Position numbers and translations under genes: made by a program
In this document: positions 1 to 64,000 of the stretch, in pieces
Layout: each line of letters opens with the position of its first letter
Position numbering within the stretch: the first letter of the stretch is position 1
From: Opitutales bacterium
Lineage (GTDB): Bacteria > Verrucomicrobiota > Verrucomicrobiia > Opitutales > Oceanipulchritudinaceae
Length of the DNA: 64,000 nt
Direction: 5' to 3'
Assembly (NCBI GenBank): GCA_020831485.1
Contig: JAFIGG010000002.1
Span: 1-64,000, forward strand
Notes under the pieces: generated by a model
Seen by the model: only the letters and a program-made list of their open reading frames with translations
Databases searched by the model: none
Told to the model about the DNA's origin: nothing

Positions 1-220
1 GGATACGTCTCGACTTGACACTCTTCATACCAGCGAAGCAGCGACAGCGCTTCGGGATGCTGTTGAATGGATCGTTCGAAACGCTGTCGCTGTTTCGCTA
101 CAAAACGGATCGGATTTGGCAGAAAAGGTAGGGCACTTTCGCCGAAAGTGCCAGAATTAAGGAAAGAATCGGGAATTCTGCACCGATTCTCCTGAGTCGA
201 CGGTAAATTTGGACAGGATC
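1..220 (-). pseudogene. possible gene remnant running off the left edge
   Basis: On the minus strand one frame stays open from a TGA near 220 to the window edge. Its last ~50 codons read like a normal protein (for example LPFLPNPIRFVAKQ, then RFERSIQQHPEALSLLRW), with the mixed charged and aliphatic pattern of a helical domain. I find no ATG, GTG or TTG in frame, so the start is missing or another frame has been joined by a frameshift. I do not recognise the family. It could be a truncated gene or chance. Confidence 0.22.
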
Positions 221-274
221 AACAGGATAGGAGAGCGGATGTCCGGCAAATTTTTGGACAGGATTGGAACGGAT
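206..274. repeat. two copies of an AATTTggacaggat-type intergenic repeat
   Basis: Positions 206-229 and 248-274 both carry an A/T-rich lead followed by TTGGACAGGAT, and then AACAGGAT (first copy) or GGAACGGAT (second copy). The 8-mer core ACAGGAT recurs in direct orientation. This resembles the degenerate ACAGGAT-rich intergenic repeats seen in many environmental bacteria. No function can be read from it here. Confidence 0.45.
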
Positions 275-717
275 GCCCCGGGGTTCTGTTGGCAATATTC
301 TGTGGGGCTGTTGGGCAGTCGGCTTGTAGGCGCGCTCGTCCCGAGTGCGCATGGTCATCGGATTCTCAAGGTCAGTTTTGGACCCTGGTTTAAAAACCAC
401 TAATAGACGGGTATGCGGTCTAGTTTTCAGGGGTCAGGGCAGACCTACTTCGCTTCGCTGCGTCTACCGAGCCGAAGGCGACATGACCACAAGAGCCCAA
501 CCCCCCTCCGTGGGTTCTCATCTCCTCACTCTTGGCGCCATTTCTGCGCCTGCGGCTTGAAATGGCGGAGAGTGAGGGATTGGCTCATCCGCTTTGCGGA
601 TTCGGTCCTGCGGACTCACCCTGCGGGTGCCCCTTCTTCGCTTCGCTGCGTCAAACCCCCTCCGGGGCTTCTCATCTCCTCACTCTTGGACGCCATTTCT
701 GCGCCTGCGGCTTGAAA
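275..717. other. gene-free stretch with small hairpins beside the tRNA
   Basis: No convincing gene is present. The stretch holds a 17-nt direct repeat (cttcgcttcgctgcgtc at 448-464 and 636-652) and a run of perfect mini-palindromes between 585 and 668: atccgc/gcggat, tcc/gga, caccc/gggtg and cccc/gggg, each with a 3-nt loop. It also contains a duplicated tRNA 3' end, listed separately. Short open frames here overlap one another in several frames and have no family features. Confidence 0.6.
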
Positions 718-736
718 TGGCGGAGAGTGAGGGATT
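515..736. repeat. direct repeat containing the 3' end of tRNA-Ser
   Basis: Positions 515-581 and 669-736 are nearly identical, differing by one small indel (ggcgcc against ggacgcc). The right copy runs into the tRNA and includes its last 19 nt (718-736, with the encoded CCA). The left copy is therefore a truncated tRNA 3' end with its downstream flank, 154 bp away. Each copy contains the inverted repeat ccatttc/gaaatgg. Duplicated tRNA 3' ends are typical footprints of integrative elements, but no integrase is present in the window. Confidence 0.8.
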
Positions 737-805
737 CGAACCCCCGGTACCTTGCGGCACACCTGATTTCGAGTCAGGCACATTCGGCCACTCTGTCAAC
801 TCTCC
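718..805 (-). tRNA. tRNA-Ser (anticodon CGA)
   Basis: Read on the minus strand, the sequence folds as a class II tRNA. The acceptor stem is GGAGAGT/ACTCTCC with a G discriminator base and an encoded CCA at 720-718. The anticodon arm is CCTGA-ctcgaaa-TCAGG with anticodon CGA (codon UCG). A long variable arm (GTGCCGCAAGGTAC) and the T arm CGGGGGTTCGAATCCC follow. The length of 88 nt including CCA and the long variable arm fit tRNA-Ser. The gene stands alone. Confidence 0.95.
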
Positions 806-1133
806 GAAAACGTGATGAGAAAAGCGAAGGTTTCGCGGAGGGCAAGTACAAAGCCTGACTCGAAATCAGGAAAGTGCTGTCAGGCACATGGGCGCTTCGC
901 TTTCTCAACGAGTCCTGCCCATCAGCTTGGGGAAAAATCCCCCTCGCTCTCCCTCTCGCTCTCGCCCTCGAAAATGCCGGATGGGCAGGGCGCGCGCTCA
1001 TTGATGAGGATTAGGCGATGGGGAGCAAGGAAAGGATCGGATGCGATTGCATGGACGATGTTCGCACGGTTCGTCGAGCCGCGCGCTACCTGTGAGCTGT
1101 GCAAGTATACTGGGTTACGATTGGTATGAACGG
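806..1133. other. gene-free stretch with copies of the tRNA anticodon arm
   Basis: No supported gene is present. Positions 853-870 (gcctgactcgaaatcagg) are an 18-nt inverted copy of the anticodon arm of the neighbouring tRNA-Ser (762-779). Positions 879-889 (gtcaggcacat) are a direct copy of 773-783. Together 853-859 and 879-885 can pair as a 7-bp stem. A low-complexity ctctcgctctcgccctcg run lies near 948-966. The rest has no recognisable signal. Confidence 0.6.
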
Positions 1134-2135
1134 CTAAGGTATCCAATACCACTCGATCTTTTTCTCTGATGGTTTGACCATTTCTAGATCTATCAGTTCT
1201 TGCTGGAGTTCCTGAAGGCGCTTGGGGTCGAGTTGGCCGGTTTTGGAAGTTGGACCGTCGCCGGTGATGTAATCGCCTTCGACCAGGGTGCGGTGGCTGA
1301 ATTCCATGAACTCCTGGTTCATTCGGGGGTTGCGGGCAGCGATGAGTTCGAAGGCGGGGCTTGGGTCGCCGGTGGCAAAGTCTTCCCAACCGCGAATGGA
1401 GGCTTCGACGAAACGGCGGACGGCCTCCGGGTGGGTTTCGATGAAGGAGTCCAGGGCGTAGAGGCCGTGATAGGGGTTGAAGCCGGTGTCCCTAAGTGGG
1501 AGGGTTTTGACTTCGACTCCGTGCTGGCGGGCGTAGAAGGGTTCATTGGTTTCGAGGCACTGCTGGATGAAATCAGGATTATTGAGAAAACGCTCCATAC
1601 CGAAGTCGTGCGGCAGAATGTTGAGGCGGATGCCGAACTTGCGCTCCACATAGGTGATCCAGGTCAGGCCCGGAATCGCCATGACCGCTTTGCCGTCAAG
1701 GTCTTCGATCCGTTCGATCGGATTGTCGGCATGCATCATGATGGCCTGGGGATCCTTTTGCAGAGTTGCCATCACCATTCGGATTGGAATGCCCTCGCTG
1801 GCTTGTTTGAAGACGAAATCGGCACGATTCATGGCGAAGTCGGCGCGGCCGCGGAGGACGCGTTGCAGGGTCATTGCGTTGGGACCGCCGGAGACGATGG
1901 TCACTTCGAGGCCAGCTTCTTCGTAGTATCCCTTTGCCAGAGCCTGGTAGAAGCCGCCGTGTTCGGGCTGGGCAAACCAGTCGGTCTGGACCGTGATCGG
2001 GAAGGGCTCGCCGGCGGCGAGGCTGCGGCTGTCGCCGCCGCAGCCGGTCAGCAGGGCTGAAGCGGAGAGCAGGATCGCGGCGGTAATTATTCCGCAGTGA
2101 TCAGTGAATCGTGCCAGTGGCGTAGACATATCCAT
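1134..2135 (-). CDS. ABC transporter substrate-binding lipoprotein, NMT1/THI5 family
   Basis: This is the periplasmic solute-capture component of an ABC importer. An N-terminal hydrophobic segment ends in the lipobox LLTGC with Cys32, so a lipid-anchored protein is predicted. The body has the NMT1/THI5 pattern: QTDWFAQPEHGGFYQALAKG after the signal, YYEEAGLEV, then a segment with NRADFVFKQASEGIPIRMV. Relatives bind thiamine pyrimidine precursors, taurine, sulfonates or nitrate; the ligand cannot be fixed from sequence, and a thiamine-pyrimidine compound is a reasonable guess. It is the last gene of a three-gene operon, and its start lies 49 bp inside the permease gene, which suggests translational coupling. 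Confidence 0.88.
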   Translation of the reverse strand: MDMSTPLARFTDHCGIITAAILLSASALLTGCGGDSRSLAAGEPFPITVQTDWFAQPEHGGFYQALAKGYYEEAGLEVTIVSGGPNAMTLQRVLRGRADFAMNRADFVFKQASEGIPIRMVMATLQKDPQAIMMHADNPIERIEDLDGKAVMAIPGLTWITYVERKFGIRLNILPHDFGMERFLNNPDFIQQCLETNEPFYARQHGVEVKTLPLRDTGFNPYHGLYALDSFIETHPEAVRRFVEASIRGWEDFATGDPSPAFELIAARNPRMNQEFMEFSHRTLVEGDYITGDGPTSKTGQLDPKRLQELQQELIDLEMVKPSEKKIEWYWIP

Positions 2136-2896
2136 CTCAGGTAAAGGACTAGGGAAACGAAAAGGAAGCCCAGAACGCAGCAGATGAGGGTTGCTGCATA
2201 GATCGCTGAGATCTTCAGCTCGGACTTGTAGACGATGATCATGAAACCGAGGCCTCCCGAGCCGTCGGTTGAGCCGGCAAAAATCTCTCCGGTGACCGAG
2301 CCGATGACGGCGAGGGTGGCGGCGATCTTGGCACCAGTGAAAAAGTAGGGCAGGGCGTACGGGACTCTCAACCAGAACAATTCCTGCCAGGGTTTGGAGC
2401 GGTAGAGTTTGAAGAGTTCCAGATGCCGTTCCGGGACGGATCTGAGGCCTTGCAGGGCGCTGGCAACAATCGGGAAGAAGCCGATCAGAAAGGCGATCAT
2501 TACGACACTCTGCAGGCCGACGTCAAAGATGATCACGACGATGGCCGCGGTAGCGATGATCGGCGACATCTGCATGAAAATGACAAAAGGGTAGAGACTG
2601 TAGCGCAGGTAGCGGAAACTCACCATCAGCAGTGCCATTGCCGCGCCGAGGATGACTGCGGCCAGAAAGCCGAGGAAGGCCCCCGAAAAGGTCATCAGGG
2701 TCGCGCGCAGCAAGGTGTCTGACTCTGCGGCAAAAGCCTGCAGCACCTGGTGTGGGGCCGGCAGGATGTAATCGTGCAGATTGAACAGTGCTTTGATCCC
2801 ATACCAGAGCGCGATCAGCAGCAGCCCGGTCAGAAAGGGCAGCAGGAAACGCAGTCCACGGTCGTTACGCCTGTTTCTCCGGGTCTCTGGGTTCAT
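2087..2896 (-). CDS. ABC transporter permease (SsuC/TauC/ThiX-like)
   Basis: A 269-residue inner-membrane permease with about six hydrophobic segments (first LLPFLTGLLLIALWYGI, last LICCVLGFLFVSLVLYL). The cytoplasmic loop ASALQGLRSVPERHLELFKLYRSK is the EAA-like coupling region that touches the ATPase. It belongs to the binding-protein-dependent permease family paired with NMT1/THI5-type receptors. The start overlaps the stop of the ATPase gene by 4 bp (ATGA), and its 3' end overlaps the binding-protein gene. Confidence 0.9.
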   Translation of the reverse strand: MNPETRRNRRNDRGLRFLLPFLTGLLLIALWYGIKALFNLHDYILPAPHQVLQAFAAESDTLLRATLMTFSGAFLGFLAAVILGAAMALLMVSFRYLRYSLYPFVIFMQMSPIIATAAIVVIIFDVGLQSVVMIAFLIGFFPIVASALQGLRSVPERHLELFKLYRSKPWQELFWLRVPYALPYFFTGAKIAATLAVIGSVTGEIFAGSTDGSGGLGFMIIVYKSELKISAIYAATLICCVLGFLFVSLVLYLRWICLRHWHDSLITAE

Positions 2897-3708
2897 TTGG
2901 GCAAGACGGTTTGGAGGGCAGCGTTGGCCTCGACCACGTAGTCCTGAAAAGCCCTCGAATCGCGCGTTTGCTGGGTACGGGGAAAGGGCAGATCGATGCG
3001 GATTTCGTTCGTGATCCGACTCGGTAAGGGTGAAAGGATGAAGATTCGGTTGGAGAGAAAAACGGCTTCGTTCACGGAGTGCGTGACGAAAAATCCGGTC
3101 CAGCGCTCGCGCGCCTGGATAGCCAGTAACTCTTCATTCAGACGGTTGCGGGAAATTGCGTCCAAGGCGCCGAAGGGTTCATCCATTAGCAGGATTTGCG
3201 GCGAAGTGGAAAGGGCGCGTGCCAGGGACACCCGCATCTGCATGCCACCGGAAAGCTGGCGTGGATAGAAATCCAGGACCGATTCCAGATGGACCAGTTC
3301 TGCCAGGCGTTCGGCAATGCCACGGCATTCCTCGCGGGAACGGCCCTGCAGGCGCAAAGGTGTGGCGATGTTGGCTGCGACCGAGAGCCAGGGAAGCAAA
3401 GTCGCATCCTGAAAGATGAAGGCCATTTCAGGCCTTGCTGGCTTCGAAGCACCGAAGGCAATTTGCCCCTCAGTGGCTTGGGTCAGCCCTGCAATCAATC
3501 GCAACAGTGTGGATTTGCCGCAGCCGCTCGGGCCGATAAGGGAAACCAATTCACCCGGCTCAACCTGGAGGTCAATGCCGTCCAGCACCCAGGGTCCGCG
3601 GTCAAAGCGTTTGCGAACGCCACTGAGTTGAGTGATGGGGGGCGGTTTGTACACGGGCGATGTTGTTTCGAGAAGAGAACAACCTGAGCCCTCGGCGCAG
3701 CATGTCAA
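2893..3708 (-). CDS. ABC transporter ATP-binding protein (SsuB/TauB/ThiZ-like)
   Basis: The energising subunit of the importer. Walker A GPSGCGKST is at about residues 59-67, Q-loop FIFQD at about 98-102, signature LSGGM at about 152-156 and Walker B LLMDEPFGALD at about 173-183, followed by the switch His in FVTHS. The 271-residue length fits the nitrate/sulfonate/taurine ATPase family. The first ~25 residues are not conserved in such proteins, so the true start may lie further in. It is the first gene of the three-gene transporter operon and begins only 12 bp after metF, so it may be read from the metF or dapL promoter. Confidence 0.9.
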   Translation of the reverse strand: MTCCAEGSGCSLLETTSPVYKPPPITQLSGVRKRFDRGPWVLDGIDLQVEPGELVSLIGPSGCGKSTLLRLIAGLTQATEGQIAFGASKPARPEMAFIFQDATLLPWLSVAANIATPLRLQGRSREECRGIAERLAELVHLESVLDFYPRQLSGGMQMRVSLARALSTSPQILLMDEPFGALDAISRNRLNEELLAIQARERWTGFFVTHSVNEAVFLSNRIFILSPLPSRITNEIRIDLPFPRTQQTRDSRAFQDYVVEANAALQTVLPK

Positions 3709-3720
3709 ATATTGCCGCTA

Positions 3721-4602
3721 TCAAAGCACATTGGAGGCCCGCAAACGTTCGATCACTTCTATCGGCATGTGGCTCCGGTTCATGATGTAGAGGTGGATGC
3801 CGTTGAAGCCCTTTTCGATCAGTTCACAAATCTGGCGATAGGTCCAGTCAATGCCCACTTCGTGAACTTTCTCAGCATCTTCGCCAGCTTCGTCGAGCAA
3901 AGCATCCAACTGAGGCGGAATAACCTTGGCAAAGCGACGGGCCTGTTTGGCTGAGCGGATCGGCATCAGTCCCGGGATGATCGGCACATCGATGCCCGCT
4001 GCCCGACAGTTTTCGGCGAACTTAAAGAAGGTCTCGTTGTCGTAGAACAGCTGGGTGGTAATGAAAGAACCCCCTTGATCCACTTTGAGCTTCAGGTATT
4101 TCAGGTCGCTTTCCGCGCTTTTGGCCTCCGGATGAATCTCTGGGTAGCCGGCAACGCCGAGACTGAATCCGGAAAATTCCTGACGGATGAAATTGACCAG
4201 ATCCGAAGCGTAAGGTGGACCGTCCGGGTGCGGTTTGAAGGAAGTTTCGCCCTTTGGTGGATCTCCCCGCAAAGCCATGATGTTGCAGAAGCCCGCTTCC
4301 TGGTATTCGCGGATAATTTCGCGCATTTCATCGTAGGAAGAGCCCACGCAGGTGAGGTGAGGCATGACTTCGAAGCCATAGCGTTCCTTGAGAATCCGCG
4401 CATAGCGGAAAGTGCGCTCACGGGTTCCTCCGCCGGCTCCATAGGTGATGGAGACGAAGTCTGGATCCACGTAAGTGCGAATTTCTTCCGCAGTTTTGAG
4501 AATCAACTCGCCGCCGGCATCATCCTTGGGCGGGAAGAATTCAACGGAAAGCACTGGCCGTTGGCGGGCCAGAAGGTCTGAAATCGGTCGATTTTTATGC
4601 AT
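3721..4602 (-). CDS. metF: methylenetetrahydrofolate reductase
   Basis: Reduces 5,10-methylene-THF to 5-methyl-THF with FAD and NAD(P)H, supplying the methyl group for methionine. The 293 residues fit the bacterial MetF length. Visible motifs are the catalytic Glu in VEFFPPK, SITYGAGGGTRERT, PHLTCVG, the flavin-site ALRGDPP, and FITTQLFYDN. The start is set at the ATG at 4602; an upstream TTG adds only one residue. No Shine-Dalgarno is visible, and the region just upstream is a 32-bp inverted repeat, so expression is probably controlled there. It lies 49 bp downstream of dapL and 12 bp upstream of the ABC importer. Confidence 0.95.
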   Translation of the reverse strand: MHKNRPISDLLARQRPVLSVEFFPPKDDAGGELILKTAEEIRTYVDPDFVSITYGAGGGTRERTFRYARILKERYGFEVMPHLTCVGSSYDEMREIIREYQEAGFCNIMALRGDPPKGETSFKPHPDGPPYASDLVNFIRQEFSGFSLGVAGYPEIHPEAKSAESDLKYLKLKVDQGGSFITTQLFYDNETFFKFAENCRAAGIDVPIIPGLMPIRSAKQARRFAKVIPPQLDALLDEAGEDAEKVHEVGIDWTYRQICELIEKGFNGIHLYIMNRSHMPIEVIERLRASNVL

Positions 4603-4606
4603 CAAT

Positions 4607-4638
4607 ACATCCGGATATGATGATATATATCCGAATGT
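4607..4638 (-). promoter_or_regulatory. palindromic operator candidate at the metF start
   Basis: The arms acatccggatat (4607-4618) and atatccgaatgt (4627-4638) match as an inverted repeat at 11 of 12 positions, with an 8-bp spacer gatgatat. The site ends 4 bp upstream of the metF ATG, in a spacer otherwise too short for a normal leader. The symmetry and position suggest a dimeric repressor, perhaps one sensing a methionine-cycle compound such as SAM or S-adenosylhomocysteine. The regulator is not in the window. Confidence 0.55.
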
Positions 4639-4651
4639 AAAGCCTTTATCT

Positions 4652-5872
4652 TTATTTGAGCTGCTTCAAGCGTTCCAAAGCTTCCTCAACATTCGCACGT
4701 GAATTGAAGGCGCTGAGGCGGATGTGGCCTTCGCCACAGGTGCCGAATCCGGCTCCGGGCGTGCAGACGATCCCCAACTCATCCAACAGGCGGTCAAACA
4801 GGGCCCAGGAGCTGCCTTCGGCCTGAATCCAGACATAGGGCGCATTGTCGCCGCCAACACAGCTGAAACCGAGCGCTTCCACCGCCTTGCGGATCATTGC
4901 CGCATTGGTCATGTAGTAGGCGATGAGTTCGTTGGTCTGCTTTTGACCTTCCGGGCTGTAAACCGCTTCGGCCGCCCGTTGAACCGGATAGGAAACGCCG
5001 TTGAATTTGGTGCTGTGGCGGCGGTTCCAGAGGGCGTGTACGGCCACTTTATCCCCGTCCTTAGTGCTGGCCTTCAATTCTTTTGGGACGACTGTGAAAG
5101 CGCAGCGGGTACCTGTGAATCCGGCGTTTTTGGAGAAACTGCGAAACTCGATGGCACACTCGCGGGCGCCTTCGATTGCATAAATGGACGTCGGAATCGA
5201 CGAATCCTGGATGAAGGCCGCGTAGGCTGCATCGTAGAGAATGATTGCTTCGTTTTTCCGCGCATAATCGACCCAGGCCTGCAGTTGTTCCTTGGTTGCC
5301 ACAGCACCGGTGGGGTTATTCGGAAAGCACAGGTAGACCAGATCCACTGTCTCCGTCAGCACTTCGGGGATGTAACCGTTGTCCGGGCGCGCTTCGAGGT
5401 AGACGAGGCCCTCATAGCGGCCGTCCTTGGACACGCCGGTGCGCCCGGCCATCACATTGGTGTCGACGTAGACCGGATAGACTGGATCGGGAATGGCAAT
5501 TTTCGCCTCCGACGAGAATATTTCCTGGATATTGCCACTGTCGCATTTGGAGCCGTCTGAAACGAAAATCTCATCTGCGGCGACATTGAAACCATGGTTC
5601 TGGTATTCATGCTTGGCGATGGCTTCGCGCAGGAAAGGGTAGCCCTGTTCCGGACCATAGCCGCGAAAGCCGTCGCGGGTGCCCATTTCGTCGATGGCTT
5701 TTTTCATCGCTTCGCGGCAGGCGGGCGGAAGGGGTTCGGTGACATCACCAATGCCCATGCGGATGATTTTACGGTCGGGATTGGCCTCCTGGAAGGCGGT
5801 GACTTTGCGGGCAATGTCACTGAATAAATAGGAAGCCTGAAGCTTGCGGAAGTGGTCGTTGATTCGTGCCAT
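4652..5872 (-). CDS. dapL: LL-diaminopimelate aminotransferase
   Basis: A PLP enzyme that converts tetrahydrodipicolinate and glutamate directly to LL-diaminopimelate for lysine and peptidoglycan synthesis. It is the route typical of Chlamydiae, Verrucomicrobia and plants. The start at 5872 gives the family N-terminus [17 protein letters not shown]; an upstream extension to 5926 is not conserved. Motifs include [15 protein letters not shown], the substrate loop [25 protein letters not shown], and the PLP-lysine motif [12 protein letters not shown] near residue 250. The length of 406 residues is usual. It is divergent from the glutaredoxin gene. Confidence 0.96.
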
Positions 5873-6009
5873 GAGATAAAATAAGTTTGGTCTTTCGAAA
5901 AATTCGGAATAGAAAGCAGTGGTCAAAATCTACAAAAGTTCAACCGTTCTTTTGCCACTGCATATCCCATGTTGACATTCCCTGCCACTGTATACCCTGT
6001 TAGCTTACT

Positions 6010-6345
6010 ATGAAAATTAAAGCATATCTGAAACCCACCTGTGGGTGGAGCAAAGGCGTTCGGGCGATCATGGACAAATACCAGCTCGAATACGAGGACC
6101 TCGACATTATCAACAATGCCGCGATCTACGAGGAAATGGTCCGGAAGTCCGGTCAGCCCTTGTCGCCCTGCGTAGAAATCGATGGTGTCATGTTGGCCGA
6201 TGTCAGTGGCGAAGAGGTCGAGAACTATATGTTGTCGAACAATCTGGTTAAGCCAAACGAGGCTGAAACAGCGGTTCCGACCAATGCGCCCTGCACCGAC
6301 GAAGAGCATGCGCGGATGCAGTCCAAGACAATTCGATTCTTTTAA
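6010..6345 (+). CDS. glutaredoxin-like protein with C-terminal extension
   Basis: A 111-residue thioredoxin-fold protein. Residues 4-14 (KAYLKPTCGWS) carry a monothiol active site, CGWS, with Cys11. The cis-proline loop LSPCVEIDG (Pro53) places an extra Cys next to the active site, and DVSGEEVENYM is the usual glutathione-binding helix start. About 25 residues beyond the glutaredoxin fold end with a third Cys (Cys95). A role in thiol or disulfide reduction is inferred. It stands just upstream of cysK in the same direction, consistent with a sulfur or redox theme. Confidence 0.82.
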   Translation: MKIKAYLKPTCGWSKGVRAIMDKYQLEYEDLDIINNAAIYEEMVRKSGQPLSPCVEIDGVMLADVSGEEVENYMLSNNLVKPNEAETAVPTNAPCTDEEHARMQSKTIRFF

Positions 6346-6368
6346 CTTTACTTTCTTACCCTGAATAC

Positions 6369-6379
6369 CCTTAATAAGG
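6369..6379 (+). promoter_or_regulatory. small palindrome upstream of cysK
   Basis: CCTTA-a-TAAGG is a perfect 11-bp odd palindrome, followed at once by another CCTTAA. It lies 29 bp upstream of the cysK ATG and just before its Shine-Dalgarno (gggag at 6396-6400). The arrangement would suit an operator for a cysteine-responsive regulator, but its short size makes this tentative. Confidence 0.3.
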
Positions 6380-6407
6380 TCCTTAACCTTTCAACGGGAG
6401 TAATTTT

Positions 6408-7376
6408 ATGGCAAAACTGGCAAACAACATCATCGAAACGATCGGCGATACCCCGCTGATTAAATTGAATCAGATCGCCGAGGGCATTGACGCGGATATT
6501 TATTTAAAGTGTGAGTGGTTCAATCCGCTCGCCAGCGTCAAGGACCGCATTGCAAAGTCCATGATCGAGACCGCCGAGAAGGATGGCTCGCTCAAACCGG
6601 GCAGCATTGTAATTGAACCGACCTCCGGCAACACCGGTATCGGTTTGGCCTTCGTCTGCCGCGCCAAGGGCTATCGCTGCATTTTGACGATGCCCGAAAC
6701 CATGTCCATGGAGCGCCGCGTTCTATTGGGTCTGCTGGGTGCGGAAATCATTCTGACCCCTGGCCCCAAAGGCATGCCGGGTGCCATCGCCAAGGCTAAG
6801 GAGCTGATGGAGCAGTATGGTGACAAGGCTTTTAATCCAGCCCAGTTTGACAATCCGGCCAATCCGGAAATCCACCGCCAGACCACGGCAGAAGAAGTCT
6901 GGGAAGCGACCGATGGCAAGGTAGACATCTTTATTGCGGGTGTTGGCACCGGCGGAACCATCACTGGTGTTGCTGAAGTGATCAAAAAGCGCAAACCGGA
7001 GATGAAAGCCATCGCCATTGAGCCGGCAGCAAGCCCGGTCATCAGCGGCGGCAAACCTGGTCCACACAAGATCCAGGGAATTGGTGCCGGATTCATTCCG
7101 AAGAACCTGAACGTCGACATCCTCGACGAAGTCATTCAGGTGACCAATGAAGATGCTTTTGAAACCGCCCAAAAAGTCTCCTTGAGCGACGGACTGGGTG
7201 TAGGAATTTCGTCAGGGGCTACTATTTGGGCAGCCTTGCAGGTAGCAAAGCGCCCTGAGAACAAAGGTAAGACTATCGTCGTTGTGGCTGCTAGCCCAAG
7301 TGAGCGCTATTTGAGCACTCCCTTGGCCGAGGCTGTTCGCAACAAGGTGGCAAACCTGGAAACTCAGGAAGTCTAA
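6408..7376 (+). CDS. cysK: cysteine synthase A (O-acetylserine sulfhydrylase)
   Basis: Makes L-cysteine from O-acetylserine and sulfide with PLP. The PLP lysine is Lys45 in ASVKDRIA. The substrate-binding loop [13 protein letters not shown] and the phosphate-binding [10 protein letters not shown] are intact, and the C-terminal [10 protein letters not shown] segment is typical. The length of 322 residues is that of CysK rather than of cystathionine beta-synthase, with no C-terminal CBS domains. A Shine-Dalgarno gggag sits 7 nt before the ATG, and a strong terminator follows the gene. Confidence 0.97.
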
Positions 7377-7400
7377 GTTCAAATCCTGTCTCTCTGTAAA

Positions 7401-7432
7401 AGGCTGCCCGATCTCTGGGCAGCCTTTTTTTT
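7401..7432 (+). terminator. Rho-independent terminator after cysK
   Basis: A perfect 9-bp GC-rich stem aggctgccc/gggcagcct with a 7-nt loop gatctct is followed by a run of T. It lies 25 bp after the cysK stop, so cysK transcription ends here before the photolyase gene. Confidence 0.93.
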
Positions 7433-7504
7433 GTGCTTTTCCAAAGGAGGGGTATTTCGACATTCGAATTGCAGATTTACTAATCTTTGCTAGGATGCTG
7501 CCCG

Positions 7505-8923
7505 ATGGAGACAGCAATCGTTTGGTTCAGGCGTGACCTGAGGGTGGAGGACAACCCGGCTTTGGCGGCAGCAGTTGAGTCTGGGTTCAGTATTCTGCCG
7601 GTATTTGTATGGGCGCCCGAAGATGAGGGGAAATGGGCTCCTGGCAGTGCTTCGAAGTGGTGGTTGCATCACGCATTGATAAGGCTGCGAAAGCAGCTCC
7701 AGCAGCGCGGCCTGTCCTTACTATTGCGAAAGGGCCACCTACAGCAGGAGCTGGATTCGATTATTGAATCCTCTGCCGCCAAAGCAATTTTTTGGAATCG
7801 ACGCTACGAGCCCGACATCATCCGCAGGGATGCGCAGCTGAAGGAGCATTTCAAGGAGAGCGGCCTTAAGGTATCCAGTCACAACAGTGCCTTGCTGTTC
7901 GAGCCATGGACGGTTGCAACGGGTGAGGGCAAGGCCTATAAGGTATTCACGCCTTTCAGTAAAGCGCTCGCCCGAAATCAAACTCCCGAGCCGGTTGCAA
8001 TTCCGGCTCGAATCCAGCCTTTCGAAGCCAGAACGCACTCGGTGGAACTGGAAGCTCTGAACTTGTTGCCTAAAATCCCTTGGACAAGTGGCATTCAGAC
8101 CTTTTGGGCGGCGGATTCACAATCTGCAAAGGACTGGCTCGAGGGCTTTTTGGACGAATCCCTTGTTCGTTACCATTCGCGCCGCGATATTCCGGGCGAG
8201 CTCTCCACTTCGCGGCTGTCTCCTTATCTCGCCTGGGGAGAGTTGGGACCACGCCAAGTGCGGGCTGCATTGCAGAACTGTGCTGCGGGTAAGGGCAGAG
8301 AGACTTTTGATCGCGAAGTATTATGGCGGGAGTTTGCCTATCACGTGCTCTACAATTTTCCAAAGACACCGGAGCAACCATTGCAAAGCCGATTTAATGA
8401 ATTCCCCTGGAAGCCGGACTCGGAACTACTCAGGCGCTGGCAGAAAGGGCTCACGGGCTACCCGATTGTCGATGCCGGGATGCGCCAGCTTTGGCAAACT
8501 GGATGGATGCACAATCGGATTCGCATGGTCGTCGCATCTTTTCTGGTTAAGCACTTACTCCAGCCCTGGCAGCAAGGAGCTGCCTGGTTTTGGGATACTT
8601 TGGTGGATGCAGACCTTGCCAGTAATACCCTCGGTTGGCAGTGGGCAGGTGGTTGCGGTGCGGATGCGGCCCCTTATTTCCGGATTTTCAATCCCATTCT
8701 GCAAGGAGAGAAATTTGACAGCAATGGCTATTACGTTCGCCACTATCTGCCCGAGCTCCATCGATTGCCGGATAATTACATTCATAAGCCCTGGGAAGCG
8801 CCTGCACAGGTTCTGGAGAATGCCGGAATCAATTTGGGTGAATCCTATCCCATGCCTGTTGTTGATCTTAAAGCAGGGAGAGACCGTGCCCTTAAAGCCT
8901 GGGAAGAGTTAAAGGGAAGTTAG
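7505..8923 (+). CDS. phrB: deoxyribodipyrimidine photolyase (class I)
   Basis: Repairs UV-induced cyclobutane pyrimidine dimers with light, using FAD and an antenna chromophore. The 472-residue protein begins METAIVWFRRDLRVEDNPAL, the N-terminal alpha/beta antenna domain. The C-terminal FAD domain shows STSRLSPYLAWGELG, WREFAYHVLYNFP, GMRQLWQTGWMHNRIRM, and the flavin-site WFWDTLVDADLASNTLGWQW. The start was set at 7505, where homology begins; the upstream in-frame codons are not conserved. Its stop overlaps the convergent AP2-domain gene by 4 bp. Confidence 0.95.
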   Translation: METAIVWFRRDLRVEDNPALAAAVESGFSILPVFVWAPEDEGKWAPGSASKWWLHHALIRLRKQLQQRGLSLLLRKGHLQQELDSIIESSAAKAIFWNRRYEPDIIRRDAQLKEHFKESGLKVSSHNSALLFEPWTVATGEGKAYKVFTPFSKALARNQTPEPVAIPARIQPFEARTHSVELEALNLLPKIPWTSGIQTFWAADSQSAKDWLEGFLDESLVRYHSRRDIPGELSTSRLSPYLAWGELGPRQVRAALQNCAAGKGRETFDREVLWREFAYHVLYNFPKTPEQPLQSRFNEFPWKPDSELLRRWQKGLTGYPIVDAGMRQLWQTGWMHNRIRMVVASFLVKHLLQPWQQGAAWFWDTLVDADLASNTLGWQWAGGCGADAAPYFRIFNPILQGEKFDSNGYYVRHYLPELHRLPDNYIHKPWEAPAQVLENAGINLGESYPMPVVDLKAGRDRALKAWEELKGS

Positions 8924-9405
8924 GTCCTTTTTTCGGTTTCCTGCATCTTCTTTAGAATAGCGGGGCCGTGGATGTCTTTGAGCATCTTACGGCGATGTTC
9001 GACAGCCAGTTCAAATGCCTTCTTCTCACCATATTTACGTATGGAAAAGGAAGTACACTTTTGAACACCGGGCTCAGGCCGCCAACTGACTGAATAGCAC
9101 TCATGGACGGTCCCATTTGGCCCTTTTTTCGCAGTGCGACATACCCCCAGGACTCCCGTTGTGTTCCGGGAATCCCTGAAGACAACTCGGCGTGCCCTAG
9201 GCTTCTTGGGAATCTGGTCGAGCTTGTTGTACAAACTATCTCGAAAATCACGTGCCTGCTTTAAAGCCTTTTCCCGGCTACCACACTTCATGTCGCTGAA
9301 TAAGCGGGAGTAGGTCTTACCATTGCGGTAACCACGAACAAACCATCCATGTGTCGAACCGCTATCGATACGGCTGATTCCTTTGTCTTTCTTTTGCTTG
9401 GCCAT
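8920..9405 (-). CDS. AP2-domain-like protein
   Basis: A 161-residue basic protein. The C-terminal half, about residues 75-145, has the AP2/ERF-like pattern: NTTGVLGVCRTAKKGPNG, then YSVSWRPEP, CTSFSIRKYGEKKAFELAVEHR. The N-terminal half (GSTHGWFVRGYRNGKTYSRLFSD) looks like a second, weaker copy of the same three-strand layout. Bacterial AP2 domains are known in homing endonucleases and in small stand-alone proteins common in Verrucomicrobia and Planctomycetes, where their role is unknown. No nuclease domain is visible. The start at 9405 (MAKQKKDK) was chosen because upstream codons do not look protein-like. It is convergent with the photolyase gene. Confidence 0.75.
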   Translation of the reverse strand: MAKQKKDKGISRIDSGSTHGWFVRGYRNGKTYSRLFSDMKCGSREKALKQARDFRDSLYNKLDQIPKKPRARRVVFRDSRNTTGVLGVCRTAKKGPNGTVHECYSVSWRPEPGVQKCTSFSIRKYGEKKAFELAVEHRRKMLKDIHGPAILKKMQETEKRT

Positions 9406-9524
9406 CCTTAGGAGTAATTCAACGCTAGAGTTGAAAACCATGAACAGGCAAAACCTCAGAGTCAAACCGGATTAGGCTTTGCATCAAAATTATTGGTTCA
9501 GCCAGACTTGAGGCCAAGCCGTAC

Positions 9525-9557
9525 AAAAAACGGTGGACCCTGGGAGGGTCCACCGTT
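9525..9557 (-). terminator. Rho-independent terminator of the TonB operon
   Basis: On the minus strand, a 13-bp perfect stem (aacggtggaccct with its complement, 9529-9541 and 9545-9557) has a 3-nt loop and is followed by a T run (the A run at 9525-9530). It lies 27 bp after the stop of the last gene of the operon. Confidence 0.93.
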
Positions 9558-9584
9558 GAGGAAAATATGCTACTCACCGTTGCA

Positions 9585-11105
9585 TCAGCCACGGCGGCGG
9601 CTACGAAGCGCCGAACGGATCTGGTCCAGATAGGACTGAATGTGATCCTGAGGGCGAATCCGCTGAGCCTCTTCAAGCAGCGATGCCGCCTTCTGAAGTT
9701 CGTCACGCTGGACCCGCAGTTGGGCTTCCCCAATGTAGGCATTGACGCGTGTGCGGTCATCGTCGAGGTTTTGCGCACGCTCGTAATAGAGGATGGCTTT
9801 TTGCTGCATCCGGCGGGTTTCCGCACGTGCTTCATCCTCGCTCAAATCTTCGCTCGGACGGAAGTCGCTGTAGTAACCGGCCAAGGTCAACAATGCTCTT
9901 GCGTTGAGAGGGTCGCGGCGCAGCAATTGTTCAAGGTTTTCAGCGGCTTCAGCACCTTGTCCCATCGCTATGTTGATCTCCGAACGAATGGTCAGCAGCT
10001 CGACTTCATGATCTTCGGTGAGCTCTTCGTAGTGGGCTTCGATGGTCTCGATTACTGATAATGCTTCTTCGTAGGCAGCATAATTGTTCAAGGTCTCTGC
10101 GGAACGAATGTAGTAGGTTAGCTGGGTGCTGCTTGGATCCAATGCGATCGCTTCGCGATAGACTTGCGCAGCTTCGATCACCATCTCGCGGTTCATGTAG
10201 ATGTCACCGAGTAGCATCAGTGCGGGTGAGTTGGCCGCACCCATTGAGCGGATGATTTCGAGGTTCACCGCAGCCTCATCGATCATGTCCAGAGCGACGA
10301 AGCTATTACTCTGGAGAATCCAGAAGGTGGTGTTGTCCGGTTGTTCCATCAGCAGCTCGCTGAAAATGGCAACGGCTTCCTGATAGCGTTCCTGATTGAG
10401 TAGAACCTGACCGAGTAGTTGCCGGAACTCACGAATATTGGGCGCAACCATCAAAGCCTGGCGCAAGGCGCTTTCGGCAGAAATGTAGCGTCCTCTTTCG
10501 AGGTAGATGGCACCCATCAGTCCGAAGGTAACCCCTTCTTTATCGCCCAATTCCACAGCTCTGCGGAAATGCTCCAGAGCCTGCTCGGGACGTTCTGTTC
10601 TGAAATACAGATTGGCCAGGTTCTTGTGGACCCGGAGGAAGTTAGGAAAGCCCGTGTTAGGGTCGATAGCCCGCCGCAGATAACGCTCTGCACGTTCCTG
10701 ATATTGCTGGCGACTGTCATCGCCCGAAGTTATCTCAACCATGCGCAAGGCGAGAGTACCTGCAATCTGGTAGATCATCGCACTCGGGCGGCTTTCACCG
10801 CGCTCACGCGCTCTGATGACATCTTCGATCACACGCAGCGCTTCGCGCATGTCATTGTCGCTGCCGGCTTGAACCAGGTCACGGATTTTGCCAAGAGCTT
10901 CACGCTCCTGATCGTTGTCGGGCAAGCCCGGCTCGACGCCAGGATTGACTCCGTAAGACCCGGCAAAAGCGCGAGCCCATTCCGGAGTCTGATAGACCCG
11001 AAGTGCGACCTCCACCGGACTGGGGCCGTCGAAAGGTCGGGGCTGGACGCCAAACGCCAGAGCAGCGGTCGACAAGGAAATTAATAGAATAAAGAATCGT
11101 TTCAT
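9585..11105 (-). CDS. exported TPR protein of the TonB operon
   Basis: A 506-residue periplasmic protein with an N-terminal signal peptide (MKRFFILLISLSTAALAFG). It is followed by about ten tetratricopeptide-like units, for example NLANLYFRTERPEQALEHFRRA, GAIYLERGRYISAESALRQAL and LGQVLLNQERYQEAVAIFSEL. TPR proteins of this type close TonB2-type operons and are thought to help TonB work across the periplasm. It is the last gene of the operon, 29 bp after tonB, with a strong terminator behind it. Confidence 0.85.
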   Translation of the reverse strand: MKRFFILLISLSTAALAFGVQPRPFDGPSPVEVALRVYQTPEWARAFAGSYGVNPGVEPGLPDNDQEREALGKIRDLVQAGSDNDMREALRVIEDVIRARERGESRPSAMIYQIAGTLALRMVEITSGDDSRQQYQERAERYLRRAIDPNTGFPNFLRVHKNLANLYFRTERPEQALEHFRRAVELGDKEGVTFGLMGAIYLERGRYISAESALRQALMVAPNIREFRQLLGQVLLNQERYQEAVAIFSELLMEQPDNTTFWILQSNSFVALDMIDEAAVNLEIIRSMGAANSPALMLLGDIYMNREMVIEAAQVYREAIALDPSSTQLTYYIRSAETLNNYAAYEEALSVIETIEAHYEELTEDHEVELLTIRSEINIAMGQGAEAAENLEQLLRRDPLNARALLTLAGYYSDFRPSEDLSEDEARAETRRMQQKAILYYERAQNLDDDRTRVNAYIGEAQLRVQRDELQKAASLLEEAQRIRPQDHIQSYLDQIRSALRSRRRG

Positions 11106-11134
11106 TTATCTCAAAAGGGTAATGGTATAATTAT

Positions 11135-11794
11135 TTATCGGCGTACTGTGAAGGGAATGGCTTGTCGAACCCAAGCGGCAACGGCCTGACCGTCTTTTTC
11201 ACCTGGTTCGAAACGCCATGAGCGCACAGCGCGAATGGCTGGTTCTTCAAAAGCGGAATTGTCGGAACGCTCCACCGAAATTCGACTGGTTGTTCCGTCC
11301 ACGCCTACGACAAAACGCAGAACAACGGTGCCCTCAACCCGGGCACGTTGCAACTCGGGTGGATAGGTGGGTGCTCGCTGCGAGATAGGGCGAGGGGCTC
11401 GGGTCAAATCCGCAAGCTCATAAATCATATCGCTGAGCTGGGATCCGACATTCCAGTCTGGAATAGTGAAGTCTGAGGAAGCAAAGCCACTCAGGTCGGT
11501 GGACATGGACAGGGCGATTTGGTCCAAAGTCGGGGGTTCCCGCTGTTGTTCCAAGTCCTGTATGTCGTCCTGCTGTTCCTCTTCCGGAGGCGGAGGAGGT
11601 TCCTCTACCATCGGTGGTGGTCGCAATTCGGCCAATTCGACCTGATGCATTCCAGGGTCGCGAATGGCATCGATCAATTGGCTGATAGGAAGTGCAAGCA
11701 ACACGAGTACGGTCAAGATGGCACCGGTCCCGATAGAAATCGGAAACTCCGCTTTCAGGTTGGGGATGCTACTCTTTTTTGGTTTCTGGCTCAT
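11135..11794 (-). CDS. tonB: TonB family energy transducer
   Basis: Links the ExbB/ExbD motor to outer-membrane TonB-dependent receptors. Residues ~18-38 form the single membrane anchor (PISIGTGAILTVLVLLALPI). A short Pro/Glu-rich spacer follows (RPPPMVEEPPPPPEEE). The C-terminal domain, from about residue 138, has the TonB_C pattern YPPELQRARVEGTVVLRF, VDGTTSRISVERS, AIRAVRSWRFEPG. At 219 residues it is short, like the TonB2 class. It lies 15 bp downstream of exbD. Confidence 0.93.
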   Translation of the reverse strand: MSQKPKKSSIPNLKAEFPISIGTGAILTVLVLLALPISQLIDAIRDPGMHQVELAELRPPPMVEEPPPPPEEEQQDDIQDLEQQREPPTLDQIALSMSTDLSGFASSDFTIPDWNVGSQLSDMIYELADLTRAPRPISQRAPTYPPELQRARVEGTVVLRFVVGVDGTTSRISVERSDNSAFEEPAIRAVRSWRFEPGEKDGQAVAAWVRQAIPFTVRR

Positions 11795-11809
11795 GGTTCT
11801 GTCCTCATT

Positions 11810-12226
11810 TTATCGGCGCAACTCGGTGGAAATACTTACCACCGATGCTGGGTTGGCCAGTTTGGCTTCATCAATGACGCGAATAACCGTTGTTGCAGGC
11901 GAACCCCGGTCAACCTGCAGGATGACCGGCATTCGGGGGTTGTCCGAGGTCAAGCGCCGAACAATCCCGCGCACGCCGGCAATGCCGACGTCTTCGCCAC
12001 CGTAAACAACCTGTGCATCCGGAGTGATAGCAAACAGGATGGAGTTACGCTCCAAATCCATTGAAGTGACGGCCAATTCTTTCTGCACCTCGACACCCGG
12101 TTCTTGAACAAAGACCGTTGTGACAATGAAGAAAATCAAGAGAATGAAGACCATATCAATCATCGGCGAGATGTTGATATCGCTCATTTCTGATTCGTCA
12201 TTCAGTAATGATCCTTTTTTGCTCAT
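11810..12226 (-). CDS. exbD: ExbD/TolR family proton-channel subunit
   Basis: A 138-residue protein with a cytoplasmic N-terminus, one membrane helix (about residues 22-42, PMIDMVFILLIFFIVTTVFV) carrying the conserved proton-conducting Asp24, and a periplasmic domain ending in VVSISTEL. It works with ExbB to drive TonB. The start overlaps the stop of the upstream exbB by 4 bp. Confidence 0.94.
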   Translation of the reverse strand: MSKKGSLLNDESEMSDINISPMIDMVFILLIFFIVTTVFVQEPGVEVQKELAVTSMDLERNSILFAITPDAQVVYGGEDVGIAGVRGIVRRLTSDNPRMPVILQVDRGSPATTVIRVIDEAKLANPASVVSISTELRR

Positions 12227-12891
12227 TGGGGTTTATCCAGTTGGTGGAGGCGCTGAACGACCACGGTTTCGAGTTCTGCAAGGAAACCCATATAGACGTT
12301 TCGGCTCCGAATGGCCAGGGAGATAAATATATACCCTGGAATCGCAATCATCAAGCCGGTCTGTGTGGTTATCAGAGCGACCCGAATACCTTCGGCGACC
12401 AAGTCAATGGCCTGCCCGGAGGCGACTGCGAGTCCGCGAAAGGTTGTCAGCATACCGATAACGGTGCCGAGCAGACCCATCAGGGGTGCGATGGTGACCA
12501 GAACACTGAGCACCACGATACGTGCGTTGATTTCCGGAATCAGGCGGCCGCGAACGGCCTCGACTCTGAGCAATGACTCTTCGGTTTTGATGCCATCGCC
12601 AACAACATAGCGAATGACTTCACCTATATGGCCAGATCCTTTTTCAGGATCGTCAATCCAGTCACCCCATACTGTGCGGGGTGTCTTTTTGACTTTTGCC
12701 TTGGCCAGGCGAAGTACAATCGACATGGCTTCGAAGTATATCATCAATGCGAGGAGCCCTAGCGGAATCATCAACCAGCCTCCGTCCGTGAGGATCTCCC
12801 ACGCGAACGGGACGAACTCGGAGAAGGTGATGCCACCTTCTTCGGCAGCAGCCTCCGCAAGTTCTGGAGATTGAGGTTCTTCAGGATTCAT
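12223..12891 (-). CDS. exbB: ExbB/TolQ family proton-channel protein
   Basis: A 222-residue MotA/TolQ/ExbB protein with three membrane segments (near residues 35-60, 125-150 and 170-190). It has the family pattern LSVLVTIAPLMGLLGTVIGM and ALITTQTGLMIAIPGYI. It forms the pentameric motor around ExbD. The N-terminal segment is acidic (EEPQSPELAEAAAEEGG). It is the second ExbB-like gene of the operon, 11 bp after the larger TtpC-like gene. Confidence 0.93.
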   Translation of the reverse strand: MNPEEPQSPELAEAAAEEGGITFSEFVPFAWEILTDGGWLMIPLGLLALMIYFEAMSIVLRLAKAKVKKTPRTVWGDWIDDPEKGSGHIGEVIRYVVGDGIKTEESLLRVEAVRGRLIPEINARIVVLSVLVTIAPLMGLLGTVIGMLTTFRGLAVASGQAIDLVAEGIRVALITTQTGLMIAIPGYIFISLAIRSRNVYMGFLAELETVVVQRLHQLDKPQ

Positions 12892-12902
12892 TCGCTAATT
12901 CC

Positions 12903-14300
12903 TCAGTTTTTCTTTTCCGCGGTGCTGCGAATCTCACCAATACCGTTGATGAAGCTGACAGCTGCCTGTTCCATACTTCCAATAACTCCCTTGGCTTTAC
13001 GGTTCAGCAAGGCGTGGAAGATGAGGGTAGGGATGGCTACGATCAGACCCCATTTGGTGGTGATCAGAGCCTCGGAGATACCGGAGGAAAGGTTTCGTGC
13101 GTCACCAGTTCCAACAATGGTGATAAGCTTAAAGGTCTTGATCATACCAGTGACCGTTCCCAACAGACCGAGCAGCGGTGCCGTTGCGGCGACCACAGCA
13201 ATGAATGCAAGAAAACGCTCCAGACGAGGCTGGGCCTTGACGATCTTCTCATACAGAATTTCTTCAATGACTTCCTTGTCCTGGTCCGCATTTTCAACCG
13301 CGGACACGAGCATTTCTCCCACAGGCCCGCTAACGGACTTGGCGTGACTGATCGCGCCTTCCTTATTGTTGTTGGACAAGTGCTCAAGAATAATGTCGAG
13401 ATCCTCGCCACGGGCGGCACGAACGCGTCCCAATTCAATGGCCTTGAAGATGGTGATCAGGATGGCCAGGGAGAACAGGCCGAGAATCGGATACATGACA
13501 ACGCCACCCTGGGCCCACTCTTCGAGCAGAGAGATGTCATGACGAATGGTTTCGAGTGCCTCGCCGCGTGTGGTATCGACCGGCAAAAGACCGGAGCCCG
13601 TGCGGGAAACTTCCTGGATGTTCGTCGAATACTGACCGGTCAGGGTGTAGATGTTGGCACGATTGTCGATCATGCCCTGAGTAATACCTGCAACGCCATT
13701 TTCGGAAGCAAAGTAGGATACCGGCCCGAGCAAAGTGAAGGTTCCGTCGAGGAAAACACCGTCTACGATAGCCGAGCCTTGATACTGCTTGCCGCCAATG
13801 AGGGAGGCAATGCGGTCGAGTGAGCGTTCGATGACCTTGAGCTGAGCTTTGAAAATGGTTTCATCGTCAAACCGCTCGTCGCCCTCCAGGTAAGACAATG
13901 CTTCCCGGATTGGCTCGCGGTATTGGGGAATTTCAGAAGGATCAATCGTCAGTTCCAGGCGGCGGATGTACTCGTTAAGCAGGGTCGACTGAATGTAGCG
14001 ATTGTTGTCAATAACGCTCTGGCGCTCGTTGTTCATCTGGCTGACTTCAACGTCAAAACCTTGCTGAACACGGGCAGCGTTGCTGGCGCGGTCACGCAGG
14101 CGCAGGGCTTCGTCTTCGACTTCATCGAGGCGGGCGCCGAGCTCCGGCCGTTCCTGGCCGATCTCATATTGAAGTTCGTCCAACTCTTCGAGCGCAGCGT
14201 TCAAGTTGGCGCGGGCTTGTTCCGCAGCCGTTTCAAAGGTCTGCGCTCCGTAAAGAGTCGTTGCGCCGGCGACCAGGGCTAGTAGGGCAAATTTTCTCAT
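12903..14300 (-). CDS. TtpC-like ExbB protein with periplasmic coiled coil
   Basis: A 465-residue protein with a signal peptide (MRKFALLALVAGATTLYGAQ). A long periplasmic coiled coil follows at about residues 25-110 (LNAALEELDELQYEIGQ and next heptads). A folded periplasmic region comes next, then a C-terminal MotA/TolQ/ExbB domain (GGVVMYPILGLFSLAILITIF; VAATAPLLGLLGTVTGMIKTF; ALITTKWGLIVAIPTLIF). This matches TtpC, the extra ExbB-like protein needed by Vibrio TonB2 systems. The start at 14300 gives the proper signal peptide. Confidence 0.88.
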   Translation of the reverse strand: MRKFALLALVAGATTLYGAQTFETAAEQARANLNAALEELDELQYEIGQERPELGARLDEVEDEALRLRDRASNAARVQQGFDVEVSQMNNERQSVIDNNRYIQSTLLNEYIRRLELTIDPSEIPQYREPIREALSYLEGDERFDDETIFKAQLKVIERSLDRIASLIGGKQYQGSAIVDGVFLDGTFTLLGPVSYFASENGVAGITQGMIDNRANIYTLTGQYSTNIQEVSRTGSGLLPVDTTRGEALETIRHDISLLEEWAQGGVVMYPILGLFSLAILITIFKAIELGRVRAARGEDLDIILEHLSNNNKEGAISHAKSVSGPVGEMLVSAVENADQDKEVIEEILYEKIVKAQPRLERFLAFIAVVAATAPLLGLLGTVTGMIKTFKLITIVGTGDARNLSSGISEALITTKWGLIVAIPTLIFHALLNRKAKGVIGSMEQAAVSFINGIGEIRSTAEKKN

Positions 14301-14341
14301 GTGTTTAAAAGGTGTAATGCAGTTCACGCTTGGGTCCGTTC

Positions 14342-15127
14342 TTAGTTGGAGCCGATATCGGCATCACGGATTTCGAATGGCAAATTCACGAGATTTGCCG
14401 GGCGGATGTTGCCGCTGTAATAGTCCATTGCGCGGCGAATAGCCGGAGCAAGGTCGTTTTGCTGGTCGCGCTCCCAACCACCAGCGGCAGGGCGCAGGAC
14501 ACCTCCAATGGTGCCGTCGCGGTCCGCATAGTATCCGATTGCCATGCCAATATAGAGTACGTCGACGAGCAGTGCGTCACCGGATTCGCTGCGGACTTCA
14601 TCGGTGTCCATAGTGAATTCGGAATTGAACTGGTCGACTTCATTCATGATACCGGCCAGAACAGCCATACGCTCCGAAGCTTGTCGGCTGCGGCCCAGTT
14701 GGCCGAGAACGCGGGAAACTTTACTGCGCAGCGGGGGCGGGAAATATTCAGCAATCTCACGCATACGGTCTTCGAATGCGGGCATCGCGTCGTTGACGAT
14801 CGCATTTGCTTCGCGCAGATTCGCAATTTCTTCCCTAATCCGGGATATTTCACGTTCTGCCTGCGTGGTTTGTTCTTCGGAGCGCTCAAGTTGCTCACGA
14901 AGCTGGTTTATCTCGCGCTCATAAAGAGCGATTCGCCGCTGTGCCAGCTCCCGGTAGGTTCGCCACTCGTTTTTGACGCGGGCGATTTCCTGGCGGGTTT
15001 TGACGTATTCCGAAATGACGGTTCTCGCCGTTTCAATTTCTTTTCTGACGGTCGCCTCGTCGCGCGCATGGGCAGAGGGTAAACCTATTAACAGGGCAGT
15101 CAGACCGAGTAGGATCTTCTTATTCAT
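14342..15127 (-). CDS. DUF3450 family periplasmic protein of the TonB operon
   Basis: A 261-residue exported protein with signal peptide MNKKILLGLTALLIGLPSAHA. Residues ~25-115 form a strong coiled coil (QRRIALYEREINQLREQLE). A C-terminal globular part follows (YFPPPLRSKVSRVLGQLG, DVLYIGMAIGYYADRDG). This is the DUF3450 layout found as the first gene of TonB2/TtpC operons, and here too it is the first of six genes. The molecular role is unknown; a periplasmic scaffold is inferred. Confidence 0.85.
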   Translation of the reverse strand: MNKKILLGLTALLIGLPSAHARDEATVRKEIETARTVISEYVKTRQEIARVKNEWRTYRELAQRRIALYEREINQLREQLERSEEQTTQAEREISRIREEIANLREANAIVNDAMPAFEDRMREIAEYFPPPLRSKVSRVLGQLGRSRQASERMAVLAGIMNEVDQFNSEFTMDTDEVRSESGDALLVDVLYIGMAIGYYADRDGTIGGVLRPAAGGWERDQQNDLAPAIRRAMDYYSGNIRPANLVNLPFEIRDADIGSN

Positions 15128-15380
15128 AGTGTTTGTGGGAAAATTAAATAAGGATAAAGGTTCGTGTTTTCAGAGTTTGGAGTGGAGTTTGAATGCCAGC
15201 TCATGATTAGGGTATGAATCTTTTGCTTCATTTGTCAGAATGCTGTCGCTAGTTCTGATGAGCAGGAGGTTTCACTGTCAATACAAGATTCATGAAGCTT
15301 GTAAAACGGTGCCGGATTTAGCCGTTTAAATTCAGACGGAAAAATTAGGCTGATGTTCAGAAAAATAGGAATTGTGCGGA

Positions 15381-17078
15381 TCATTGCAATGACTTCCTTC
15401 GCTTTTTTCTGCGCAAAGTCTCCATTCTATTGCCTCTTAAAATGTCAAAAGTAACGTAGACTCCAAGCGCTGCAGAGATAAGGTATCCGACAATTCCGAT
15501 GGCCGGGTAGCCCCAGAGCAGAGGTTCAATGCCGGTGGTTATGACCACGGAGCTGCCAATGATTAAACTGCCGATGATAACGGCAAGCGAAAGTCGGCTG
15601 AATGCATGGTGAATCGTATCGCTGGCCTGTTCGAAGCCGCGGTGCTGAAGGAGAATTCCAAGGTCTTCATCTTCAATGCGATGCAGCACCCGCTGGATGT
15701 CGCGGGGAATGTCCCCCAACGTCGTTATTTTCTCCTTCAACTCACCCATTACGCTGCGACTGACGCGCGAAGGGTTCCAGCGTTCCCAACGCAGATCACG
15801 AATAAAGGGTTCGCCGATACGGGCGATGCTGAAGTTAGGATCCAGCAGGCCCGAGGTCTTCTCGATGGAAATCACCGCTTTTGCCAGCAAGGTGTAGTCG
15901 CGGGCGACGTGGATGCCATTTGAGCCGAATACGAAAATGAGTTCGAGAACGACCCGGCCGACTTCCTCCATACGTTTCAATTCGGCATCGTATTTGAATA
16001 AAGTGGTTGTGATGGCCTTTTCCAGGGAGACCCGGTCGATTCTTCGGGTTCCACGGCCAAGGCTAATGGCGATGCGGGTTACGTCCTGGGCGTCGCGATT
16101 GGCGCAGGCGGAAAACAGGTCCATTAAGGCATGCCGCATGCGTTCAGTGAGCTGACCAGAGATGCCCCAGTCGATGAAGCAGATGCGGTTATCGTTGGTT
16201 ATCAGCAGGTTGCCGGGGTGGGGATCGCCGTGGAAAAACCCTGTTTCGGCAACCTGTGAAAAGAACGAACGGCCGCCGATTTCCGCCAGTTCGGGGCCGA
16301 ATGCGGCGCGCTCCTCGGCGCTGAGGGCGTCTGCGGAGCGGCCTTCAATCCATTCTGCTACGAGAACCCGGTTGCTGCTGATTTGACGGAAGGGTTTGGG
16401 GGCAAAAACCTTTTCGGGAAAGCGGTTGAGGGAATTGAACACTTCCGCGTTGCGCGCTTCACCGCGGAAATCCAGCTCACGCATGATCCCGCTTTTCAAC
16501 TCCTCGACAACTGTTGGGAAATCGAAGGACTGCAGGTCCGGAAAATTTACGTGCAGCTGCTGCGCCAGCCAGCTGAGGATTTCAAAATCGGTCTGGATCG
16601 GCTGACGAATACCGGGTCGCTGGATTTTGACTGAAACAACTTCATTTCTATCGCGCAGTCTGGCTTTGTATATCTGCCCAATCGAACCGGAGGCGACGGG
16701 TTTGCTCTCGAACTCATCAAACCATTCCTCGATGGTTCCGCCGAGATCCTTTTCCAAAACCCGCTTCATTTCGACAAAGGCGATCGGGCGAACGTGGTCC
16801 TGCAGTTTTTCAAACTCCTCGATCCATTCTCCCGGAAGAATGTCGGGCCGGGTGCTCAGTATCTGGGCTATTTTAATGAAAGTTGGCCCTAATTCCTCGG
16901 AGGCCATGCGCATACGCTGGGGCAGGGTGTACGCACCCCGAATTGCAGGTGCAAGTTTCCTCAACCAGGCCGCGGGCGCATCGATTTTTTCAAGAAACTC
17001 ATCAAACCGGTATTTAAACAGGATTTTGACAATTTCTTTCGCGCGAACCGCATCGCGGAAAAAACTGAAGCGGTTCAA
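15381..17078 (-). CDS. UbiB/AarF (ABC1) family atypical kinase
   Basis: A 565-residue membrane-bound protein-kinase-like protein. The ABC1 signature is present: SEELGPTFIKIAQILSTRPDILP (KxGQ-type region), ASGSIGQIYKARL with VSVKIQRPG (ATP-binding Ala-rich loop and Lys), FHGDPHPGNLLIT and CFIDWGISGQL (catalytic and DFG-like segments). Two C-terminal helices (LSLAVIIGSLIIGSSVVI; IVGYLISAALGVYVTF) anchor it. Relatives act in ubiquinone synthesis or quinone-lipid handling; no ubi gene is nearby, so a specific role is not claimed. It lies 6 bp downstream of the phasin-like gene. Confidence 0.9.
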   Translation of the reverse strand: MNRFSFFRDAVRAKEIVKILFKYRFDEFLEKIDAPAAWLRKLAPAIRGAYTLPQRMRMASEELGPTFIKIAQILSTRPDILPGEWIEEFEKLQDHVRPIAFVEMKRVLEKDLGGTIEEWFDEFESKPVASGSIGQIYKARLRDRNEVVSVKIQRPGIRQPIQTDFEILSWLAQQLHVNFPDLQSFDFPTVVEELKSGIMRELDFRGEARNAEVFNSLNRFPEKVFAPKPFRQISSNRVLVAEWIEGRSADALSAEERAAFGPELAEIGGRSFFSQVAETGFFHGDPHPGNLLITNDNRICFIDWGISGQLTERMRHALMDLFSACANRDAQDVTRIAISLGRGTRRIDRVSLEKAITTTLFKYDAELKRMEEVGRVVLELIFVFGSNGIHVARDYTLLAKAVISIEKTSGLLDPNFSIARIGEPFIRDLRWERWNPSRVSRSVMGELKEKITTLGDIPRDIQRVLHRIEDEDLGILLQHRGFEQASDTIHHAFSRLSLAVIIGSLIIGSSVVITTGIEPLLWGYPAIGIVGYLISAALGVYVTFDILRGNRMETLRRKKRRKSLQ

Positions 17079-17084
17079 GGGGAT

Positions 17085-17399
17085 TTATTTCTTGGTGGCT
17101 GTGGCTTCAGCGAGTTGTGCCTCCAGTGCAGCAACGCGCTTCTCCAGGTTTTCGAAGTCCTTGCGGAAAACCACCGGAGACTTGTGCAGCATGTCGTCGA
17201 ACTTTTTGTTCAGTTCCTTTTCCGCATTCTCAAATTCCTTGCGACCTTCATCGACAATCTTCTGCGCGGCTTCCTTGGATTCATCGGCGGTTATTTTTCC
17301 CTGTTTGACGAGGTCTTGCAAAATGGCTTCAACACGATCCGCCGTTACGACGGTCGCGCCGACACCGGCGAGTATGGTTTTTTTAACGAAGTCGATCAT
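17085..17399 (-). CDS. phasin-like coiled-coil protein
   Basis: A 104-residue protein starting MIDFVKKTILAGVGATVV. It has an N-terminal amphipathic or hydrophobic helix, then KITADESKEAAQKIVDEG and a C-terminal coiled coil ending VAALEAQLAEATATKK. The layout is like PhaF/PhaI-type phasin or regulator proteins that sit upstream of ABC1 kinase genes in many bacteria. No polyhydroxyalkanoate genes are in the window, so granule binding is not implied. It is the first gene of the pair with the UbiB-like kinase. Confidence 0.72.
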   Translation of the reverse strand: MIDFVKKTILAGVGATVVTADRVEAILQDLVKQGKITADESKEAAQKIVDEGRKEFENAEKELNKKFDDMLHKSPVVFRKDFENLEKRVAALEAQLAEATATKK

Positions 17400-17594
17400 A
17401 GCTGTGATAGTTAAACAGTGGATTTGGCCGTTTGGCAATCTTCAACAGCGATCAAGGCAGAGGAAACCCCGTATTTAAGGGCTTCAGCTCCAGTCAAAGG
17501 CAAATACTTATAATGCACAATATATATTATGTCTAATAAAAGCTTTGCAAAAAGGACCTGTGGTTCCCTCTCTCGGAATGTGTGATGGATCAAG

Positions 17595-17622
17595 GACCCG
17601 ACAGAGCGTGACCCGACAGAGC
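17595..17622. repeat. 13-bp tandem direct repeat upstream of the M42 peptidase
   Basis: gacccgacagagc occurs at 17595-17607 and 17610-17622, about one and a half helical turns apart, 54 bp before the peptidase start. It may be a binding site for an activator or chance. The rest of the spacer 17400-17675 has no other clear signal. Confidence 0.45.
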
Positions 17623-17675
17623 TGATTTCGACAAAAAACTCTAGCCAGTCGATGGCTCTGAGTTAGGTTACGCTT

Positions 17676-18746
17676 ATGCATAATACATATAAAGCTCCGG
17701 AGTTCCTTGTGGATTTGTTGAACGCTCGCTCGCCTTCGGGCTACGAAACCGAAGCGCAGGCTGTGGTTGATCGCTACGTCGCCGATGCGGCCGATCTTTA
17801 TCGCCGCGATGCCTTAGGCAATCGTATCGCTACGGTTAACCCGGACGGCAATCCGCGGCTGCTGATGACCGGCCATATGGATGAACTGGGATTCATTATC
17901 AAGTATGTCGACGACAAGGGTTTTCTTTATTTCGATCCGGTTGGCGGCATCGACCTCAACACCATTTCCGGTCGCCGGGTTTCGATTCTGACGAAGGACG
18001 GCCCGATTAAAGGTGTTACAGGTCGTCGCGCCATTCACCTGCTGACGCCTGAAGAACGCAAAAAGGTTCCAGAGCTGCACAATCTCTGGATCGACATTGC
18101 TGCCAAAAGCAAGACCGACGCGCTGAAGATGATTCAGATTGGCGATGTGGGCGTCTACGACCAGAGTTTTGAATTGATTCGCGGCAGTGTCGGCGTCGCC
18201 CGCGCCTTCGACAACAAGAGCGGCTGCTATGTGGTCTGCGAAACCCTGCGCCGCCTGGCCGGACGCCGCTCTGAGCTCAGTGCCCGGGTCACTTCCGTTG
18301 CCACTGCCCAGGAAGAAATTGGCTGCCGTGGCGCGCGCGCCGTGGCCAACGGCGAGCCAGCGGATTTTGCGGTTGCGGTCGATGTCGGCCACGCCACCGA
18401 CCATCCCGAATGCGACAACCGTCGCTTTGGTGAATTTAAACTGGGTGGCGGTCCGATTTTGACCCGTGGAGCCAATGCGAGCCCGATTCTCTTCGATAAA
18501 CTGATCGCAGTTGCCGAAGCGCTGAATATTCCACTACAAATTGAGGCCTGCCCGCGCCCTACTCCGACCGACGGACGTGAGCTGCAGATGGGCGGCGGCG
18601 GTGTCGCAACGGCTGTTGTGTCAGTGCCGCTGCGCTATATGCACACTGCCAGCGAAGTGGTCGACCTGCAGGATATCGAATACGCCGTGCAACTGCTCAC
18701 CGGGCTGGCCATCGAGCTGAAGGCCGGAGACCGCAACGACTGGTAA
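17676..18746 (+). CDS. M42 family metallo-aminopeptidase
   Basis: A 356-residue cytoplasmic di-zinc peptidase of the FrvX/TET-type family. The metal ligands are visible in order: MTGHMDELGF (His-x-Asp), FDNKSGCYVVCE (bridging Asp), ATAQEEIGCRGA (catalytic Glu-Glu), VDVGHATDHP (Asp ligand) and PLRYMHTASEVV (His ligand). It trims peptides from the N-terminus, and some relatives act as cellulase-annotated or deblocking aminopeptidases. It stands alone, facing the SUI1 gene, with its stop 4 bp from the convergent one. Confidence 0.92.
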   Translation: MHNTYKAPEFLVDLLNARSPSGYETEAQAVVDRYVADAADLYRRDALGNRIATVNPDGNPRLLMTGHMDELGFIIKYVDDKGFLYFDPVGGIDLNTISGRRVSILTKDGPIKGVTGRRAIHLLTPEERKKVPELHNLWIDIAAKSKTDALKMIQIGDVGVYDQSFELIRGSVGVARAFDNKSGCYVVCETLRRLAGRRSELSARVTSVATAQEEIGCRGARAVANGEPADFAVAVDVGHATDHPECDNRRFGEFKLGGGPILTRGANASPILFDKLIAVAEALNIPLQIEACPRPTPTDGRELQMGGGGVATAVVSVPLRYMHTASEVVDLQDIEYAVQLLTGLAIELKAGDRNDW

Positions 18747-18750
18747 GCTA

Positions 18751-19152
18751 TTAACCGCCGGCCAACACCGGGCGAAATCCTAGTAATGTAAAAAATTCAG
18801 CGGCGGTCTCACGGTGGTCGCCCTGGATTTCTATAACCTTGTTCTTCAGGCTGCCGCCTGAGGCACAGCGGTTTTTCAGCTGTTTGGCCCATTGCTCGAC
18901 TTCGGATCCCCCGCAGTTTTCGAAACCACGGACTTCGGTCACCGTCTTGCCGCCTTTGCCTGCCTTCAAACGGCGGATTTCCAGGCGCCGGTTGCCGCCA
19001 ACCGGTTTGCTGGATCCGCTCTTTGTCGCAGGCTGGCTTGCAGGAGCCGGTTTAGCCTGCGGCAGTTCGCCCAAATCAAGGGCGGCGAAGGGATTGTCCT
19101 GATCGAGGTGGTCGCCCCCCGATGTGTCGATCTTACTGGCTTTGCGTTTCAA
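18751..19152 (-). CDS. SUI1/YciH family translation-factor-like protein
   Basis: A 133-residue protein. The first ~55 residues are Pro/Ala/Ser-rich and disordered. The C-terminal 80 residues have the SUI1 fold pattern LEIRRLKAGKGGKTVTEVRGF, VEQWAKQLKNRCASGGSLKNKVIEIQGDH, and end in LLGFRPVLAG. Bacterial YciH proteins resemble eukaryotic eIF1. The start is a TTG at 19152 that lies inside the upstream small gene (20-bp overlap), suggesting coupled translation. Confidence 0.9.
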   Translation of the reverse strand: MKRKASKIDTSGGDHLDQDNPFAALDLGELPQAKPAPASQPATKSGSSKPVGGNRRLEIRRLKAGKGGKTVTEVRGFENCGGSEVEQWAKQLKNRCASGGSLKNKVIEIQGDHRETAAEFFTLLGFRPVLAGG

Positions 19153-19381
19153 TGTTCGGAGAAGTCGCCGTATGTTGGCTTGCCGGTTGCTGAAGAAATG
19201 CCGCAGCCTTCACATAGCTGCGGCGCTGAAGGTAATGCCTGAGGTGCGGGTCCAGAGGGGTTTCGGGATCCCGGGCCACCTGGTCGCAATGAAGCAAAGC
19301 GTTGGTCAGAGACCAGTCGCTGTTGCGGTCACCATTGATGCGTGCAATGGCTGCGGTCAGTTTGAATAGATCAAATTCCAT
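19133..19381 (-). CDS. small conserved-looking hypothetical protein
   Basis: An 82-residue soluble protein (MEFDLFKLTAAIARING and on, RHYLQRRSYVKAAAFLQ near the end) with a predicted all-helical character. A Shine-Dalgarno-like AAGGA stands 5 nt before the ATG. It overlaps the SUI1 gene by 20 bp and so forms a two-gene unit with it. I do not recognise the family; function unknown. Confidence 0.65.
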   Translation of the reverse strand: MEFDLFKLTAAIARINGDRNSDWSLTNALLHCDQVARDPETPLDPHLRHYLQRRSYVKAAAFLQQPASQHTATSPNIETQSQ

Positions 19382-19496
19382 GGTATCCTTGATTAAGGAA
19401 AAGGAACCTCTCGGCTAAAATTCAAATTTGGCAAATGGCAACTGCAAAAATTCCTGTCTTGCCAGTAATTGCACGAGTTAACAGCCTGTTTTCACT

Positions 19497-19856
19497 ATGT
19501 TATCCTACAGCGTTTACAAACTGATCCACTTCATTGGTATCCTGATGGTCTTTCTGGCCTATGGCGGATTGATCGTGCGTTCCATCTACGCACCCTCCGA
19601 TGCCCAACTGCGCCGTTTGGGCGCTATTACCAGCGGCATCGGCCTGGTTCTGATCCTGCTTGGTGGTTTCGGTCTGCAGGCCCGTCTGGGCATTGGTTGG
19701 CCAGGCTGGTTTGTCACCAAGTTTCTGATCTGGGTTGTGCTGGGCGGCCTGATTGTCCTGATCAACCGCAAACCGCAGATGTCCCAGTACCTGTGGTGGG
19801 GAACCTTGGTCCTGGGTGCGCTCGCCTCCATGCTCGCGGTCGTCAAACCCTTCTGA
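19497..19856 (+). CDS. small four-helix membrane protein
   Basis: A 119-residue inner-membrane protein with four hydrophobic segments: KLIHFIGILMVFLAYGGLIV, GAITSGIGLVLILLGGFGL, FLIWVVLGGLIVLI and LVLGALASMLAVV. The conserved-looking His in helix 1, the glycine-rich second helix and the short loops resemble small uncharacterised integral membrane proteins of Verrucomicrobia. No function can be assigned. It lies alone between the SUI1 unit and purL. Confidence 0.75.
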   Translation: MLSYSVYKLIHFIGILMVFLAYGGLIVRSIYAPSDAQLRRLGAITSGIGLVLILLGGFGLQARLGIGWPGWFVTKFLIWVVLGGLIVLINRKPQMSQYLWWGTLVLGALASMLAVVKPF

Positions 19857-19880
19857 AGCCTTTTTTTAGGATCCGCGGTT

Positions 19881-22800
19881 TCAATCCCGGAAATAAGCAA
19901 CGCCCGAAGCGAAGATCGGCTGAATTTTCTGGCCCGGCACGTTGCTGCCGATGAAGCGCCCTGCCCGTTCACTGTGGCCCATCTTTCCATAGATGCGGCC
20001 ACAGGGACTGCAGATGCCCTCAATGGCGTGAATGGAGCCATTGGGATTCTCAGGAAGCCGGTGTGTAGGGAGACCTTCGGAGTCAACATACTGCGTTGCG
20101 ACCTGATCGTTTTCAAACAGATCACCAATCTCGTTTTCGCCGCCATAGAAGCGGCCTTCGCCGTGAGACATCGCGACCCAGTATTCGGAACCGAGTTCGC
20201 AGAGGCTCAGCCAGGGTGACTTTTTCGATACGACCTTTGTGCGAACATAGGACGAAATATGGCGACCGATGTAGTTGTGCGCCAGCGTCGGACTTTTGGC
20301 ATCCTGGGCCCGAATCTCGCCGTACGGCAGCAGACCGAGTTTGAGTAGCGCCTGAAAGCCGTTGCAGATGCCGAGAATCAAACCGTCCCGGTTTTGAATC
20401 AGGTTCATTACCGCATCGGCCAGGCGTGGATTGCGGAAAACGGTTGCGATGAATTTGCCCGACCCGTCGGGCTCGTCGCCCGAGCTGAAACCGCCAGGGA
20501 TCATTAAAATCTGACTGCTGTTGAGGCCGCGTTCCAGACACTGGATCGAATCTTCGATGTCGTGGTGAGTCTGGTTGCGGAAAACCTGCACCTCAACTTC
20601 GGCGCCGCAGTCCTCAAAGGCCCGCTGGGTGTCGTATTCACAGTTATTTCCGGGAAATACCGGCATGATTATTTTTGGCTTGGCGGTCCGCAGGCGTGCG
20701 CGTGGACGCCGGTGCGGTTCGAACAGCTGGTAGCGCGGCGTGCCATCCGGGAACTCGGCCTGGGTTGGGTAGACGCATTCAAGAGGTTCGCTCCAGGCTT
20801 TTTCGAGGCTGTCGAGATCGATGCTGCCTCCACTCCATTCCACCCGCGGAGCGTGCAGGGTTTTACCGATGGTGTGCAGCGGAAATCCGTCGGACTCCAA
20901 CGCTTCGCTGGCCTCGATTACAATGGATCCGATTTTGCGCCCGAACAAGCGCTCGGGTTGCTCCCATTCCTTGCTCAGGCTGAAGCCGAAACGATTGCCA
21001 AAGCTCATTTTGGCCAGGGCTGCCCCTACCCCGCCCTTACGCACGGCGGCTGCTGCGCGGACTTTGCCGGAACGCACCCATTTGCTGAGCTGGTCGTAGC
21101 CTTTGCGTAGAATTTCCCAGTCCGGGACCAGATTGTCATCCAAGGGCACTTCGAGCAGATAAAGCGGGTGACAACCGCATTTGAATTCGGGTGAAACGAC
21201 GTTGCGCAGGTCCAATGGGCAGACGGCAAAACTGACCAGTGACGGTGGCACGTCCAAATCCTGGAAACTGCCGGACATCGAGTCCTTACCGCCAATGGCA
21301 GCCGTTCCGAGTTGGCGCTGGGCTTCCCAGGCTCCCAGCAGGGCGCTGAAAGGCAGACCCCAGCGATAGGCGTCGTCGCGGGTGCGCGGAAAGTATTCCT
21401 GCAGGGTTAGGCGGGTACGGCTGCGCTCGCCTCCGGAGGCAATGATGCGGGCGAGTGAATCCACCACTGCCAGAGTAGCGCCATGAAAAGGGCTCCAGCT
21501 GGCCACTTCAGGATCAAAGCCGTGAGCCATGAGGGTGCCCGCGCTGGTTTTGCCGCTCAGCACCGGCAGGCGCGCACACATTGCCTCGGCTGGGGTCATG
21601 CGGGTGCAGCCGCCAAACGGATTGAGTGCAGAACCGGCGCCGATGGAGCTGTCGAAACGCTCGATCAAACCTTTCTGAGAGCAAACATTCAAATCGCCCA
21701 GCTGTGTCTTGAACAGCTCGGCCAGGTCGCCGCCGGAAGGTGCATGGTGCAGCGGGCTCGAGTCCGCATCGGGGGCTTTGACGGCAACCGTAGTGGTTTG
21801 TCGGACCCCGTTGGAGTCGAGAAAGTCACGACCGATGTCGACGATGGTGTCGCCCTTCCAGGTCATACGCAGGCGCCCGCTGTCGGTGACCTTCGCCACC
21901 GGCACGGCTTCAAGATTTTCTTTTAGCGAGGCAGCGACAAAGGTCTGGACGTCTTCCGCGTCCAGCACCACCGCCATGCGTTCCTGGGACTCGGATACCG
22001 CGATTTCCGTGCCGTCTAATCCGGCGTATTTGAGGGGTACCGCATCGAGGTCGATATCGAGCGAAGGCGCCAGTTCTCCGATGGCCACGGATACACCGCC
22101 GGCGCCAAAATCGTTGCAGCGTTTGATTAGGCGACTGACATCCGCATTGCGGAACAGGCGCTGCAGTTTGCGTTCAGTTGGCGGATCGCCCTTTTGCACT
22201 TCAGCCGAGTTCTCGAGCGCAGTTTCGGTATGCTCTTTTGAAGAACCGGTGGCCCCGCCAACGCCGTCCCGGCCGGTGCGGCCGCCGACAAGAACAATGA
22301 TGTCGCCAGGTTCCGGCGTGCCGCGCACAACCTGTTCCCGCGGAGCTGCGGCGATGACCGCGCCGATCTCCATGCGTTTGGCGACGTAATTGGGGTGGTA
22401 GAATTCGTTGACGATGCCGGTGGCCAATCCTATCTGATTGCCATAGCTGCTATAGCCATGGGCCGATTCCAGACAGATTTTGCGCTGCGGCAGCTTGCCA
22501 GGCAAGGTGTCGGCCAGAGCCTGGCGCGGATCCCCTGCGCCGGTCACGCGCATGGCCTGGTATACGTAGCTGCGACCGGAAAGCGGATCCCGGATGGCAC
22601 CGCCGAGGCAGGTTGCGGCACCGCCAAAGGGTTCGATCTCGGTTGGGTGGTTGTGGGTCTCGTTTTTAAACATCACCAGCCACTCGTGGCTTTTGCCATC
22701 GATTTCGATGGGAACGATGATGCTGGCGGCATTGACCTCTTCCGACTCCTCAAGGTCGTTCAGCTGGCCGTTGCGGCGCAGCGACTTCATTCCCATCAGG

Positions 22801-23627
22801 GCAATGTCCATGAGGCAGATCGGCTTGTCCTTGCGCTCCCCGTAGACTTCCCTCCGGGCGGCCAGGTAGCTTTCCCAGGCTTGTTTCAGGGGCTGGCTCA
22901 ATGGGCCTTCGTCAAAATGGGCGGATTCAATCTCCGTCAAAAATGTAGTGTGCCGACAGTGATCCGACCAATAAGTGTCAAGCAGGCGGATTTCGGTCAG
23001 CGACGGGTCGCGTCCGGCCTCATTGGCAAAGTAGTGCTGGCAGAACACGAGGTCCGCTGTCGACATGGCCAATCCCAGTTCAGCGTGAAGCTGTTCCAGT
23101 TGAGCGTTATCCAGCGAAGCAAAATTCTCAAGGCGGGCAACCGGCTTGGGCTGTGGCAGTTCGCGGGTCAATGTCTCGGGCTTGGCCAGATCCGCTTCCC
23201 GCGAATCAACCGGGTTGATGCGGTAAGCTTTGATCTTTTCAAAGGCTTCGGCGCTCAAATCCCCATCCAATACGATTACTTGCGCCGGATGCACCTTGGG
23301 ATCAACCTCAGCAAGCAGGCGCAGGCACTGCTCTGCGGAATCCGCGCGCTGGTCATACTGACCCGGCAGGTATTCGACCGCAAAAACCTTTTCGCTTGCA
23401 CTCCAGGGATCCTGGTCTTCGTAAACCTCATCCAGAGGCGGTTCGCTGAAAATAGTGTGCTTCGCACTTTGCCAGAGTTCATCCGGCACACCCTCGACGT
23501 CATAGCGGTTCAAAATTCGCAGGCCGCGCAGCGAAGCGATGCCCAGATTGTCGCGTATATCCGCAAGCAAGGCTTTGGGCGCTTGCCGATGATTGGCTTT
23601 TTTTTCGACGTAGAGGCGTCTGATCAT
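19881..23627 (-). CDS. purL: phosphoribosylformylglycinamidine synthase, single-chain form
   Basis: Step 4 of purine synthesis: converts FGAR to FGAM with ATP and glutamine. The 1248-residue chain begins MIRRLYVEKKANHRQ and continues RILNRYDVEGVPDELW, the pattern of the clostridial-type single-chain clade rather than the ~1295-residue enterobacterial one. The N-terminal part contains DTYWSDHCRHTTFLTEI, then FKNETHNHPTEIEPFGGAATC. The C-terminal glutaminase domain has VFPGNNCEYDTQRA, PGGFSSGDE and the nucleophile Cys in GICNGFQALLKLG. It is divergent from purF, with 89 bp between start codons. Confidence 0.96.
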   Translation of the reverse strand: MIRRLYVEKKANHRQAPKALLADIRDNLGIASLRGLRILNRYDVEGVPDELWQSAKHTIFSEPPLDEVYEDQDPWSASEKVFAVEYLPGQYDQRADSAEQCLRLLAEVDPKVHPAQVIVLDGDLSAEAFEKIKAYRINPVDSREADLAKPETLTRELPQPKPVARLENFASLDNAQLEQLHAELGLAMSTADLVFCQHYFANEAGRDPSLTEIRLLDTYWSDHCRHTTFLTEIESAHFDEGPLSQPLKQAWESYLAARREVYGERKDKPICLMDIALMGMKSLRRNGQLNDLEESEEVNAASIIVPIEIDGKSHEWLVMFKNETHNHPTEIEPFGGAATCLGGAIRDPLSGRSYVYQAMRVTGAGDPRQALADTLPGKLPQRKICLESAHGYSSYGNQIGLATGIVNEFYHPNYVAKRMEIGAVIAAAPREQVVRGTPEPGDIIVLVGGRTGRDGVGGATGSSKEHTETALENSAEVQKGDPPTERKLQRLFRNADVSRLIKRCNDFGAGGVSVAIGELAPSLDIDLDAVPLKYAGLDGTEIAVSESQERMAVVLDAEDVQTFVAASLKENLEAVPVAKVTDSGRLRMTWKGDTIVDIGRDFLDSNGVRQTTTVAVKAPDADSSPLHHAPSGGDLAELFKTQLGDLNVCSQKGLIERFDSSIGAGSALNPFGGCTRMTPAEAMCARLPVLSGKTSAGTLMAHGFDPEVASWSPFHGATLAVVDSLARIIASGGERSRTRLTLQEYFPRTRDDAYRWGLPFSALLGAWEAQRQLGTAAIGGKDSMSGSFQDLDVPPSLVSFAVCPLDLRNVVSPEFKCGCHPLYLLEVPLDDNLVPDWEILRKGYDQLSKWVRSGKVRAAAAVRKGGVGAALAKMSFGNRFGFSLSKEWEQPERLFGRKIGSIVIEASEALESDGFPLHTIGKTLHAPRVEWSGGSIDLDSLEKAWSEPLECVYPTQAEFPDGTPRYQLFEPHRRPRARLRTAKPKIIMPVFPGNNCEYDTQRAFEDCGAEVEVQVFRNQTHHDIEDSIQCLERGLNSSQILMIPGGFSSGDEPDGSGKFIATVFRNPRLADAVMNLIQNRDGLILGICNGFQALLKLGLLPYGEIRAQDAKSPTLAHNYIGRHISSYVRTKVVSKKSPWLSLCELGSEYWVAMSHGEGRFYGGENEIGDLFENDQVATQYVDSEGLPTHRLPENPNGSIHAIEGICSPCGRIYGKMGHSERAGRFIGSNVPGQKIQPIFASGVAYFRD

Positions 23628-23716
23628 GGCCTATGCTTTTTGAGAAAGGATCGGGAAAGGGCAAGCGAAGAGATTTTAGGTTGCAGAAGTTCCCGCAATT
23701 TCTGATCAAACAAACA

Positions 23717-25636
23717 ATGAGCGATAGGATCGAGCATGAGTGTGGAATCGCACTGATTCGTCTAAAGAAGCCACTGGCTTACTATGCCACTAAATACGGC
23801 AATCCACTGTATGCCTTCAACAAGCTGTTTTTGCTGATGGAGAAGCAACACAACCGTGGACAGGATGGGGCTGGAATCGGCGGTGTGAAGCTGAACATGC
23901 CGATTGGGCATAATTACATGGCAAGGGAACGGGCGCTGAAGGAAAATTCTCTGGGACGACTGTTCAAGGGGATTCTGAAGCGCTACGACAAGCTGGTTGC
24001 GACCGGGGCCATTGTTCCGGAGTTTCCGGAGAGTGTGAAGGAGCACTTCGACTTTGGGGGCGAGATCCTCATGGGTCACCTGCGCTACGGGACCTCGGGA
24101 GGGCTTTCAGCAAGCTCCTGCCATCCGTATTTTCGCCGCAGTAACTGGCCGACCCGCAACCTGATGGTTTGTGGCAATTTTAATATGACGAATACGCCGG
24201 AGCTGAACGAGATTCTCATTCAGCGCGGGCAGCACCCGATCTTCGACACGGATACGCAGACGGTTCTAGAGGAAATCGGCTTCCATCTCGATCAGGCGCA
24301 CGATTTCATTTACCGCAAGTTTCGCGAAGCGAACATGCCGGGTCCGCACATTCCGGCCGAGATCAGCAAGGAGCTGGACATCATCCGCATCCTGCGCAAA
24401 AGCGCCGCTGTCTGGGACGGGGGCTACGCAATTGCCGGAATGGTCGGCAATGGTGATTGTTTTGTCATGCGCGATCCGCGCGGCATTCGTCCGGCTTACT
24501 ATTTTGAGGATGATGAAGTGGTTGCATTCGCTTCCGAGCGGGTGCCGTTGATGACAGTCTTCGACAAATCCACCGAGAGCATCCAGGAAGTGCCTCCGGG
24601 ACACGTCATCGCTATTAAAAACACTGGTGAAATGCGCATCGAGGCCTACGCCGATCCGGTGCCACAGGCTTCCTGCACTTTTGAGCGCATCTATTTTTCC
24701 CGCGGCAATGACCCGGAAATTTACCAGGAACGCAAATTGATGGGTGCCGCACTGGCTCCACAGGTGCTGGAGGCGATTGATTACAATCTGGCGGATGCGG
24801 TCTTCTCCTACATTCCCAATACTGCTGAAACAGCGAGCTACGGCCTGCTTCAAGCGCTCCGTGAATATCGTCGGGGAGAGGTGAAAAAGGAAATCCTCCG
24901 CCTGCAGGCGGAGGGTAAACTGGATGAAAAGAGCCTCGACCAACTGATCCTTGGCAACTGGCCGCGGGCGGAAAAGATCGCCCACAAGGACATCAAATTG
25001 CGCACCTTCATCTCCAGTGAACAGGGCCGCAGCAAGATGGTGTCCCACGTCTACGACATCACCTACGATGTGGTTCAATCCAAGGACAGCCTGGTGGTGC
25101 TGGACGACTCCATTGTCCGTGGAACGACCTTACGGCAATCAATTATTAAAATGCTGTCCCGTACCAACCCAAAGCAGATCATCGTGGCCTCGACGGCTCC
25201 GCAGATCCGCTATCCGGATTGCTACGGCATCGACATGAGTGAGCTGGGTAAGTTCATTGCATTTCAAGCGGCGATTCACCTTCTCAAGGACCGGGGTGCC
25301 GAGGCGCGCATTGCCGAAGTTTACCGAAACTGTCTGGTGGAAGTGAAAAAGCCGAAGGAGATTCAGCGCAACTGCGTCAAGGACATCTATGCACCGTTTA
25401 CGCCGGAAGAAATCTCTGAGAAGATATCTGAAATGCTTTACCCGAAGGACATCGATTGGAACGGTCGCCTGCGGATTATTTTCCAGACGATTTCCAATCT
25501 GCAATCGGCCACACCGGCCAATACCGGCGACTGGTATTTCACTGGCAACTATCCTACCCCGGGCGGCTTTGCCGTGGTGAATCACTCCTTTATCCATTAC
25601 TACGAGAAACGTGGCGGCCGCAGCTACGGCGCTTAA
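23717..25636 (+). CDS. purF: amidophosphoribosyltransferase, long form
   Basis: Step 1 of purine synthesis: PRPP plus glutamine to phosphoribosylamine. The start at 23717 gives MSDRIEHECGIALIR, in which Cys9 is the Ntn nucleophile, so an eight-residue propeptide is expected. The glutaminase half shows KQHNRGQDGAGIG, GHLRYGTSGG and CGNFNMTNT. The transferase half has the PRPP-loop region SLVVLDDSIVRGTTLRQSI and VASTAPQIRYPDCYGIDM. At 639 residues it is longer than the ~500-residue standard enzyme and is like the long forms of Bacteroidetes and Verrucomicrobia. purM follows after 39 bp. Confidence 0.95.
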   Translation: MSDRIEHECGIALIRLKKPLAYYATKYGNPLYAFNKLFLLMEKQHNRGQDGAGIGGVKLNMPIGHNYMARERALKENSLGRLFKGILKRYDKLVATGAIVPEFPESVKEHFDFGGEILMGHLRYGTSGGLSASSCHPYFRRSNWPTRNLMVCGNFNMTNTPELNEILIQRGQHPIFDTDTQTVLEEIGFHLDQAHDFIYRKFREANMPGPHIPAEISKELDIIRILRKSAAVWDGGYAIAGMVGNGDCFVMRDPRGIRPAYYFEDDEVVAFASERVPLMTVFDKSTESIQEVPPGHVIAIKNTGEMRIEAYADPVPQASCTFERIYFSRGNDPEIYQERKLMGAALAPQVLEAIDYNLADAVFSYIPNTAETASYGLLQALREYRRGEVKKEILRLQAEGKLDEKSLDQLILGNWPRAEKIAHKDIKLRTFISSEQGRSKMVSHVYDITYDVVQSKDSLVVLDDSIVRGTTLRQSIIKMLSRTNPKQIIVASTAPQIRYPDCYGIDMSELGKFIAFQAAIHLLKDRGAEARIAEVYRNCLVEVKKPKEIQRNCVKDIYAPFTPEEISEKISEMLYPKDIDWNGRLRIIFQTISNLQSATPANTGDWYFTGNYPTPGGFAVVNHSFIHYYEKRGGRSYGA

Positions 25637-25675
25637 ATCTCCCTGATTTGAACCCCACCATTGAATTTAAATACC

Positions 25676-26749
25676 ATGGCAGATTCCAAAAGCAAAGCAT
25701 ACGCTGAAGCAGGCGTCGATATCGACCTGGCCGAAAACCTCCTCGACCAGGCTAAACCTTACCTGAAGAAAGCGGTTCGCAAAGAATCACTGGGTAACAT
25801 CGGCGGCTTTGGCGGTTTCTTCGACATTTCAAAAATCACGCTGGATCACCCTATTCTGGTCAGCAGCACCGACAGCGTGGGCACCAAGGTCAGTGTTGCC
25901 AAAATGGCCGGAGATTTCCGCACTCTGGGCGCGGATATTGTGAATCACTGCTGCAACGATGTTGCGGTCTGTGGTGCCGAGCCGCTGTATTTCCTCGATT
26001 ATTACGCAACTACACGCTTGAACGAGCACTATGTGCCCTTACTCAAGGGTTTGGCCAAGGCCTGCGTGGATGGCAATGTCGCCCTGGTGGGTGGTGAAAC
26101 CGCTGAGCTTCCAGGGGTTTACACCGAGGGCGAATGCGACCTGGTCGGCACGATTGTGGGTGCGGTCGACAAAAAACGGATCCTTACCGGAGATGCGGTA
26201 CGCAAGGGCGATGTGGTTATTGGCTTGCAGTCCAGTGGCTTGCACACAAATGGCTTTTCACTTGCCCGCAAAATCTTCTTCAAGGATTTGGGCCTGACGG
26301 TGGACGACAAGTTGCCGGGCGCTAATATCAAACTGGGAACCGCCCTGCTGAAGCCACACGTGAATTATTCGCCCTTCCTTGTGCAGGCGCTGAAACAGTT
26401 CAATAAGGGTGCTCAATTCAAAAGTCGTAAGGACAATCAGATATTCGGCGCCGCACACATTACCGGTGGTGGTTTCACGGGCAATATTCCCCGCGTCCTG
26501 CCCGATAATTGTGACGTCGTCATCAATACTCAGGCTTGGAAGCCTTTGCCGGTTTTCCGCGCTATGGCAGAGACCGGATCCGTATCCTTTGATGAACTCT
26601 ACGAGGTCTTCAACATGGGTATCGGCATGGTGATAGTCGTGGCCGAGGAATCCGCTGAAAACATTTCTCAGCTTGCTGCCAAATTCGGCCACAAAGCCTA
26701 CCGTATCGGTGAGGTTGTCAAAGGCGCCGGCGAAGTACAATTGGTTTAG
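25676..26749 (+). CDS. purM: phosphoribosylformylglycinamidine cyclo-ligase (AIR synthetase)
   Basis: Step 5 of purine synthesis: ATP-dependent closure of FGAM to AIR. The 357 residues carry SKAYAEAGVDIDLAENLL, the nucleotide-site glycine loop NIGGFGGFFDIS, STDSVGTKVSVA, GADIVNHCCNDVAVCGAEPLYFLDY, and GGETAELPGVY. The start was set at 25676 (MADSKSKAY). It is the second gene of the purF-purM unit and faces ilvC. Confidence 0.97.
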   Translation: MADSKSKAYAEAGVDIDLAENLLDQAKPYLKKAVRKESLGNIGGFGGFFDISKITLDHPILVSSTDSVGTKVSVAKMAGDFRTLGADIVNHCCNDVAVCGAEPLYFLDYYATTRLNEHYVPLLKGLAKACVDGNVALVGGETAELPGVYTEGECDLVGTIVGAVDKKRILTGDAVRKGDVVIGLQSSGLHTNGFSLARKIFFKDLGLTVDDKLPGANIKLGTALLKPHVNYSPFLVQALKQFNKGAQFKSRKDNQIFGAAHITGGGFTGNIPRVLPDNCDVVINTQAWKPLPVFRAMAETGSVSFDELYEVFNMGIGMVIVVAEESAENISQLAAKFGHKAYRIGEVVKGAGEVQLV

Positions 26750-26781
26750 TGGTTTTATGGATAGGCACTCGAGCCTTCCGC

Positions 26782-26812
26782 AAAAAAAAAGGGACATTCC
26801 GAAGAATGCCCC
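26782..26812 (-). terminator. Rho-independent terminator after ilvC
   Basis: On the minus strand, ggggcattc/gaatgtccc forms a 9-bp stem (one G-U) with a TTCG tetraloop, followed by nine T residues (the A run at 26782-26790). It ends ilvC transcription; on the plus strand there is no proper T run, though the AT-rich TTAATTATTT might slow purM readthrough. Confidence 0.9.
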
Positions 26813-26845
26813 TTAATTATTTAAACACTTGGATGGAAAGCTGCT

Positions 26846-27877
<1,032 letters not shown>

Positions 27878-27912
27878 GATTTCTTAACAGATAGGAATTA
27901 GAATGAGGCGAC

Positions 27913-28401
27913 TCAGAGCTCGATTTTGTGGGTACGCGGAAGTGCGGTTGTCCCAGTGCGGGCCATACGCTGAATTCCAAACGGCTTAACCATTTCCAGG
28001 AAGGCAGCAATTTTGTTCTGGTTCCCAGTCATTTCGATGATCAATGCCTCGTGTGCGACATCGACGATGTTGGCGCGGAAAATTTCGCAAATTTGCACGA
28101 CTTCAGGGCGGGACTCTTTGTTGACCTCTACCTTTACCAATACCAATTCCCGAGCAACAAACTGGCCTTGGTCGAGGTCTTCGACTTCAAGTACATCGAC
28201 CAGTTTGTGGAGCTGCTTGATGCACTGATCAAGCTGCTGAGTATCGCCTTTGACGGTGGCCGTAATACGGGAATAGCCTTCGGAGTGCGTGGGGCCAACA
28301 TTGAGCGTATCGATGTTGAATCCACGTCCACTGAACATCCCGGCCACACGCGCGAGAACGCCGAACTTATTTTCGACGAGGACGGATATGGTGTGTCGCA
28401 T
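27913..28401 (-). CDS. ilvN: acetolactate synthase small (regulatory) subunit
   Basis: Regulatory subunit of acetohydroxyacid synthase; binds valine and activates the large subunit. The 162 residues comprise an N-terminal ACT domain (HTISVLVENKFGVLARVAGMFSGRGFNIDTL) and a C-terminal domain (RELVLVKVEVN, FGIQRMARTGTTALPR). The start was set at 28401, where the ACT domain begins. ilvC follows at once. No large subunit (ilvB) is present; the neighbouring upstream gene is unrelated. Confidence 0.95.
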   Translation of the reverse strand: MRHTISVLVENKFGVLARVAGMFSGRGFNIDTLNVGPTHSEGYSRITATVKGDTQQLDQCIKQLHKLVDVLEVEDLDQGQFVARELVLVKVEVNKESRPEVVQICEIFRANIVDVAHEALIIEMTGNQNKIAAFLEMVKPFGIQRMARTGTTALPRTHKIEL

Positions 28402-28476
28402 GATTAATTTAGGGAGAAACTTCCAATTTGCAAAAAGGGCAAAACTTTGCGCCACAGGACTTAATGGCAAGCAAAA

Positions 28477-29898
28477 TCAGGCGGATAAGACATGTAAATT
28501 GGCCATACTGATGCCGCTGAGCAAGGCGCCGGTGATTCCGAGAAAGCCTTGGTCGGTTCCTGCAAGGTAGAGGTTGTCGACTGTAGTGCGGCCATCCTGG
28601 ACCTTATCCGGTGATCCGTAAACCGCTCCGCCGGCGTGTCCGGTGAAGTGTTCGATGGTGGTCGGGGTGAACATGTCGGTGGCCAGGGTGTGCTGTTGCA
28701 GGAGTCCACTGTCGTCATGCCCAATCGCTTTGAGCGCGGCCCGCTGCACCTGAGGATACCATTCACGCTTGGCGGTCTGGTAGGCTTCGGGTTCGAGGCT
28801 TTTCCAGTAATCGTAGGCGGCGATGGCGGTTACCCGGAAAAAGCCTTCATCGAGCTGTCGGCCGTCTCCGTAGTCGTAATTGTTAGGCATGCAGACCACG
28901 CCGCTGCGCAGGTCCACCGGTGATTGCGGATTCTCGTAATGAAAGCGCTCGCTCTGATTGAAAAAGACGATGGTGTCCTTCAGGCCCAACCCAGCAGGTT
29001 GCTTGTTCAGGACGGTGATCGTCTCGACAAAGCTGAGCGCGCCAACCCGGGCTTTGGCGGCCGGTTTGGAGCTTTGCGGGTTTCCTTTATCAAGCAGGGC
29101 TTCCGTTTCCACCCTGCCGGCTGTGGAAATGATATGGTCGGCGGTGAGTTGTGTGCCGTCGTCCAGTTCAATGCAGCGCACACGATTGTCCTGAACACTC
29201 ATACGGCGAACGCCACATTTCATTTTGCGTTTACCGCCGACTTCGCGGAAGCGCTTCAGAAGCGCGCGGATAATGACGCGCACCCCTTCGAAAGGACGGG
29301 CAAAGCCTTCCTCGTAAATCGCCTTCCAGAGAATCACAAACTGGCCGAAGTCCATGTCGTGCTCGCGGGCGCTGCCGTAATACATCAAGGGGCACAGCAA
29401 CATGTCCGTCAGCAGCGGATCCGAGAGGTGCTGGGCGATGCAGGCGCGGGCGCCGAGGTTTTCCTCGCGCGGGGCGAATTCGTCGAATGCGAGCACCGCT
29501 TTGCGCAGCTGCCTTAATCCATCGATCTGGCCCGGGAAGGCTTCGGCAATCTCCTGTTCGAGTCGGCTAAAACCGTTTTCAAAGCGCAGGCTCAGGCCGG
29601 GAAATGCAATTCGACTGCCAAACTGCGGGCAGAGGTCGAGTTCATCCCGTGCGATGCGCAGTTGGCGCAGGAGCTTGCCCAGCGGTTTGCCTTTGACGCC
29701 GGCGGGCACGTAATTAGTAACCGCATGCAGACCGACGTCGTAGCGCCGTCCGTCTATGGCGTAGAAGCTATTGAGACCACCCGGGGCGTTGTGGCGTTCG
29801 AGGATGAGAACTTCCTTGCCATACATCGCCAAGCGGATGCCGGCGGCAAGGCCCGCCATGCCACAGCCAATGATTACAGTGTTGTAATGAGCGCTCAA
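28477..29898 (-). CDS. phytoene-desaturase-like FAD oxidoreductase
   Basis: A 473-residue flavoprotein. The N-terminal dinucleotide motif is TVIIGCGMAGLAAGIRLA, followed by VLILERHNAPGGLNSFY. The C-terminal FAD signature is NLYLAGTDQGFLGITGALLSGI. It belongs to the phytoene desaturase/CrtI-like superfamily. The substrate is unknown. The acyl carrier protein and ketosynthase genes directly upstream, in the same direction, suggest that it acts on a carrier-bound or released acyl chain, for example as a desaturase or isomerase. No phytoene synthase is nearby, so carotenoid formation is not supported. Confidence 0.85.
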   Translation of the reverse strand: MSAHYNTVIIGCGMAGLAAGIRLAMYGKEVLILERHNAPGGLNSFYAIDGRRYDVGLHAVTNYVPAGVKGKPLGKLLRQLRIARDELDLCPQFGSRIAFPGLSLRFENGFSRLEQEIAEAFPGQIDGLRQLRKAVLAFDEFAPREENLGARACIAQHLSDPLLTDMLLCPLMYYGSAREHDMDFGQFVILWKAIYEEGFARPFEGVRVIIRALLKRFREVGGKRKMKCGVRRMSVQDNRVRCIELDDGTQLTADHIISTAGRVETEALLDKGNPQSSKPAAKARVGALSFVETITVLNKQPAGLGLKDTIVFFNQSERFHYENPQSPVDLRSGVVCMPNNYDYGDGRQLDEGFFRVTAIAAYDYWKSLEPEAYQTAKREWYPQVQRAALKAIGHDDSGLLQQHTLATDMFTPTTIEHFTGHAGGAVYGSPDKVQDGRTTVDNLYLAGTDQGFLGITGALLSGISMANLHVLSA

Positions 29899-29923
29899 CT
29901 CGAACCGAGGTTGCGCGCCGGAA

Positions 29924-30181
29924 TCAGGCTTTGACTGCGTTGAACTTTGGCGTCAGGTATTCCGCGCAGCTGTCCAGAGAAGCCAATTGAGGGTAATCCT
30001 CTTCGGGCACTTCAATGCCATGCTGCTTGCGCAGCTCCATCACGATGTCCAGAAAATCCATGGAATCCAGATCCAGTTGGTCCCGGAGGCGTACGTCGTG
30101 TTTGAGATCCGTCAATTCCTCGTCGGGTGCAATTTCCGCGATGATATCGAGAACAATCTGTTTGCACTCTTCTTTCGTCAT
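29924..30181 (-). CDS. acyl carrier protein
   Basis: An 85-residue acidic four-helix protein beginning MTKEECKQIVLDIIAEIAPDE. The phosphopantetheine attachment site is Ser40 in DLDSMDFLDIVMEL. It differs from housekeeping AcpP (DSLDTVEL type), which suggests a dedicated carrier. It lies 28 bp after the ketosynthase gene and 25 bp before the FAD oxidoreductase gene. Confidence 0.93.
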   Translation of the reverse strand: MTKEECKQIVLDIIAEIAPDEELTDLKHDVRLRDQLDLDSMDFLDIVMELRKQHGIEVPEEDYPQLASLDSCAEYLTPKFNAVKA

Positions 30182-30209
30182 ATTCTGGCGGGTTTGTAGG
30201 TAATTTAGC

Positions 30210-31451
30210 TCAGGGTGCAAACTTTTTAACGATCAGACAGGAATTTATCCCCAACATACCGAAAGAATTGTTAAGAATCGTATTAATCTGAGGCCGTTCT
30301 TCGGGCTCGTTCACAACCAGCGTTTCCATAGCGCATTCTGGATCCAGCTCGTCGATATTGATCGTGGGATGCACGATATTGTCATCGAAGGCAGGCAGGT
30401 TACCCGCGAGTTCCAGTGAACCGGCGGCCCCCATTGCATGGCCAATGTAACTCTTAGTGTTGTTGACCCGGGTATTGGCACAGGTGACCGGGTCAAAAAG
30501 ATTGCGGATTGCTTTGCACTCCTGGATGTCTCCCTGCGGCGTGGAGGTGGCGTGGGTGTTGACGATGTCGATCTCGGAAGCCTTCAAATTCGCCTTTTTA
30601 AGGGCGGCCTGCATGCACTGAACCTGGCGTTCCGCATTTGGCAGCACGGCGTCGGTTGCGTCCGAATTGATGTGATAGCCCACCACTTCGCCATAGATTC
30701 TCGCACCCCGGGCTAAGGCGTCGGGCAGCCGTTCCATGGTGTAAAGAGCCCCACCCTCGCTGACAACGATGCCGTTGCGGCCCTTGTCGAATGGGCGACT
30801 GGCCTTGTTGGGATCTTCGTGTTTACCCAGGGCACCCTGGCTCTTGAAGCCGGCGAAAATGCCGAAAGTGTGGATGGACTCCGAAACCCCGCCGGCGATC
30901 GCAAAATCGACCTCCCCGAGGCGCAGCATGAAGAGGGCCTGAATCAAACCGGCATTGCCTGCGGCACAGGCGGCGCCAATCGTATAGTGTGGTCCATGGA
31001 TGCCCATATTCAGGGTTATTTCCCCGGCCGGATTGTTGGCGACTGTGCGAGGGTTGTGGTGGTGCGACCAGTAGCGTACATCGTAGTCGAACTGCGAAAT
31101 ATTGTGGATTTCGTTTTCGGTTTCCACATTGCCGTGCTCGGTAGTGCCGACATAGACGCCAACACGGGCTGGATCGACCTTTGACCAGTCGATGCCGCAG
31201 TCCTGCACCGCTTCGCGGGCACAAAAGATGGCAACGCTACCCGCCCGGGTGCTGTTGCGCAATTCCCTCCGCGTCTGATACTTGCGGGCATCGTAGTCGC
31301 AAACCCCGGCATGTACTTTGCCGACATAGCGCATATCGATATCGACAATGTTGCCGACACCCTTGAGCAGGTTTTGACGAAATTCCGGAAGGGAATTTCC
31401 ATTGGGAGCGGTCAAGCCAACTCCGGTGATAACTATGCGGGATGCGTCCAT
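30210..31451 (-). CDS. beta-ketoacyl-ACP synthase family protein
   Basis: A 413-residue KAS II-like condensing enzyme. The start at 31451 gives MDASRIVITGVGLTAPNG, the family N-terminus. The catalytic triad is complete: Cys162 in GAACAAGNAG, His300 in NTHATSTPQGD and His338 in SYIGHAMGAAG. It therefore should condense or extend acyl chains on the neighbouring carrier protein. The loop SHHHNPRTVANNPAGEI differs from FabF. Together with the ACP and FAD oxidoreductase it forms a compact mini-pathway; no ketoreductase, dehydratase or acyltransferase is in the window. Confidence 0.92.
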   Translation of the reverse strand: MDASRIVITGVGLTAPNGNSLPEFRQNLLKGVGNIVDIDMRYVGKVHAGVCDYDARKYQTRRELRNSTRAGSVAIFCAREAVQDCGIDWSKVDPARVGVYVGTTEHGNVETENEIHNISQFDYDVRYWSHHHNPRTVANNPAGEITLNMGIHGPHYTIGAACAAGNAGLIQALFMLRLGEVDFAIAGGVSESIHTFGIFAGFKSQGALGKHEDPNKASRPFDKGRNGIVVSEGGALYTMERLPDALARGARIYGEVVGYHINSDATDAVLPNAERQVQCMQAALKKANLKASEIDIVNTHATSTPQGDIQECKAIRNLFDPVTCANTRVNNTKSYIGHAMGAAGSLELAGNLPAFDDNIVHPTINIDELDPECAMETLVVNEPEERPQINTILNNSFGMLGINSCLIVKKFAP

Positions 31452-31520
31452 TGAAAATCTGATAAACCTAAGCTTTTCAGACTCAAGGGCTGTTTGCCGC
31501 AGTGTCAACGCTCATAGGCA

Positions 31521-32702
31521 TCAATTCTCGACCACCACCTTAATCCCGGACTGCGAGATGGAAGCATTGAAAGCGTCCCCAATTCGGTCGAGTGGAAAAC
31601 GGTCCGTTATCAGCTCGTGCACAGGCAGGCCGATGGCTTCCGCGCGCTGGAGAAAATGGTAGGCATTGGGGTAATCCCAATGGTTGTAGGCCCAGCTGCC
31701 GACCAGAGTTATTTCCTTGCGGCAGATATCGAAGTGTGGATTGACCGAATACTCACCGTTATCGACAAAAAAGCCGATTTCACAGATGCCGCCGCCGCGG
31801 CGAATCAATTTCCACAGGGAAGCCGCAGCAGCCGGCACGCCGGTTACCTGAAAGCCGAAATGTGCCCCCATGCCTTTAGTCAGTTCATTGACTGCCTCGA
31901 CTAGACCATCGGTGCCGTCCAAGTCTTTAAAATTGAGGGTGTGGTCGGCGCCCTGGCGCATAGCCATTTTCAATCGCCCCGGATTGCCGTCGATGGCGAT
32001 GATGTTGTTGACGCCGAAGGTCCGCGCCACGGCGATAGTCATCAAGCCGATGGGCCCGCAGCCCTGGACCACGACCCGGCTGCGGAAATTCAGGAGGCCG
32101 GTCTTTTTGGCGCGCTCCAATGCGTGTACTACGACTGCCGCAGGTTCGATTAGCAAGCGCAGATCAAGGTTCATGCCGTTGACTACAAAAAAGGTCGACC
32201 CTGGGCGGATGACGAGATAATCGGAGAAATAGCCGCTGAAGGGACGTTGCGACTCAAATGGCAGCAAGCCATAGATCTGCAGGTCGTCGCAGAGGTTGGC
32301 CTTGGCTGGATTGTATTTTGCAATCATACAGGCCTCGGAGACGTCCATGGTGCTGGTGACAATCTTGTCGCCCTCAACAACCGGCTTGCCCACGCTGTCC
32401 ATCTTGACAGCAGAACCCACCGCCACGACTTCGCCCGTTCCCTCGTGTCCCAGGACAACGGGTGTCAGACCAAATGGATCTTTCTGGTAGCAGTGGATGT
32501 CTGTGCCGCAAATGCCGCAGCCCTCCACCTTTACCAGGATCTCGTCCGCAGCAATTTCCGGGACCGGATAGTGGCGAATGGAAAGTCGTCCCGGTTTCTC
32601 CAAAATCGCGACGCGGCCTTGTCGTATATGCATGCTTTTCTGTTGCAAAACACTCCTGACGATTTCCCGAATCGATTCTGGATCTATAGTCTGCTTGGCC
32701 AT
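31521..32702 (-). CDS. zinc-binding alcohol dehydrogenase family protein
   Basis: A 393-residue medium-chain dehydrogenase. The catalytic zinc site CGICGTDIHCYQ and GHEGTGEVVAVG is intact, and the NAD(P)-binding motif is VVVQGCGPIGLMTIAVA. The usual structural-zinc lobe with four Cys is degenerate; only EACMIAKYNPAKANLC remains. About 40 residues precede the domain, starting with an amphipathic helix (IDPESIREIVRSVLQQ) that is not part of the fold. The substrate is unknown. It lies upstream of the ketosynthase in the same direction (69-bp gap), so it may serve that cluster. Confidence 0.87.
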   Translation of the reverse strand: MAKQTIDPESIREIVRSVLQQKSMHIRQGRVAILEKPGRLSIRHYPVPEIAADEILVKVEGCGICGTDIHCYQKDPFGLTPVVLGHEGTGEVVAVGSAVKMDSVGKPVVEGDKIVTSTMDVSEACMIAKYNPAKANLCDDLQIYGLLPFESQRPFSGYFSDYLVIRPGSTFFVVNGMNLDLRLLIEPAAVVVHALERAKKTGLLNFRSRVVVQGCGPIGLMTIAVARTFGVNNIIAIDGNPGRLKMAMRQGADHTLNFKDLDGTDGLVEAVNELTKGMGAHFGFQVTGVPAAAASLWKLIRRGGGICEIGFFVDNGEYSVNPHFDICRKEITLVGSWAYNHWDYPNAYHFLQRAEAIGLPVHELITDRFPLDRIGDAFNASISQSGIKVVVEN

Positions 32703-32747
32703 TCTACAAAAGATGATTCAAGAAATGTCGATGACCACAAAAAAGCT

Positions 32748-33500
32748 TCATGGAACCTGATTTTCGCCCAGTTCACGCAATTTCTCAGGAAAACACTCCA
32801 CCAGAATCTGCCAGCGCAGCTGAACATAGTCGAATTCATGCGATTCGGGTCTCCAATCCAAGCCATTCAGGTATGTATTGACCGAGCGCAAGGCGCTTCT
32901 CCAGGGGTTCTCCAGTTTGAAGTAGTGAATGCTGGCGTGCCCGAGGGCAACCTGATTCAGGAATCCGGTGGTTGCCGCGTAGAGCCCTGCAAGCAATTCT
33001 CCCGAGGAGCTGGCATCACAATCGATTTCTCCGGATTTAACTGCCCGCTCGAAAACTTTGGTCAATCGATCCAACCCTTTCTGCCTCAATGCGTTCAATG
33101 CTTCGAGATCCTTGTCCGCTAGAACCGTTCGCAAGCCAGGCAGACCCAGCATTACATGCAATGCGAAATCCTCACTGTTACAGCGGGCGTACACTTCGTA
33201 GGCAACTACGAGAGCCCACAACTCGGCACGACTGCCCTGCTGCTTCCGCGGGATTCTTTCCAACAAGTAGTCTAGTCGTTCGGCTGTTCGAAGCGCCACC
33301 TTGCCAAGCAACTCCTCACTCGATTCGACCTGCTTATAGAGCGTCGTACGCGAGTATCCCATGCGCTGAGCCAGTCGCTCAATGGTTAGTCGGTGATAGC
33401 CCTCTGTAACAATTAAATTTAGCGCGGCATCGAGCAAAATGTCTATGTTCAACCTGCTCCTGCGGAAATCCGTCGTTAATGATTTATTTGAGTTTGACAT
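32748..33500 (-). CDS. TetR family transcriptional regulator
   Basis: A 250-residue regulator. Residues ~15-65 hold the TetR helix-turn-helix (ILLDAALNLIVTEGYHRLTIERLAQRMGYSRTTLYKQVES). The rest is the helical ligand-binding domain; an aromatic-rich end (YVQLRWQILVECF) is unusual. The start at 33500 (MSNSNKSLT) is preferred because an upstream ATG at 33521 lies inside the palindromic operator. It is divergent from the TolC/HlyD exporter operon and very likely represses it and itself. Confidence 0.93.
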   Translation of the reverse strand: MSNSNKSLTTDFRRSRLNIDILLDAALNLIVTEGYHRLTIERLAQRMGYSRTTLYKQVESSEELLGKVALRTAERLDYLLERIPRKQQGSRAELWALVVAYEVYARCNSEDFALHVMLGLPGLRTVLADKDLEALNALRQKGLDRLTKVFERAVKSGEIDCDASSSGELLAGLYAATTGFLNQVALGHASIHYFKLENPWRSALRSVNTYLNGLDWRPESHEFDYVQLRWQILVECFPEKLRELGENQVP

Positions 33501-33510
33501 GAGTGCATTT

Positions 33511-33534
33511 AAAGTGAACATATATGTTCACTTT
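33511..33534. promoter_or_regulatory. perfect 24-bp palindrome, TetR operator
   Basis: The left half aaagtgaacata (33511-33522) and right half tatgttcacttt (33523-33534) are perfect mirror complements with no spacer. The site lies 11 bp from both start codons of the divergent tetR and tolC genes, so one bound dimer or dimer pair could block both. The GTGAACAT half-site is of a kind seen at TetR-family operators. Confidence 0.85.
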
Positions 33535-33544
33535 AGTTTTAAAG

Positions 33545-34960
33545 ATGTCAATATTTGATTCAACGACACTTACAGTGGGAAGGCTTCGTCGATTGACCAG
33601 TTTGTGCCTGATTGCTTTTTCAGGGGCCCTTTGTGCCAATGGGAACACAGTCAGAACGGATATCACACTCGAATCCGGCTGGGACTACCTTCGCGATAGC
33701 CACGGCGCGCTGGATTCGGCCCGGCACCAGATTGCCGCTGCCCGATCAGCTGATGCATCGACTAGAAACCTTTATCATCCACAGGTTGAACTTCAGCTGC
33801 GGGCTACCCGTATCAATGAACCCATTGAAATCGATCTGAACCCGATTCGTCAGGTGATTCTCAATCTGCACCCCGAAATTGCAGCCGGGCAGATTCCTGA
33901 ATTCCGCACTCGGGTCCAGGATCGCGAATTTTTTCAGGGCAGCCTGAATGTCGTCTGGCCGGTCTACACGGGAGGACGCATCTCTGCAGCGCGTTCTGCT
34001 GCCTCGGCAGAGATTCATCAAAGCAAAGCGAACCTCATGCAAACTGAGGCGGAACTGCTCAGGGAATACGTGAGGCGCTACTATTCAGTTGCCCTGGCGG
34101 AGCACGCCGTCGCCCTGAACGCAGAGCAGGTGGAATCCATGAAGAGACACCTTTCGAGGGCAATACAACTCGAAGAGAACGGCCAGATTGCGAGGGTCGA
34201 AAGACTTCATGCCAAAGTAGCTTTTGATAAAGCAAAGCGAGACCTTTCCGAAGCCGAGTCCGATCTGAGGGTCGCCCGTGAAGGTCTAACGGCATGGTTT
34301 GACCGGCCGGAGAATGAATGGGCACTGGCCAGCGAATTGAAAATCCTGCATCCTCCAGTCGAAACCAAACAGCAGACGCAGCGTGATTCAGACCGGCACC
34401 CACGCCTTCTTCAGCTGGATGCCCTCAGGCAGAGCGCTGAAAGCGCGGTGCAAGCTGAAAGAGGTGCCCTCCTTCCCGAAGTATATCTCTTTGGACGTCA
34501 GGAGCTGAACCGCAGTGACTTGACCTTGCTCGACCCTGAATGGGCTGTGGGCATTGGCTTGAACTGGAACATCTGGGACCGGGATGGCCAGCGTCAACGG
34601 GTGCGGGCGGCCCGCAGTCAAAACCGTAGAATAGAATCTATCAGGGCACAGGCAGCAAAGGACCTCAATACCCTGGCAATCCAGTCAATCGAACAGTGGC
34701 ACCAGTCGGCGAAACGCTTCGACACCCTCGGCAGCAGTTTGGAGCTGGCCAGCGAAAACCTCAGGGTCCGCGAGCTTGCTTTCTCCGAGGGACAAGCAAC
34801 GTCTCTGGATGTCGTGGACGCCCGACTCACCTACCAGCGTGTGCTGCTTGCACGGGCGGTGTCTCAATACGAATCCCTGGTTTACGCTGCAACGACCGCT
34901 GAGGCACTTGGCTCAACCGACCTTTTCTGGAAATGGATTCAACCAAAGGATATCCGATGA
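33545..34960 (+). CDS. TolC family outer-membrane efflux protein
   Basis: A 471-residue outer-membrane channel of an export system. A signal peptide (LTSLCLIAFSGALCANG) is followed by two repeats of outer-membrane efflux protein type, seen in the coiled helices (QSKANLMQTEAELLREYVRRY; ARVERLHAKVAFDKAKRDLSEAESDLR) and LPEVYLFGRQELN with WAVGIGLNWNIWD. It forms the exit duct for the HlyD/permease pump encoded next. The start at 33545 avoids an ATG inside the operator. Its stop overlaps the HlyD start by 4 bp. Confidence 0.92.
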   Translation: MSIFDSTTLTVGRLRRLTSLCLIAFSGALCANGNTVRTDITLESGWDYLRDSHGALDSARHQIAAARSADASTRNLYHPQVELQLRATRINEPIEIDLNPIRQVILNLHPEIAAGQIPEFRTRVQDREFFQGSLNVVWPVYTGGRISAARSAASAEIHQSKANLMQTEAELLREYVRRYYSVALAEHAVALNAEQVESMKRHLSRAIQLEENGQIARVERLHAKVAFDKAKRDLSEAESDLRVAREGLTAWFDRPENEWALASELKILHPPVETKQQTQRDSDRHPRLLQLDALRQSAESAVQAERGALLPEVYLFGRQELNRSDLTLLDPEWAVGIGLNWNIWDRDGQRQRVRAARSQNRRIESIRAQAAKDLNTLAIQSIEQWHQSAKRFDTLGSSLELASENLRVRELAFSEGQATSLDVVDARLTYQRVLLARAVSQYESLVYAATTAEALGSTDLFWKWIQPKDIR

Positions 34961-35937
34961 AACGTTTTGTAGCACTGATCATTGCAGCTCTGGCCTCTCT
35001 GGCACTCTTAATTTTACTGATTGGCTGGATTCGCAGCGAACCCCAAAGTATCGCGCTCCAAGGAGAAATCGAGATGGCGCGAGTGGATGTGTCTTCAAAG
35101 GTTGCCGGTAGACTGTTGACCGTGCACGTTCGCAAAGGCGATCGGGTTGAAGCCGGGGATCCACTGGTTGAGCTGGATGGGCCCGAGCTTCAGGCGCGAT
35201 TGTTTCAGGCGGAATCCGCCCGCTCAGCAGCCGATGCCCAGCGGCGTAAATCTGAGGCGGGGTCGAGAAAGCAGGAGCTGGATGCGGCCCGCGCACAATG
35301 GCAAAAAGCCGCTGCGGCCCTCGAGTTGGCAGAACGCACTTTCGGACGCATCGAAAACTTATACTCAGAGGGTGTCGTTCCGCGGCAGCGTCTGGATGAA
35401 GTTGAAACCCAACTGGCAATCAGCCGTGCCGACGAAGGTATGGCCAGAGCACAATTGGAGATAGCTGAAGAAGGTGCCCGAGAGGAAGACCGCGATGCCG
35501 CAGCTGCCCTGGAACGTCAGGCGCACGGTAGCGTGATGGAAGTTGAGTCTTTTATTAAGGAAACATTACTAAGGGCCCCGCTTGACGCGCTGGTGGATGA
35601 CATAGTCCTCCGGGTTGGGGAACTTGCCGCCTCCGGTATGCCATTGGTGACTCTGCTGGATACGACGGATGTTTGGATCGTATTCCAAATTACCGAAGAC
35701 CGCCTTCACTCCGTCAGTGAAGGCAGTCCAATCAAGGTTCAGATTCCAGCGAAAGGTTCAGTTGATTATGTAGCACAAATCAGCTACATATCAGTTCTCC
35801 CGCACTTTGCCACCTGGCGAGCGACCCGTTCCAGCGGGGGATTCGATGTGCGAACTTTCGAGGTTCACGCCCGCTTGTCTGAGCCCGTAACCGGGTTAAG
35901 GCCGGGAATGAGCGTTTTGTGGAATCCGGAAAAATGA
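34957..35937 (+). CDS. HlyD family periplasmic adaptor (membrane fusion protein)
   Basis: A 326-residue adaptor with an N-terminal membrane anchor (FVALIIAALASLALLILLIGW). A barrel or lipoyl half-motif follows (VSSKVAGRLLTVHVRKGDRVEAGDPLVELD), then a long hairpin of coiled coil (about residues 80-175, SARSAADAQRR to the Glu-rich EEGAREEDRD). The second lipoyl half and a beta-barrel come next (LLRAPLDALVDDIVLRVGELAASG; VLRPGMSVLW equivalent GLRPGMSVLW). It bridges the inner-membrane permease and TolC. Start and stop both overlap neighbours by ATGA, so the operon is translationally coupled. Confidence 0.92.
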   Translation: MKRFVALIIAALASLALLILLIGWIRSEPQSIALQGEIEMARVDVSSKVAGRLLTVHVRKGDRVEAGDPLVELDGPELQARLFQAESARSAADAQRRKSEAGSRKQELDAARAQWQKAAAALELAERTFGRIENLYSEGVVPRQRLDEVETQLAISRADEGMARAQLEIAEEGAREEDRDAAAALERQAHGSVMEVESFIKETLLRAPLDALVDDIVLRVGELAASGMPLVTLLDTTDVWIVFQITEDRLHSVSEGSPIKVQIPAKGSVDYVAQISYISVLPHFATWRATRSSGGFDVRTFEVHARLSEPVTGLRPGMSVLWNPEK

Positions 35938-37118
35938 AGCTTCGTCGACAACTGGCATTTGCCAGGGAATGGCGTCGCACCTGGCAAGTATCCGAGCAGC
36001 GTTGGCTTCTTATCTGGCTACCCTTGCTTCTGGGCATACTGGTCACTGCTATATTCTATGAGGGAAAGCTCAAGGAACTGCCTATCGCTGTCGTCGCTCA
36101 AGGTGAAGGGGCGCTCCAAAGGCAATTATTGCGGGATTTTCAGAGCGTGCCCTCTGTCAGCCTGATTCGCATGGAAAGCCTTGAAGCTGCTGAAACTTCA
36201 ATGCGGAGAAATGAGGTCTATGCGATCATCCATCTTCCGCGCGAATTGGACAGAAGCATAAACCGCAGGGAGGCCGCCAGCGTTCACCTGTTTCTCAACA
36301 GCCAATTGCTTCTGGTAGGAAATACTCTGGAAACGGATATCCAACAGGTGGTTCAAAAGCGTTCAGCCGAGTTGCAGATACGACATGAGTTGGCACAGGG
36401 TCGGCCAATGAAGCTGGCTACGAGTAGAATACAGCCTATCGACACCCAGAGAACTGCGTTGTCCAACCCCGGGCTGGATTTCACACCCTTTCTGGCCGGA
36501 ACAGCCGTTCCCTGCGTCCTTCAGATTACGCTGCTTCTGGGCAGCATATGGGTTGTTGGTTATGAATTACGTCAAGCGACAGCCCGACGCTGGTGGAAGC
36601 TCTCCGGGCAAAGCCGATTCCTTGCACTGTCATCCAAGCTGACTCCCATCATTATCTTTGGCTGCCTTTGGGGGTGGATCTGGCTGGGCTGGTTGTTCAG
36701 CCCTGGTTTGCCTGGTCTTTTACCGGGCTTTGACTGGCCGACTGAAAGCTCTTTGCTCTGGCTCGGAGCAGCCTGGTTTCTGTTTGTACTGGCTACCGTT
36801 GGCCTCGGTGCAGGAATGGCTCTGCTGACTGCCAATCTCCGCCTTGGATTGAGCCTGGGTGCGTTTCTGTCTGCCCCTGCAATGGCCTTTGCTGGTATTA
36901 CTTTTCCCCATTTTGCAATGCCTCTGCCAGCTGTTTACTGGGCACAGTTGATTCCCGTTAATCATTTCCTTAAGCTACAGGAATTCATCGTCTACAAAGG
37001 CAGTTATCCTTCCACTGCCGTGGCAGCCTTAACGATTACAGCTCTACTGGGTTGGTTGACTGCAATAAGCCTTGTTTCCAGTCGATGCCAAAACCCGAAA
37101 AACTGGATGAAGTCCTAA
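35934..37118 (+). CDS. ABC-2 type permease (first of two)
   Basis: A 394-residue membrane protein. It has an N-terminal helix (RWLLIWLPLLLGILVTAIFY), then a large periplasmic domain (about residues 55-180, LPIAVVAQGEGALQRQL onward). Five C-terminal helices follow (for example IWVVGYELRQATARRWW loop, LLWLGAAWFLFVLATVGLGAG, AVAALTITALLGWLTAISLV). This is the ABC-2/YhhJ-YbhR layout of drug or envelope-component exporters. No ATP-binding motif is present. It is the third gene of the exporter operon. Confidence 0.87.
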   Translation: MKLRRQLAFAREWRRTWQVSEQRWLLIWLPLLLGILVTAIFYEGKLKELPIAVVAQGEGALQRQLLRDFQSVPSVSLIRMESLEAAETSMRRNEVYAIIHLPRELDRSINRREAASVHLFLNSQLLLVGNTLETDIQQVVQKRSAELQIRHELAQGRPMKLATSRIQPIDTQRTALSNPGLDFTPFLAGTAVPCVLQITLLLGSIWVVGYELRQATARRWWKLSGQSRFLALSSKLTPIIIFGCLWGWIWLGWLFSPGLPGLLPGFDWPTESSLLWLGAAWFLFVLATVGLGAGMALLTANLRLGLSLGAFLSAPAMAFAGITFPHFAMPLPAVYWAQLIPVNHFLKLQEFIVYKGSYPSTAVAALTITALLGWLTAISLVSSRCQNPKNWMKS

Positions 37119-37130
37119 ACAGCAATAACA

Positions 37131-38279
37131 GTGACTTATTTCAAGGCAGTTAATTTTCAGGCAAGGGCCATTTTTAGAGACAAGGGTGTGCTCCTATTGA
37201 TGGTCATCGCCCCCCTACTGTACGGGCTCTTTTATCCACTGCCTTACCTGACCGACCGTGCAGAGAAAGTTCCTGTCGCGATTGTTGTTAAGGACTCCGG
37301 AGCACTTACCCAACAGTTGACTCGCTGGATGGAGGCCTCTCCAAGATTGCTGATTTCCGCGGTGTTCAACGACCTGGCCTCTGCTGAACAGGCCTACAGA
37401 AACGGTGAAATCCGTGGTTGGATTCTATTATACCGAGGTTGGGAAAATGATTTTAAACGTTCGGAAGCGATCGTCTTCCCAGTTGCGGGTGACGCTACAT
37501 CATTCATAGTCGCGCGCGAAGCAATGCTTGGGTTCACTGAAGTCAGCGGAACCCTTTCTGCAGGCATTCAACTCCAAAGATACCGGTCCGAAGGACTTTC
37601 CCGGGACCGGGCCGAACGGATGCGTGATCCGATTGCATTCGAGAGCATTCGACCCTTCAACCCGACGGAGAGCTACCTGAATACTGCCTACATCAGTGTT
37701 ATTCTCATCATTCTCCAACAAACTCTTTGGCTGGGTTTCGGCATGTCTATTGCAACCCAAAGGGAACGGGGGCATGCCTTTAGGAGCGCCCAATCAATGG
37801 CAGGCGCCCTGACCGTAGTTATTCTGCTGTATTTCATACATTCCGTGATACTGACCGGACCCGTCTTTAACTTCCTCAATCTGCCACTGCCTGCGGATCG
37901 GATTGGGGCTTTGTGCTTTCTGTTATTGCTGACGACCGTCTGGTCGCTCTACGGCCTTTGCCTGTGCAAGATATTTCGCCACCGTGAATCCAGTCCCGCG
38001 CTATGGGTTGGCACATCAATTCCCATCCTGTTTATTTCCGGGAGCATCTGGCCGAGCGAACAGCTACCCACAATTTTGCAGGTCTTCGCCTGGGTTTTTC
38101 CAAGCACACCCGGAATTCAGGGATTGTTGCAGCTCTGGGTATCCGATCTACCTGCGGCGGCGTTGAGAGGAGTATGGATTCCTCTGCTCGCTCAAGCGGC
38201 CGCTGCAGTGTCACTAATCGCAATAAGCCTTTACCTCAACAGGCAGGTTCCTTTAGCCTGCCGGGATGGAGAGCGCTGA
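37131..38279 (+). CDS. ABC-2 type permease (second of two)
   Basis: A 382-residue paralogue-like permease starting with GTG at 37131. It has an N-terminal helix (GVLLLMVIAPLLYGLFYPL), a periplasmic domain (VPVAIVVKDSGALTQQLTRW, then a long loop), and C-terminal helices (ISVILIILQQTLWLGFGM; LTVVILLYFIHSVILTG; IGALCFLLLLTTVWSLYGL). It probably forms a heterodimer with the preceding permease. No Walker motifs are present in it or in any other gene of this operon. The 3' end overlaps the next gene by 14 bp. Confidence 0.87.
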   Translation: MTYFKAVNFQARAIFRDKGVLLLMVIAPLLYGLFYPLPYLTDRAEKVPVAIVVKDSGALTQQLTRWMEASPRLLISAVFNDLASAEQAYRNGEIRGWILLYRGWENDFKRSEAIVFPVAGDATSFIVAREAMLGFTEVSGTLSAGIQLQRYRSEGLSRDRAERMRDPIAFESIRPFNPTESYLNTAYISVILIILQQTLWLGFGMSIATQRERGHAFRSAQSMAGALTVVILLYFIHSVILTGPVFNFLNLPLPADRIGALCFLLLLTTVWSLYGLCLCKIFRHRESSPALWVGTSIPILFISGSIWPSEQLPTILQVFAWVFPSTPGIQGLLQLWVSDLPAAALRGVWIPLLAQAAAAVSLIAISLYLNRQVPLACRDGER

Positions 38280-39450
38280 ACCCACTGCAGCACAGGCGAT
38301 AACCCTATTCATTGTTGCCTTTCTGGTTCTCCCTATGGCCGGATGCGTCGATCGCGATGAAGCGGAACAACCGGGTAATCTTCTGCGTGTCGCTGCCCTC
38401 TTCAATGATCAGGACCTCCAGCTTCGCTTCGAATACCCGACGGAAACACCCAGCTGGTATCATCAATACCTGGTCTACCGCAATGGCGAATGGACGCGTT
38501 ACGGTTTGGGTGCTGACGGACGTGATGAACACGGTTTTTATGAAGACCGGATTTCAGTGATGTGGGATGACGGTTCGGTGCGTAATTTCGAGAATCTGGG
38601 CGGATACGTAGCCGTTCACCCAGGTATGCGCAGCACCCGCAGCGAGGTGGACAGCGATGCGGTCGGCGATCACTCCTATCTGGGGGATGAGCTCGGGCGC
38701 TCGGATGTTCGCAAATTCATTCTCGAATCCCGCGACAGCGATGTCAGCCCGCTCGATGCGTGGGAAGCGGTTCTGCCTGAGGATCAAATCCGGGAGCTAC
38801 TGGAGGCCGGCGTCTTTCTGGACCTATGGCAATGGCGAGCCCATCGATCCAACCCGATCGGCTTTGCCGACAACGGCTACGTGCTTGATTACCGCCACAG
38901 CTCATCGGGCCGCGGCATGTATACGGACAATGTGGACGATTCAGGAGCCCCGGCCTGGATGTACGATTCGGAAAAAACCGGTTTTCATGCCCTGCTCTTC
39001 GAGCAGCTGGTGGAGCAAGCCTACAGCCAGGACGATTGGTACTTTCTCAGCGAATCCATCGCAAAGCCATTCGACCCAGAGCACGACTGGCAGGACGGGG
39101 ACGCCCTACCCCAACGCTTTCTACGCGAGCCCGAAGGCAGCCGCGGGGCCATTCGCGCCGACGGCCGCCACAGCGACGGAGCCTGGCAGGTGCGCCTGAC
39201 GCGCAGCATGGAAGCACCCGACCCGCTCGACAGCAAAAGTTTTGCGGAAGGCGACGTTTTTCATGTGGCCTTCTCGGTTCACTCCGGGGCCGGAGCCCGT
39301 CATCACCTCGTCAGCCTGCCCCTGTCGTTTGGTTTTGCCACCGACGCTGAAATCATCGCCCAGAAAGTTGAGGGCGACCTCGATGAGGCTGAAGTCGAAT
39401 GGGTTGAAATAGAACTCTTTGATCCCGGCGATCCGACGCCGGAGCGCTGA
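38266..39450 (+). CDS. ethylbenzene-dehydrogenase-like heme-binding lipoprotein
   Basis: A 394-residue lipoprotein with lipobox LPMAGC (Cys27). The body has the pattern of the EB_dh/cytochrome c-552 C-terminal domain: LQLRFEYPTETPSWYHQYLVY, SVMWDDGSVRNFENLGG and the characteristic VFLDLWQWRAHRSNPIGFADNGYVLDYR. In ethylbenzene and DMSO-type enzymes this domain binds heme b through Met and Lys; those residues cannot be fixed here. Start and previous stop overlap (14 bp), so it belongs to the exporter operon. The link between a heme-domain lipoprotein and the exporter is unexplained. Confidence 0.75.
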   Translation: MESAEPTAAQAITLFIVAFLVLPMAGCVDRDEAEQPGNLLRVAALFNDQDLQLRFEYPTETPSWYHQYLVYRNGEWTRYGLGADGRDEHGFYEDRISVMWDDGSVRNFENLGGYVAVHPGMRSTRSEVDSDAVGDHSYLGDELGRSDVRKFILESRDSDVSPLDAWEAVLPEDQIRELLEAGVFLDLWQWRAHRSNPIGFADNGYVLDYRHSSSGRGMYTDNVDDSGAPAWMYDSEKTGFHALLFEQLVEQAYSQDDWYFLSESIAKPFDPEHDWQDGDALPQRFLREPEGSRGAIRADGRHSDGAWQVRLTRSMEAPDPLDSKSFAEGDVFHVAFSVHSGAGARHHLVSLPLSFGFATDAEIIAQKVEGDLDEAEVEWVEIELFDPGDPTPER

Positions 39451-39477
39451 AGGCTGATAAACGCTTCCTCCGGCCAA

Positions 39478-40185
39478 TCAGCTCAAGCCCTCGTCGGCCA
39501 GTGCCTTGCTGATGCGGTCCTCCCCCGTATATATATGTTGGTGCATGACCATTTGAGCCTTGAACGCATCATGGGATTCAATCGCATCAACGATTGAGTG
39601 GTGCTCTTTGGATGGATTTCCGGAATCCAGTTGTCGCCCGATACCCAGGTAGGCCGGTCGCTGATATTTATCCAGGGCATCCATAACGGATTCTTCCAGC
39701 AAATGGTTCCCCGTCGCTCTCACCAAGTGAAGGTGGAATAAGGAATTATAGCGACAGTATTCCCTGAACGACTCTTCATCCCCTATTGTGTAGGATGGCA
39801 AATCGGCATACTTTCTCAGTGTCTCGATGGTTTCCTTCGAAGCCCGGGATGCCGCCAGAGCCGCGACCTGTGGCTCAACAATTCGACGGAATTCATTGAG
39901 CATCCTGAATTCATCAACCCTCAAAGGCGTAACATGGTAACCCCGGTGGGCTTGGATCTCCACGAGCTTTTCATTGATCAAGCGGTTGATGGCCTCACGT
40001 AAAGGCGTTCGGGAAATCGCGAATTCATCGCAGAGGTTCTTTTCCACCAGACGCTCGCCCGGATTCAATTCACAGGTCAGGATCCGGGCTTTGAGGATGG
40101 CGTAGAGACGGTCCGGCAGGGCCACAGAACCGAATCCGGATTGGGTTATTTCGACGAGAGATGGGGAATGATTGCGGTCTAACAT
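39478..40185 (-). CDS. GntR family regulator with FCD domain
   Basis: A 235-residue FadR-subfamily regulator. The N-terminal winged helix lies at about residues 18-85 (LPDRLYAILKARILTCELNPGERLVEKNLCDEFAISRTPLREAINRLI). The C-terminal FCD ligand domain covers about residues 95-225 (EFRMLNEFRRIVEPQVAALAA; RYNSLFHLHLVRATGNHLL). FCD domains bind small carboxylates, often with a metal. It is divergent from the aspartase operon, and two TTGTATACAA-like sites lie between, so it most likely controls that operon in response to a compound such as aspartate, fumarate or a beta-aspartyl dipeptide. The ligand is inferred. Confidence 0.93.
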   Translation of the reverse strand: MLDRNHSPSLVEITQSGFGSVALPDRLYAILKARILTCELNPGERLVEKNLCDEFAISRTPLREAINRLINEKLVEIQAHRGYHVTPLRVDEFRMLNEFRRIVEPQVAALAASRASKETIETLRKYADLPSYTIGDEESFREYCRYNSLFHLHLVRATGNHLLEESVMDALDKYQRPAYLGIGRQLDSGNPSKEHHSIVDAIESHDAFKAQMVMHQHIYTGEDRISKALADEGLS

Positions 40186-40264
40186 GTTTAAATCTGGAAA
40201 TTGTAGCTTCCCGCCGGGCAGTAAGTTACGGAAAACTCAGAATAGTAGAGATCGAGTTGAAATA

Positions 40265-40275
40265 CTTGTATACAG
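40265..40275. promoter_or_regulatory. GntR-type operator candidate, left
   Basis: CTTGTATACAG is an 11-bp near-palindrome with the TGTATACA core of FadR-subfamily GntR sites. It lies 80 bp upstream of the gntR start. Its twin core lies 191 bp away beside aspartase. Confidence 0.55.
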
Positions 40276-40457
40276 CTCGTAAACAATAATTTGCCTTTAT
40301 TGTTACAGCGCAGGCAGCGTTTAGCCGTTGAATAGGCTGTTTCAACGATGAAGACGTCTTTTTGGAGTGTTTGGGTGTTTGCATCCAGTGGATCCTGGCA
40401 ATCTCTCCAAAGAACGAAATTTATCCTTGACCGAAGCGGTTCTGAATATAAATATAT

Positions 40458-40467
40458 TTGTATACAA
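40458..40467. promoter_or_regulatory. GntR-type operator candidate, right
   Basis: TTGTATACAA is a perfect 10-bp palindrome (flanked t...cc) ending 6 bp before the aspartase ATG. It shares the TGTATACA core with the site at 40265-40275. A protein bound here would cover the initiation region. Confidence 0.65.
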
Positions 40468-40473
40468 CCGGCT

Positions 40474-42306
40474 ATGACCTCTTCTCTCTCAGTCTCAAGC
40501 CCTAAGGAAAAGGGCGAAATCAATTCATCAAATCAGCAGCAAGCGGTTCTCGGCTTAGTCCGGGATTACGGCGAATTGTTCACTCCGAAATCTGGCTGCT
40601 TCATCGCTCACGAGCGGATGCCTATTCTCTATCTGGATGTGCTTATTGAAGGCCGAATGAATGCTTTTAAGGCGTCCGGGGATGGCCTCAGGTTTGTCCG
40701 TCGAATTGAATCGGGGGACATTCTTGGCGCGGAATTGCTAATGGATTCCGCCGTGGTGGTCTATCGGGAAACCGTCGAGGCGACTATGCCTTGTAGCATA
40801 GCCCGGTTCCCAAAATCTTCTCTACCCATTATCGCCCGTGAAAATCCAAGTGTTTATAAATTGCTCAAGGAAAAGGCATTCACGCTGTCCGGGGATAGCA
40901 ACCCGGATAGTTACCGCGAGGAAAGTGACCTCCTCGGCGTCCGCCAGTTGCCTGATTCCGCACTGTATGGAATCCAGACATTACGGGCATATGAAAATTT
41001 TCCGATTTCCGGGACGCCGGTAAGTCATTACCCTGGCTTTATTGCTGCCTTGGCCATGGTCAAGCTCGCCTGCGCGCAAGCCAACAGGGACCTGGATCTG
41101 CTGGATGAACCGGTTTTCAAAGCCATTTGCAAAAGTTGTAAAGCCTTGATCAAGGGGCGTCATCACCGCCACTTTATTGTCGATGTGCTACAGGGGGGGG
41201 CGGGAACCAGCACCAATATGATGGCGAATGAAGTGATCGCCTCTCTGGCTCAGGAAGAACTGGGTGCAAGCAGGGGCGACGTAGATGCAGTTCATCCGAA
41301 CAATCATGTCAACCTCAGTCAGAGCACGAATGACGTCTACCCTACCGCATTTCGAATTGCCGCACGCATCGGTTTGCGCCGTTTGCGGCAAGTCCTTAAT
41401 GATCTGGCCGCAGAGCTGGAATTGAAGGCATTGGAGTTTAATGATGTGATCAAGATGGGGCGCACACAACTGCAGGATGCCGTCCCAATGACTCTCGGTC
41501 AGGAATTTTCCGCCTACGCCTACACCCTGAGAGAGGACTTGCTGCGGCTTGAAGAGGCCGACGCTCTCCTCAGGGAAATCAACATGGGTGCGACGGCCAT
41601 TGGCACAGGCATAAATGCGCCCAGAGATTTTGGGCACAGCGTATGCACTCATTTGAAGTCTATCACGGGGCTGGATCTTAAAATTGCCGATAACTTGATC
41701 GAAGCCACTCAGGATACAGGTGCTTACGTGCAACTGTCGAGTGTTCTGAAACGGGTCGCGATAAAATTAAGCAAAATCTGCAATGACCTTCGTTTGCTTT
41801 CTTCCGGTCCGCGGGCCGGGCTGAATGAAATACAATTACCGGATGCACAGCCTGGTAGCAGTATTATGCCCGGGAAAGTCAATCCGGTTATCCCGGAAGT
41901 AGTTAATCAGGTAGCTTTTGAGGTCTCCGGAAATGATGTGACTATTACCATGGCAGCAGAGGCAGGACAGCTTCAATTGAATGCAATGGAACCAGTGATC
42001 TTCTGGTCGCTGTTTAAAAGTATCCACCATCTGCGCCAGGCTATTGTTACTTTCCATCACCGATGTGTAAAAGGTATCAAGGCCAATAAAGATGTCTCCA
42101 GAAATCATGCAGAGAACAGTATTGGCCTGATAACTGCATTAGCTCCTATGTTGGGGTATTCAAGAACCTCAAAGCTGGCCCGGCAGGCTTTAGTTTCAGG
42201 AAAAAGTGCTCGGAGCATCCTGGAGGAAGAAGGACTTCTTAGTAAAAAAGAAATCGCATCTATCCTCGACCTGAGGCGCTTAGCGGTTCCGGACCCAAAT
42301 AGATAA
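40474..42306 (+). CDS. aspA: aspartate ammonia-lyase with N-terminal cNMP-binding-like domain
   Basis: Converts L-aspartate to fumarate and ammonia. The C-terminal ~470 residues are a complete aspartase: VLQGGAGTSTNMMANEVIA, HPNNHVNLSQSTNDVYPTA, and the signature GSSIMPGKVNP (residues 461-471). About 140 extra residues precede it and read like a Crp-type cyclic-nucleotide-binding barrel (GCFIAHERMPILYLDVLIEGRMNAF; RRIESGDILGAELLMDS; RETVEATMPCSIARF), though the phosphate-binding cassette is not canonical. The total of 611 residues compares with ~470 for normal AspA. The start is the ATG at 40474, behind the operator; a longer frame would cover the operator. It is the first gene of the plus-strand row. 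Confidence 0.92.
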   Translation: MTSSLSVSSPKEKGEINSSNQQQAVLGLVRDYGELFTPKSGCFIAHERMPILYLDVLIEGRMNAFKASGDGLRFVRRIESGDILGAELLMDSAVVVYRETVEATMPCSIARFPKSSLPIIARENPSVYKLLKEKAFTLSGDSNPDSYREESDLLGVRQLPDSALYGIQTLRAYENFPISGTPVSHYPGFIAALAMVKLACAQANRDLDLLDEPVFKAICKSCKALIKGRHHRHFIVDVLQGGAGTSTNMMANEVIASLAQEELGASRGDVDAVHPNNHVNLSQSTNDVYPTAFRIAARIGLRRLRQVLNDLAAELELKALEFNDVIKMGRTQLQDAVPMTLGQEFSAYAYTLREDLLRLEEADALLREINMGATAIGTGINAPRDFGHSVCTHLKSITGLDLKIADNLIEATQDTGAYVQLSSVLKRVAIKLSKICNDLRLLSSGPRAGLNEIQLPDAQPGSSIMPGKVNPVIPEVVNQVAFEVSGNDVTITMAAEAGQLQLNAMEPVIFWSLFKSIHHLRQAIVTFHHRCVKGIKANKDVSRNHAENSIGLITALAPMLGYSRTSKLARQALVSGKSARSILEEEGLLSKKEIASILDLRRLAVPDPNR

Positions 42307-42332
42307 TTTAGAAAACCAAAAACAACTGGAAA

Positions 42333-45300
42333 ATGAAATATAGTTCGTCTCTTAGTCTTCGATTCCGCGGTTTGCTGGCCGCTGCAATCATACCCTCTTT
42401 TATTGTGCCTTTAAGCACAGCGCAGGACGATGATGAAATACCTGTTTTCGACCTGCCGTCATTTGAAGTAACGGGTAGTTACATTCGTCAATTTGATGAA
42501 GAAGGCTCTATGCCGGTAACTGTAATTAATTTTGAGGATGTCGATGGTGAAGGTTTTATGACTCCTACCGAGTTTTATAATGACCTTTCCATGGCAGGTG
42601 GCATTTCAATCGGAGAAGGCGAAGATGGTCCGAATGCCGCACGCGGGGATGTTTCGTCGATTAATTTGAGAGAACTGGGTCCAGGCAACACTTTGGTGCT
42701 TTTGAATAATCGGAGACTGACCCCCCACCCTATGTCTCAGTCCCTGGGTGGAACGCCGACTTTGGTTGTCAATATCAACACTATTCCCGATGCGGCTATT
42801 CAGCGTGTAGAGATCCTGCGCGACGGTGCTTCGGCACTGTATGGAACAGACGCCACTGCTGGTGTGGTTAATACCATCCTTCGCCGCGATTACGAGGGCT
42901 CTCGGTTGACAGTTCGTTATGGATTCTCCGAAGACACTACTTTTCGTGAGTACCGCGCTGACTTCGCGCATGGCGTGAATTTCAATGATAACCGGACCAA
43001 TATCGCGATCTTCGGGCAAATCTTCGACAGGAGTGGGATGAGGGCTTCGGAAAGGTCCTATTCGGCTTCGGCGGACAGCCGTCCACTGCTTCCTGAAGAA
43101 TGGGAAGGCAATAACAGTTTCCGAAACCTTTCAGCCGTATCTCCCTGGGCTGGCTTTATTGCCGGTGGATTGTCTCCGGATGGAAATGTTTTCCGGGGTC
43201 AACGTGTCCGCTCAGGCTCAACAAACGTTTCGACTGCCGACGGCCGGTTTCATATCCGACCTGATGGTCTCCTGGAGGGCGGAATTACTTCACCGCAGAA
43301 CCCGGACAACGTTGTTGCCGATGGAAATCTGAATCCCGAGAGTCTGCGCTACGATCAGGGTCCCGACATTTGGTTAACACCTCAGTCCCGACGCTACAAC
43401 CTGTATGGGACCCTGAACCACCATCTTACAAATAACCTCAGCTTCTTCATGGAGCTGGGTCACTACCGCGCGAGTTCAATGACCCACCGGGCCCCGATTC
43501 CAATGGATGAAGGCCTCGCGTTTATGATTGTGCCAAAGACGAATTACTGGAATCCGCTCGGATCCGTAAATACTCCAAACCGTCTTCCCGGGGAACTCAC
43601 GATTGGGGGAACGGCATTGCCCGACGAAGGGATTGATCTGCTCATCCGACGTTATCGTCCAGTTGACTTCGGGCCTCGCATCGTAGAAGTGGAAAGCCGC
43701 TCCAACCGTTTCGTTGCTGGTTTCCGCGGACAGGTTCAGAACTGGTCCTGGGAATCGGGCGCTGTCTGGAACGATTCCCGCACCACTGACACTGAGTTGA
43801 ATCGTGTCAGCAAAACGCTTTTCCTGCGTGATCTTTCGCTCGACACTCCCGATGCATACAATCCCTTCAACGGTCCTTTCGCAAATCCTGAAGAAGTTCT
43901 GGAGCGTTCTCGTATTGAGGTGACCCGTATCGGTGAGACTGAGTTGGGGCTCGTTGATGTCAGGGCATCTACCTTCAATCTGTTCGAGCTCGCAGCGGGT
44001 CCAGTTGGATTCGCGGCAGGAGCGGAATACCGATATGAGAGCTATGCGGACATTCGTGATGACCGAATCAATGGCACTATCAATTTTGACCCACAAAGCA
44101 TGGAGGCACGTTTTCCGGAAATCCCAACCGGTGCAATTCCCTCGAACTATCAACCGGATTCCAGTGATGTTGTTGGGGTCAGTGCAACCGAAAACACCTC
44201 TGCGGATCGCGATGTAATCTCTGCATTCAGTGAAATGCAAGTCCCCATCTTCAGTCGCAGAAATGCTTTGCCCGGCCTGCATCGACTGGAAATGCAACTT
44301 GCGGTTCGCCACGAGGGTTACAGCGATTTTGGCAGCGCGACTAAACCCAAGATTGCCCTTTCATGGTATCCAATTCCTTCGGCATTTATCCGTGCCAGTT
44401 ATTCACAGGGATTTCGGGCTCCCAATCTGGCTCAGCTCTATGAAGGCGAGACCGAACGCCTCAGTCAGGGCCGTGAAGACTTCTACCGGACTATGTACTT
44501 GCCGGCCAACGAAGTCAGCGACCGGGATCGCGGTTTCTCTTATCGTCAAACCATTTCGGGTGGTAACGTTGACCTGACACCGGAGGAAACAGATACATTC
44601 TCCATTGGCCTGGTGGTTTCCCCTCCATGGCTTGAGGGATTGACGCTTTCCCTCGACGGCTGGTTCATTGAGCAGAAAGACGTTATCTCGCGCTTCGGCG
44701 TGGCCGAGGCCATCGCGCTGGATTCATATTTGAGGGATACAACGCCGGATATGCACAACCCGAATGTGGTCCGCACCGACCCAACGCCTTCAGAGGTCAC
44801 CATTTACGAAGCCCAGGGCAAACGTCCGGCTGGTGAAATTCTCTATGTGTATGATCCCGCCCTGAACATTGATAGCAGAAAAGCGCAAGGCTTGGATTTT
44901 GCAGCAAGCTACCGCATTCCATGGCAGGCTTTGGGCCGCTTCACATTCCGCTTCAATGCGAGTTATTATCTGAAATACGAAGAGAATCGAAGTGATTTGG
45001 ATGAGTTGCTGGATTATGTGGAGGGTGTATTGGTTCCCGCGAACCGTGATGTTTCCGCTATTGGCGGCGTTGTCCCTGACAAAATTCGCCGGGACGGTTT
45101 CCCCCGCTACCGCATGGACGGTTCCATTGCCTGGCGCAATGGACCATGGGGCGCCCGCCTTGCGCACCGCTACATGGACCATTTCTACGACACCAACGCA
45201 ACGCATACAGATACTGGGGAATCATGGAAGGTTTCTCACGCCACGAGAACTGATTTCCATGTCGACTATCGCTTTAGCGTTGGAGACCGCTTCCCCCGCT

Positions 45301-45434
45301 ACCGCATCCGCGTCGGCGTCCGCAATCTCTTTGATGTGGACCCTCCTCTCACGTCCACCGGCCGTGGATACACCTGGCGCTATCACAGCAACCGTGGACG
45401 CTACTGGCACACTGCCCTGCGTGCGGACTTCTAA
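42333..45434 (+). CDS. TonB-dependent outer-membrane receptor
   Basis: A 1033-residue receptor. A signal peptide (LAAAIIPSFIVPLSTAQ) precedes the plug domain at about residues 45-195 (FEVTGSYIRQFDEEGSMPVTV; IQRVEILRDGASALYGTDATAGVVN). The 22-strand barrel ends in an aromatic terminus (LRADF). Receptors of this type take up ligands too large for porins, driven by TonB. Its place between aspartase and the transporter/peptidase genes suggests cyanophycin fragments or beta-Asp-Arg as ligand. There is no SusD-like partner. Confidence 0.94.
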   Translation: MKYSSSLSLRFRGLLAAAIIPSFIVPLSTAQDDDEIPVFDLPSFEVTGSYIRQFDEEGSMPVTVINFEDVDGEGFMTPTEFYNDLSMAGGISIGEGEDGPNAARGDVSSINLRELGPGNTLVLLNNRRLTPHPMSQSLGGTPTLVVNINTIPDAAIQRVEILRDGASALYGTDATAGVVNTILRRDYEGSRLTVRYGFSEDTTFREYRADFAHGVNFNDNRTNIAIFGQIFDRSGMRASERSYSASADSRPLLPEEWEGNNSFRNLSAVSPWAGFIAGGLSPDGNVFRGQRVRSGSTNVSTADGRFHIRPDGLLEGGITSPQNPDNVVADGNLNPESLRYDQGPDIWLTPQSRRYNLYGTLNHHLTNNLSFFMELGHYRASSMTHRAPIPMDEGLAFMIVPKTNYWNPLGSVNTPNRLPGELTIGGTALPDEGIDLLIRRYRPVDFGPRIVEVESRSNRFVAGFRGQVQNWSWESGAVWNDSRTTDTELNRVSKTLFLRDLSLDTPDAYNPFNGPFANPEEVLERSRIEVTRIGETELGLVDVRASTFNLFELAAGPVGFAAGAEYRYESYADIRDDRINGTINFDPQSMEARFPEIPTGAIPSNYQPDSSDVVGVSATENTSADRDVISAFSEMQVPIFSRRNALPGLHRLEMQLAVRHEGYSDFGSATKPKIALSWYPIPSAFIRASYSQGFRAPNLAQLYEGETERLSQGREDFYRTMYLPANEVSDRDRGFSYRQTISGGNVDLTPEETDTFSIGLVVSPPWLEGLTLSLDGWFIEQKDVISRFGVAEAIALDSYLRDTTPDMHNPNVVRTDPTPSEVTIYEAQGKRPAGEILYVYDPALNIDSRKAQGLDFAASYRIPWQALGRFTFRFNASYYLKYEENRSDLDELLDYVEGVLVPANRDVSAIGGVVPDKIRRDGFPRYRMDGSIAWRNGPWGARLAHRYMDHFYDTNATHTDTGESWKVSHATRTDFHVDYRFSVGDRFPRYRIRVGVRNLFDVDPPLTSTGRGYTWRYHSNRGRYWHTALRADF

Positions 45435-45467
45435 AATAAACCCCAACTTTATTCAGCCCGAAAGAAC

Positions 45468-46871
45468 ATGTCTTTCCGTACACCAACACTCTTAGAATCG
45501 TTAATTCCATTATTTGCCATAGCTTTATTCCTTGGCGTTGGTTATGGAGTGCTCGGAATACGGGCGGAGATACTGCTTCTTGCGGCGACTGCTGTAGCCA
45601 GTGCTCTCGCTTGGCGCATGGGCTATCGCTACAAGGATTTGGAGGAAGGTATAATAGCGAGCATGATGAAGGGCATGCCGGCAATGTTGATTGTCATCGT
45701 TGTCGGTGCCCTCATCGGTTCATGGATTGCATCAGGCACAATCCCGATGCTCATCTACTATGGTTTGGAGATTATTTCTCCGAAATACTTCCTGGTTACA
45801 GCCTGTCTGGTATCCGCAGTGGTTTCATTGGTTACGGGAACTTCCTACGGAACGGTTGGGACGATTGGTGTGGCATTTGTTGGGATTGCCGAAGGATTGG
45901 GAATCCCTTTGGGGCAGGCAGCTGGAGCCATTGTGGCTGGTGCCTATTTCGGGGATAAGCTGTCCCCCTTCTCGGACACCACAAATCTGGCGCCTATCGC
46001 GGTGCAGGGTAACCTTTACGATCATATCCGTCATACCCTCTGGACCACAACGCCTGCGATGTTGTTGGGGTTGATTGTATACTTCTATCTGGGCTTAACC
46101 CGTCATTCCGATGGAAGCAGCATCGTACCAGCTGCGATCGAAATGCAGGAAACGATTGTTGCCAACTTCACCTTTCATCCTCTGCTAATCCTTCCGCCGG
46201 TCATTACGCTTACCCTTGCGATTATGCGGAAGCCGGTCATCCCGGGAATGCTACTTGCCTCTTTGGTCGCCTCGATACTGGCGATGGTCTACCAGGGTGC
46301 TGTCTTTAAGGAGGCGATGAATGTAATGGTCATCGGATATCATGGGATTACCGGTAGCGAGATGGTCGATTTGCTGCTCCAACGCGGCGGTATGCTGTCC
46401 ATGATGAATGTAAAGTTGATCGCTTTCTGTGCATTTGCCTTCGGAGGAGTTATTCAGCACACAGGTATGCTGGCCGTTATTCTGCAGGCGTTGACACGCT
46501 TCGCGAATACGACCGGTCGACTTGTGCTCACTGCTGTGACAGCCTCAATTACCACCGCGGTGATGACTGGTAGTTCCTTCCTCTCCATTCTCATTCCCGG
46601 TGAACTCTTCGCTCCGGCATTTAAAAAGCACAAACTGGCCGCAAAGAACCTTTCCAGAACCACAGAGGACAGCGGAACAGTGATTGTTCCATTGGTTCCC
46701 TGGAGCATCGCCGGAGTGTTCATGGCTGCGACCCTGAATGTGCCAGTGATCAGCTATGCGCCATGGGCCATTCTTTGCTACACTGGATTTATCTTTGCGA
46801 TTATTTACGGATATACGGGCATCGGTATCGCGCCGAAGATCCGTGATGATGAAACCCAACCTGGAAGCTAA
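45468..46871 (+). CDS. NhaC-superfamily Na+/H+ antiporter or amino-acid transporter
   Basis: A 467-residue inner-membrane protein with about 11 helices. NhaC motifs include VTGTSYGTVGTIGVAFVGIA, GAYFGDKLSPFSDTTNLA and LPWSIAGVF-like VPLVPWSIAGVFMA. NhaC-family members include Na+/H+ and malate/lactate antiporters as well as predicted amino-acid carriers (LysW, MetT, TyrT). In this operon it is the only inner-membrane transporter, so import of beta-Asp-Arg, Arg or Asp, or export of a C4 acid, is plausible. Confidence 0.9.
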   Translation: MSFRTPTLLESLIPLFAIALFLGVGYGVLGIRAEILLLAATAVASALAWRMGYRYKDLEEGIIASMMKGMPAMLIVIVVGALIGSWIASGTIPMLIYYGLEIISPKYFLVTACLVSAVVSLVTGTSYGTVGTIGVAFVGIAEGLGIPLGQAAGAIVAGAYFGDKLSPFSDTTNLAPIAVQGNLYDHIRHTLWTTTPAMLLGLIVYFYLGLTRHSDGSSIVPAAIEMQETIVANFTFHPLLILPPVITLTLAIMRKPVIPGMLLASLVASILAMVYQGAVFKEAMNVMVIGYHGITGSEMVDLLLQRGGMLSMMNVKLIAFCAFAFGGVIQHTGMLAVILQALTRFANTTGRLVLTAVTASITTAVMTGSSFLSILIPGELFAPAFKKHKLAAKNLSRTTEDSGTVIVPLVPWSIAGVFMAATLNVPVISYAPWAILCYTGFIFAIIYGYTGIGIAPKIRDDETQPGS

Positions 46872-46876
46872 TATTT

Positions 46877-47845
46877 ATGTATACACTTGTTATCCATGGC
46901 GGAGCGGGCGCATTGAGTCGCGACGCTATGACTCCTGAAATTGAGAACTCGTTTCGCTCCGGATTGAGCCATGCACTGAATATCGGAGAAGCAATTCTCA
47001 AAAGAGGCGGATCCAGCCTGGACGCCGTTGAAGCTGCCGTCAAGGAACTCGAAGACTGTCCCTTGTTTAATGCCGGACGCGGGTCCAACTTTACATTCGA
47101 TGGCATCAACGAAATGGATGCCTCGATTATGGAAGGTGCAACGCTCCGAGCGGGCGCTGTGTCTATGGTGCGTCGTATCAAAAACCCGATAAGCCTTGCC
47201 CGCAAACTGCTCGATAAAAACGAGCACGTTTTACTCACAGCCGAAGGTGCCCAGCGTTTTGCCCGTGAATGCAGAATCGCGGAAGTCAGTGATGACTATT
47301 TTCATACCGACTTTCGCTGGCGTGCAATGCTTAGGAACCGGGATTCTGGAAGTTCCAAATTATCTGAAGATGTCGTTCCGGATGGAGAGGTCTGTGATCC
47401 TCTTGACAAAAAATTCGGCACGGTTGGCGCCGTGGCGATGGATATCGAAGGAAACCTTGCCGCTGCGACTTCTACAGGCGGCACTACTGCAAAATATCCG
47501 GGCCGCGTTGGAGACTCCGCCATCATTGGTAGCGGTACCTATGCCAACAATGAAACCTGTGCGATTTCATGCACCGGTCATGGTGAATATTTTATCCGCA
47601 ACGTTACCGCTCACGAGATCAGTAACTTGATGATGTATAAGGGTATGTCTCTGAATGAGGCCGCGGACGAGGTGGTGCATAAGCAACTCATCGAAATGGG
47701 GGGTCGCGGTGGTGTCATCGGGGTGGATACGAAAGGCAACATCGCTGTGCCTTTCAATACCCCGGGAATGTACCACGCCTACATCACATCCGATGGTCAG
47801 CACTTTACGGGGATTTTTAAGGACGAGGGCATTGCTGCCAAATGA
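46877..47845 (+). CDS. iaaA: isoaspartyl peptidase / L-asparaginase (plant-type)
   Basis: A 322-residue Ntn hydrolase without signal peptide, so cytoplasmic. VIHGGAGALSRD starts the alpha subunit. LFNAGRGSNFTFDGINEMDASIM is typical, and self-cleavage is expected before Thr182 in KKFGTVGAVAMD, with the substrate loop TSTGGTTAKYPGRVGDSAIIGSGTYA following. Plant-type enzymes hydrolyse beta-aspartyl dipeptides and are known to split beta-Asp-Arg in cyanobacteria. It lies between the transporter and the exported hydrolase (stop overlaps the next start by 4 bp). Confidence 0.95.
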   Translation: MYTLVIHGGAGALSRDAMTPEIENSFRSGLSHALNIGEAILKRGGSSLDAVEAAVKELEDCPLFNAGRGSNFTFDGINEMDASIMEGATLRAGAVSMVRRIKNPISLARKLLDKNEHVLLTAEGAQRFARECRIAEVSDDYFHTDFRWRAMLRNRDSGSSKLSEDVVPDGEVCDPLDKKFGTVGAVAMDIEGNLAAATSTGGTTAKYPGRVGDSAIIGSGTYANNETCAISCTGHGEYFIRNVTAHEISNLMMYKGMSLNEAADEVVHKQLIEMGGRGGVIGVDTKGNIAVPFNTPGMYHAYITSDGQHFTGIFKDEGIAAK

Positions 47846-48723
47846 ATTTTTCCGGACTATTTAAACTCTGCCTGATGGCTTTGCTCGTTGCCTTTGCTGG
47901 CAATGGTGCATTTGCGGATTCCCTTAAAGAAGGTAAGGGAACCTTCCGTTTTAAGAATGGAGACGGACCCGAGATTCGTGTCTTTTACTACAAGGCGAAG
48001 GATCTGCCGGACAACAGTCCGATCATGTTTGTGATGCATGGGGTCAACAGAGATGCAGATCGATATCTGGCTGAATGGCGCCGCTTAGCTCGGGAGTATG
48101 GCTTCCTCCTCATTTGTCCCGAATTCTCAGAAAATGCATTTCCTGGCGCGAGGGGTTACAATCTGGGCAATGTATTCGATACCGACGGAAACATGAATCC
48201 CGAGGAACTTTGGTCTTACTCCTATATTGAGGGAATTTTTGATGACGTTAAGAAGCGGACTGGCTACCGCAACCGCGGCTATTACATGTATGGTCATTCG
48301 GCGGGCTCTCAATTTGTTCATCGAATGATATTTTTTCAGCCCCAGGCACGGTTCATCAAGGCTGTCTCCGCCAACGCAGGTTGGTACACCCTACCGCTGC
48401 CCGATATCGACTTTCCTTACGGCCTTAACAACACTCCGGTTTCGCGCAGAGACCTGATGCGTGCCCTGAATCAACCGCTGGTTGTGCTTTTGGGCACCAA
48501 AGACAATGACCCGAACCATCGCCACTTGCGCCGGGCCCCTGAGGCGATGCGACAAGGGGACCACCGCTTCGAGCGTGGCCATACCTTCTACTTTATGGGT
48601 GAGAAGCAGGCCCGTCACCTGAGCGTCAATTTCGGCTGGGAGATCAAACATGTTCCGGGCGTTGCTCACCACAACCGTTACATGGCTGCCGCTGCAGTCG
48701 AAGAGCTTTTTGGAAACAAGTAA
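47842..48723 (+). CDS. exported alpha/beta hydrolase (paralogue 1)
   Basis: A 293-residue secreted hydrolase with signal peptide (CLMALLVAFAGNGAFA). The oxyanion region is MFVMHGVNRDADRYLAEW, the nucleophile is Ser153 in YGHSAGSQFVHRM, the probable acid is Asp in GTKDNDPNHRHL, and the His is in VPGVAHHNRYM. It is related to dienelactone-hydrolase or PHB-depolymerase-like folds. Two other genes of the operon (53076 and 54643) carry the same domain. The substrate is unknown. It directly follows the isoaspartyl peptidase and directly precedes the cyanophycinases, so a role on the polymer or its side groups is inferred. Confidence 0.85.
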   Translation: MNFSGLFKLCLMALLVAFAGNGAFADSLKEGKGTFRFKNGDGPEIRVFYYKAKDLPDNSPIMFVMHGVNRDADRYLAEWRRLAREYGFLLICPEFSENAFPGARGYNLGNVFDTDGNMNPEELWSYSYIEGIFDDVKKRTGYRNRGYYMYGHSAGSQFVHRMIFFQPQARFIKAVSANAGWYTLPLPDIDFPYGLNNTPVSRRDLMRALNQPLVVLLGTKDNDPNHRHLRRAPEAMRQGDHRFERGHTFYFMGEKQARHLSVNFGWEIKHVPGVAHHNRYMAAAAVEELFGNK

Positions 48724-48735
48724 TCACCCATTAAG

Positions 48736-49965
48736 ATGATTCCCAAATTTATGAATTCACTCCTTTCATTCCGTTCCTCAAGAACGGTGGTCGCTTCGGC
48801 GCTCATAGCGTTGCTTTCCCCGTTTTCGCTGTATGCCGAAATGCTACACAGGGAGATCCCCGAAGGCGCGGGACCGCTGGTAATCGCAGGGGGAAGTGAG
48901 AGCGAGTCCTGGGAAGAGATTTTTGCTACCATAGTGGACTTGAAGTTGGAAGGTCGACCTTTGGCTGTCTTTGGAACCGGTCAAACCGATTCCAATGCTA
49001 GATCTGCCGGGGAAAATCTGGTCGCCCGGATAAATTCGACCTTCGGCGATGACACTGCTGTCTACGTTCATATCACATCCAGCTCGGGAGGAAACGATCC
49101 AAAGAATGTGGCTGCTATTCGCGCGGCTGGCGGAGTGTTTTTTGTAGGTGGTATTCAAGGTAGAATCATGGACGGATTCACCAATTCTGATGGAGATCCC
49201 AGCCCTGCATTTGAAGCCGTCTGGGAAATTTACGCCGCGGGTGCGGTTGTCGCTGGCAGTAGTGCCGGAGCCGCCATTATGGGTAGCCCAATGATATCCG
49301 GCGGGACATCCAGCAACGCGCTGGTCCGTGGTCCAACCCCCGCAGGGTCCTCGCCGCCTGGCGTGAACTATCGCGCGGGAATGGGTTTCAATCGGGATGC
49401 GGTTTACTGCCAACACCATATCGAACGGGGCCGCTTTGGCCGCCTGCTTACCGCAGTGGTTAATCCGGTTTTTGGCAGCGATTTTGGGATAGGAATTGCT
49501 GAGGACACTGCCCTCTTGATCGACAACAGCTCTCGCATTGCAACCGTGATTGGAAGCAAGGGAAGCATAGTGATCGATGCCTCGGAAGCCGAATTGCTGG
49601 ACCGCGGGCAAATGACCGGCGTCAAAGTACACTATCTCGACCGGGGAGACCGAATTAACCTGCGGACTCGTGAGATCCACATCGCCGATGGACGCCTTCC
49701 TGCAGACCCCAGCCAAACCGGTGATGCGATTGCGGTCGATGCCTGGGATGCGAATGCCATCTACGACCTGATGGTGCAAATTATGGATACCCAAGGGGTC
49801 GATTCCGGCATAGCCATCGATACAAACTTTAACCTCATTTTCGAAGCCACCAAAAACACGCAGCTGCTCCGCATGACCGATGAAACGGACGGTGTTCGCC
49901 CAACCTGGAGTGTCATCGATATGTCCCTGAGTGTTCTGCGCCGGGATGATGAAGCTCCTATCTGA
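48736..49965 (+). CDS. cphE: exported cyanophycinase
   Basis: A 409-residue S51-type serine peptidase that cuts cyanophycin into beta-Asp-Arg dipeptides. The signal peptide (VVASALIALLSPFSLYA) indicates export, like secreted CphE and unlike cytoplasmic CphB. The family motifs are present: GPLVIAGGSES, FFVGGIQGRIM, nucleophile Ser176 in AGSSAGAAIM, VYCQHHIERGRFGRLL, GIAEDTALLI. The usual Asp-Gln-His-Phe of this strand is Cys-Gln-His-His here. The second copy, downstream, is a close paralogue. Confidence 0.9.
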   Translation: MIPKFMNSLLSFRSSRTVVASALIALLSPFSLYAEMLHREIPEGAGPLVIAGGSESESWEEIFATIVDLKLEGRPLAVFGTGQTDSNARSAGENLVARINSTFGDDTAVYVHITSSSGGNDPKNVAAIRAAGGVFFVGGIQGRIMDGFTNSDGDPSPAFEAVWEIYAAGAVVAGSSAGAAIMGSPMISGGTSSNALVRGPTPAGSSPPGVNYRAGMGFNRDAVYCQHHIERGRFGRLLTAVVNPVFGSDFGIGIAEDTALLIDNSSRIATVIGSKGSIVIDASEAELLDRGQMTGVKVHYLDRGDRINLRTREIHIADGRLPADPSQTGDAIAVDAWDANAIYDLMVQIMDTQGVDSGIAIDTNFNLIFEATKNTQLLRMTDETDGVRPTWSVIDMSLSVLRRDDEAPI

Positions 49966-49986
49966 AGAAAATATCAACTTAAGCAA

Positions 49987-52191
49987 ATGAATCTTAAACT
50001 TATGAATTCACCTCTCTCATTCAATTCTTTCAGAAGGGTAGCTGTTTCGGCGCTCATCGCCCTACTCTCCTCTTTTACGCTATTTGCTGATACCTTGCCC
50101 ACCGAAATCCCGGAAGGTGCCGGCCCGCTTGTGATTGCAGGTGGAGGTGTAAACCAATCCTGGGATGAAATCTTCGGTACCATCGTCGACTTGAAGCTGG
50201 AAGACCGTCCGCTGGCCATTTTCGGGACCGGGCAATCCGTTTCCAATGCCCGCCCGGCAGGAGAAAATTTAGTCGACCGTATCAATACCACCTTTGGCGA
50301 AGGCACGGCGATATACGTTCATATTACTTCCAGTTCAGGCGGAAACGATCCGGACAACGCGGATGCGATTCTCTCTGCCGGAGGGGTGTTTTTTATTGGC
50401 GGCAGTCAGACAAGCATCATGAACGGTTTCACCAATTCCGGAGGAACTCCGACCCCTGCACTTGAAGCAATCTGGGAGATCTATGCAGAGGGTGCGGTTA
50501 TTGCGGGCAGCAGTGCCGGGGCCGCGATTATGAGCGACCCAATGATTTCCGGCGGGACTTCCAGCAATGCGTTGGCCCGCGGGGCAACCCCTGCCGGGTC
50601 CTCTCAGCCTGGAGTGAGCTATCGCGCGGGAATGGGCTTCAATCAAGATGCTGTCTACTGCCAGCACCATATTGAACGGGGCCGCTTTGGTCGCTTGCTC
50701 GCCGCCGTGGTCAGCCCGATTTTTGGCAGCGACCTGGGGATCGGAATTGCCGAGGACACTGCCCTATTGATCGACAACAGCACTCGCATTGGAACTGTGA
50801 TTGGAGGCAAGGGAAGCATAGTGATCGATGCCTCGGAAGCCGAATTACTGGATCGCGGTCAAATGACCGGCGTCAAAGTACACTACCTCGATCGGGGGGA
50901 TCGGATTAACCTGTTGACTCGTGAGATCTACATTGCCGATGGACGCCTTCCTGCAAATCCCAGCCAAACTGGTGATGAGATTACGGTGGGTGCCTGGGGC
51001 ACGAATGCCATCTACGACCTGATGGTACAAATCATGGACACGCAAGGGATCGACTCTGGGATCGCCAGCGATACAAACTTTGACCTCATTTTCGAAGCCA
51101 CCGGGGATACGCAGTTACTCCGAATGACCGACGAAGCGGACGGAGTTCGTCCAACCTGGAGTGTCACCGATATGACTCTGAGTGTGCTGCGGCGGGACGA
51201 TGAAGCTTCCCATTACCTGCATGACTGGCACTTCGAGGAAGCCGAAGGAACCGAAATGTCGGCAACTTTGAATTCAGCCCGGCCCTGGGTTACCTGGAAC
51301 GGCAATCTGGCGGATTCTTTTACCACCGGTGACGGTACTTTTCGCATCCAACGCAACGCTGGTGGTTTGAACCGGCGGGTCGATGTAGGCGAGACTGACG
51401 GCGCCGAAATCCTCTACATGCTAGTCGATTTTGCCGGCTGGAATCTTGCCGACGTTACCAATCCGGATGCCGGTGACATTGAGATTCGAATGCACTTTAT
51501 GAACGGCGAGGCCGCCGACAATCCTGGCCAGATCACCGCTGGTATGCGCCTGATTCACAATACGGATGGAACCGTCTCACTGCAGGCCGACTCGACCGGC
51601 ACAGCCGCGCCCGGTGGTGAAACCAGTGAGCCAGTGAGCCTCTTCAGCGAAACCCAACTGGAGGACCTGAAACTGGTAACTGCTTACAACACTGTTAAGC
51701 ACTCCTATTCAGTCTACTACCAGGAAGGTGATGGTGACTGGGTGGAATTCTTTGCCGGGAACACAAGCGGCCTTCGCGCTGCGATCTCTTTCAGAATGTG
51801 GATCCGGGGCGATTTCTATGGCGACGGTTTGAACTACATGGACCTGAATCGTTTCGCCGTAACAACCTTTTTCCCGGACGGAGACCCAGTGGATCAAGGC
51901 GATTCCGTAAGTATCTGGGATGAACTGGAAACGATCAACAACACTGGCTTTAAGGACACCAATATTGGGATTGTCTGGGACCAGCAATGGCCATGGGTCT
52001 ACCACGCGCCTTCACATGGCTGGATTTGGTTCAATTCCGAACAGGACTTGACCGAGGACGCCGGTATTTGGGGCTACCACGTGAATGCTTCCAAATGGAT
52101 CTGGGTCGGTCTGGAAGTCGACGGTTGGGTCTATGAAATGGGCGAGTCTTCGGAACAGTGGACGCCGGCAACAGAAATTGGGAATGACTAA
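49987..52191 (+). CDS. cphE: exported cyanophycinase with C-terminal binding modules
   Basis: A 734-residue secreted protein. Residues ~30-410 are a cyanophycinase closely matching the previous gene (Ser176 in GSSAGAAIM, YCQHHIERGRFGRLL, GIAEDTALLI). Residues ~415-625 are a DWHFEEAEGTEM-type beta-sandwich module, also seen in 52222, 53076 and 57606. The last ~95 residues are a Trp/Tyr-rich tail (WVYHAPSHGWIWF; ASKWIWVGLEVDGWVYEM). The modules probably hold the enzyme to the polymer granule or the cell surface. It arose by tandem duplication plus module gain. Confidence 0.9.
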   Translation: MNLKLMNSPLSFNSFRRVAVSALIALLSSFTLFADTLPTEIPEGAGPLVIAGGGVNQSWDEIFGTIVDLKLEDRPLAIFGTGQSVSNARPAGENLVDRINTTFGEGTAIYVHITSSSGGNDPDNADAILSAGGVFFIGGSQTSIMNGFTNSGGTPTPALEAIWEIYAEGAVIAGSSAGAAIMSDPMISGGTSSNALARGATPAGSSQPGVSYRAGMGFNQDAVYCQHHIERGRFGRLLAAVVSPIFGSDLGIGIAEDTALLIDNSTRIGTVIGGKGSIVIDASEAELLDRGQMTGVKVHYLDRGDRINLLTREIYIADGRLPANPSQTGDEITVGAWGTNAIYDLMVQIMDTQGIDSGIASDTNFDLIFEATGDTQLLRMTDEADGVRPTWSVTDMTLSVLRRDDEASHYLHDWHFEEAEGTEMSATLNSARPWVTWNGNLADSFTTGDGTFRIQRNAGGLNRRVDVGETDGAEILYMLVDFAGWNLADVTNPDAGDIEIRMHFMNGEAADNPGQITAGMRLIHNTDGTVSLQADSTGTAAPGGETSEPVSLFSETQLEDLKLVTAYNTVKHSYSVYYQEGDGDWVEFFAGNTSGLRAAISFRMWIRGDFYGDGLNYMDLNRFAVTTFFPDGDPVDQGDSVSIWDELETINNTGFKDTNIGIVWDQQWPWVYHAPSHGWIWFNSEQDLTEDAGIWGYHVNASKWIWVGLEVDGWVYEMGESSEQWTPATEIGND

Positions 52192-52221
52192 GATAGGATA
52201 ACGTTAAAAGGAAGGACGAAA

Positions 52222-53034
52222 ATGAAAAAGGGAATACTAATATTGAGCTGCGCCGGATTCGTCTGCGCATCGTATTTGAGTGCTAGCATACTCCACCATT
52301 GGAGTTTTGATGAGGCGATGGGGACAAACATTACGGATACCGTTAATTCGGCATCCCCTGGCGCTAACTGGAGCGATTGGAATGGCGACTCCGATGTGAC
52401 CGACATTTCAGGAACCACTACAGGAAACGGTTCGCTTCGAATCGAAACAACGGTCGCAGCCAGAGAGTCCCGCGTTCTGGTAGGAAACACAGGTGGAGCC
52501 GACACCTTGTTTCTGCGGACAAGAATTAACAGTTGGGAAATGACGGATACCGCGCAGATCAGGCTAGGTTTCATGAACAATGACCCCATATTTTCCGGTT
52601 CCAGTATTTATGCCGAAACTCGTTTTAACCTGCTCGGCGACAATAGTGTGGCTCTCGAGTCAGTGGCACTTGGAGGAGGGACAAGCTCTCCATCGGAAAC
52701 CCTATTCAGCAACATTATGAACCAACCCTTGGACCTGGTTCTGGGCGTGAACACAACGACCAATATGTATACTGTTCACTATCGAATTGGGTCGGACGCA
52801 TGGGTGGAGTTTTACGAAGGTGCACTTTCTTCAGCGCGTGAACCGTTGAACTTCCGGATGTATTACACCGCTGGAAGCGATGGAGAGATCACGATGGACA
52901 TAGACAGTGTCACCTTGAGCACCGTCAACCCGATCCCCGAGCCTCAAACCTATGCACTTATGTTGGGTTTCGCGGCGATTGGTTTTGTCTATCTGCGCCG
53001 CCGTCGCATCGGCCGTAAGACCGATGCAGCTTAA
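52222..53034 (+). CDS. PEP-CTERM protein with beta-sandwich module
   Basis: A 270-residue exported protein. A signal peptide (ILSCAGFVCASYLSASIL) is followed by one module of the same family as in the second cyanophycinase (HHWSFDEAMGTNITDTVNS; a C-terminal VHYRIGSDAWVEFYEG). The end is a PEP-CTERM sorting signal, IPEPQTYALMLGFAAIGFVYLRRRR. A strong Shine-Dalgarno (aaggaaggac) is present. It should be sorted to the envelope or surface by an exosortase, whose gene is not in the window. A binding or anchoring role is inferred. Confidence 0.85.
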   Translation: MKKGILILSCAGFVCASYLSASILHHWSFDEAMGTNITDTVNSASPGANWSDWNGDSDVTDISGTTTGNGSLRIETTVAARESRVLVGNTGGADTLFLRTRINSWEMTDTAQIRLGFMNNDPIFSGSSIYAETRFNLLGDNSVALESVALGGGTSSPSETLFSNIMNQPLDLVLGVNTTTNMYTVHYRIGSDAWVEFYEGALSSAREPLNFRMYYTAGSDGEITMDIDSVTLSTVNPIPEPQTYALMLGFAAIGFVYLRRRRIGRKTDAA

Positions 53035-53075
53035 TCGAGCCCTGCCCTTTCAAACTGCCATTACCGATACCTTTC

Positions 53076-54653
53076 ATGTTAACTAAATCCATCAGATGCC
53101 TCCTTCTGTTCGCCTTGCTGCTCCCAGTCTATGCGGCAAGCGGAAAGATCCTTCACGACTGGCAATTCAATGACCGGCGAGATACACCCCTGTCGGGAAC
53201 CCTGAATACTGCCTCCCGCTTCACCAACTGGGATGGCAATTTGGCGAATTCCAGAGCAACTGGTGACGGCTTATTCCGGATTCGTCGGGATGGTGGCGGT
53301 AATAACAGGCGGTTTGATTTGGGCAACACGGGAGACGCAGACGAATTCTTTCTGGTCGTTGAGATCGCCGGTTGGAACTTCACGAACACCCAGGGCCGCA
53401 ATCCAAATATCCGCTTTGAGTTCATGAACGAGCCTGCCCGGACTAATACCACCGAGACCACTGCTGGAATGCGGCTGGAAAGGATGCCAAATGGCTTGGT
53501 TTCAATGCAGGGATTTGCCTCCGGTACAGCCGCACCTGGTGGGCAGGCAAGCGATCCGAGGCCTCTGTTTAACTCATACATGAATCAGAAGCTGACGATG
53601 GTGACATCCTACAGCAAAAGCTTGAACCAGTATGTAGTGCACTTCCGTGTGGGTGACGGGCCTTGGTACGAATTCTTCCGAGGGCATACGAGTGGCGTCC
53701 GGGATGCTAAATCCGTTCGTATGCGCGTGTTCGGAGACTTCGATGGGGGCGGTCGCAATTACTTCAATATAGAACGCCTGTATGTATCAACTGAGTTTCC
53801 AAAGGACGCGCCCATCAGTCGTGAGCGACTCTGGCGCGAGGTTCAGGAAGAACAGCTCGACAAGTTCGTTTTTTCTCCCTCGGAGGGAGTAGAGATGGAT
53901 ATCTACTACTATACACCAGAGAACCTCACACCCGAGAGCCCTGTGGTGATGGTATTACATGGAGTGAATCGCGATGCAGACAGGTATTTGAGGCAGTGGC
54001 GATCGCTGGCCGCAGAGTACGGTTTTCTCCTGATCGTGCCTGAATTCAGTCAGGACAATTTCCCTGGCGACAGAGGCTATATCATGGGAAAAGTATTTGA
54101 TAGCGATGGAGAGAGAAATCCTAGGGAGACCTGGGCCTATTCTGCTCTCGAACCATTGTTTGATGAGGTTCTGGATCGCTTTGAAAACAGCAATGAGGGC
54201 TACTATCTCTACGGCCACTCGGCTGGCTCCCAGTTTGTTCACCGGATGAATTATTTTGTCCCGGATGCACGCTTTATCCATGCCGTCTCCGCAAATGCCG
54301 GTTGGTACACCCTGCCCACACACGAAATCGATTTCCCGTATGGTCTGAACAATACGGGAGTTTCCGAAGAGGAGCTTAAGCATGCGCTGAGCCAGCCCAT
54401 GCTGATTCTGTTGGGTGAAGAAGATAACGATCCAAATCATCGCCATTTGAGACGGGCACCCGAAGCAATGGAACAAGGAGCACATCGTTTTGCCCGTGGT
54501 AACAACTATTACAAGCGGGGCCAGGAAGCCGCAGAGGAACTTGGGGTCGAATTCGGCTGGCAGATTCAGACAGTTCCGGGTGTGGCCCACAACAATGCGC
54601 ACATGGCCGTCGAGGCTGCTGCATTTCTATTTAAAAACAAAAATGAAAATTAG
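53076..54653 (+). CDS. exported module plus alpha/beta hydrolase (paralogue 2)
   Basis: A 525-residue secreted protein. A signal peptide (LLLFALLLPVYAASG) leads into an N-terminal beta-sandwich module at about residues 25-245 (LHDWQFNDRRDTPLSG; NFTNTQGRNPNIRFEFMN). A C-terminal alpha/beta hydrolase covers about residues 255-520 with Ser382 in YGHSAGSQFVHRM, MVLHGVNRDADRYLRQW and VPGVAHNNAHM. The hydrolase part matches paralogue 1 nearly motif for motif. The stop overlaps the next gene by 11 bp. Confidence 0.85.
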   Translation: MLTKSIRCLLLFALLLPVYAASGKILHDWQFNDRRDTPLSGTLNTASRFTNWDGNLANSRATGDGLFRIRRDGGGNNRRFDLGNTGDADEFFLVVEIAGWNFTNTQGRNPNIRFEFMNEPARTNTTETTAGMRLERMPNGLVSMQGFASGTAAPGGQASDPRPLFNSYMNQKLTMVTSYSKSLNQYVVHFRVGDGPWYEFFRGHTSGVRDAKSVRMRVFGDFDGGGRNYFNIERLYVSTEFPKDAPISRERLWREVQEEQLDKFVFSPSEGVEMDIYYYTPENLTPESPVVMVLHGVNRDADRYLRQWRSLAAEYGFLLIVPEFSQDNFPGDRGYIMGKVFDSDGERNPRETWAYSALEPLFDEVLDRFENSNEGYYLYGHSAGSQFVHRMNYFVPDARFIHAVSANAGWYTLPTHEIDFPYGLNNTGVSEEELKHALSQPMLILLGEEDNDPNHRHLRRAPEAMEQGAHRFARGNNYYKRGQEAAEELGVEFGWQIQTVPGVAHNNAHMAVEAAAFLFKNKNEN

Positions 54654-56415
54654 GTTCTATTTCAGCGTTCTATTGGCCCTGCAACTGCCGCTTTTGGCAG
54701 GTGCTATTAGCCAGGGTGTTGACAGCTACATCTTCAATCCACCGGGTCATCCGGACAAAGATGTACCTGTCTGGACCTATCGTCCACCAGGCCTTTCATT
54801 GGATGCGCCCATTGTTTTTGTCTGTCATGGCACGAATCGAAATGGCGAGACTTACCGGAACAATTGGATACAGGAGGCCAACGAGCTCCGATTCATCCTG
54901 ATTGTTCCTGAATTCACTTCCGACGCGTTCCCCGGCTCACGACGTTACAACCAAGGGTATATGCTAACTTTAGGCGGCGACCCCATTCCCAGGGAGCAGT
55001 GGTCGACCCAGGTCATTGAAGATCTGTTCGATGATGTTGTTTCCCGAACCGAGGGAGGCCAGGAACACTATTATTTATACGGACACTCGGCTGGTGGACA
55101 ATTTGTGCAACGATTGCTGTTCTTTCTCCCTGACATCCGGGTGGCAAAGGCAGTCATTGCAAACCCCGGCTGGTATACCGTAGCCGACACGGCGATTGAA
55201 TACCCTTTCGGGTTGGACAACAGTCCATTTGATTTGGAACTACTGGGAGAAAGATTGGGCGAAGGCCACGCCCTGCTGCTTTCTGAAAACGACAACGATC
55301 CCAATGCAAACTCACTGAACCGTAGTCCTGAAGCGGACGCCCAGGGCACCAACCGTTTTGACCGGGGCCTGTTCTTTCATGCACATACCGGGGAATTCGC
55401 GCAGTCCAATGATTTCGACTTCAATTGGAGCCTCGCTTTTGCACCCAATATCGCGCACTCAAACTCGGACGTATCTCCTTATGCCGCACGCCTGCTATTC
55501 AGTGACTGGAAGCAAGTTGGTGCCTATCTTTACAACGGAGATGGCTCGGAGATCACCCAGGACTTCTCAAGGGGCCTTCCAGCATCGACCAACAACAATA
55601 ATGAATGGATTGATAACGAAACCTTCCCGGGTTGGTATATAGAGTTTGCTGAGACTGGAGTTCCGGAAACATACCGCATCAACCACCTGACAACTGCGGG
55701 AAGTGTCCAACAATGGAGGGCAAACGAGACGGCAACAGAGGGCTTTATAGGCGGTCGGGCTAGCGACACAAGCGGTGATATCCACTATGCCCTGCGCATT
55801 ACGAACAACAGCGGCCAGGCTCTGAATCGATTCACCTTGAGCTACACGGGAGTTCAGTTCCGCAACAGCAACTCAGGCGTTCAGAATACAATTGAGGTCG
55901 ATTGGAAGACTGGGCCGGTTTCCTCCATTGCCCATGATGAAGGTTGGGTTGCGGTTCCTGAACTCACATTCAATGCACCTCACGTGGGAGATGGGGAGAG
56001 TTCCGCGGTGAACGTGGATCCCTACGATTCGAATAATCGAATCGCCCTTGGGCCTTTGACGATTGAAGACGTTCTATGGTTGCCAGGCGAATCGCTCTGG
56101 CTGCGTTGGACGGATGAAAATGCACCTGGGGTCGACCATGGTATTGGAATCGATTCGGTCCAGTTTTCCGCCTTGAGAACTGAGTTTGACCCAGGGCTCT
56201 CGCTAGAGCTGATGGCCGTTGCGATTGGTGATTCCGAAATTCGCTTGGCGCTCGGCGAGTCCGAACTCGGATTCTTCTATCAGTTGCAGGCCAGCTCGTC
56301 GCTGGACCAATGGGAAGACCTGGGAGAACCGGCTGTTGGAAACGGCCCATTGGAGTGGATCGTTGAGGCCGACGAAGACAGCAAGTTCTACCGCATTTAT
56401 CGCTATCAACCTTAA
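54643..56415 (+). CDS. exported alpha/beta hydrolase with C-terminal domains (paralogue 3)
   Basis: A 590-residue secreted protein; the start at 54643 gives the signal peptide MKIRFYFSVLLALQLPLLAG. The hydrolase domain (about residues 20-290) has VFVCHGTNRNGETYRNNW, Ser149 in YGHSAGGQFVQRL and LSENDNDPNAN; the His is likely the one in PNIAHSNSD. Then a beta-rich domain (about 300-520) and a C-terminal FYQLQASSSLDQWEDLGE repeat of a kind frequent in secreted verrucomicrobial proteins. It is the most divergent of the three paralogues. No PEP-CTERM tail. Confidence 0.83.
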   Translation: MKIRFYFSVLLALQLPLLAGAISQGVDSYIFNPPGHPDKDVPVWTYRPPGLSLDAPIVFVCHGTNRNGETYRNNWIQEANELRFILIVPEFTSDAFPGSRRYNQGYMLTLGGDPIPREQWSTQVIEDLFDDVVSRTEGGQEHYYLYGHSAGGQFVQRLLFFLPDIRVAKAVIANPGWYTVADTAIEYPFGLDNSPFDLELLGERLGEGHALLLSENDNDPNANSLNRSPEADAQGTNRFDRGLFFHAHTGEFAQSNDFDFNWSLAFAPNIAHSNSDVSPYAARLLFSDWKQVGAYLYNGDGSEITQDFSRGLPASTNNNNEWIDNETFPGWYIEFAETGVPETYRINHLTTAGSVQQWRANETATEGFIGGRASDTSGDIHYALRITNNSGQALNRFTLSYTGVQFRNSNSGVQNTIEVDWKTGPVSSIAHDEGWVAVPELTFNAPHVGDGESSAVNVDPYDSNNRIALGPLTIEDVLWLPGESLWLRWTDENAPGVDHGIGIDSVQFSALRTEFDPGLSLELMAVAIGDSEIRLALGESELGFFYQLQASSSLDQWEDLGEPAVGNGPLEWIVEADEDSKFYRIYRYQP

Positions 56416-56432
56416 TCAAGCTACACCTTATT

Positions 56433-57584
56433 ATGAAACTTAGAAATATCAATTTCTTCATTGCGGCCAGTTGTGGCTTTGCATTCGCAAACCTTGCTAC
56501 AGCCGGTGAAACCATCGTTCTTCTGGGCGGTGATACGGACTTTGCCGAAAGCTATATGCCCCGTGATGAGAGAATCTTGGCTAATGGCTATGATTATGGC
56601 TTAGAGAAGCTCAAGCCGTTTTTGCAACGCGCCGACCACCGGATCATCAACCTGGAAGTTCCGATCGTGGATCCGAAACTGTTCCCTAGCCCTTTTGAAG
56701 GAGATAAAGGCTATATTCACTGGGGCGATCCCAGAGAAGTGCCAGCTGCTCTTGCCCGTCATAACATTGAAGCCGTGAGTCTTGGTAATAATCACACTCT
56801 CGACCATGGCCTCGAGGGATTGATCAGTACCTTGCTTTTACTTGAGCGCCAGGACATTGCCGTCTTTGGTGCTGGGCTCGATCAAGAGGAAGCTGACCGG
56901 CCCTACGAAGTCGACCTTGATGTCGGTGGCGAGCCGCTCCGCCTCGCGGTTTTTGGTCCCTTTGAATACCGCCAGGTATATGAGGACAAATACAAGTGGT
57001 ATGCGAAGCCGGATTATCCGGGATCCTCCGCAATACACGATGATGGTGAACCCATTGCTTCTGCGATCAGGGACTACAAAAAGATCAATCCGGATGCCTT
57101 TGTGATCGCCTACCCTCACTGGGGCAATAATTACGTCTGGCGCAACGAACAGCAGCGCTCCCAGGCCGAAGCCCTCGTCGCAGCCGGTGCTGACCTAATC
57201 GTTGGTCACGGTGCTCACTGCCTCCAGGATATCGAGAAAATTGATGACACCTGGGTCGTCTACAGTCTCGGCAATTTTCTCTTCAATACACCTGGCCGCT
57301 TTGCCCTGTTCGAAGAAGAGCGCGGAATTCTTCCCTACGGCTTGGTGGGAATGCTGCATTTCGAACGGAATTCCGACGCCCTGGAAGCAAAAATCCGTCT
57401 GTATCCAATTTACTCCAATAACCGTATTACCGAGTATCAACCCTATCCTGTTTCAAAGGAGTCCTTCGAGGAAGCCTATGCGAAGGTTGTTGAACTCGCA
57501 TCTAAAGCACCAGGCGACTTCGCCAACTCCATTCTTCGAGGCGAAGATGACCTGGGCTTCTATATCGAACTGAACCTAGACTAA
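56433..57584 (+). CDS. CapA-like exported protein
   Basis: A 383-residue protein with signal peptide (FFIAASCGFAFANLATAG) and a CapA/PgsA-type metallophosphatase-like fold. Motifs seen are VLLGGDTDFAES, NLEVPIVD, VSLGNNHTLDHG, AYPHWGNNYVW, IVGHGAHCLQD, VVYSLGNFLFN. CapA proteins are tied to poly-gamma-glutamate synthesis and are related to enzymes that act on phosphoryl or amide bonds. Here there are no capB/capC genes, so capsule synthesis is unlikely; a role in handling a polyamide is possible. Confidence 0.85.
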   Translation: MKLRNINFFIAASCGFAFANLATAGETIVLLGGDTDFAESYMPRDERILANGYDYGLEKLKPFLQRADHRIINLEVPIVDPKLFPSPFEGDKGYIHWGDPREVPAALARHNIEAVSLGNNHTLDHGLEGLISTLLLLERQDIAVFGAGLDQEEADRPYEVDLDVGGEPLRLAVFGPFEYRQVYEDKYKWYAKPDYPGSSAIHDDGEPIASAIRDYKKINPDAFVIAYPHWGNNYVWRNEQQRSQAEALVAAGADLIVGHGAHCLQDIEKIDDTWVVYSLGNFLFNTPGRFALFEEERGILPYGLVGMLHFERNSDALEAKIRLYPIYSNNRITEYQPYPVSKESFEEAYAKVVELASKAPGDFANSILRGEDDLGFYIELNLD

Positions 57585-57605
57585 ACCACAATCACCTTAC
57601 GAAAT

Positions 57606-59324
57606 ATGAAACTTTTGAATAAAATTATAACTACGGCCGGGATCGCTCTTGCGACCTTAACGGCCCAAGCCATTGAGCTCCATGACTGGCAGTTCAATGA
57701 TGTTGCCGGAACGACTGTTTCGGGCGCTGTAAATCAAGGCCTGCATGGCACTTTCTGGGATGGCAACATTGCAGACTCAACTACTACCGGTGAGGGGACC
57801 CTTCGCATCCAGCGCACCGGAGGTCTAGTTAGCCGTCGTGCAGACGTTGGTGACAACCAAGCTTCCGCTGAACTTCACATGACGATCGTCATTGCGGGAT
57901 GGAACCTCACAGATCCAGTCGATGATAGTGTCGGACAACCACGCCTACGTTTTGAATTCTTGAACGGATTCGCAGCAGATGCACCAACTGCAGTCACAGC
58001 CAGTGTGCGATTTGAGCGATTCAGCAATGGAGAAGTTGCTCTCCAGGCATATGCGAGAGGAACTGCCGCCCCAGGATACGAGGAAAGCGACATGATCCCT
58101 CTCTTCTCCTCTGTTCAAGAAGAGCCGGTCACAATTCAAATTAGCTACAATCGTCTCAGCCACTTCTATACAGTTAACTATAAGGTCGGAGATGATGAGT
58201 TCACCCAATTGTTCACTGGCACCACCAGTGGGCTCCGTGATGCCGAGTCAATTCGCCTGGCCGTACAAGGCGATTTTCTAGGAGACGGAACAGGTTATCT
58301 GGACATTGACCGCTTCGCCGTATCCACAGAGGTGCCGATTTCCGAACCTGATGGCCCGGATGAAGAGCCCGAACCCTTCTTTGGAATCCTTCACGAATGG
58401 ATCTTCGACGAGGCTGAAGGAACAGCGTTGGAAGACACTGTGAACATTGCCAACCCTGATGTCCCCTGGGACGGAAACCTTGCTGACTCAGCGACCACCG
58501 GAGAAGGGATCTTCCGTATTCAGCGGGATGGAGGCCTCACAAGTCGTCGGATCGACGTCGGCACTACTTTTGGCGCGGAATACGTCTACTATGCAATTGA
58601 ATCTGCTGGTTGGGATTTTAGTTCAGTCTCTTCCTCTGACAGCCAACCACACCTTCGCTTCGAGCTTCTGAACGGACTGGCCGAAAGCGGAACAACAGCC
58701 ATCACTGCTGGCATGCGTCTCAACCGTTTGGAAAATGGTGACATAACCCTGCAGGCGCTGGCTAGTGGATCAGCTGAAACGATCGGAGTTGGAACTGACG
58801 AAATCGTGGTTTTTGACTCAGTTCAGGAAGAGCCAGTAAAACTGATCCTCGAGTACAACCGCCTCGAGCACTGGTATCGGATCTGGTATCGGGTCGGTAA
58901 CGGCGAGTTGATCGAATTCTTTGAGGGAACAACCAGCAACCTGCGTGATGCCATATCCTTGCGCATGGCAGTTCGTGGTAATTTTGCCGGCACAGGCGAC
59001 GGATACTTTGATCTGGATCGCGTGTTGGTTGCGAACGATTACCCATACGAAGCCGACCCTGTCAGCCCTTGGGAAGGAATCGAAACCATTGCCGGCTCCG
59101 ATTTCAAATTGACGTCGATCGGCGGCATCATGGACACCAACTATCCTTGGATCTATCATGCTGATCTCCGTTCCTGGGTTTATGTTTCAGCTGACGGGGA
59201 TGAAGGAATCTTTGGCTTCATTCCTGAGCTGGACGTCTGGGTATGGACAACTGTCGATGCAGGCGCCTGGATTTATGTATATGGGGACAATGAGGGATGG
59301 TCCGATTGGGCCTCCCTTAATTAA
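57606..59324 (+). CDS. exported two-module protein with Trp-rich tail
   Basis: A 572-residue secreted protein without an enzyme domain. A signal peptide (AGIALATLTAQAIE) is followed by two copies of the beta-sandwich module, about residues 22-240 (LHDWQFNDVAGTTVSG) and 258-480 (LHEWIFDEAEGTALED). A Pro/Glu linker (EPDGPDEEPEPF) separates them. The last ~75 residues form the same Trp/Tyr-rich tail as in the second cyanophycinase (YPWIYHADLRSWVYV; LDVWVWTTVDAGAWIYV). A polymer-binding or surface protein is the likely role. It is the last gene before two hairpins. Confidence 0.82.
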   Translation: MKLLNKIITTAGIALATLTAQAIELHDWQFNDVAGTTVSGAVNQGLHGTFWDGNIADSTTTGEGTLRIQRTGGLVSRRADVGDNQASAELHMTIVIAGWNLTDPVDDSVGQPRLRFEFLNGFAADAPTAVTASVRFERFSNGEVALQAYARGTAAPGYEESDMIPLFSSVQEEPVTIQISYNRLSHFYTVNYKVGDDEFTQLFTGTTSGLRDAESIRLAVQGDFLGDGTGYLDIDRFAVSTEVPISEPDGPDEEPEPFFGILHEWIFDEAEGTALEDTVNIANPDVPWDGNLADSATTGEGIFRIQRDGGLTSRRIDVGTTFGAEYVYYAIESAGWDFSSVSSSDSQPHLRFELLNGLAESGTTAITAGMRLNRLENGDITLQALASGSAETIGVGTDEIVVFDSVQEEPVKLILEYNRLEHWYRIWYRVGNGELIEFFEGTTSNLRDAISLRMAVRGNFAGTGDGYFDLDRVLVANDYPYEADPVSPWEGIETIAGSDFKLTSIGGIMDTNYPWIYHADLRSWVYVSADGDEGIFGFIPELDVWVWTTVDAGAWIYVYGDNEGWSDWASLN

Positions 59325-59331
59325 GGCATAA

Positions 59332-59380
59332 CCTGTACCCTCTGGGCAGAGGGACAGGACGGATCTATGAGGATAGATCC
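59332..59380 (+). other. two consecutive RNA hairpins between operon genes
   Basis: cctgt(a)ccctct / agagggacagg (59332-59358) is an 11-bp stem with one bulged A and a gggc loop. ggatctat/atagatcc (59361-59368, 59373-59380) is a perfect 8-bp stem with loop gagg. Neither is followed by a T run, so they are not standard terminators. They lie in the only sizeable gap (141 bp) of the plus-strand row and could be mRNA-processing or 3'-stability structures. Confidence 0.6.
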
Positions 59381-59465
59381 ACAACAAATCGTCGTTTGCG
59401 GAATGCCCGATCCCATTTGGTATGGGGCCCGCAGACTTCGTTCTTGAATTTCCAACATAGCAAAC

Positions 59466-61514
59466 GTGAAGCAATTACTTGCAGTTACTCTTGGTGTGCT
59501 GATCTTTTATGTATCGGCAGCTTCGGAATCCCAGGGCAGCCGTCCTTTTCAGGCAGAAGATATTTTTCGCCTGGAATACGCCGATAACCCCCGGATCTCT
59601 CCAAATGGGGAGAAGGTCGTTTATCTGCGAAAGACAAATGATATTATGACGGATCGGGCAAGGCGTGATATCTGGTGCATTGAACTTGAATCGATGAACC
59701 AGTACCCCCTTTTCTCAGATCGACATAACCGTTCCGTTCCCGTCTGGGATCGGCGGAGCGAACGGATCGCATTCGTTTCGAACGCATCCGGAGAAAACCA
59801 TATTTATGTCCATCTATTGAAGGAAAACCGAACGCTGCAAGTTGTCAGGGTTCCGGACCGCGTCCGCAACCTGGAGTGGTCTCCCGACGGCAGCTGGATT
59901 GCCTTCAACATGGATGTCCCTGCCCCTACACGCAATGCCTTCACTCAAAACATCAAACGACCGAATCGACCGGAGGGAGCCCGATGGTCTGCACGGCCCG
60001 TGGTGATTGATCGCGCCCGCTACCAATCCGACGGGAGAGGCATGCTGCCCTCGAGCTATTCCCAGATATTTATTGTATCCGCTGAAGGTGGTGCAAAGCG
60101 GCAACTTACTTTCGCTCAAGAGGATCATCAAAGCAATCTCGCTTGGTCCAAGGACAGTAGCCGGATTATATATTCGGCTCGCACGGGAGAGGACTGGGAA
60201 CTGAGTTTACGGGAATCCAACTTGCATGCAATTGACATCCTTTCGGGTGATATTGAACGACTTACATTTCTAGACGGCTCACAGACACACCCGAAAATCA
60301 GTCCTTCTGGACGCCAGGTGGCTTTTTTGAATGCATCCGGGGATACGGTAGCCTATCGACATACAGAATTAGCCGTTTTGGATCTTGATTCCGGATCGAT
60401 AGTCGAAATACCAAACCTGATCGACCGTTCCATCCGGTCGGCCGAGTGGGATGCTGAAGGCGAACGTTTTGTCATTATGTATGACGACAGAGGCCATCGC
60501 AAGCTGGGCTATCTCTCCTGGGATGGCGAATTGACAGAAATTGTCGGAGATGTTTCCGGTGCGCGTTTGGGTCGGCCCTATCTCAGCGGTGAGTTTTCGG
60601 TGTCCGATAACGGTCTCATAACATACACCCAGGGCGACGCTCATAAACCGGCTGACGTTGCTTTGGTTCGTGATGGGGCCCGACAGCCATTGACTCAATT
60701 AAACAGAAACTTCCTTGATTTCATCGATCTAGGTGAAATCCATGAGTTCGTTTATGATTCGGCTCTCGATGGTGAACAGATTCATGGTTGGTATTTGACA
60801 CCACCTGGCTTCGACCCGGAAATGAAGTATCCATTGATCCTGGAGATTCACGGAGGCCCCCACCTCGCTTACGGGCCGCATTTTTCAGCGGAACACCAGT
60901 TGATGGCTGCCAGAGGTTACGTGGTCTTTTTTAATAATTACCGAGGTTCCAGTTCCTATGGCGAACATTTCGCCATGTTGCTGCAGAACAAATACAATTC
61001 TGTAGATGATTTTACCGATCACATGTCTGGCATAGACGCCATGATTGGCAAAGGCTTTATCGACGAAGAGCAGTTGTTTGTTACAGGTGGTTCCGCCGGT
61101 GGCGCGGCAACGGCTTATGCGGTCGGACTGACGGATCGCTTTCGGGCCGCCGCCGCAGTCAACCCTGTGATCAATTGGACCAGCAAGGTTTTGACTTCTG
61201 ACAGCTACCTTTCGCAGATTCCCAACCAGTTTCCAGGACTTCCCTGGGACGAACATGAACACTACTGGCAGCGTTCCGCCCTGTCCCTTGTGGGCAATGT
61301 CTCCACCCCAACCATGGTCATGGCTGGAGACGCGGACAGGCGCACACCGATTTCCGAAGCGGAACAATACTATCAAGCCCTGAAACTGCGTGGCATCGAT
61401 ACCGCACTAGTGCGTGTTCCGGGGGCTTCGCATGCTATTTCATCCAGGCCATCCCGCATGATTGCGAAAGTCGAACATGTTCTGGCCTGGTTCAAAACCC
61501 ATGGCGGGCGCTGA
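59466..61514 (+). CDS. exported S9 family serine peptidase (prolyl oligopeptidase-like)
   Basis: A 682-residue secreted peptidase starting with GTG. The signal peptide ([17 protein letters not shown]) precedes a WD40-like beta-propeller ([43 protein letters not shown]). The C-terminal catalytic domain has Ser543 in [13 protein letters not shown], Asp in [12 protein letters not shown] and His in VPGASHAIS. It likely cleaves short peptides in the periplasm. It follows the modular genes after a 141-bp gap with hairpins, so it may have its own promoter. Confidence 0.92.
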
Positions 61515-61549
61515 TTGGCGCCCAGCTTCAATACTTTATCAAACCAAGA

Positions 61550-63418
61550 ATGTATACCGAAAGGACAATGATCTCCTCAACGATGGAAACCGTTGCAGCT
61601 GGCTGCGACTACCCTCTCAATTCAACCCCTCCAACTGAAAACAAGGACGTTTTGCGTTGGATTGACCGAATCACCCGCCTGGTTGAGCCGGACCGCATTC
61701 ACTGGGTCGACGGCAGCGATGCAGAAGCCAATGCGCTTTTCCAAATGATGGTGGACAAGGGACACTGTATTCGCTTGAACGAAAGCCTGCGGCCCAACAG
61801 CTTTCTGTTTCGTTCGGATCCGAAGGATGTCGCCCGGGTCGAAAGCCGAACATTTATTTGCTCCCGCTCCAAGGACGAAGCTGGTCCGACCAATAACTGG
61901 ATGGATCCGGAAGAAATGAAGGAGAAGATCAATAGTCTGGCCAAAGGCAGCATGAAAGGGCGGACACTCTATGTCATTCCCTTCAGCATGGGACCTATCG
62001 GTTCGCCTATTTCCGGAATCGGGATTGAGCTTTCAGACTCGCCCTACGTGTTTGTGAACATGCGTATCATGACCCGAGTAGGAAAAGCCGTTTGGGATGC
62101 CCTCGGCGACAGCCGCAACTACGTGCGCTGTGTGCATTCGGTTGGCTGCCCTATCCAGAGTCCTGAGGACGACGTCGCATGGCCTTGCGACCCGCAAAAT
62201 ACATGCATTGCCCACTTCCCCGAGGAGCGAACCATTTTGAGTTATGGATCGGGCTATGGCGGCAATGCACTGCTTGGGAAAAAATGCTTCGCCCTGCGCA
62301 TTGCTTCGGCGATGGCCCGGGATGAGGGCTGGCTGGCAGAGCACATGCTGATCCTCGGGGTCAAGGATCCCGAGGGCAGAAAGACTTATGTTTCTGCAGC
62401 CTTTCCGAGTGCCTGTGGGAAGACCAATTTTGCCATGTTGATCCCGCCGAAGGAACTTCAAAAGGACGGCTGGGAAGTCAGCTGCGTTGGAGATGACATC
62501 GCCTGGATCAAACCTGGTCCCGATGGAAGACTGCGTGCGATCAATCCCGAAACCGGATTTTTTGGTGTGGCGCCTGGCACCAGCGATGCAACCAATCCAA
62601 TGGCCATGGCGTCCTGTAGCCGGGACACAATTTTCACGAATGTGGCACTCACCGACGACGGTGATGTTTGGTGGGAAGGAATGACGCCTACCCCACCGGA
62701 ACATTTGATAGACTGGCAGGGCGAGGATTGGACGCCGGATACCGGACGTCCCAGCAGCCATCCGAACAGCCGCTTTACAGCGCCGGCGGAGAATTGTCCG
62801 ATCATTGACGAAGCCTGGCAGGATCCTGAAGGTGTTGAATTGGGGGCCATTGTTTTCGGGGGTCGTCGCATGAGTACAATCCCCCTCGTGTTTCAATCAT
62901 TCAATTGGCAACACGGTGTTTATTTGGGAGCCACGGTTGGCTCCGAGCAGACCGCTGCCGCTGAAGGAAAAGTGGGTGCCATGCGGAGGGATCCCTTTGC
63001 CATGCTGCCATTTTGTGGATACCACATGGGCGACTATTTCCGTCATTGGCTAAAAATGGGGAAGAAGGTAAATGACCCACCGCGTATTTTCCATGTCAAT
63101 TGGTTCCGGAAGTCCGAGGACGGTCAGTTCCTGTGGCCTGGCTTCGGGGAAAATATGCGGATTCTCCGCTGGATTGTTGAGCGGGTTCGGGGAGAAGGAC
63201 ATGCCAGCGAAACACCAATCGGTTGGATGCCCCGTTACAAGGACATTGATTGGCGAGGTCTGGATTACCCGGAAAGCCAGTGGGACGAGGCCATGAAAAT
63301 CGATTCTGAAACCCTCAAGGTGCAAACCCTGGGCCACGAGGAACTGTTTCTTAAACTCTGGGATCACATTCCAAAGGAGCTGCTCTGGCAGCGGGATCTG
63401 TTGATCTCACGCTACTGA
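61550..63418 (+). CDS. pckG: phosphoenolpyruvate carboxykinase (GTP)
   Basis: Makes PEP from oxaloacetate with GTP, the entry to gluconeogenesis from C4 acids. The 622 residues fit the GTP class. Motifs include [22 protein letters not shown], the P-loop [13 protein letters not shown] (Cys289, Lys291), [10 protein letters not shown] and the C-terminal FHVNWFRK. Alternative ATGs are at 61568 and 61583. It lies 35 bp after the S9 peptidase gene. In this setting it would use oxaloacetate formed from aspartase-derived fumarate. Confidence 0.95.
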
Positions 63419-63429
63419 GCGAGATTCCT

Positions 63430-64000
63430 ATGAGTCCGAACTTTGTCACCAAATGTTGGTTATTAGCCGGCTGCCTTTGCCTGCTCACATGGTCTGCTAT
63501 CCATGCTGAGCAGGCATTCAGGCAGGGCTATGGTCTGGCTGGGGAGATTGATCGACTGGTGCCGGACTTGATGGAAAAATGGCAGATTCCAGGGATTTCG
63601 ATCGCACTGATTGAATCTGGAGAAATAGCCTGGACCGGCAGCTACGGTATCAAACAGACGGGAAATCCGGCACCTGTCTCCGAGGACACCGTTTTTGAAG
63701 CCGCATCAATGTCCAAACCGTTTTTTGCCTACCTGGTCATGCAACTGGTGGAAGCTGGTTTGCTGGAACTGGATCGGCCTCTGGTCGAATACTATGAGGC
63801 TGACTACATGGACGACCCCCGACACCGCAAGATGACGGCCCGCATGGTGTTGTCACACAAAGGAGGATTCCCAAATTGGCGTCCGGGTGGCAGACGCGGA
63901 GGCCAACCCCTACCCTTGCTCTTCGAACCTGGCAGCGACTATACCTACTCCGGTGAAGGCTACTGGTATCTTCAGCGGGTTGTCGAAAAACTGACAGGCT
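63430..64000 (+). CDS. serine hydrolase, class C beta-lactamase family (partial)
   Basis: Open to the right edge; 190 residues are seen. A signal peptide (KCWLLAGCLCLLTWSAIHA) is followed by the beta-lactamase/DD-peptidase fold: WQIPGISIALIESGEIAW, Ser93-Met-Ser-Lys96 (SxxK nucleophile motif) in EAASMSKPFFAYLV, LSHKGGFPNW, and YTYSGEGYWYLQRVVE, the Tyr-x-x motif region. The function could be esterase, peptidase or a D-amino-acid-specific activity. It follows PEPCK after 11 bp. The 3' end is outside the window. Confidence 0.88.
   Translation, partial: MSPNFVTKCWLLAGCLCLLTWSAIHAEQAFRQGYGLAGEIDRLVPDLMEKWQIPGISIALIESGEIAWTGSYGIKQTGNPAPVSEDTVFEAASMSKPFFAYLVMQLVEAGLLELDRPLVEYYEADYMDDPRHRKMTARMVLSHKGGFPNWRPGGRRGGQPLPLLFEPGSDYTYSGEGYWYLQRVVEKLTG

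Follow-up and report, generated by a model that had tools for sequence, protein, structure and literature searches.

Organization of the locus

The sequence analysed here (the window) is a 64 kb stretch of an Opitutales genome. On its plus strand, one uninterrupted reading frame encodes a protein in which a cyclic-nucleotide-binding (CNB) domain of Crp type precedes an aspartase (Table 1). The frame extends without a stop as far back as an ATG at 40348, and the start near 40474 is backed by homologues. The initial annotation had described an aspartase with an N-terminal Crp-type domain, and this description holds: the aspartase is complete and follows a CNB fold recognized both by PF00027 and as a predicted barrel, and the three motifs quoted at that time are present at about residues 52-113. 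Inspection of the sequence shows no Met around the domain border (residues 136-190), which makes it unlikely that a short aspartase is also produced separately. Chance or an assembly artefact was ruled out as the source of the fusion, since the same single ORF occurs in independent assemblies.

Table 1. Features of the CNB-aspartase locus (positions in the window)
Feature	Position	Strand	Basis
GntR/FCD transcription regulator, divergent	39478..40185	-	profile matches
TTGTATACA, candidate operator	40266..40274	.	motif count in window
TTGTATACAA palindrome, candidate operator, ends 6 bases before ATG	40458..40467	.	sequence, motif count
CNB-aspartase fusion, 610 aa	40474..42306	+	ORF calls, profile matches, homologues
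CNB (Crp-type) beta-barrel domain, residues ~18-143	40525..40902	+	AlphaFold, fold matches, PF00027 (residues 40-117)
Phosphate-binding-cassette region, residues 81-100	40714..40773	+	Arg position is Tyr97, then Arg98
Aspartase catalytic part (fumarase/aspartase superfamily), residues 146-606	40909..42291	+	profiles, alignment to solved aspartases
TonB-dependent receptor, next gene downstream of fusion	42333..45434	+	profile
NhaC-type antiporter (ArcD also matched, below cut-off)	45468..46871	+	profiles
Asparaginase_2 / beta-aspartyl-peptidase-type enzyme	46877..47845	+	profiles
Cyanophycinase-like (peptidase S51) protein	48736..49965	+	TIGR02069 110.5 bits, under cut-off 126.6
Second cyanophycinase-like protein	49987..52191	+	TIGR02069 106 bits, under cut-off

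The divergently transcribed GntR/FCD protein is likely the regulator of the fusion gene. Only 3 matches to TTGTATACA were found in the 64 kb (0.18 expected), at two places (40266 and 40458), and both places fall within the intergenic stretch between the two genes. No promoter or terminator was predicted by scans of 40150-40650. At 38266-39450, a protein with an Ethylbenzene-dehydrogenase-type (EB_dh) domain adjoins an ABC-2 efflux operon.

Downstream, the cyanophycinase-like genes are followed by a PEP-CTERM protein and a PGA_cap protein, and the cluster at 42333-57584 also holds proteins with sub-threshold PHB-depolymerase-type matches. This cluster is possibly an isopeptide-polymer utilisation locus; it would suit a pathway that draws on an Asp-containing isopeptide polymer, for instance cyanophycin, and ends with aspartase. 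In a term search, the words aspartase and ammonia-lyase were absent from a survey of cyanophycin (PMC10206079). The one pointer to arginine or beta-Asp-Arg as a possible ligand of the CNB domain is the presence of these cyanophycin-type neighbours in the window, and they are absent from the fusion loci elsewhere, as far as examined.

The catalytic part is a complete aspartase

Lyase_1 matches residues 159-486 and FumaraseC_C residues 552-603, and the catalytic part can be aligned over its whole length to the aspartases of E. coli (1jsw) and Bacillus (1j3u). It carries the motifs SQSTND, GRTQLQDA and GSSIMPGKVNP; the signature GSSxMPxKxNP and the active-site motifs line up with those of the two solved enzymes. 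AspA and AspB thus have the catalytic part, signature and motifs in common with the fusion, but the solved aspartases among the matches listed are 401-478 residues long and match nothing outside its catalytic part. An interaction with a separate protein, GlnB, is reported for AspA of E. coli.

Models of aspartate ammonia-lyase describe the catalytic part best. The aspartase model NF008909 scores 694 bits against a cut-off of 510, and it is unspecific in that the FumC-like gene of the same genome also passes; the equivalog TIGR00839 gives 631 bits, under its cut-off of 681. The fusion is the sole aspartase-type match in its genome. The two others are a FumC-like protein (42%), encoded by the second fumarase-family gene (contig 70984-72342; best to TIGR00979, below cut-off), and a distant superfamily member (26%). 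From its sequence, the window enzyme is predicted to catalyse the conversion of aspartate to fumarate and ammonia.

The N-terminal domain has a Crp-type fold

At the protein level, PF00027 (cNMP_binding) matches residues 40-117 of the window protein with an E value of 3.6e-6 and 27.3 bits, 0.2 below the gathering score of 27.5 bits, and the search on genome DNA gives 31.5 bits for the same stretch, above the cut-off. PF00027, Lyase_1 and FumaraseC_C are all matched by every member of the full-length alignment (24 of 24).

The AlphaFold model of the N-domain (155 aa), built from an alignment of 24 sequences that includes relatives, is a CNB barrel with a mean pLDDT of 80.6. Between residues 31 and 130 the ten-residue blocks have mean pLDDT values of 91-96, with the exception of 80 at residues 91-100, where the cassette lies. 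The full-length model shows both domains (mean pLDDT 79.2, pTM 0.70). Foldseek returned 619 PDB matches at E <= 0.001, the top ones being DNR, PKG and CRP-type domains. The fold prediction and comparison with Crp that had been suggested as a check therefore gave a CNB barrel and no unrelated fold, and VIA-align aligned 119 residues to CRP (4n9i) with Z 16.3 and rmsd 2.6. The fold matches could not be used to pick a ligand, because CRP, NtcA and PrfA have similar scores (Z 14.7-16.3, VIA-align rows) and DNR tops the Foldseek list. CRP/FNR-type regulators (CRP, NtcA, DNR) have the barrel and C-helix in common with the fusion domain; however, the output of the fusion is an enzyme instead of a helix-turn-helix, and the canonical Arg and Gly are absent from it.

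The canonical cAMP contacts are replaced in all 26 fusions aligned

Pocket residues were counted in an alignment of 26 fusions. At the cassette Arg position (PKA Arg209), His is found in 25 of 26 (His91 in L070, from Chthoniobacter flavus) and Tyr97 in the window protein, where Arg98 adjoins it, while Arg occurs in none; profile alignment to solved CNB proteins also puts the fusion His opposite Arg. At the Gly position of the beta2-beta3 loop (PKA Gly169; assigned by eye from the alignment), Ser (22), Lys (3) and Arg (1) are found, and Gly in none of the 26. Other residues are strongly kept: the pattern F-[HY]-E-x-x-P runs nearly throughout the family, 25 of 26 retain the cassette Glu and 24 of 26 the C-helix Arg, with Lys in one and a gap in the window protein. 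Compared with most fusions, the window cassette has about two extra residues, and this copy is without the cassette His, the register of the cassette Glu and the C-helix Arg that nearly all others keep.

Arg209 and Gly169 co-vary with cAMP use in CNB families, and other residues at these positions go with other ligands (Kannan 2007, PMC2246266). Ordinary cAMP sensing is therefore unlikely, because both residues are absent in 26 of 26 fusions. The remark in the initial annotation that the phosphate-binding Arg region is altered was correct, and its doubt about cAMP as the ligand is shared here, given the changed cassette Arg. Judging from these residues, the pocket likely has a different ligand, or none.

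The fusion recurs, mostly in Verrucomicrobiota

A scan of genome contigs that used the N-domain alignment as query found 24 loci; translation shows 23 of them to be fusions, and the one non-fusion is a Peribacillus locus. In the class draw, fusions were found in 12 of 384 genomes (14 copies), with matches starting at residue 31 or before of the 610-aa query. Fusions were found in 6 of 387 genomes in the phylum draw among the matches listed, including the window genome, which is counted in both draws; one genome (G259) has a second copy that was seen whole in the class draw. The order draw yielded 2 of 372 genomes, the window genome and G580. In the search of 55 relatives (54 plus the own genome), a domain-covering match was found only in the window genome among the matches listed, and all others begin at residue 135 or beyond. 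The CNB domain is missing from most genomes that have an aspartase- or fumarase-like gene (relatives search, phylum draw).

Carriers are mostly Verrucomicrobiota, such as Chthoniobacter flavus, Verrucomicrobium, Haloferula, an Akkermansia-labelled bin, an Opitutaceae bin and many Verrucomicrobiales bins. They also include one Geobacteraceae bin (L074) and one Anaerolineae bin (L076), each by one MAG contig. On these two contigs, binned outside Verrucomicrobiota, an upstream Dcu-type gene accompanies the CNB-aspartase; gene transfer or misbinning possibly accounts for them. Because the fusion recurs in other genomes, a functional role is likely.

The two parts evolve at different rates

In a tree of the catalytic part (53 rows), fusions fall into clade A (the window protein, L101 from G580, L033 and L091; support 100/98) and clade B (22 rows; support 100/100), and two unfused proteins, E. 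coli AspA and L035, lie between them. Two separate fusion events were considered and not adopted: a single fusion clade is not rejected by the AU test (p-AU 0.161), and the N-domains of the two clades find each other by profile with 43-63 bits. The clade B profile comparison alone is weak, because a Crp-like protein of the window genome (55.7 bits) scores nearly as well as clade A (57-63 bits). With the clade A profile, this Crp-like protein has only 22.6 bits, versus 43-51 for clade B. The clade A profile gives the window N-domain 30.4 bits and the clade B profile 16.3, which places it in clade A, as a strongly diverged member.

In each of the 14 pairs compared, divergence of the N-domain outpaces that of the enzyme. 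For example, the window protein and L101 are 25% identical in the N-domain versus 64% in the catalytic part, and L070 and L080 have 37% versus 70%. The window N-domain is 21-25% identical to its own clade. The window copy is the most diverged, and conclusions on the family may not carry over to it.

Metabolic neighbours of fusions elsewhere

A DcuA/DcuB-type gene lies directly upstream of the fusion in 6 of 23 loci, all in clade B; the family was assigned by clustering, with a profile run on one of the six. In other bacteria, DcuA and aspartase work as a pair in fumarate respiration (PMC10634366). Asparaginase is found near the fusion in L071 and L072 and AspT in L071 and L075, as clusters of which the L071 members were profiled.

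Directly downstream of the CNB-aspartase, two loci (L069:9768-11705 and L070:9863-12175, both plus strand) encode a triple fusion of CNB, acetate kinase and PTAC (phosphate propanoyltransferase). Its cassette is also without Arg (GDPA/GDPM, by eye), its CNB part is covered in 3 of 387 phylum genomes (G259, G293 and G388), and the G259 copy has an in-frame TAG. This second type of fusion hints at repeated recruitment of the CNB fold to fermentation enzymes.

Possible role of the CNB domain

Aspartase links amino-acid nitrogen with fumarate respiration and the release of ammonia. Considering the sequence and predicted structure together, we see about an even chance that the built-in CNB domain regulates the enzyme in answer to a ligand other than cAMP. 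The aspartase would convert L-aspartate to fumarate and ammonia under a regulatory domain of CNB fold, whose pocket would have been re-tooled away from cAMP by replacement of the phosphate-gripping Arg and loss of its partner Gly. The domain would most likely sense some other small molecule or cofactor that reflects anaerobic C4-dicarboxylate or nitrogen status, and a shape change would pass through the short linker to the aspartase tetramer. We counted in favour of such regulation the fold, the recurrence of the fusion, the residues that the family conserves although the domain evolves fast, and the metabolic neighbours (DcuA/DcuB-type gene, asparaginase, AspT), and against it the fast divergence of the domain, the loss of the kept residues in the window protein and the absence of the domain from most genomes with an aspartase- or fumarase-like gene. 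Ligand binding, allostery and the physiological role of the fusion are all inferred. Such a sensor of Crp fold, whose cAMP contacts are replaced in all members examined, would place a central metabolic enzyme under direct control of a non-cAMP signal.

A considerably less probable explanation is that the domain binds no ligand and serves the aspartase as an oligomerisation, stabilising or partner-docking module. Its fast evolution and the loss of both Arg and Gly throughout the 26 fusions would suit such a module, and KCNH-type CNB homology domains, one of which is among the Foldseek matches of the N-domain, are a ligand-free precedent. However, a specific His and Arg are kept at pocket-type positions in 24-25 of the 26, which is needless for a spacer.

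It is unlikely that the window domain is a relic, decaying in this genome from a fusion that was functional in its ancestors. The low identity to its own clade and the loss of part of the C-helix together with otherwise kept pocket residues point that way; against it, the frame is intact, AlphaFold predicts the barrel with confidence (though from an alignment that includes the relatives), and an N-domain identity of 25% beside 64% in the catalytic part lies only a little under what the family trend would give.

A true cAMP (or cGMP) sensor that works despite the changed cassette is improbable as well. The model for it would be mycobacterial Pat (Rv0998/MSMEG_5458), a CNB-acetyltransferase in which an N-terminal CNB domain is likewise fused to an enzyme and controls it (PMC5861322), a precedent for control of this kind. 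Pat chains 4orf, 4onu and 4oll match the fusion family profile, but Pat is activated by cAMP and its enzyme is a different one. The genome encodes a class III cyclase and other CNB proteins, and Arg98 of the window protein adjoins the Arg position; on the other side, the aligned Arg and the beta2-beta3 Gly are missing from all 26 fusions, and in PKA the change of Arg to Lys alone costs about tenfold affinity (Kannan 2007, PMC2246266).

Least probable, and very doubtful, is that the fusions are a family of aspartases gated by a sensor, in which the conserved cassette His would let the pocket bind heme or a gas- or redox-linked cofactor. CooA, which binds heme and DNA, has its heme-binding His at the PKA Arg209 position (Kannan 2007, PMC2246266); at this position 25 of 26 fusions carry a His and the window protein a Tyr. 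If the heme reading were true, aspartate would feed fumarate respiration only in the absence of oxygen or another acceptor, and the window Tyr variant would be a re-tuned member.

CNB-enzyme fusions are already known. Searches of open-licence PMC papers listed no description of a CNB-aspartase fusion; Kannan et al. 2007 (PMC2246266) list 30 CNB families, and a term search of this text returned neither 'lyase' nor 'aspartase'.

Further CNB proteins of the window genome include L094-L098 (C87:7169, C85:3676, C65:30369, C121:66138 and C65:32385), which by eye comprise one NADH-dehydrogenase-like protein with CNB and CBS domains, two CNB-CBS proteins and two CNB-histidine kinases.

Follow-up and report, generated by a model that had tools for sequence, protein, structure and literature searches.

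We found a domain of about 225 residues that occurs five times in a single compact operon of an Opitutales bacterium, distributed over four secreted proteins. All coordinates refer to the analysed window, a stretch of 64,000 nt, and all listed features are on the + strand. The five copies of this module are likewise on the + strand, in frame with open reading frames that begin with signal peptides. Copy 1 (51211..51888; A1 profile E 1e-112) is located C-terminal to the S51 domain of protein 49987-52191, and copy 2 (52282..52947), a divergent one, forms the entire body of the PEP-CTERM protein 52222-53034. In 53076-54653, copy 3 (53142..53816) precedes the PahZ1-like domain on its N-terminal side, while copies 4 (57669..58352) and 5 (58386..59057) are the first and second of two in 57606-59324. 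Compared with copy 3, identities were 47% for copy 1 (BLAST, E 5e-61), 34% for copy 2 (BLAST, E 5e-26), 46% for copy 4 (E 1e-58), and 42% for copy 5 (E 8e-57). Pairwise identity between the copies, all of them full length, is 33-48% overall, with 36-46% against copy 1, 33-46% against copy 3, and 48% between copies 4 and 5. An initial annotation of this DNA had described such a secreted module, five times in four proteins, with the PEP-CTERM copy less strict. The repeat is real, since all ten pairwise scores were 36-95 SD above shuffles (200 shuffles for each pair) and 29 columns of alignment A1 are invariant, and copy 2 is indeed the most divergent (33-36% identity).

Searches of the organism's own genome (97% complete) found no sixth copy, and comparisons with Pfam, NCBIfam, and PDB sequences gave no useful match. 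We rejected the module as a general domain of the genome's secretome, with zero copies outside the operon. We also rejected it as an enzyme; its sequence matches none of the catalytic families, and it is repeated on non-catalytic carriers.

Structure prediction, proposed earlier as a check, yielded a concanavalin A (ConA)-like jelly roll for copy 3 (AlphaFold2; pLDDT 84, pTM 0.85), and the two-sheet arrangement that characterizes the ConA-like lectin/glucanase superfamily is present in the predicted structure. The best structural match was the phage Dit CBM2 module (VIA, Z 15.9), followed by PL14 alginate lyase (Z 14.5) and lectins (Z 13-14), with VIA alignments spanning 172-201 residues and a Foldseek E of 8e-7. 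The predicted jelly roll is thus that of Laminin_G_3, legume lectins, phage Dit CBM2, and the trans-sialidase lectin domain (Z 13-16, rmsd 3-4 A). However, sequence identity in the structural alignments is 4-16%, and no family-level match was obtained, either to a ConA-type Pfam family such as Laminin_G_3 at E 0.1 or in NCBIfam. The module also differs from this superfamily in its carriers, which, judged from their sequences, act on amide-linked polymers and not on glycans. The ConA-like jelly roll is the usual scaffold of polymer-binding modules and is best known for glycan ligands. The idea of a binding domain by analogy with carbohydrate-binding modules gains a separate, non-enzymatic-looking domain with a lectin/CBM-type predicted fold, and binding itself continues to be suggested by analogy. 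Across 16 diverged relatives, Trp78 and Arg187 are invariant and Arg193 is nearly so. An arginine-lined face of the module might conceivably bind a polyanion, but the conserved Arg positions are also present in relatives from other contexts.

The catalytic partners of the module belong to two families. The two genes listed previously as hydrolases, and the one before them, proved to encode members of the PahZ1 family (poly(aspartic acid) hydrolase-1), an identity that the initial annotation had missed. Sequence comparison shows full-length homology and the catalytic Ser-Asp-His. PahZ1a (47842..48723; 6ve6 E 1e-73), with the motifs GHSAGSQ, DNDP, and VAHHN, is secreted and has no module. The catalytic domain of PahZ1b (53859..54653), located behind module copy 3, is 61% identical to PahZ1a. 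PahZ1c (54643..55500; 6ve6 E 1.5e-62), whose gene 54643-56415 overlaps the preceding gene with its ATG at 54643, bears in place of the module another non-catalytic beta domain at its C-terminus, module B (55528..56175), which the earlier gene inventory did not contain. Module B is 50% identical to its counterpart in the fused relative L029/L045, and its model, built from two sequences, is of low confidence (pLDDT 49.5). The second family comprises two S51 cyanophycinase-like enzymes, S51a (48736..49965), which has a signal peptide and no module, and S51b (49987..51210; 7uqv E 5e-21), the catalytic domain of the module-bearing protein 49987-52191. Their TIGR02069 scores, 110.5 and 106 bits, are both under the cyanophycinase cut-off of 126.6 bits. 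In an alignment with the reference residues of the cyanophycinase pocket (PMC3235067), both retain the Ser-His-Glu triad together with Gln101, Gln173, Arg178, Arg180, and Arg183, but both have Cys at the position of Asp172 (motif YCQHH in S51a). Asp172 is present in the relatives L029 and L087.

The operon begins with aspartate ammonia-lyase (AspA, 40348..42306; NF008909 694 bits, cut-off 510), which has an additional N-terminal region of about 185 residues resembling a cNMP-binding domain (PF00027 borderline). It is followed by a TonB-dependent receptor (42333..45434), homologues of which (37% identical) adjoin PahZ1-DcuC fusions in other genomes, an NhaC-type antiporter (45468..46871; TIGR00931 488 bits, cut-off 370), and an isoaspartyl peptidase/asparaginase of the Asparaginase_2 family (46877..47845; PF01112 E 1e-113), which is presumed cytoplasmic, as no signal peptide was seen in it. 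A secreted PGA_cap (CapA-like) protein (56433..57584; PF09587 E 3e-52) precedes the twin-module gene, and the intergenic gaps from AspA to that gene range from -11 to 41 bp. A Trp-rich C-terminal domain of about 90 residues, likewise missing from the earlier inventory, is common to 49987-52191 (51910..52188; E 1.5e-34 to its own profile A6) and 57606-59324 (59064..59321; profile A6). Alongside the module-bearing proteins, the operon thus encodes two S51 enzymes, three PahZ1, an isoaspartyl peptidase, AspA, a TonB receptor, and an antiporter. The genome (97% complete) gave no match to arginase or arginine deiminase (ArcA) and nothing above the cut-off for cphA1; it encodes SpeA, which may be biosynthetic. 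AspA, the isoaspartyl peptidase, and PahZ1, without arginase or arginine deiminase, together point to aspartate. Cyanophycin, named in the initial annotation as the possible ligand, is not supported as such by this gene set or by Cys at Asp172 in both S51 enzymes, and since distant copies of the module also occur elsewhere, "cyanophycin-binding" is too specific a description.

To better understand the distribution of the module, we compared its relatives in other genomes. In L029, from an Opitutia MAG, S51, module, PahZ1, and module B are joined in a single 1062-aa protein, and all published pocket residues are present in its S51 part. Contig scans of other genomes and a viral scan for the module returned solely the fused relative L045. 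In G191 and G055, S51 genes have divergent copies of the module as neighbours. Module and S51 were found together in five of 273 genomes of the order (expected 0.67, p 2e-4), and in four against 0.57 expected without the organism's own genome (p 1e-3); these cases are few and phylogenetically dependent, G085 and G119 among them being members of one family. Enlarging the sample to 366 genomes added zero module carriers, and close copies occur in only three of the 366. S51 and PahZ1 are both present in four genomes only, three of which are the sole genomes with close module copies. These observations agree with the earlier view of a module shuffled between catalytic and non-catalytic carriers, with relatives recurring beside or fused to S51- and PahZ1-type enzymes. 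Frequent use on polysaccharide enzymes, which had been raised as a counter-check, was not observed in the close subfamily, whose carriers are S51, PahZ1, and serine-hydrolase proteins (in G119 and G085, proteins with a serine beta-lactamase-type C-terminus) and not carbohydrate-active enzymes; the relatives that GH16 and GH5 proteins carry are all distant, with domain E values of 5e-8 and 5e-4. The module tree separates 11 of the 12 copies near S51 or PahZ1 from the GH16 and GH5 carriers, a split of weak support (79/99). Mid-distance relatives were found in gamma-glutamyltransferase operons (G069, G071, and G022), and those in G042 and G035 adjoin proteins like N-formylglutamate amidohydrolase (FGase), an assignment under the Pfam cut-off for the neighbours in G042 and G119; that in G035 gave no FGase match and has only sequence features in common. 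Together with the GH16 and GH5 carriers, these relatives indicate that the module family at large has no fixed link to aspartate polymers.

The predicted ConA-like fold, the confinement of all copies to an aspartate-polymer operon, and the recurrence with S51 and PahZ1 lead us to propose, at roughly even chances and by analogy, that the module is a non-catalytic targeting module that holds aspartate-polymer depolymerases on an insoluble or high-mass substrate. The substrate to which the module would tether these secreted enzymes is a poly(amino acid) with an aspartate backbone, either cyanophycin or something related to it, and the PEP-CTERM and twin-module proteins may be non-catalytic binders docking the polymer at the cell surface. 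Degradation products could pass through the TonB receptor, and isoaspartyl peptidase and AspA would convert them to aspartate and then to fumarate and ammonia. That the module binds anything, that its ligand is a polymer and which one, and the route of uptake are points that we infer. Counting against the targeting role, S51a, PahZ1a, and PahZ1c have no module, ConA-like folds are mostly known for glycan ligands, and relatives occur in other contexts.

Glycans as the usual ligands also suggest another reading, to which we give about half the likelihood of targeting: the module may bind a glycan of the organism's own envelope or matrix, so that the enzymes and their twin-module companion stay attached to the cell, whatever the polymer. 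PEP-CTERM proteins are tied to the extracellular matrix, one carrier is such a protein (PF07589 above its cut-off), and the genome encodes two exosortases; the Trp-rich domain on two carriers, of which the genome encodes nine more, weaker relatives, looks like a general surface domain, and module relatives accompany enzymes of different substrates. However, an anchor of general use would be expected on further secreted enzymes of this genome, whereas all five copies are in one operon and close copies are rare in the order. Rather unlikely is that the module binds a glycan accompanying the substrate, for instance polysaccharide from the sheath or wall of cyanobacteria, and directs the enzymes to the remains of these cells rather than to the polymer. 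Cyanobacteria keep cyanophycin in granules within the cell, where a scavenger would encounter it after their death, and the predicted fold and the distant GH16 and GH5 relatives are in line with this, but the operon encodes no glycoside hydrolase or polysaccharide lyase. It is improbable that binding between the modules, or to a partner, unites the enzymes with the twin-module protein in one complex: single modules on enzymes, together with a pair on a non-catalytic protein of the operon, resemble plug and scaffold, but plug and socket are different domains in known scaffolds, and L029 has one module in a single protein already holding both enzymes. Least probable of all is a ligand-free spacer or folding unit spread by local duplication, as the location of all copies in neighbouring genes might suggest, given the residues conserved across diverged relatives, copies that are full length at 33-48% identity, and the way the module turns up again, independently, with these enzyme families in further genomes.

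The targeting role has parallels in the CBM of a cellulase and in extracellular PHB/PHA depolymerases. In the latter, a non-catalytic substrate-binding domain accompanies a depolymerase of the alpha/beta-hydrolase type that acts on a storage polymer. The likeness drawn here is in the arrangement of domains, and unlike the substrate-binding domains of those depolymerases, the module is also found on S51 enzymes and non-catalytic carriers. PahZ1 itself is akin to PHB depolymerases (PMC4456602). The cyanophycin utilization locus consists of cyanophycinase, isoaspartyl dipeptidase, and transporter, without cphA1 (PMC10206079). The operon resembles it in its clustered S51, isoaspartyl peptidase, and transporters and in the absence of cphA1, with S51 below the cyanophycinase cut-off, but differs by its three PahZ1, AspA, and module-bearing proteins, by the lack of Asp172 in both S51, and by arginase and arginine deiminase not being found. 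The PahZ1 of Sphingomonas KT-1 (6ve6) and Pedobacter KP-2 share full-length homology and Ser-Asp-His motifs with the operon's enzymes, which here are three paralogues, one behind the module and one before module B.

In one open paper, PahZ1 enzymes are presented as degrading thermally synthesized poly(Asp), with no natural substrate named. The operon and the fused S51-module-PahZ1 relative connect PahZ1 with cyanophycinase-type enzymes, with isoaspartyl peptidase, and with the breakdown of aspartate, which makes its natural role directly testable. In the papers that we searched, we found no description of a binding module on depolymerases of cyanophycin or poly-aspartate. We tentatively suggest, as a possibility short of even odds, that this is the first binding module known to direct depolymerases of bacteria to a storage polymer of the poly(amino acid) type, and that PahZ1 is native to extracellular cyanophycin or poly-aspartate scavenging. 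The module might then offer an inexpensive affinity domain with which to detect or purify an insoluble nitrogen polymer. If true, PahZ1, known only from the degradation of a synthetic polymer, would naturally be part of extracellular cyanophycin/poly-aspartate scavenging.

The initial annotation had placed five copies of a secreted module on proteins of one operon, and all five were found there (51211-51888, 52282-52947, 53142-53816, 57669-58352 and 58386-59057, plus strand; about 225 residues each). The copies were 33-48% identical to one another, with 29 invariant columns in the alignment of five, and all ten pairs scored 36-95 SD above shuffles. No further copy was detected in the same genome (3.86 Mb, 97% complete), which, judged by gene content and closest relatives, falls near the Opitutales (Verrucomicrobiota).

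The operon comprises twelve genes from 40348 to 59324, with all eleven intergenic gaps between -11 and +41 bp; ahead of it, a GntR regulator gene (39478-40185) runs divergently on the minus strand. In order, the genes encode aspartate ammonia-lyase (AspA, 40348-42306), a TonB receptor, an NhaC-type antiporter, an isoaspartyl peptidase, the hydrolase PahZ1a, the cyanophycinase-like S51a, S51b-module-Trp-rich, module-PEP-CTERM, module-PahZ1b, PahZ1c followed by a different non-catalytic beta domain (module B), a PGA_cap protein (56433-57584) and module-module-Trp-rich; an S9 peptidase and a GTP-dependent PEP carboxykinase (61550-63418) follow. The hydrolases are the main correction to that annotation, being three homologues of poly(aspartic acid) hydrolase-1: PahZ1a and PahZ1c matched 6ve6 (E 1e-73 and 1.5e-62), PahZ1b is 61% identical to PahZ1a, and the Ser, Asp and His motifs are kept in all three. 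By inspection, the S51, PahZ1, PGA_cap and module proteins have visible signal peptides, and none was seen on the isoaspartyl peptidase or AspA. The secreted enzymes would cut the polymer outside the cell or in the periplasm; the products would be taken up and aspartate released, with its conversion to fumarate and ammonia as the final step. The CapA-like PGA_cap protein is secreted and is encoded within this aspartate-polymer operon. AspA has an unusual architecture, with an extra N-terminal region of ~185 residues weakly matching a cyclic-nucleotide-binding domain. The genome encodes nine further, weaker relatives of the Trp-rich domains (51910-52188 and 59064-59321; ~90 residues, without Pfam match), which are therefore probably general surface domains.

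PahZ1, AspA and the isoaspartyl peptidase alike indicate aspartate. Elsewhere, PahZ1 forms a fusion with a DcuC-family carrier next to a TonB receptor 37% identical to that of the window (loci L084 and L085), or has genes for a TonB receptor and for PEP carboxykinase as neighbours (L091). The polymer backbone is thus probably aspartate, with or without arginine. S51a and S51b both keep the triad, Gln101, Gln173, Arg178, Arg180 and Arg183 of the cyanophycinase pocket, have Cys at the Asp172 position and score under the TIGR02069 cut-off. The genome encodes SpeA, and no match to arginase or ArcA was found in it; nor did any cphA1 match there exceed the cut-off, so the organism would scavenge the polymer. 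Each PahZ1-DcuC fusion is one ORF (L084:7023-9320, plus; L085:5934-8216, minus; an M20 peptidase adjoins the former), joining a depolymerase to its putative transporter, a C4-dicarboxylate carrier. A GTP-dependent PEP carboxykinase is encoded close to PahZ1 and TonB genes both in this genome and in that of L091 (L091:12235-14058), which fits growth by gluconeogenesis on a C4 amino acid.

Few genomes carry the module family: 13 of the 366 from the order and 7 of the 388 from the phylum. Only three close copies (E below 1e-50) lie outside the window. One, in an Opitutia MAG (L029/L045), belongs to a single 1062-residue protein, S51-module-PahZ1-module B, with a canonical S51 pocket (DQHF..R.R..R). 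In the others (L030 and L031), the module precedes a repeat region and a C-terminus resembling, by inspection, serine beta-lactamases; a PahZ1 fragment lies just upstream on the L030 contig, and an oligopeptide ABC transporter near L031. Divergent copies flank S51 genes in genomes G191 and G055. Module and S51 occurred together in five genomes against 0.67 expected (p 2e-4), or four against 0.57 without the window's genome (p 1e-3), both small counts that ignore shared ancestry. S51 and PahZ1 are both present in four genomes, again a small count, and three of these are the sole ones with close copies. In the tree, S51/PahZ1-linked copies stood apart from the remainder with weak support.

AlphaFold2, given the five window copies alone, predicted an all-beta model (mean pLDDT 84, pTM 0.85). 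Its top Foldseek matches were legume lectins (E about 1e-6), and its top VIA-align match was a phage Dit CBM2 module (Z 15.9, 3.3 A, 190 residues); next came a sialidase domain, PL14 alginate lyase, ERGIC-53 and trans-sialidase lectin domains. The predicted fold is thus a concanavalin A-like jelly roll, which by itself demonstrates neither the binding of a glycan nor any function. Pfam gave no ConA-type family match, and sequence searches of NCBIfam and PDB gave nothing useful. Several features together make a targeting module the best reading, with about an even chance of being right: the module is ConA-like and matches no catalytic family, it is found on depolymerases as well as on non-catalytic partners, its own genome has it in a single polymer operon only, and elsewhere it recurs with the same unrelated enzyme families. 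Cyanophycin binding, as first suggested, is one version of this reading and is not established. A surface anchor is a less likely but live alternative, and so, at a lower probability again, is the binding of a glycan accompanying the substrate. Modules that direct depolymerases to their polymer are already a known kind; the open-access literature searched yielded no description of this sequence family, of such a module on S51 and PahZ1 enzymes, or of PahZ1 tied to cyanophycinase-type enzymes.

Other relatives (L035, L037) have FGase-like proteins nearby. Two large, secreted FGase-like proteins contain Calx-beta and Laminin_G_3 domains: the one at L087:1-2511 shares a contig with a canonical cyanophycinase gene, and the one at L035:12953-15622 lies near a module relative. 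The most distant relatives are on a GH16 protein (L039) and, by inspection, on a GH5 protein resembling cellulases (L044). In L033, the annotated neighbours of a relative are gamma-glutamyltransferases, an epimerase-like enolase-superfamily protein and an NhaC-type antiporter; by inspection, L034 and L036 have similar neighbours. This cluster, which also holds a diaminopentanoate-dehydrogenase-like protein and a module-B-type PEP-CTERM protein, possibly serves gamma-glutamyl polymers. From few cases, those with neighbours acting on glutamyl bonds, the wider module family may accompany enzymes for acidic, amide-linked polymers generally.
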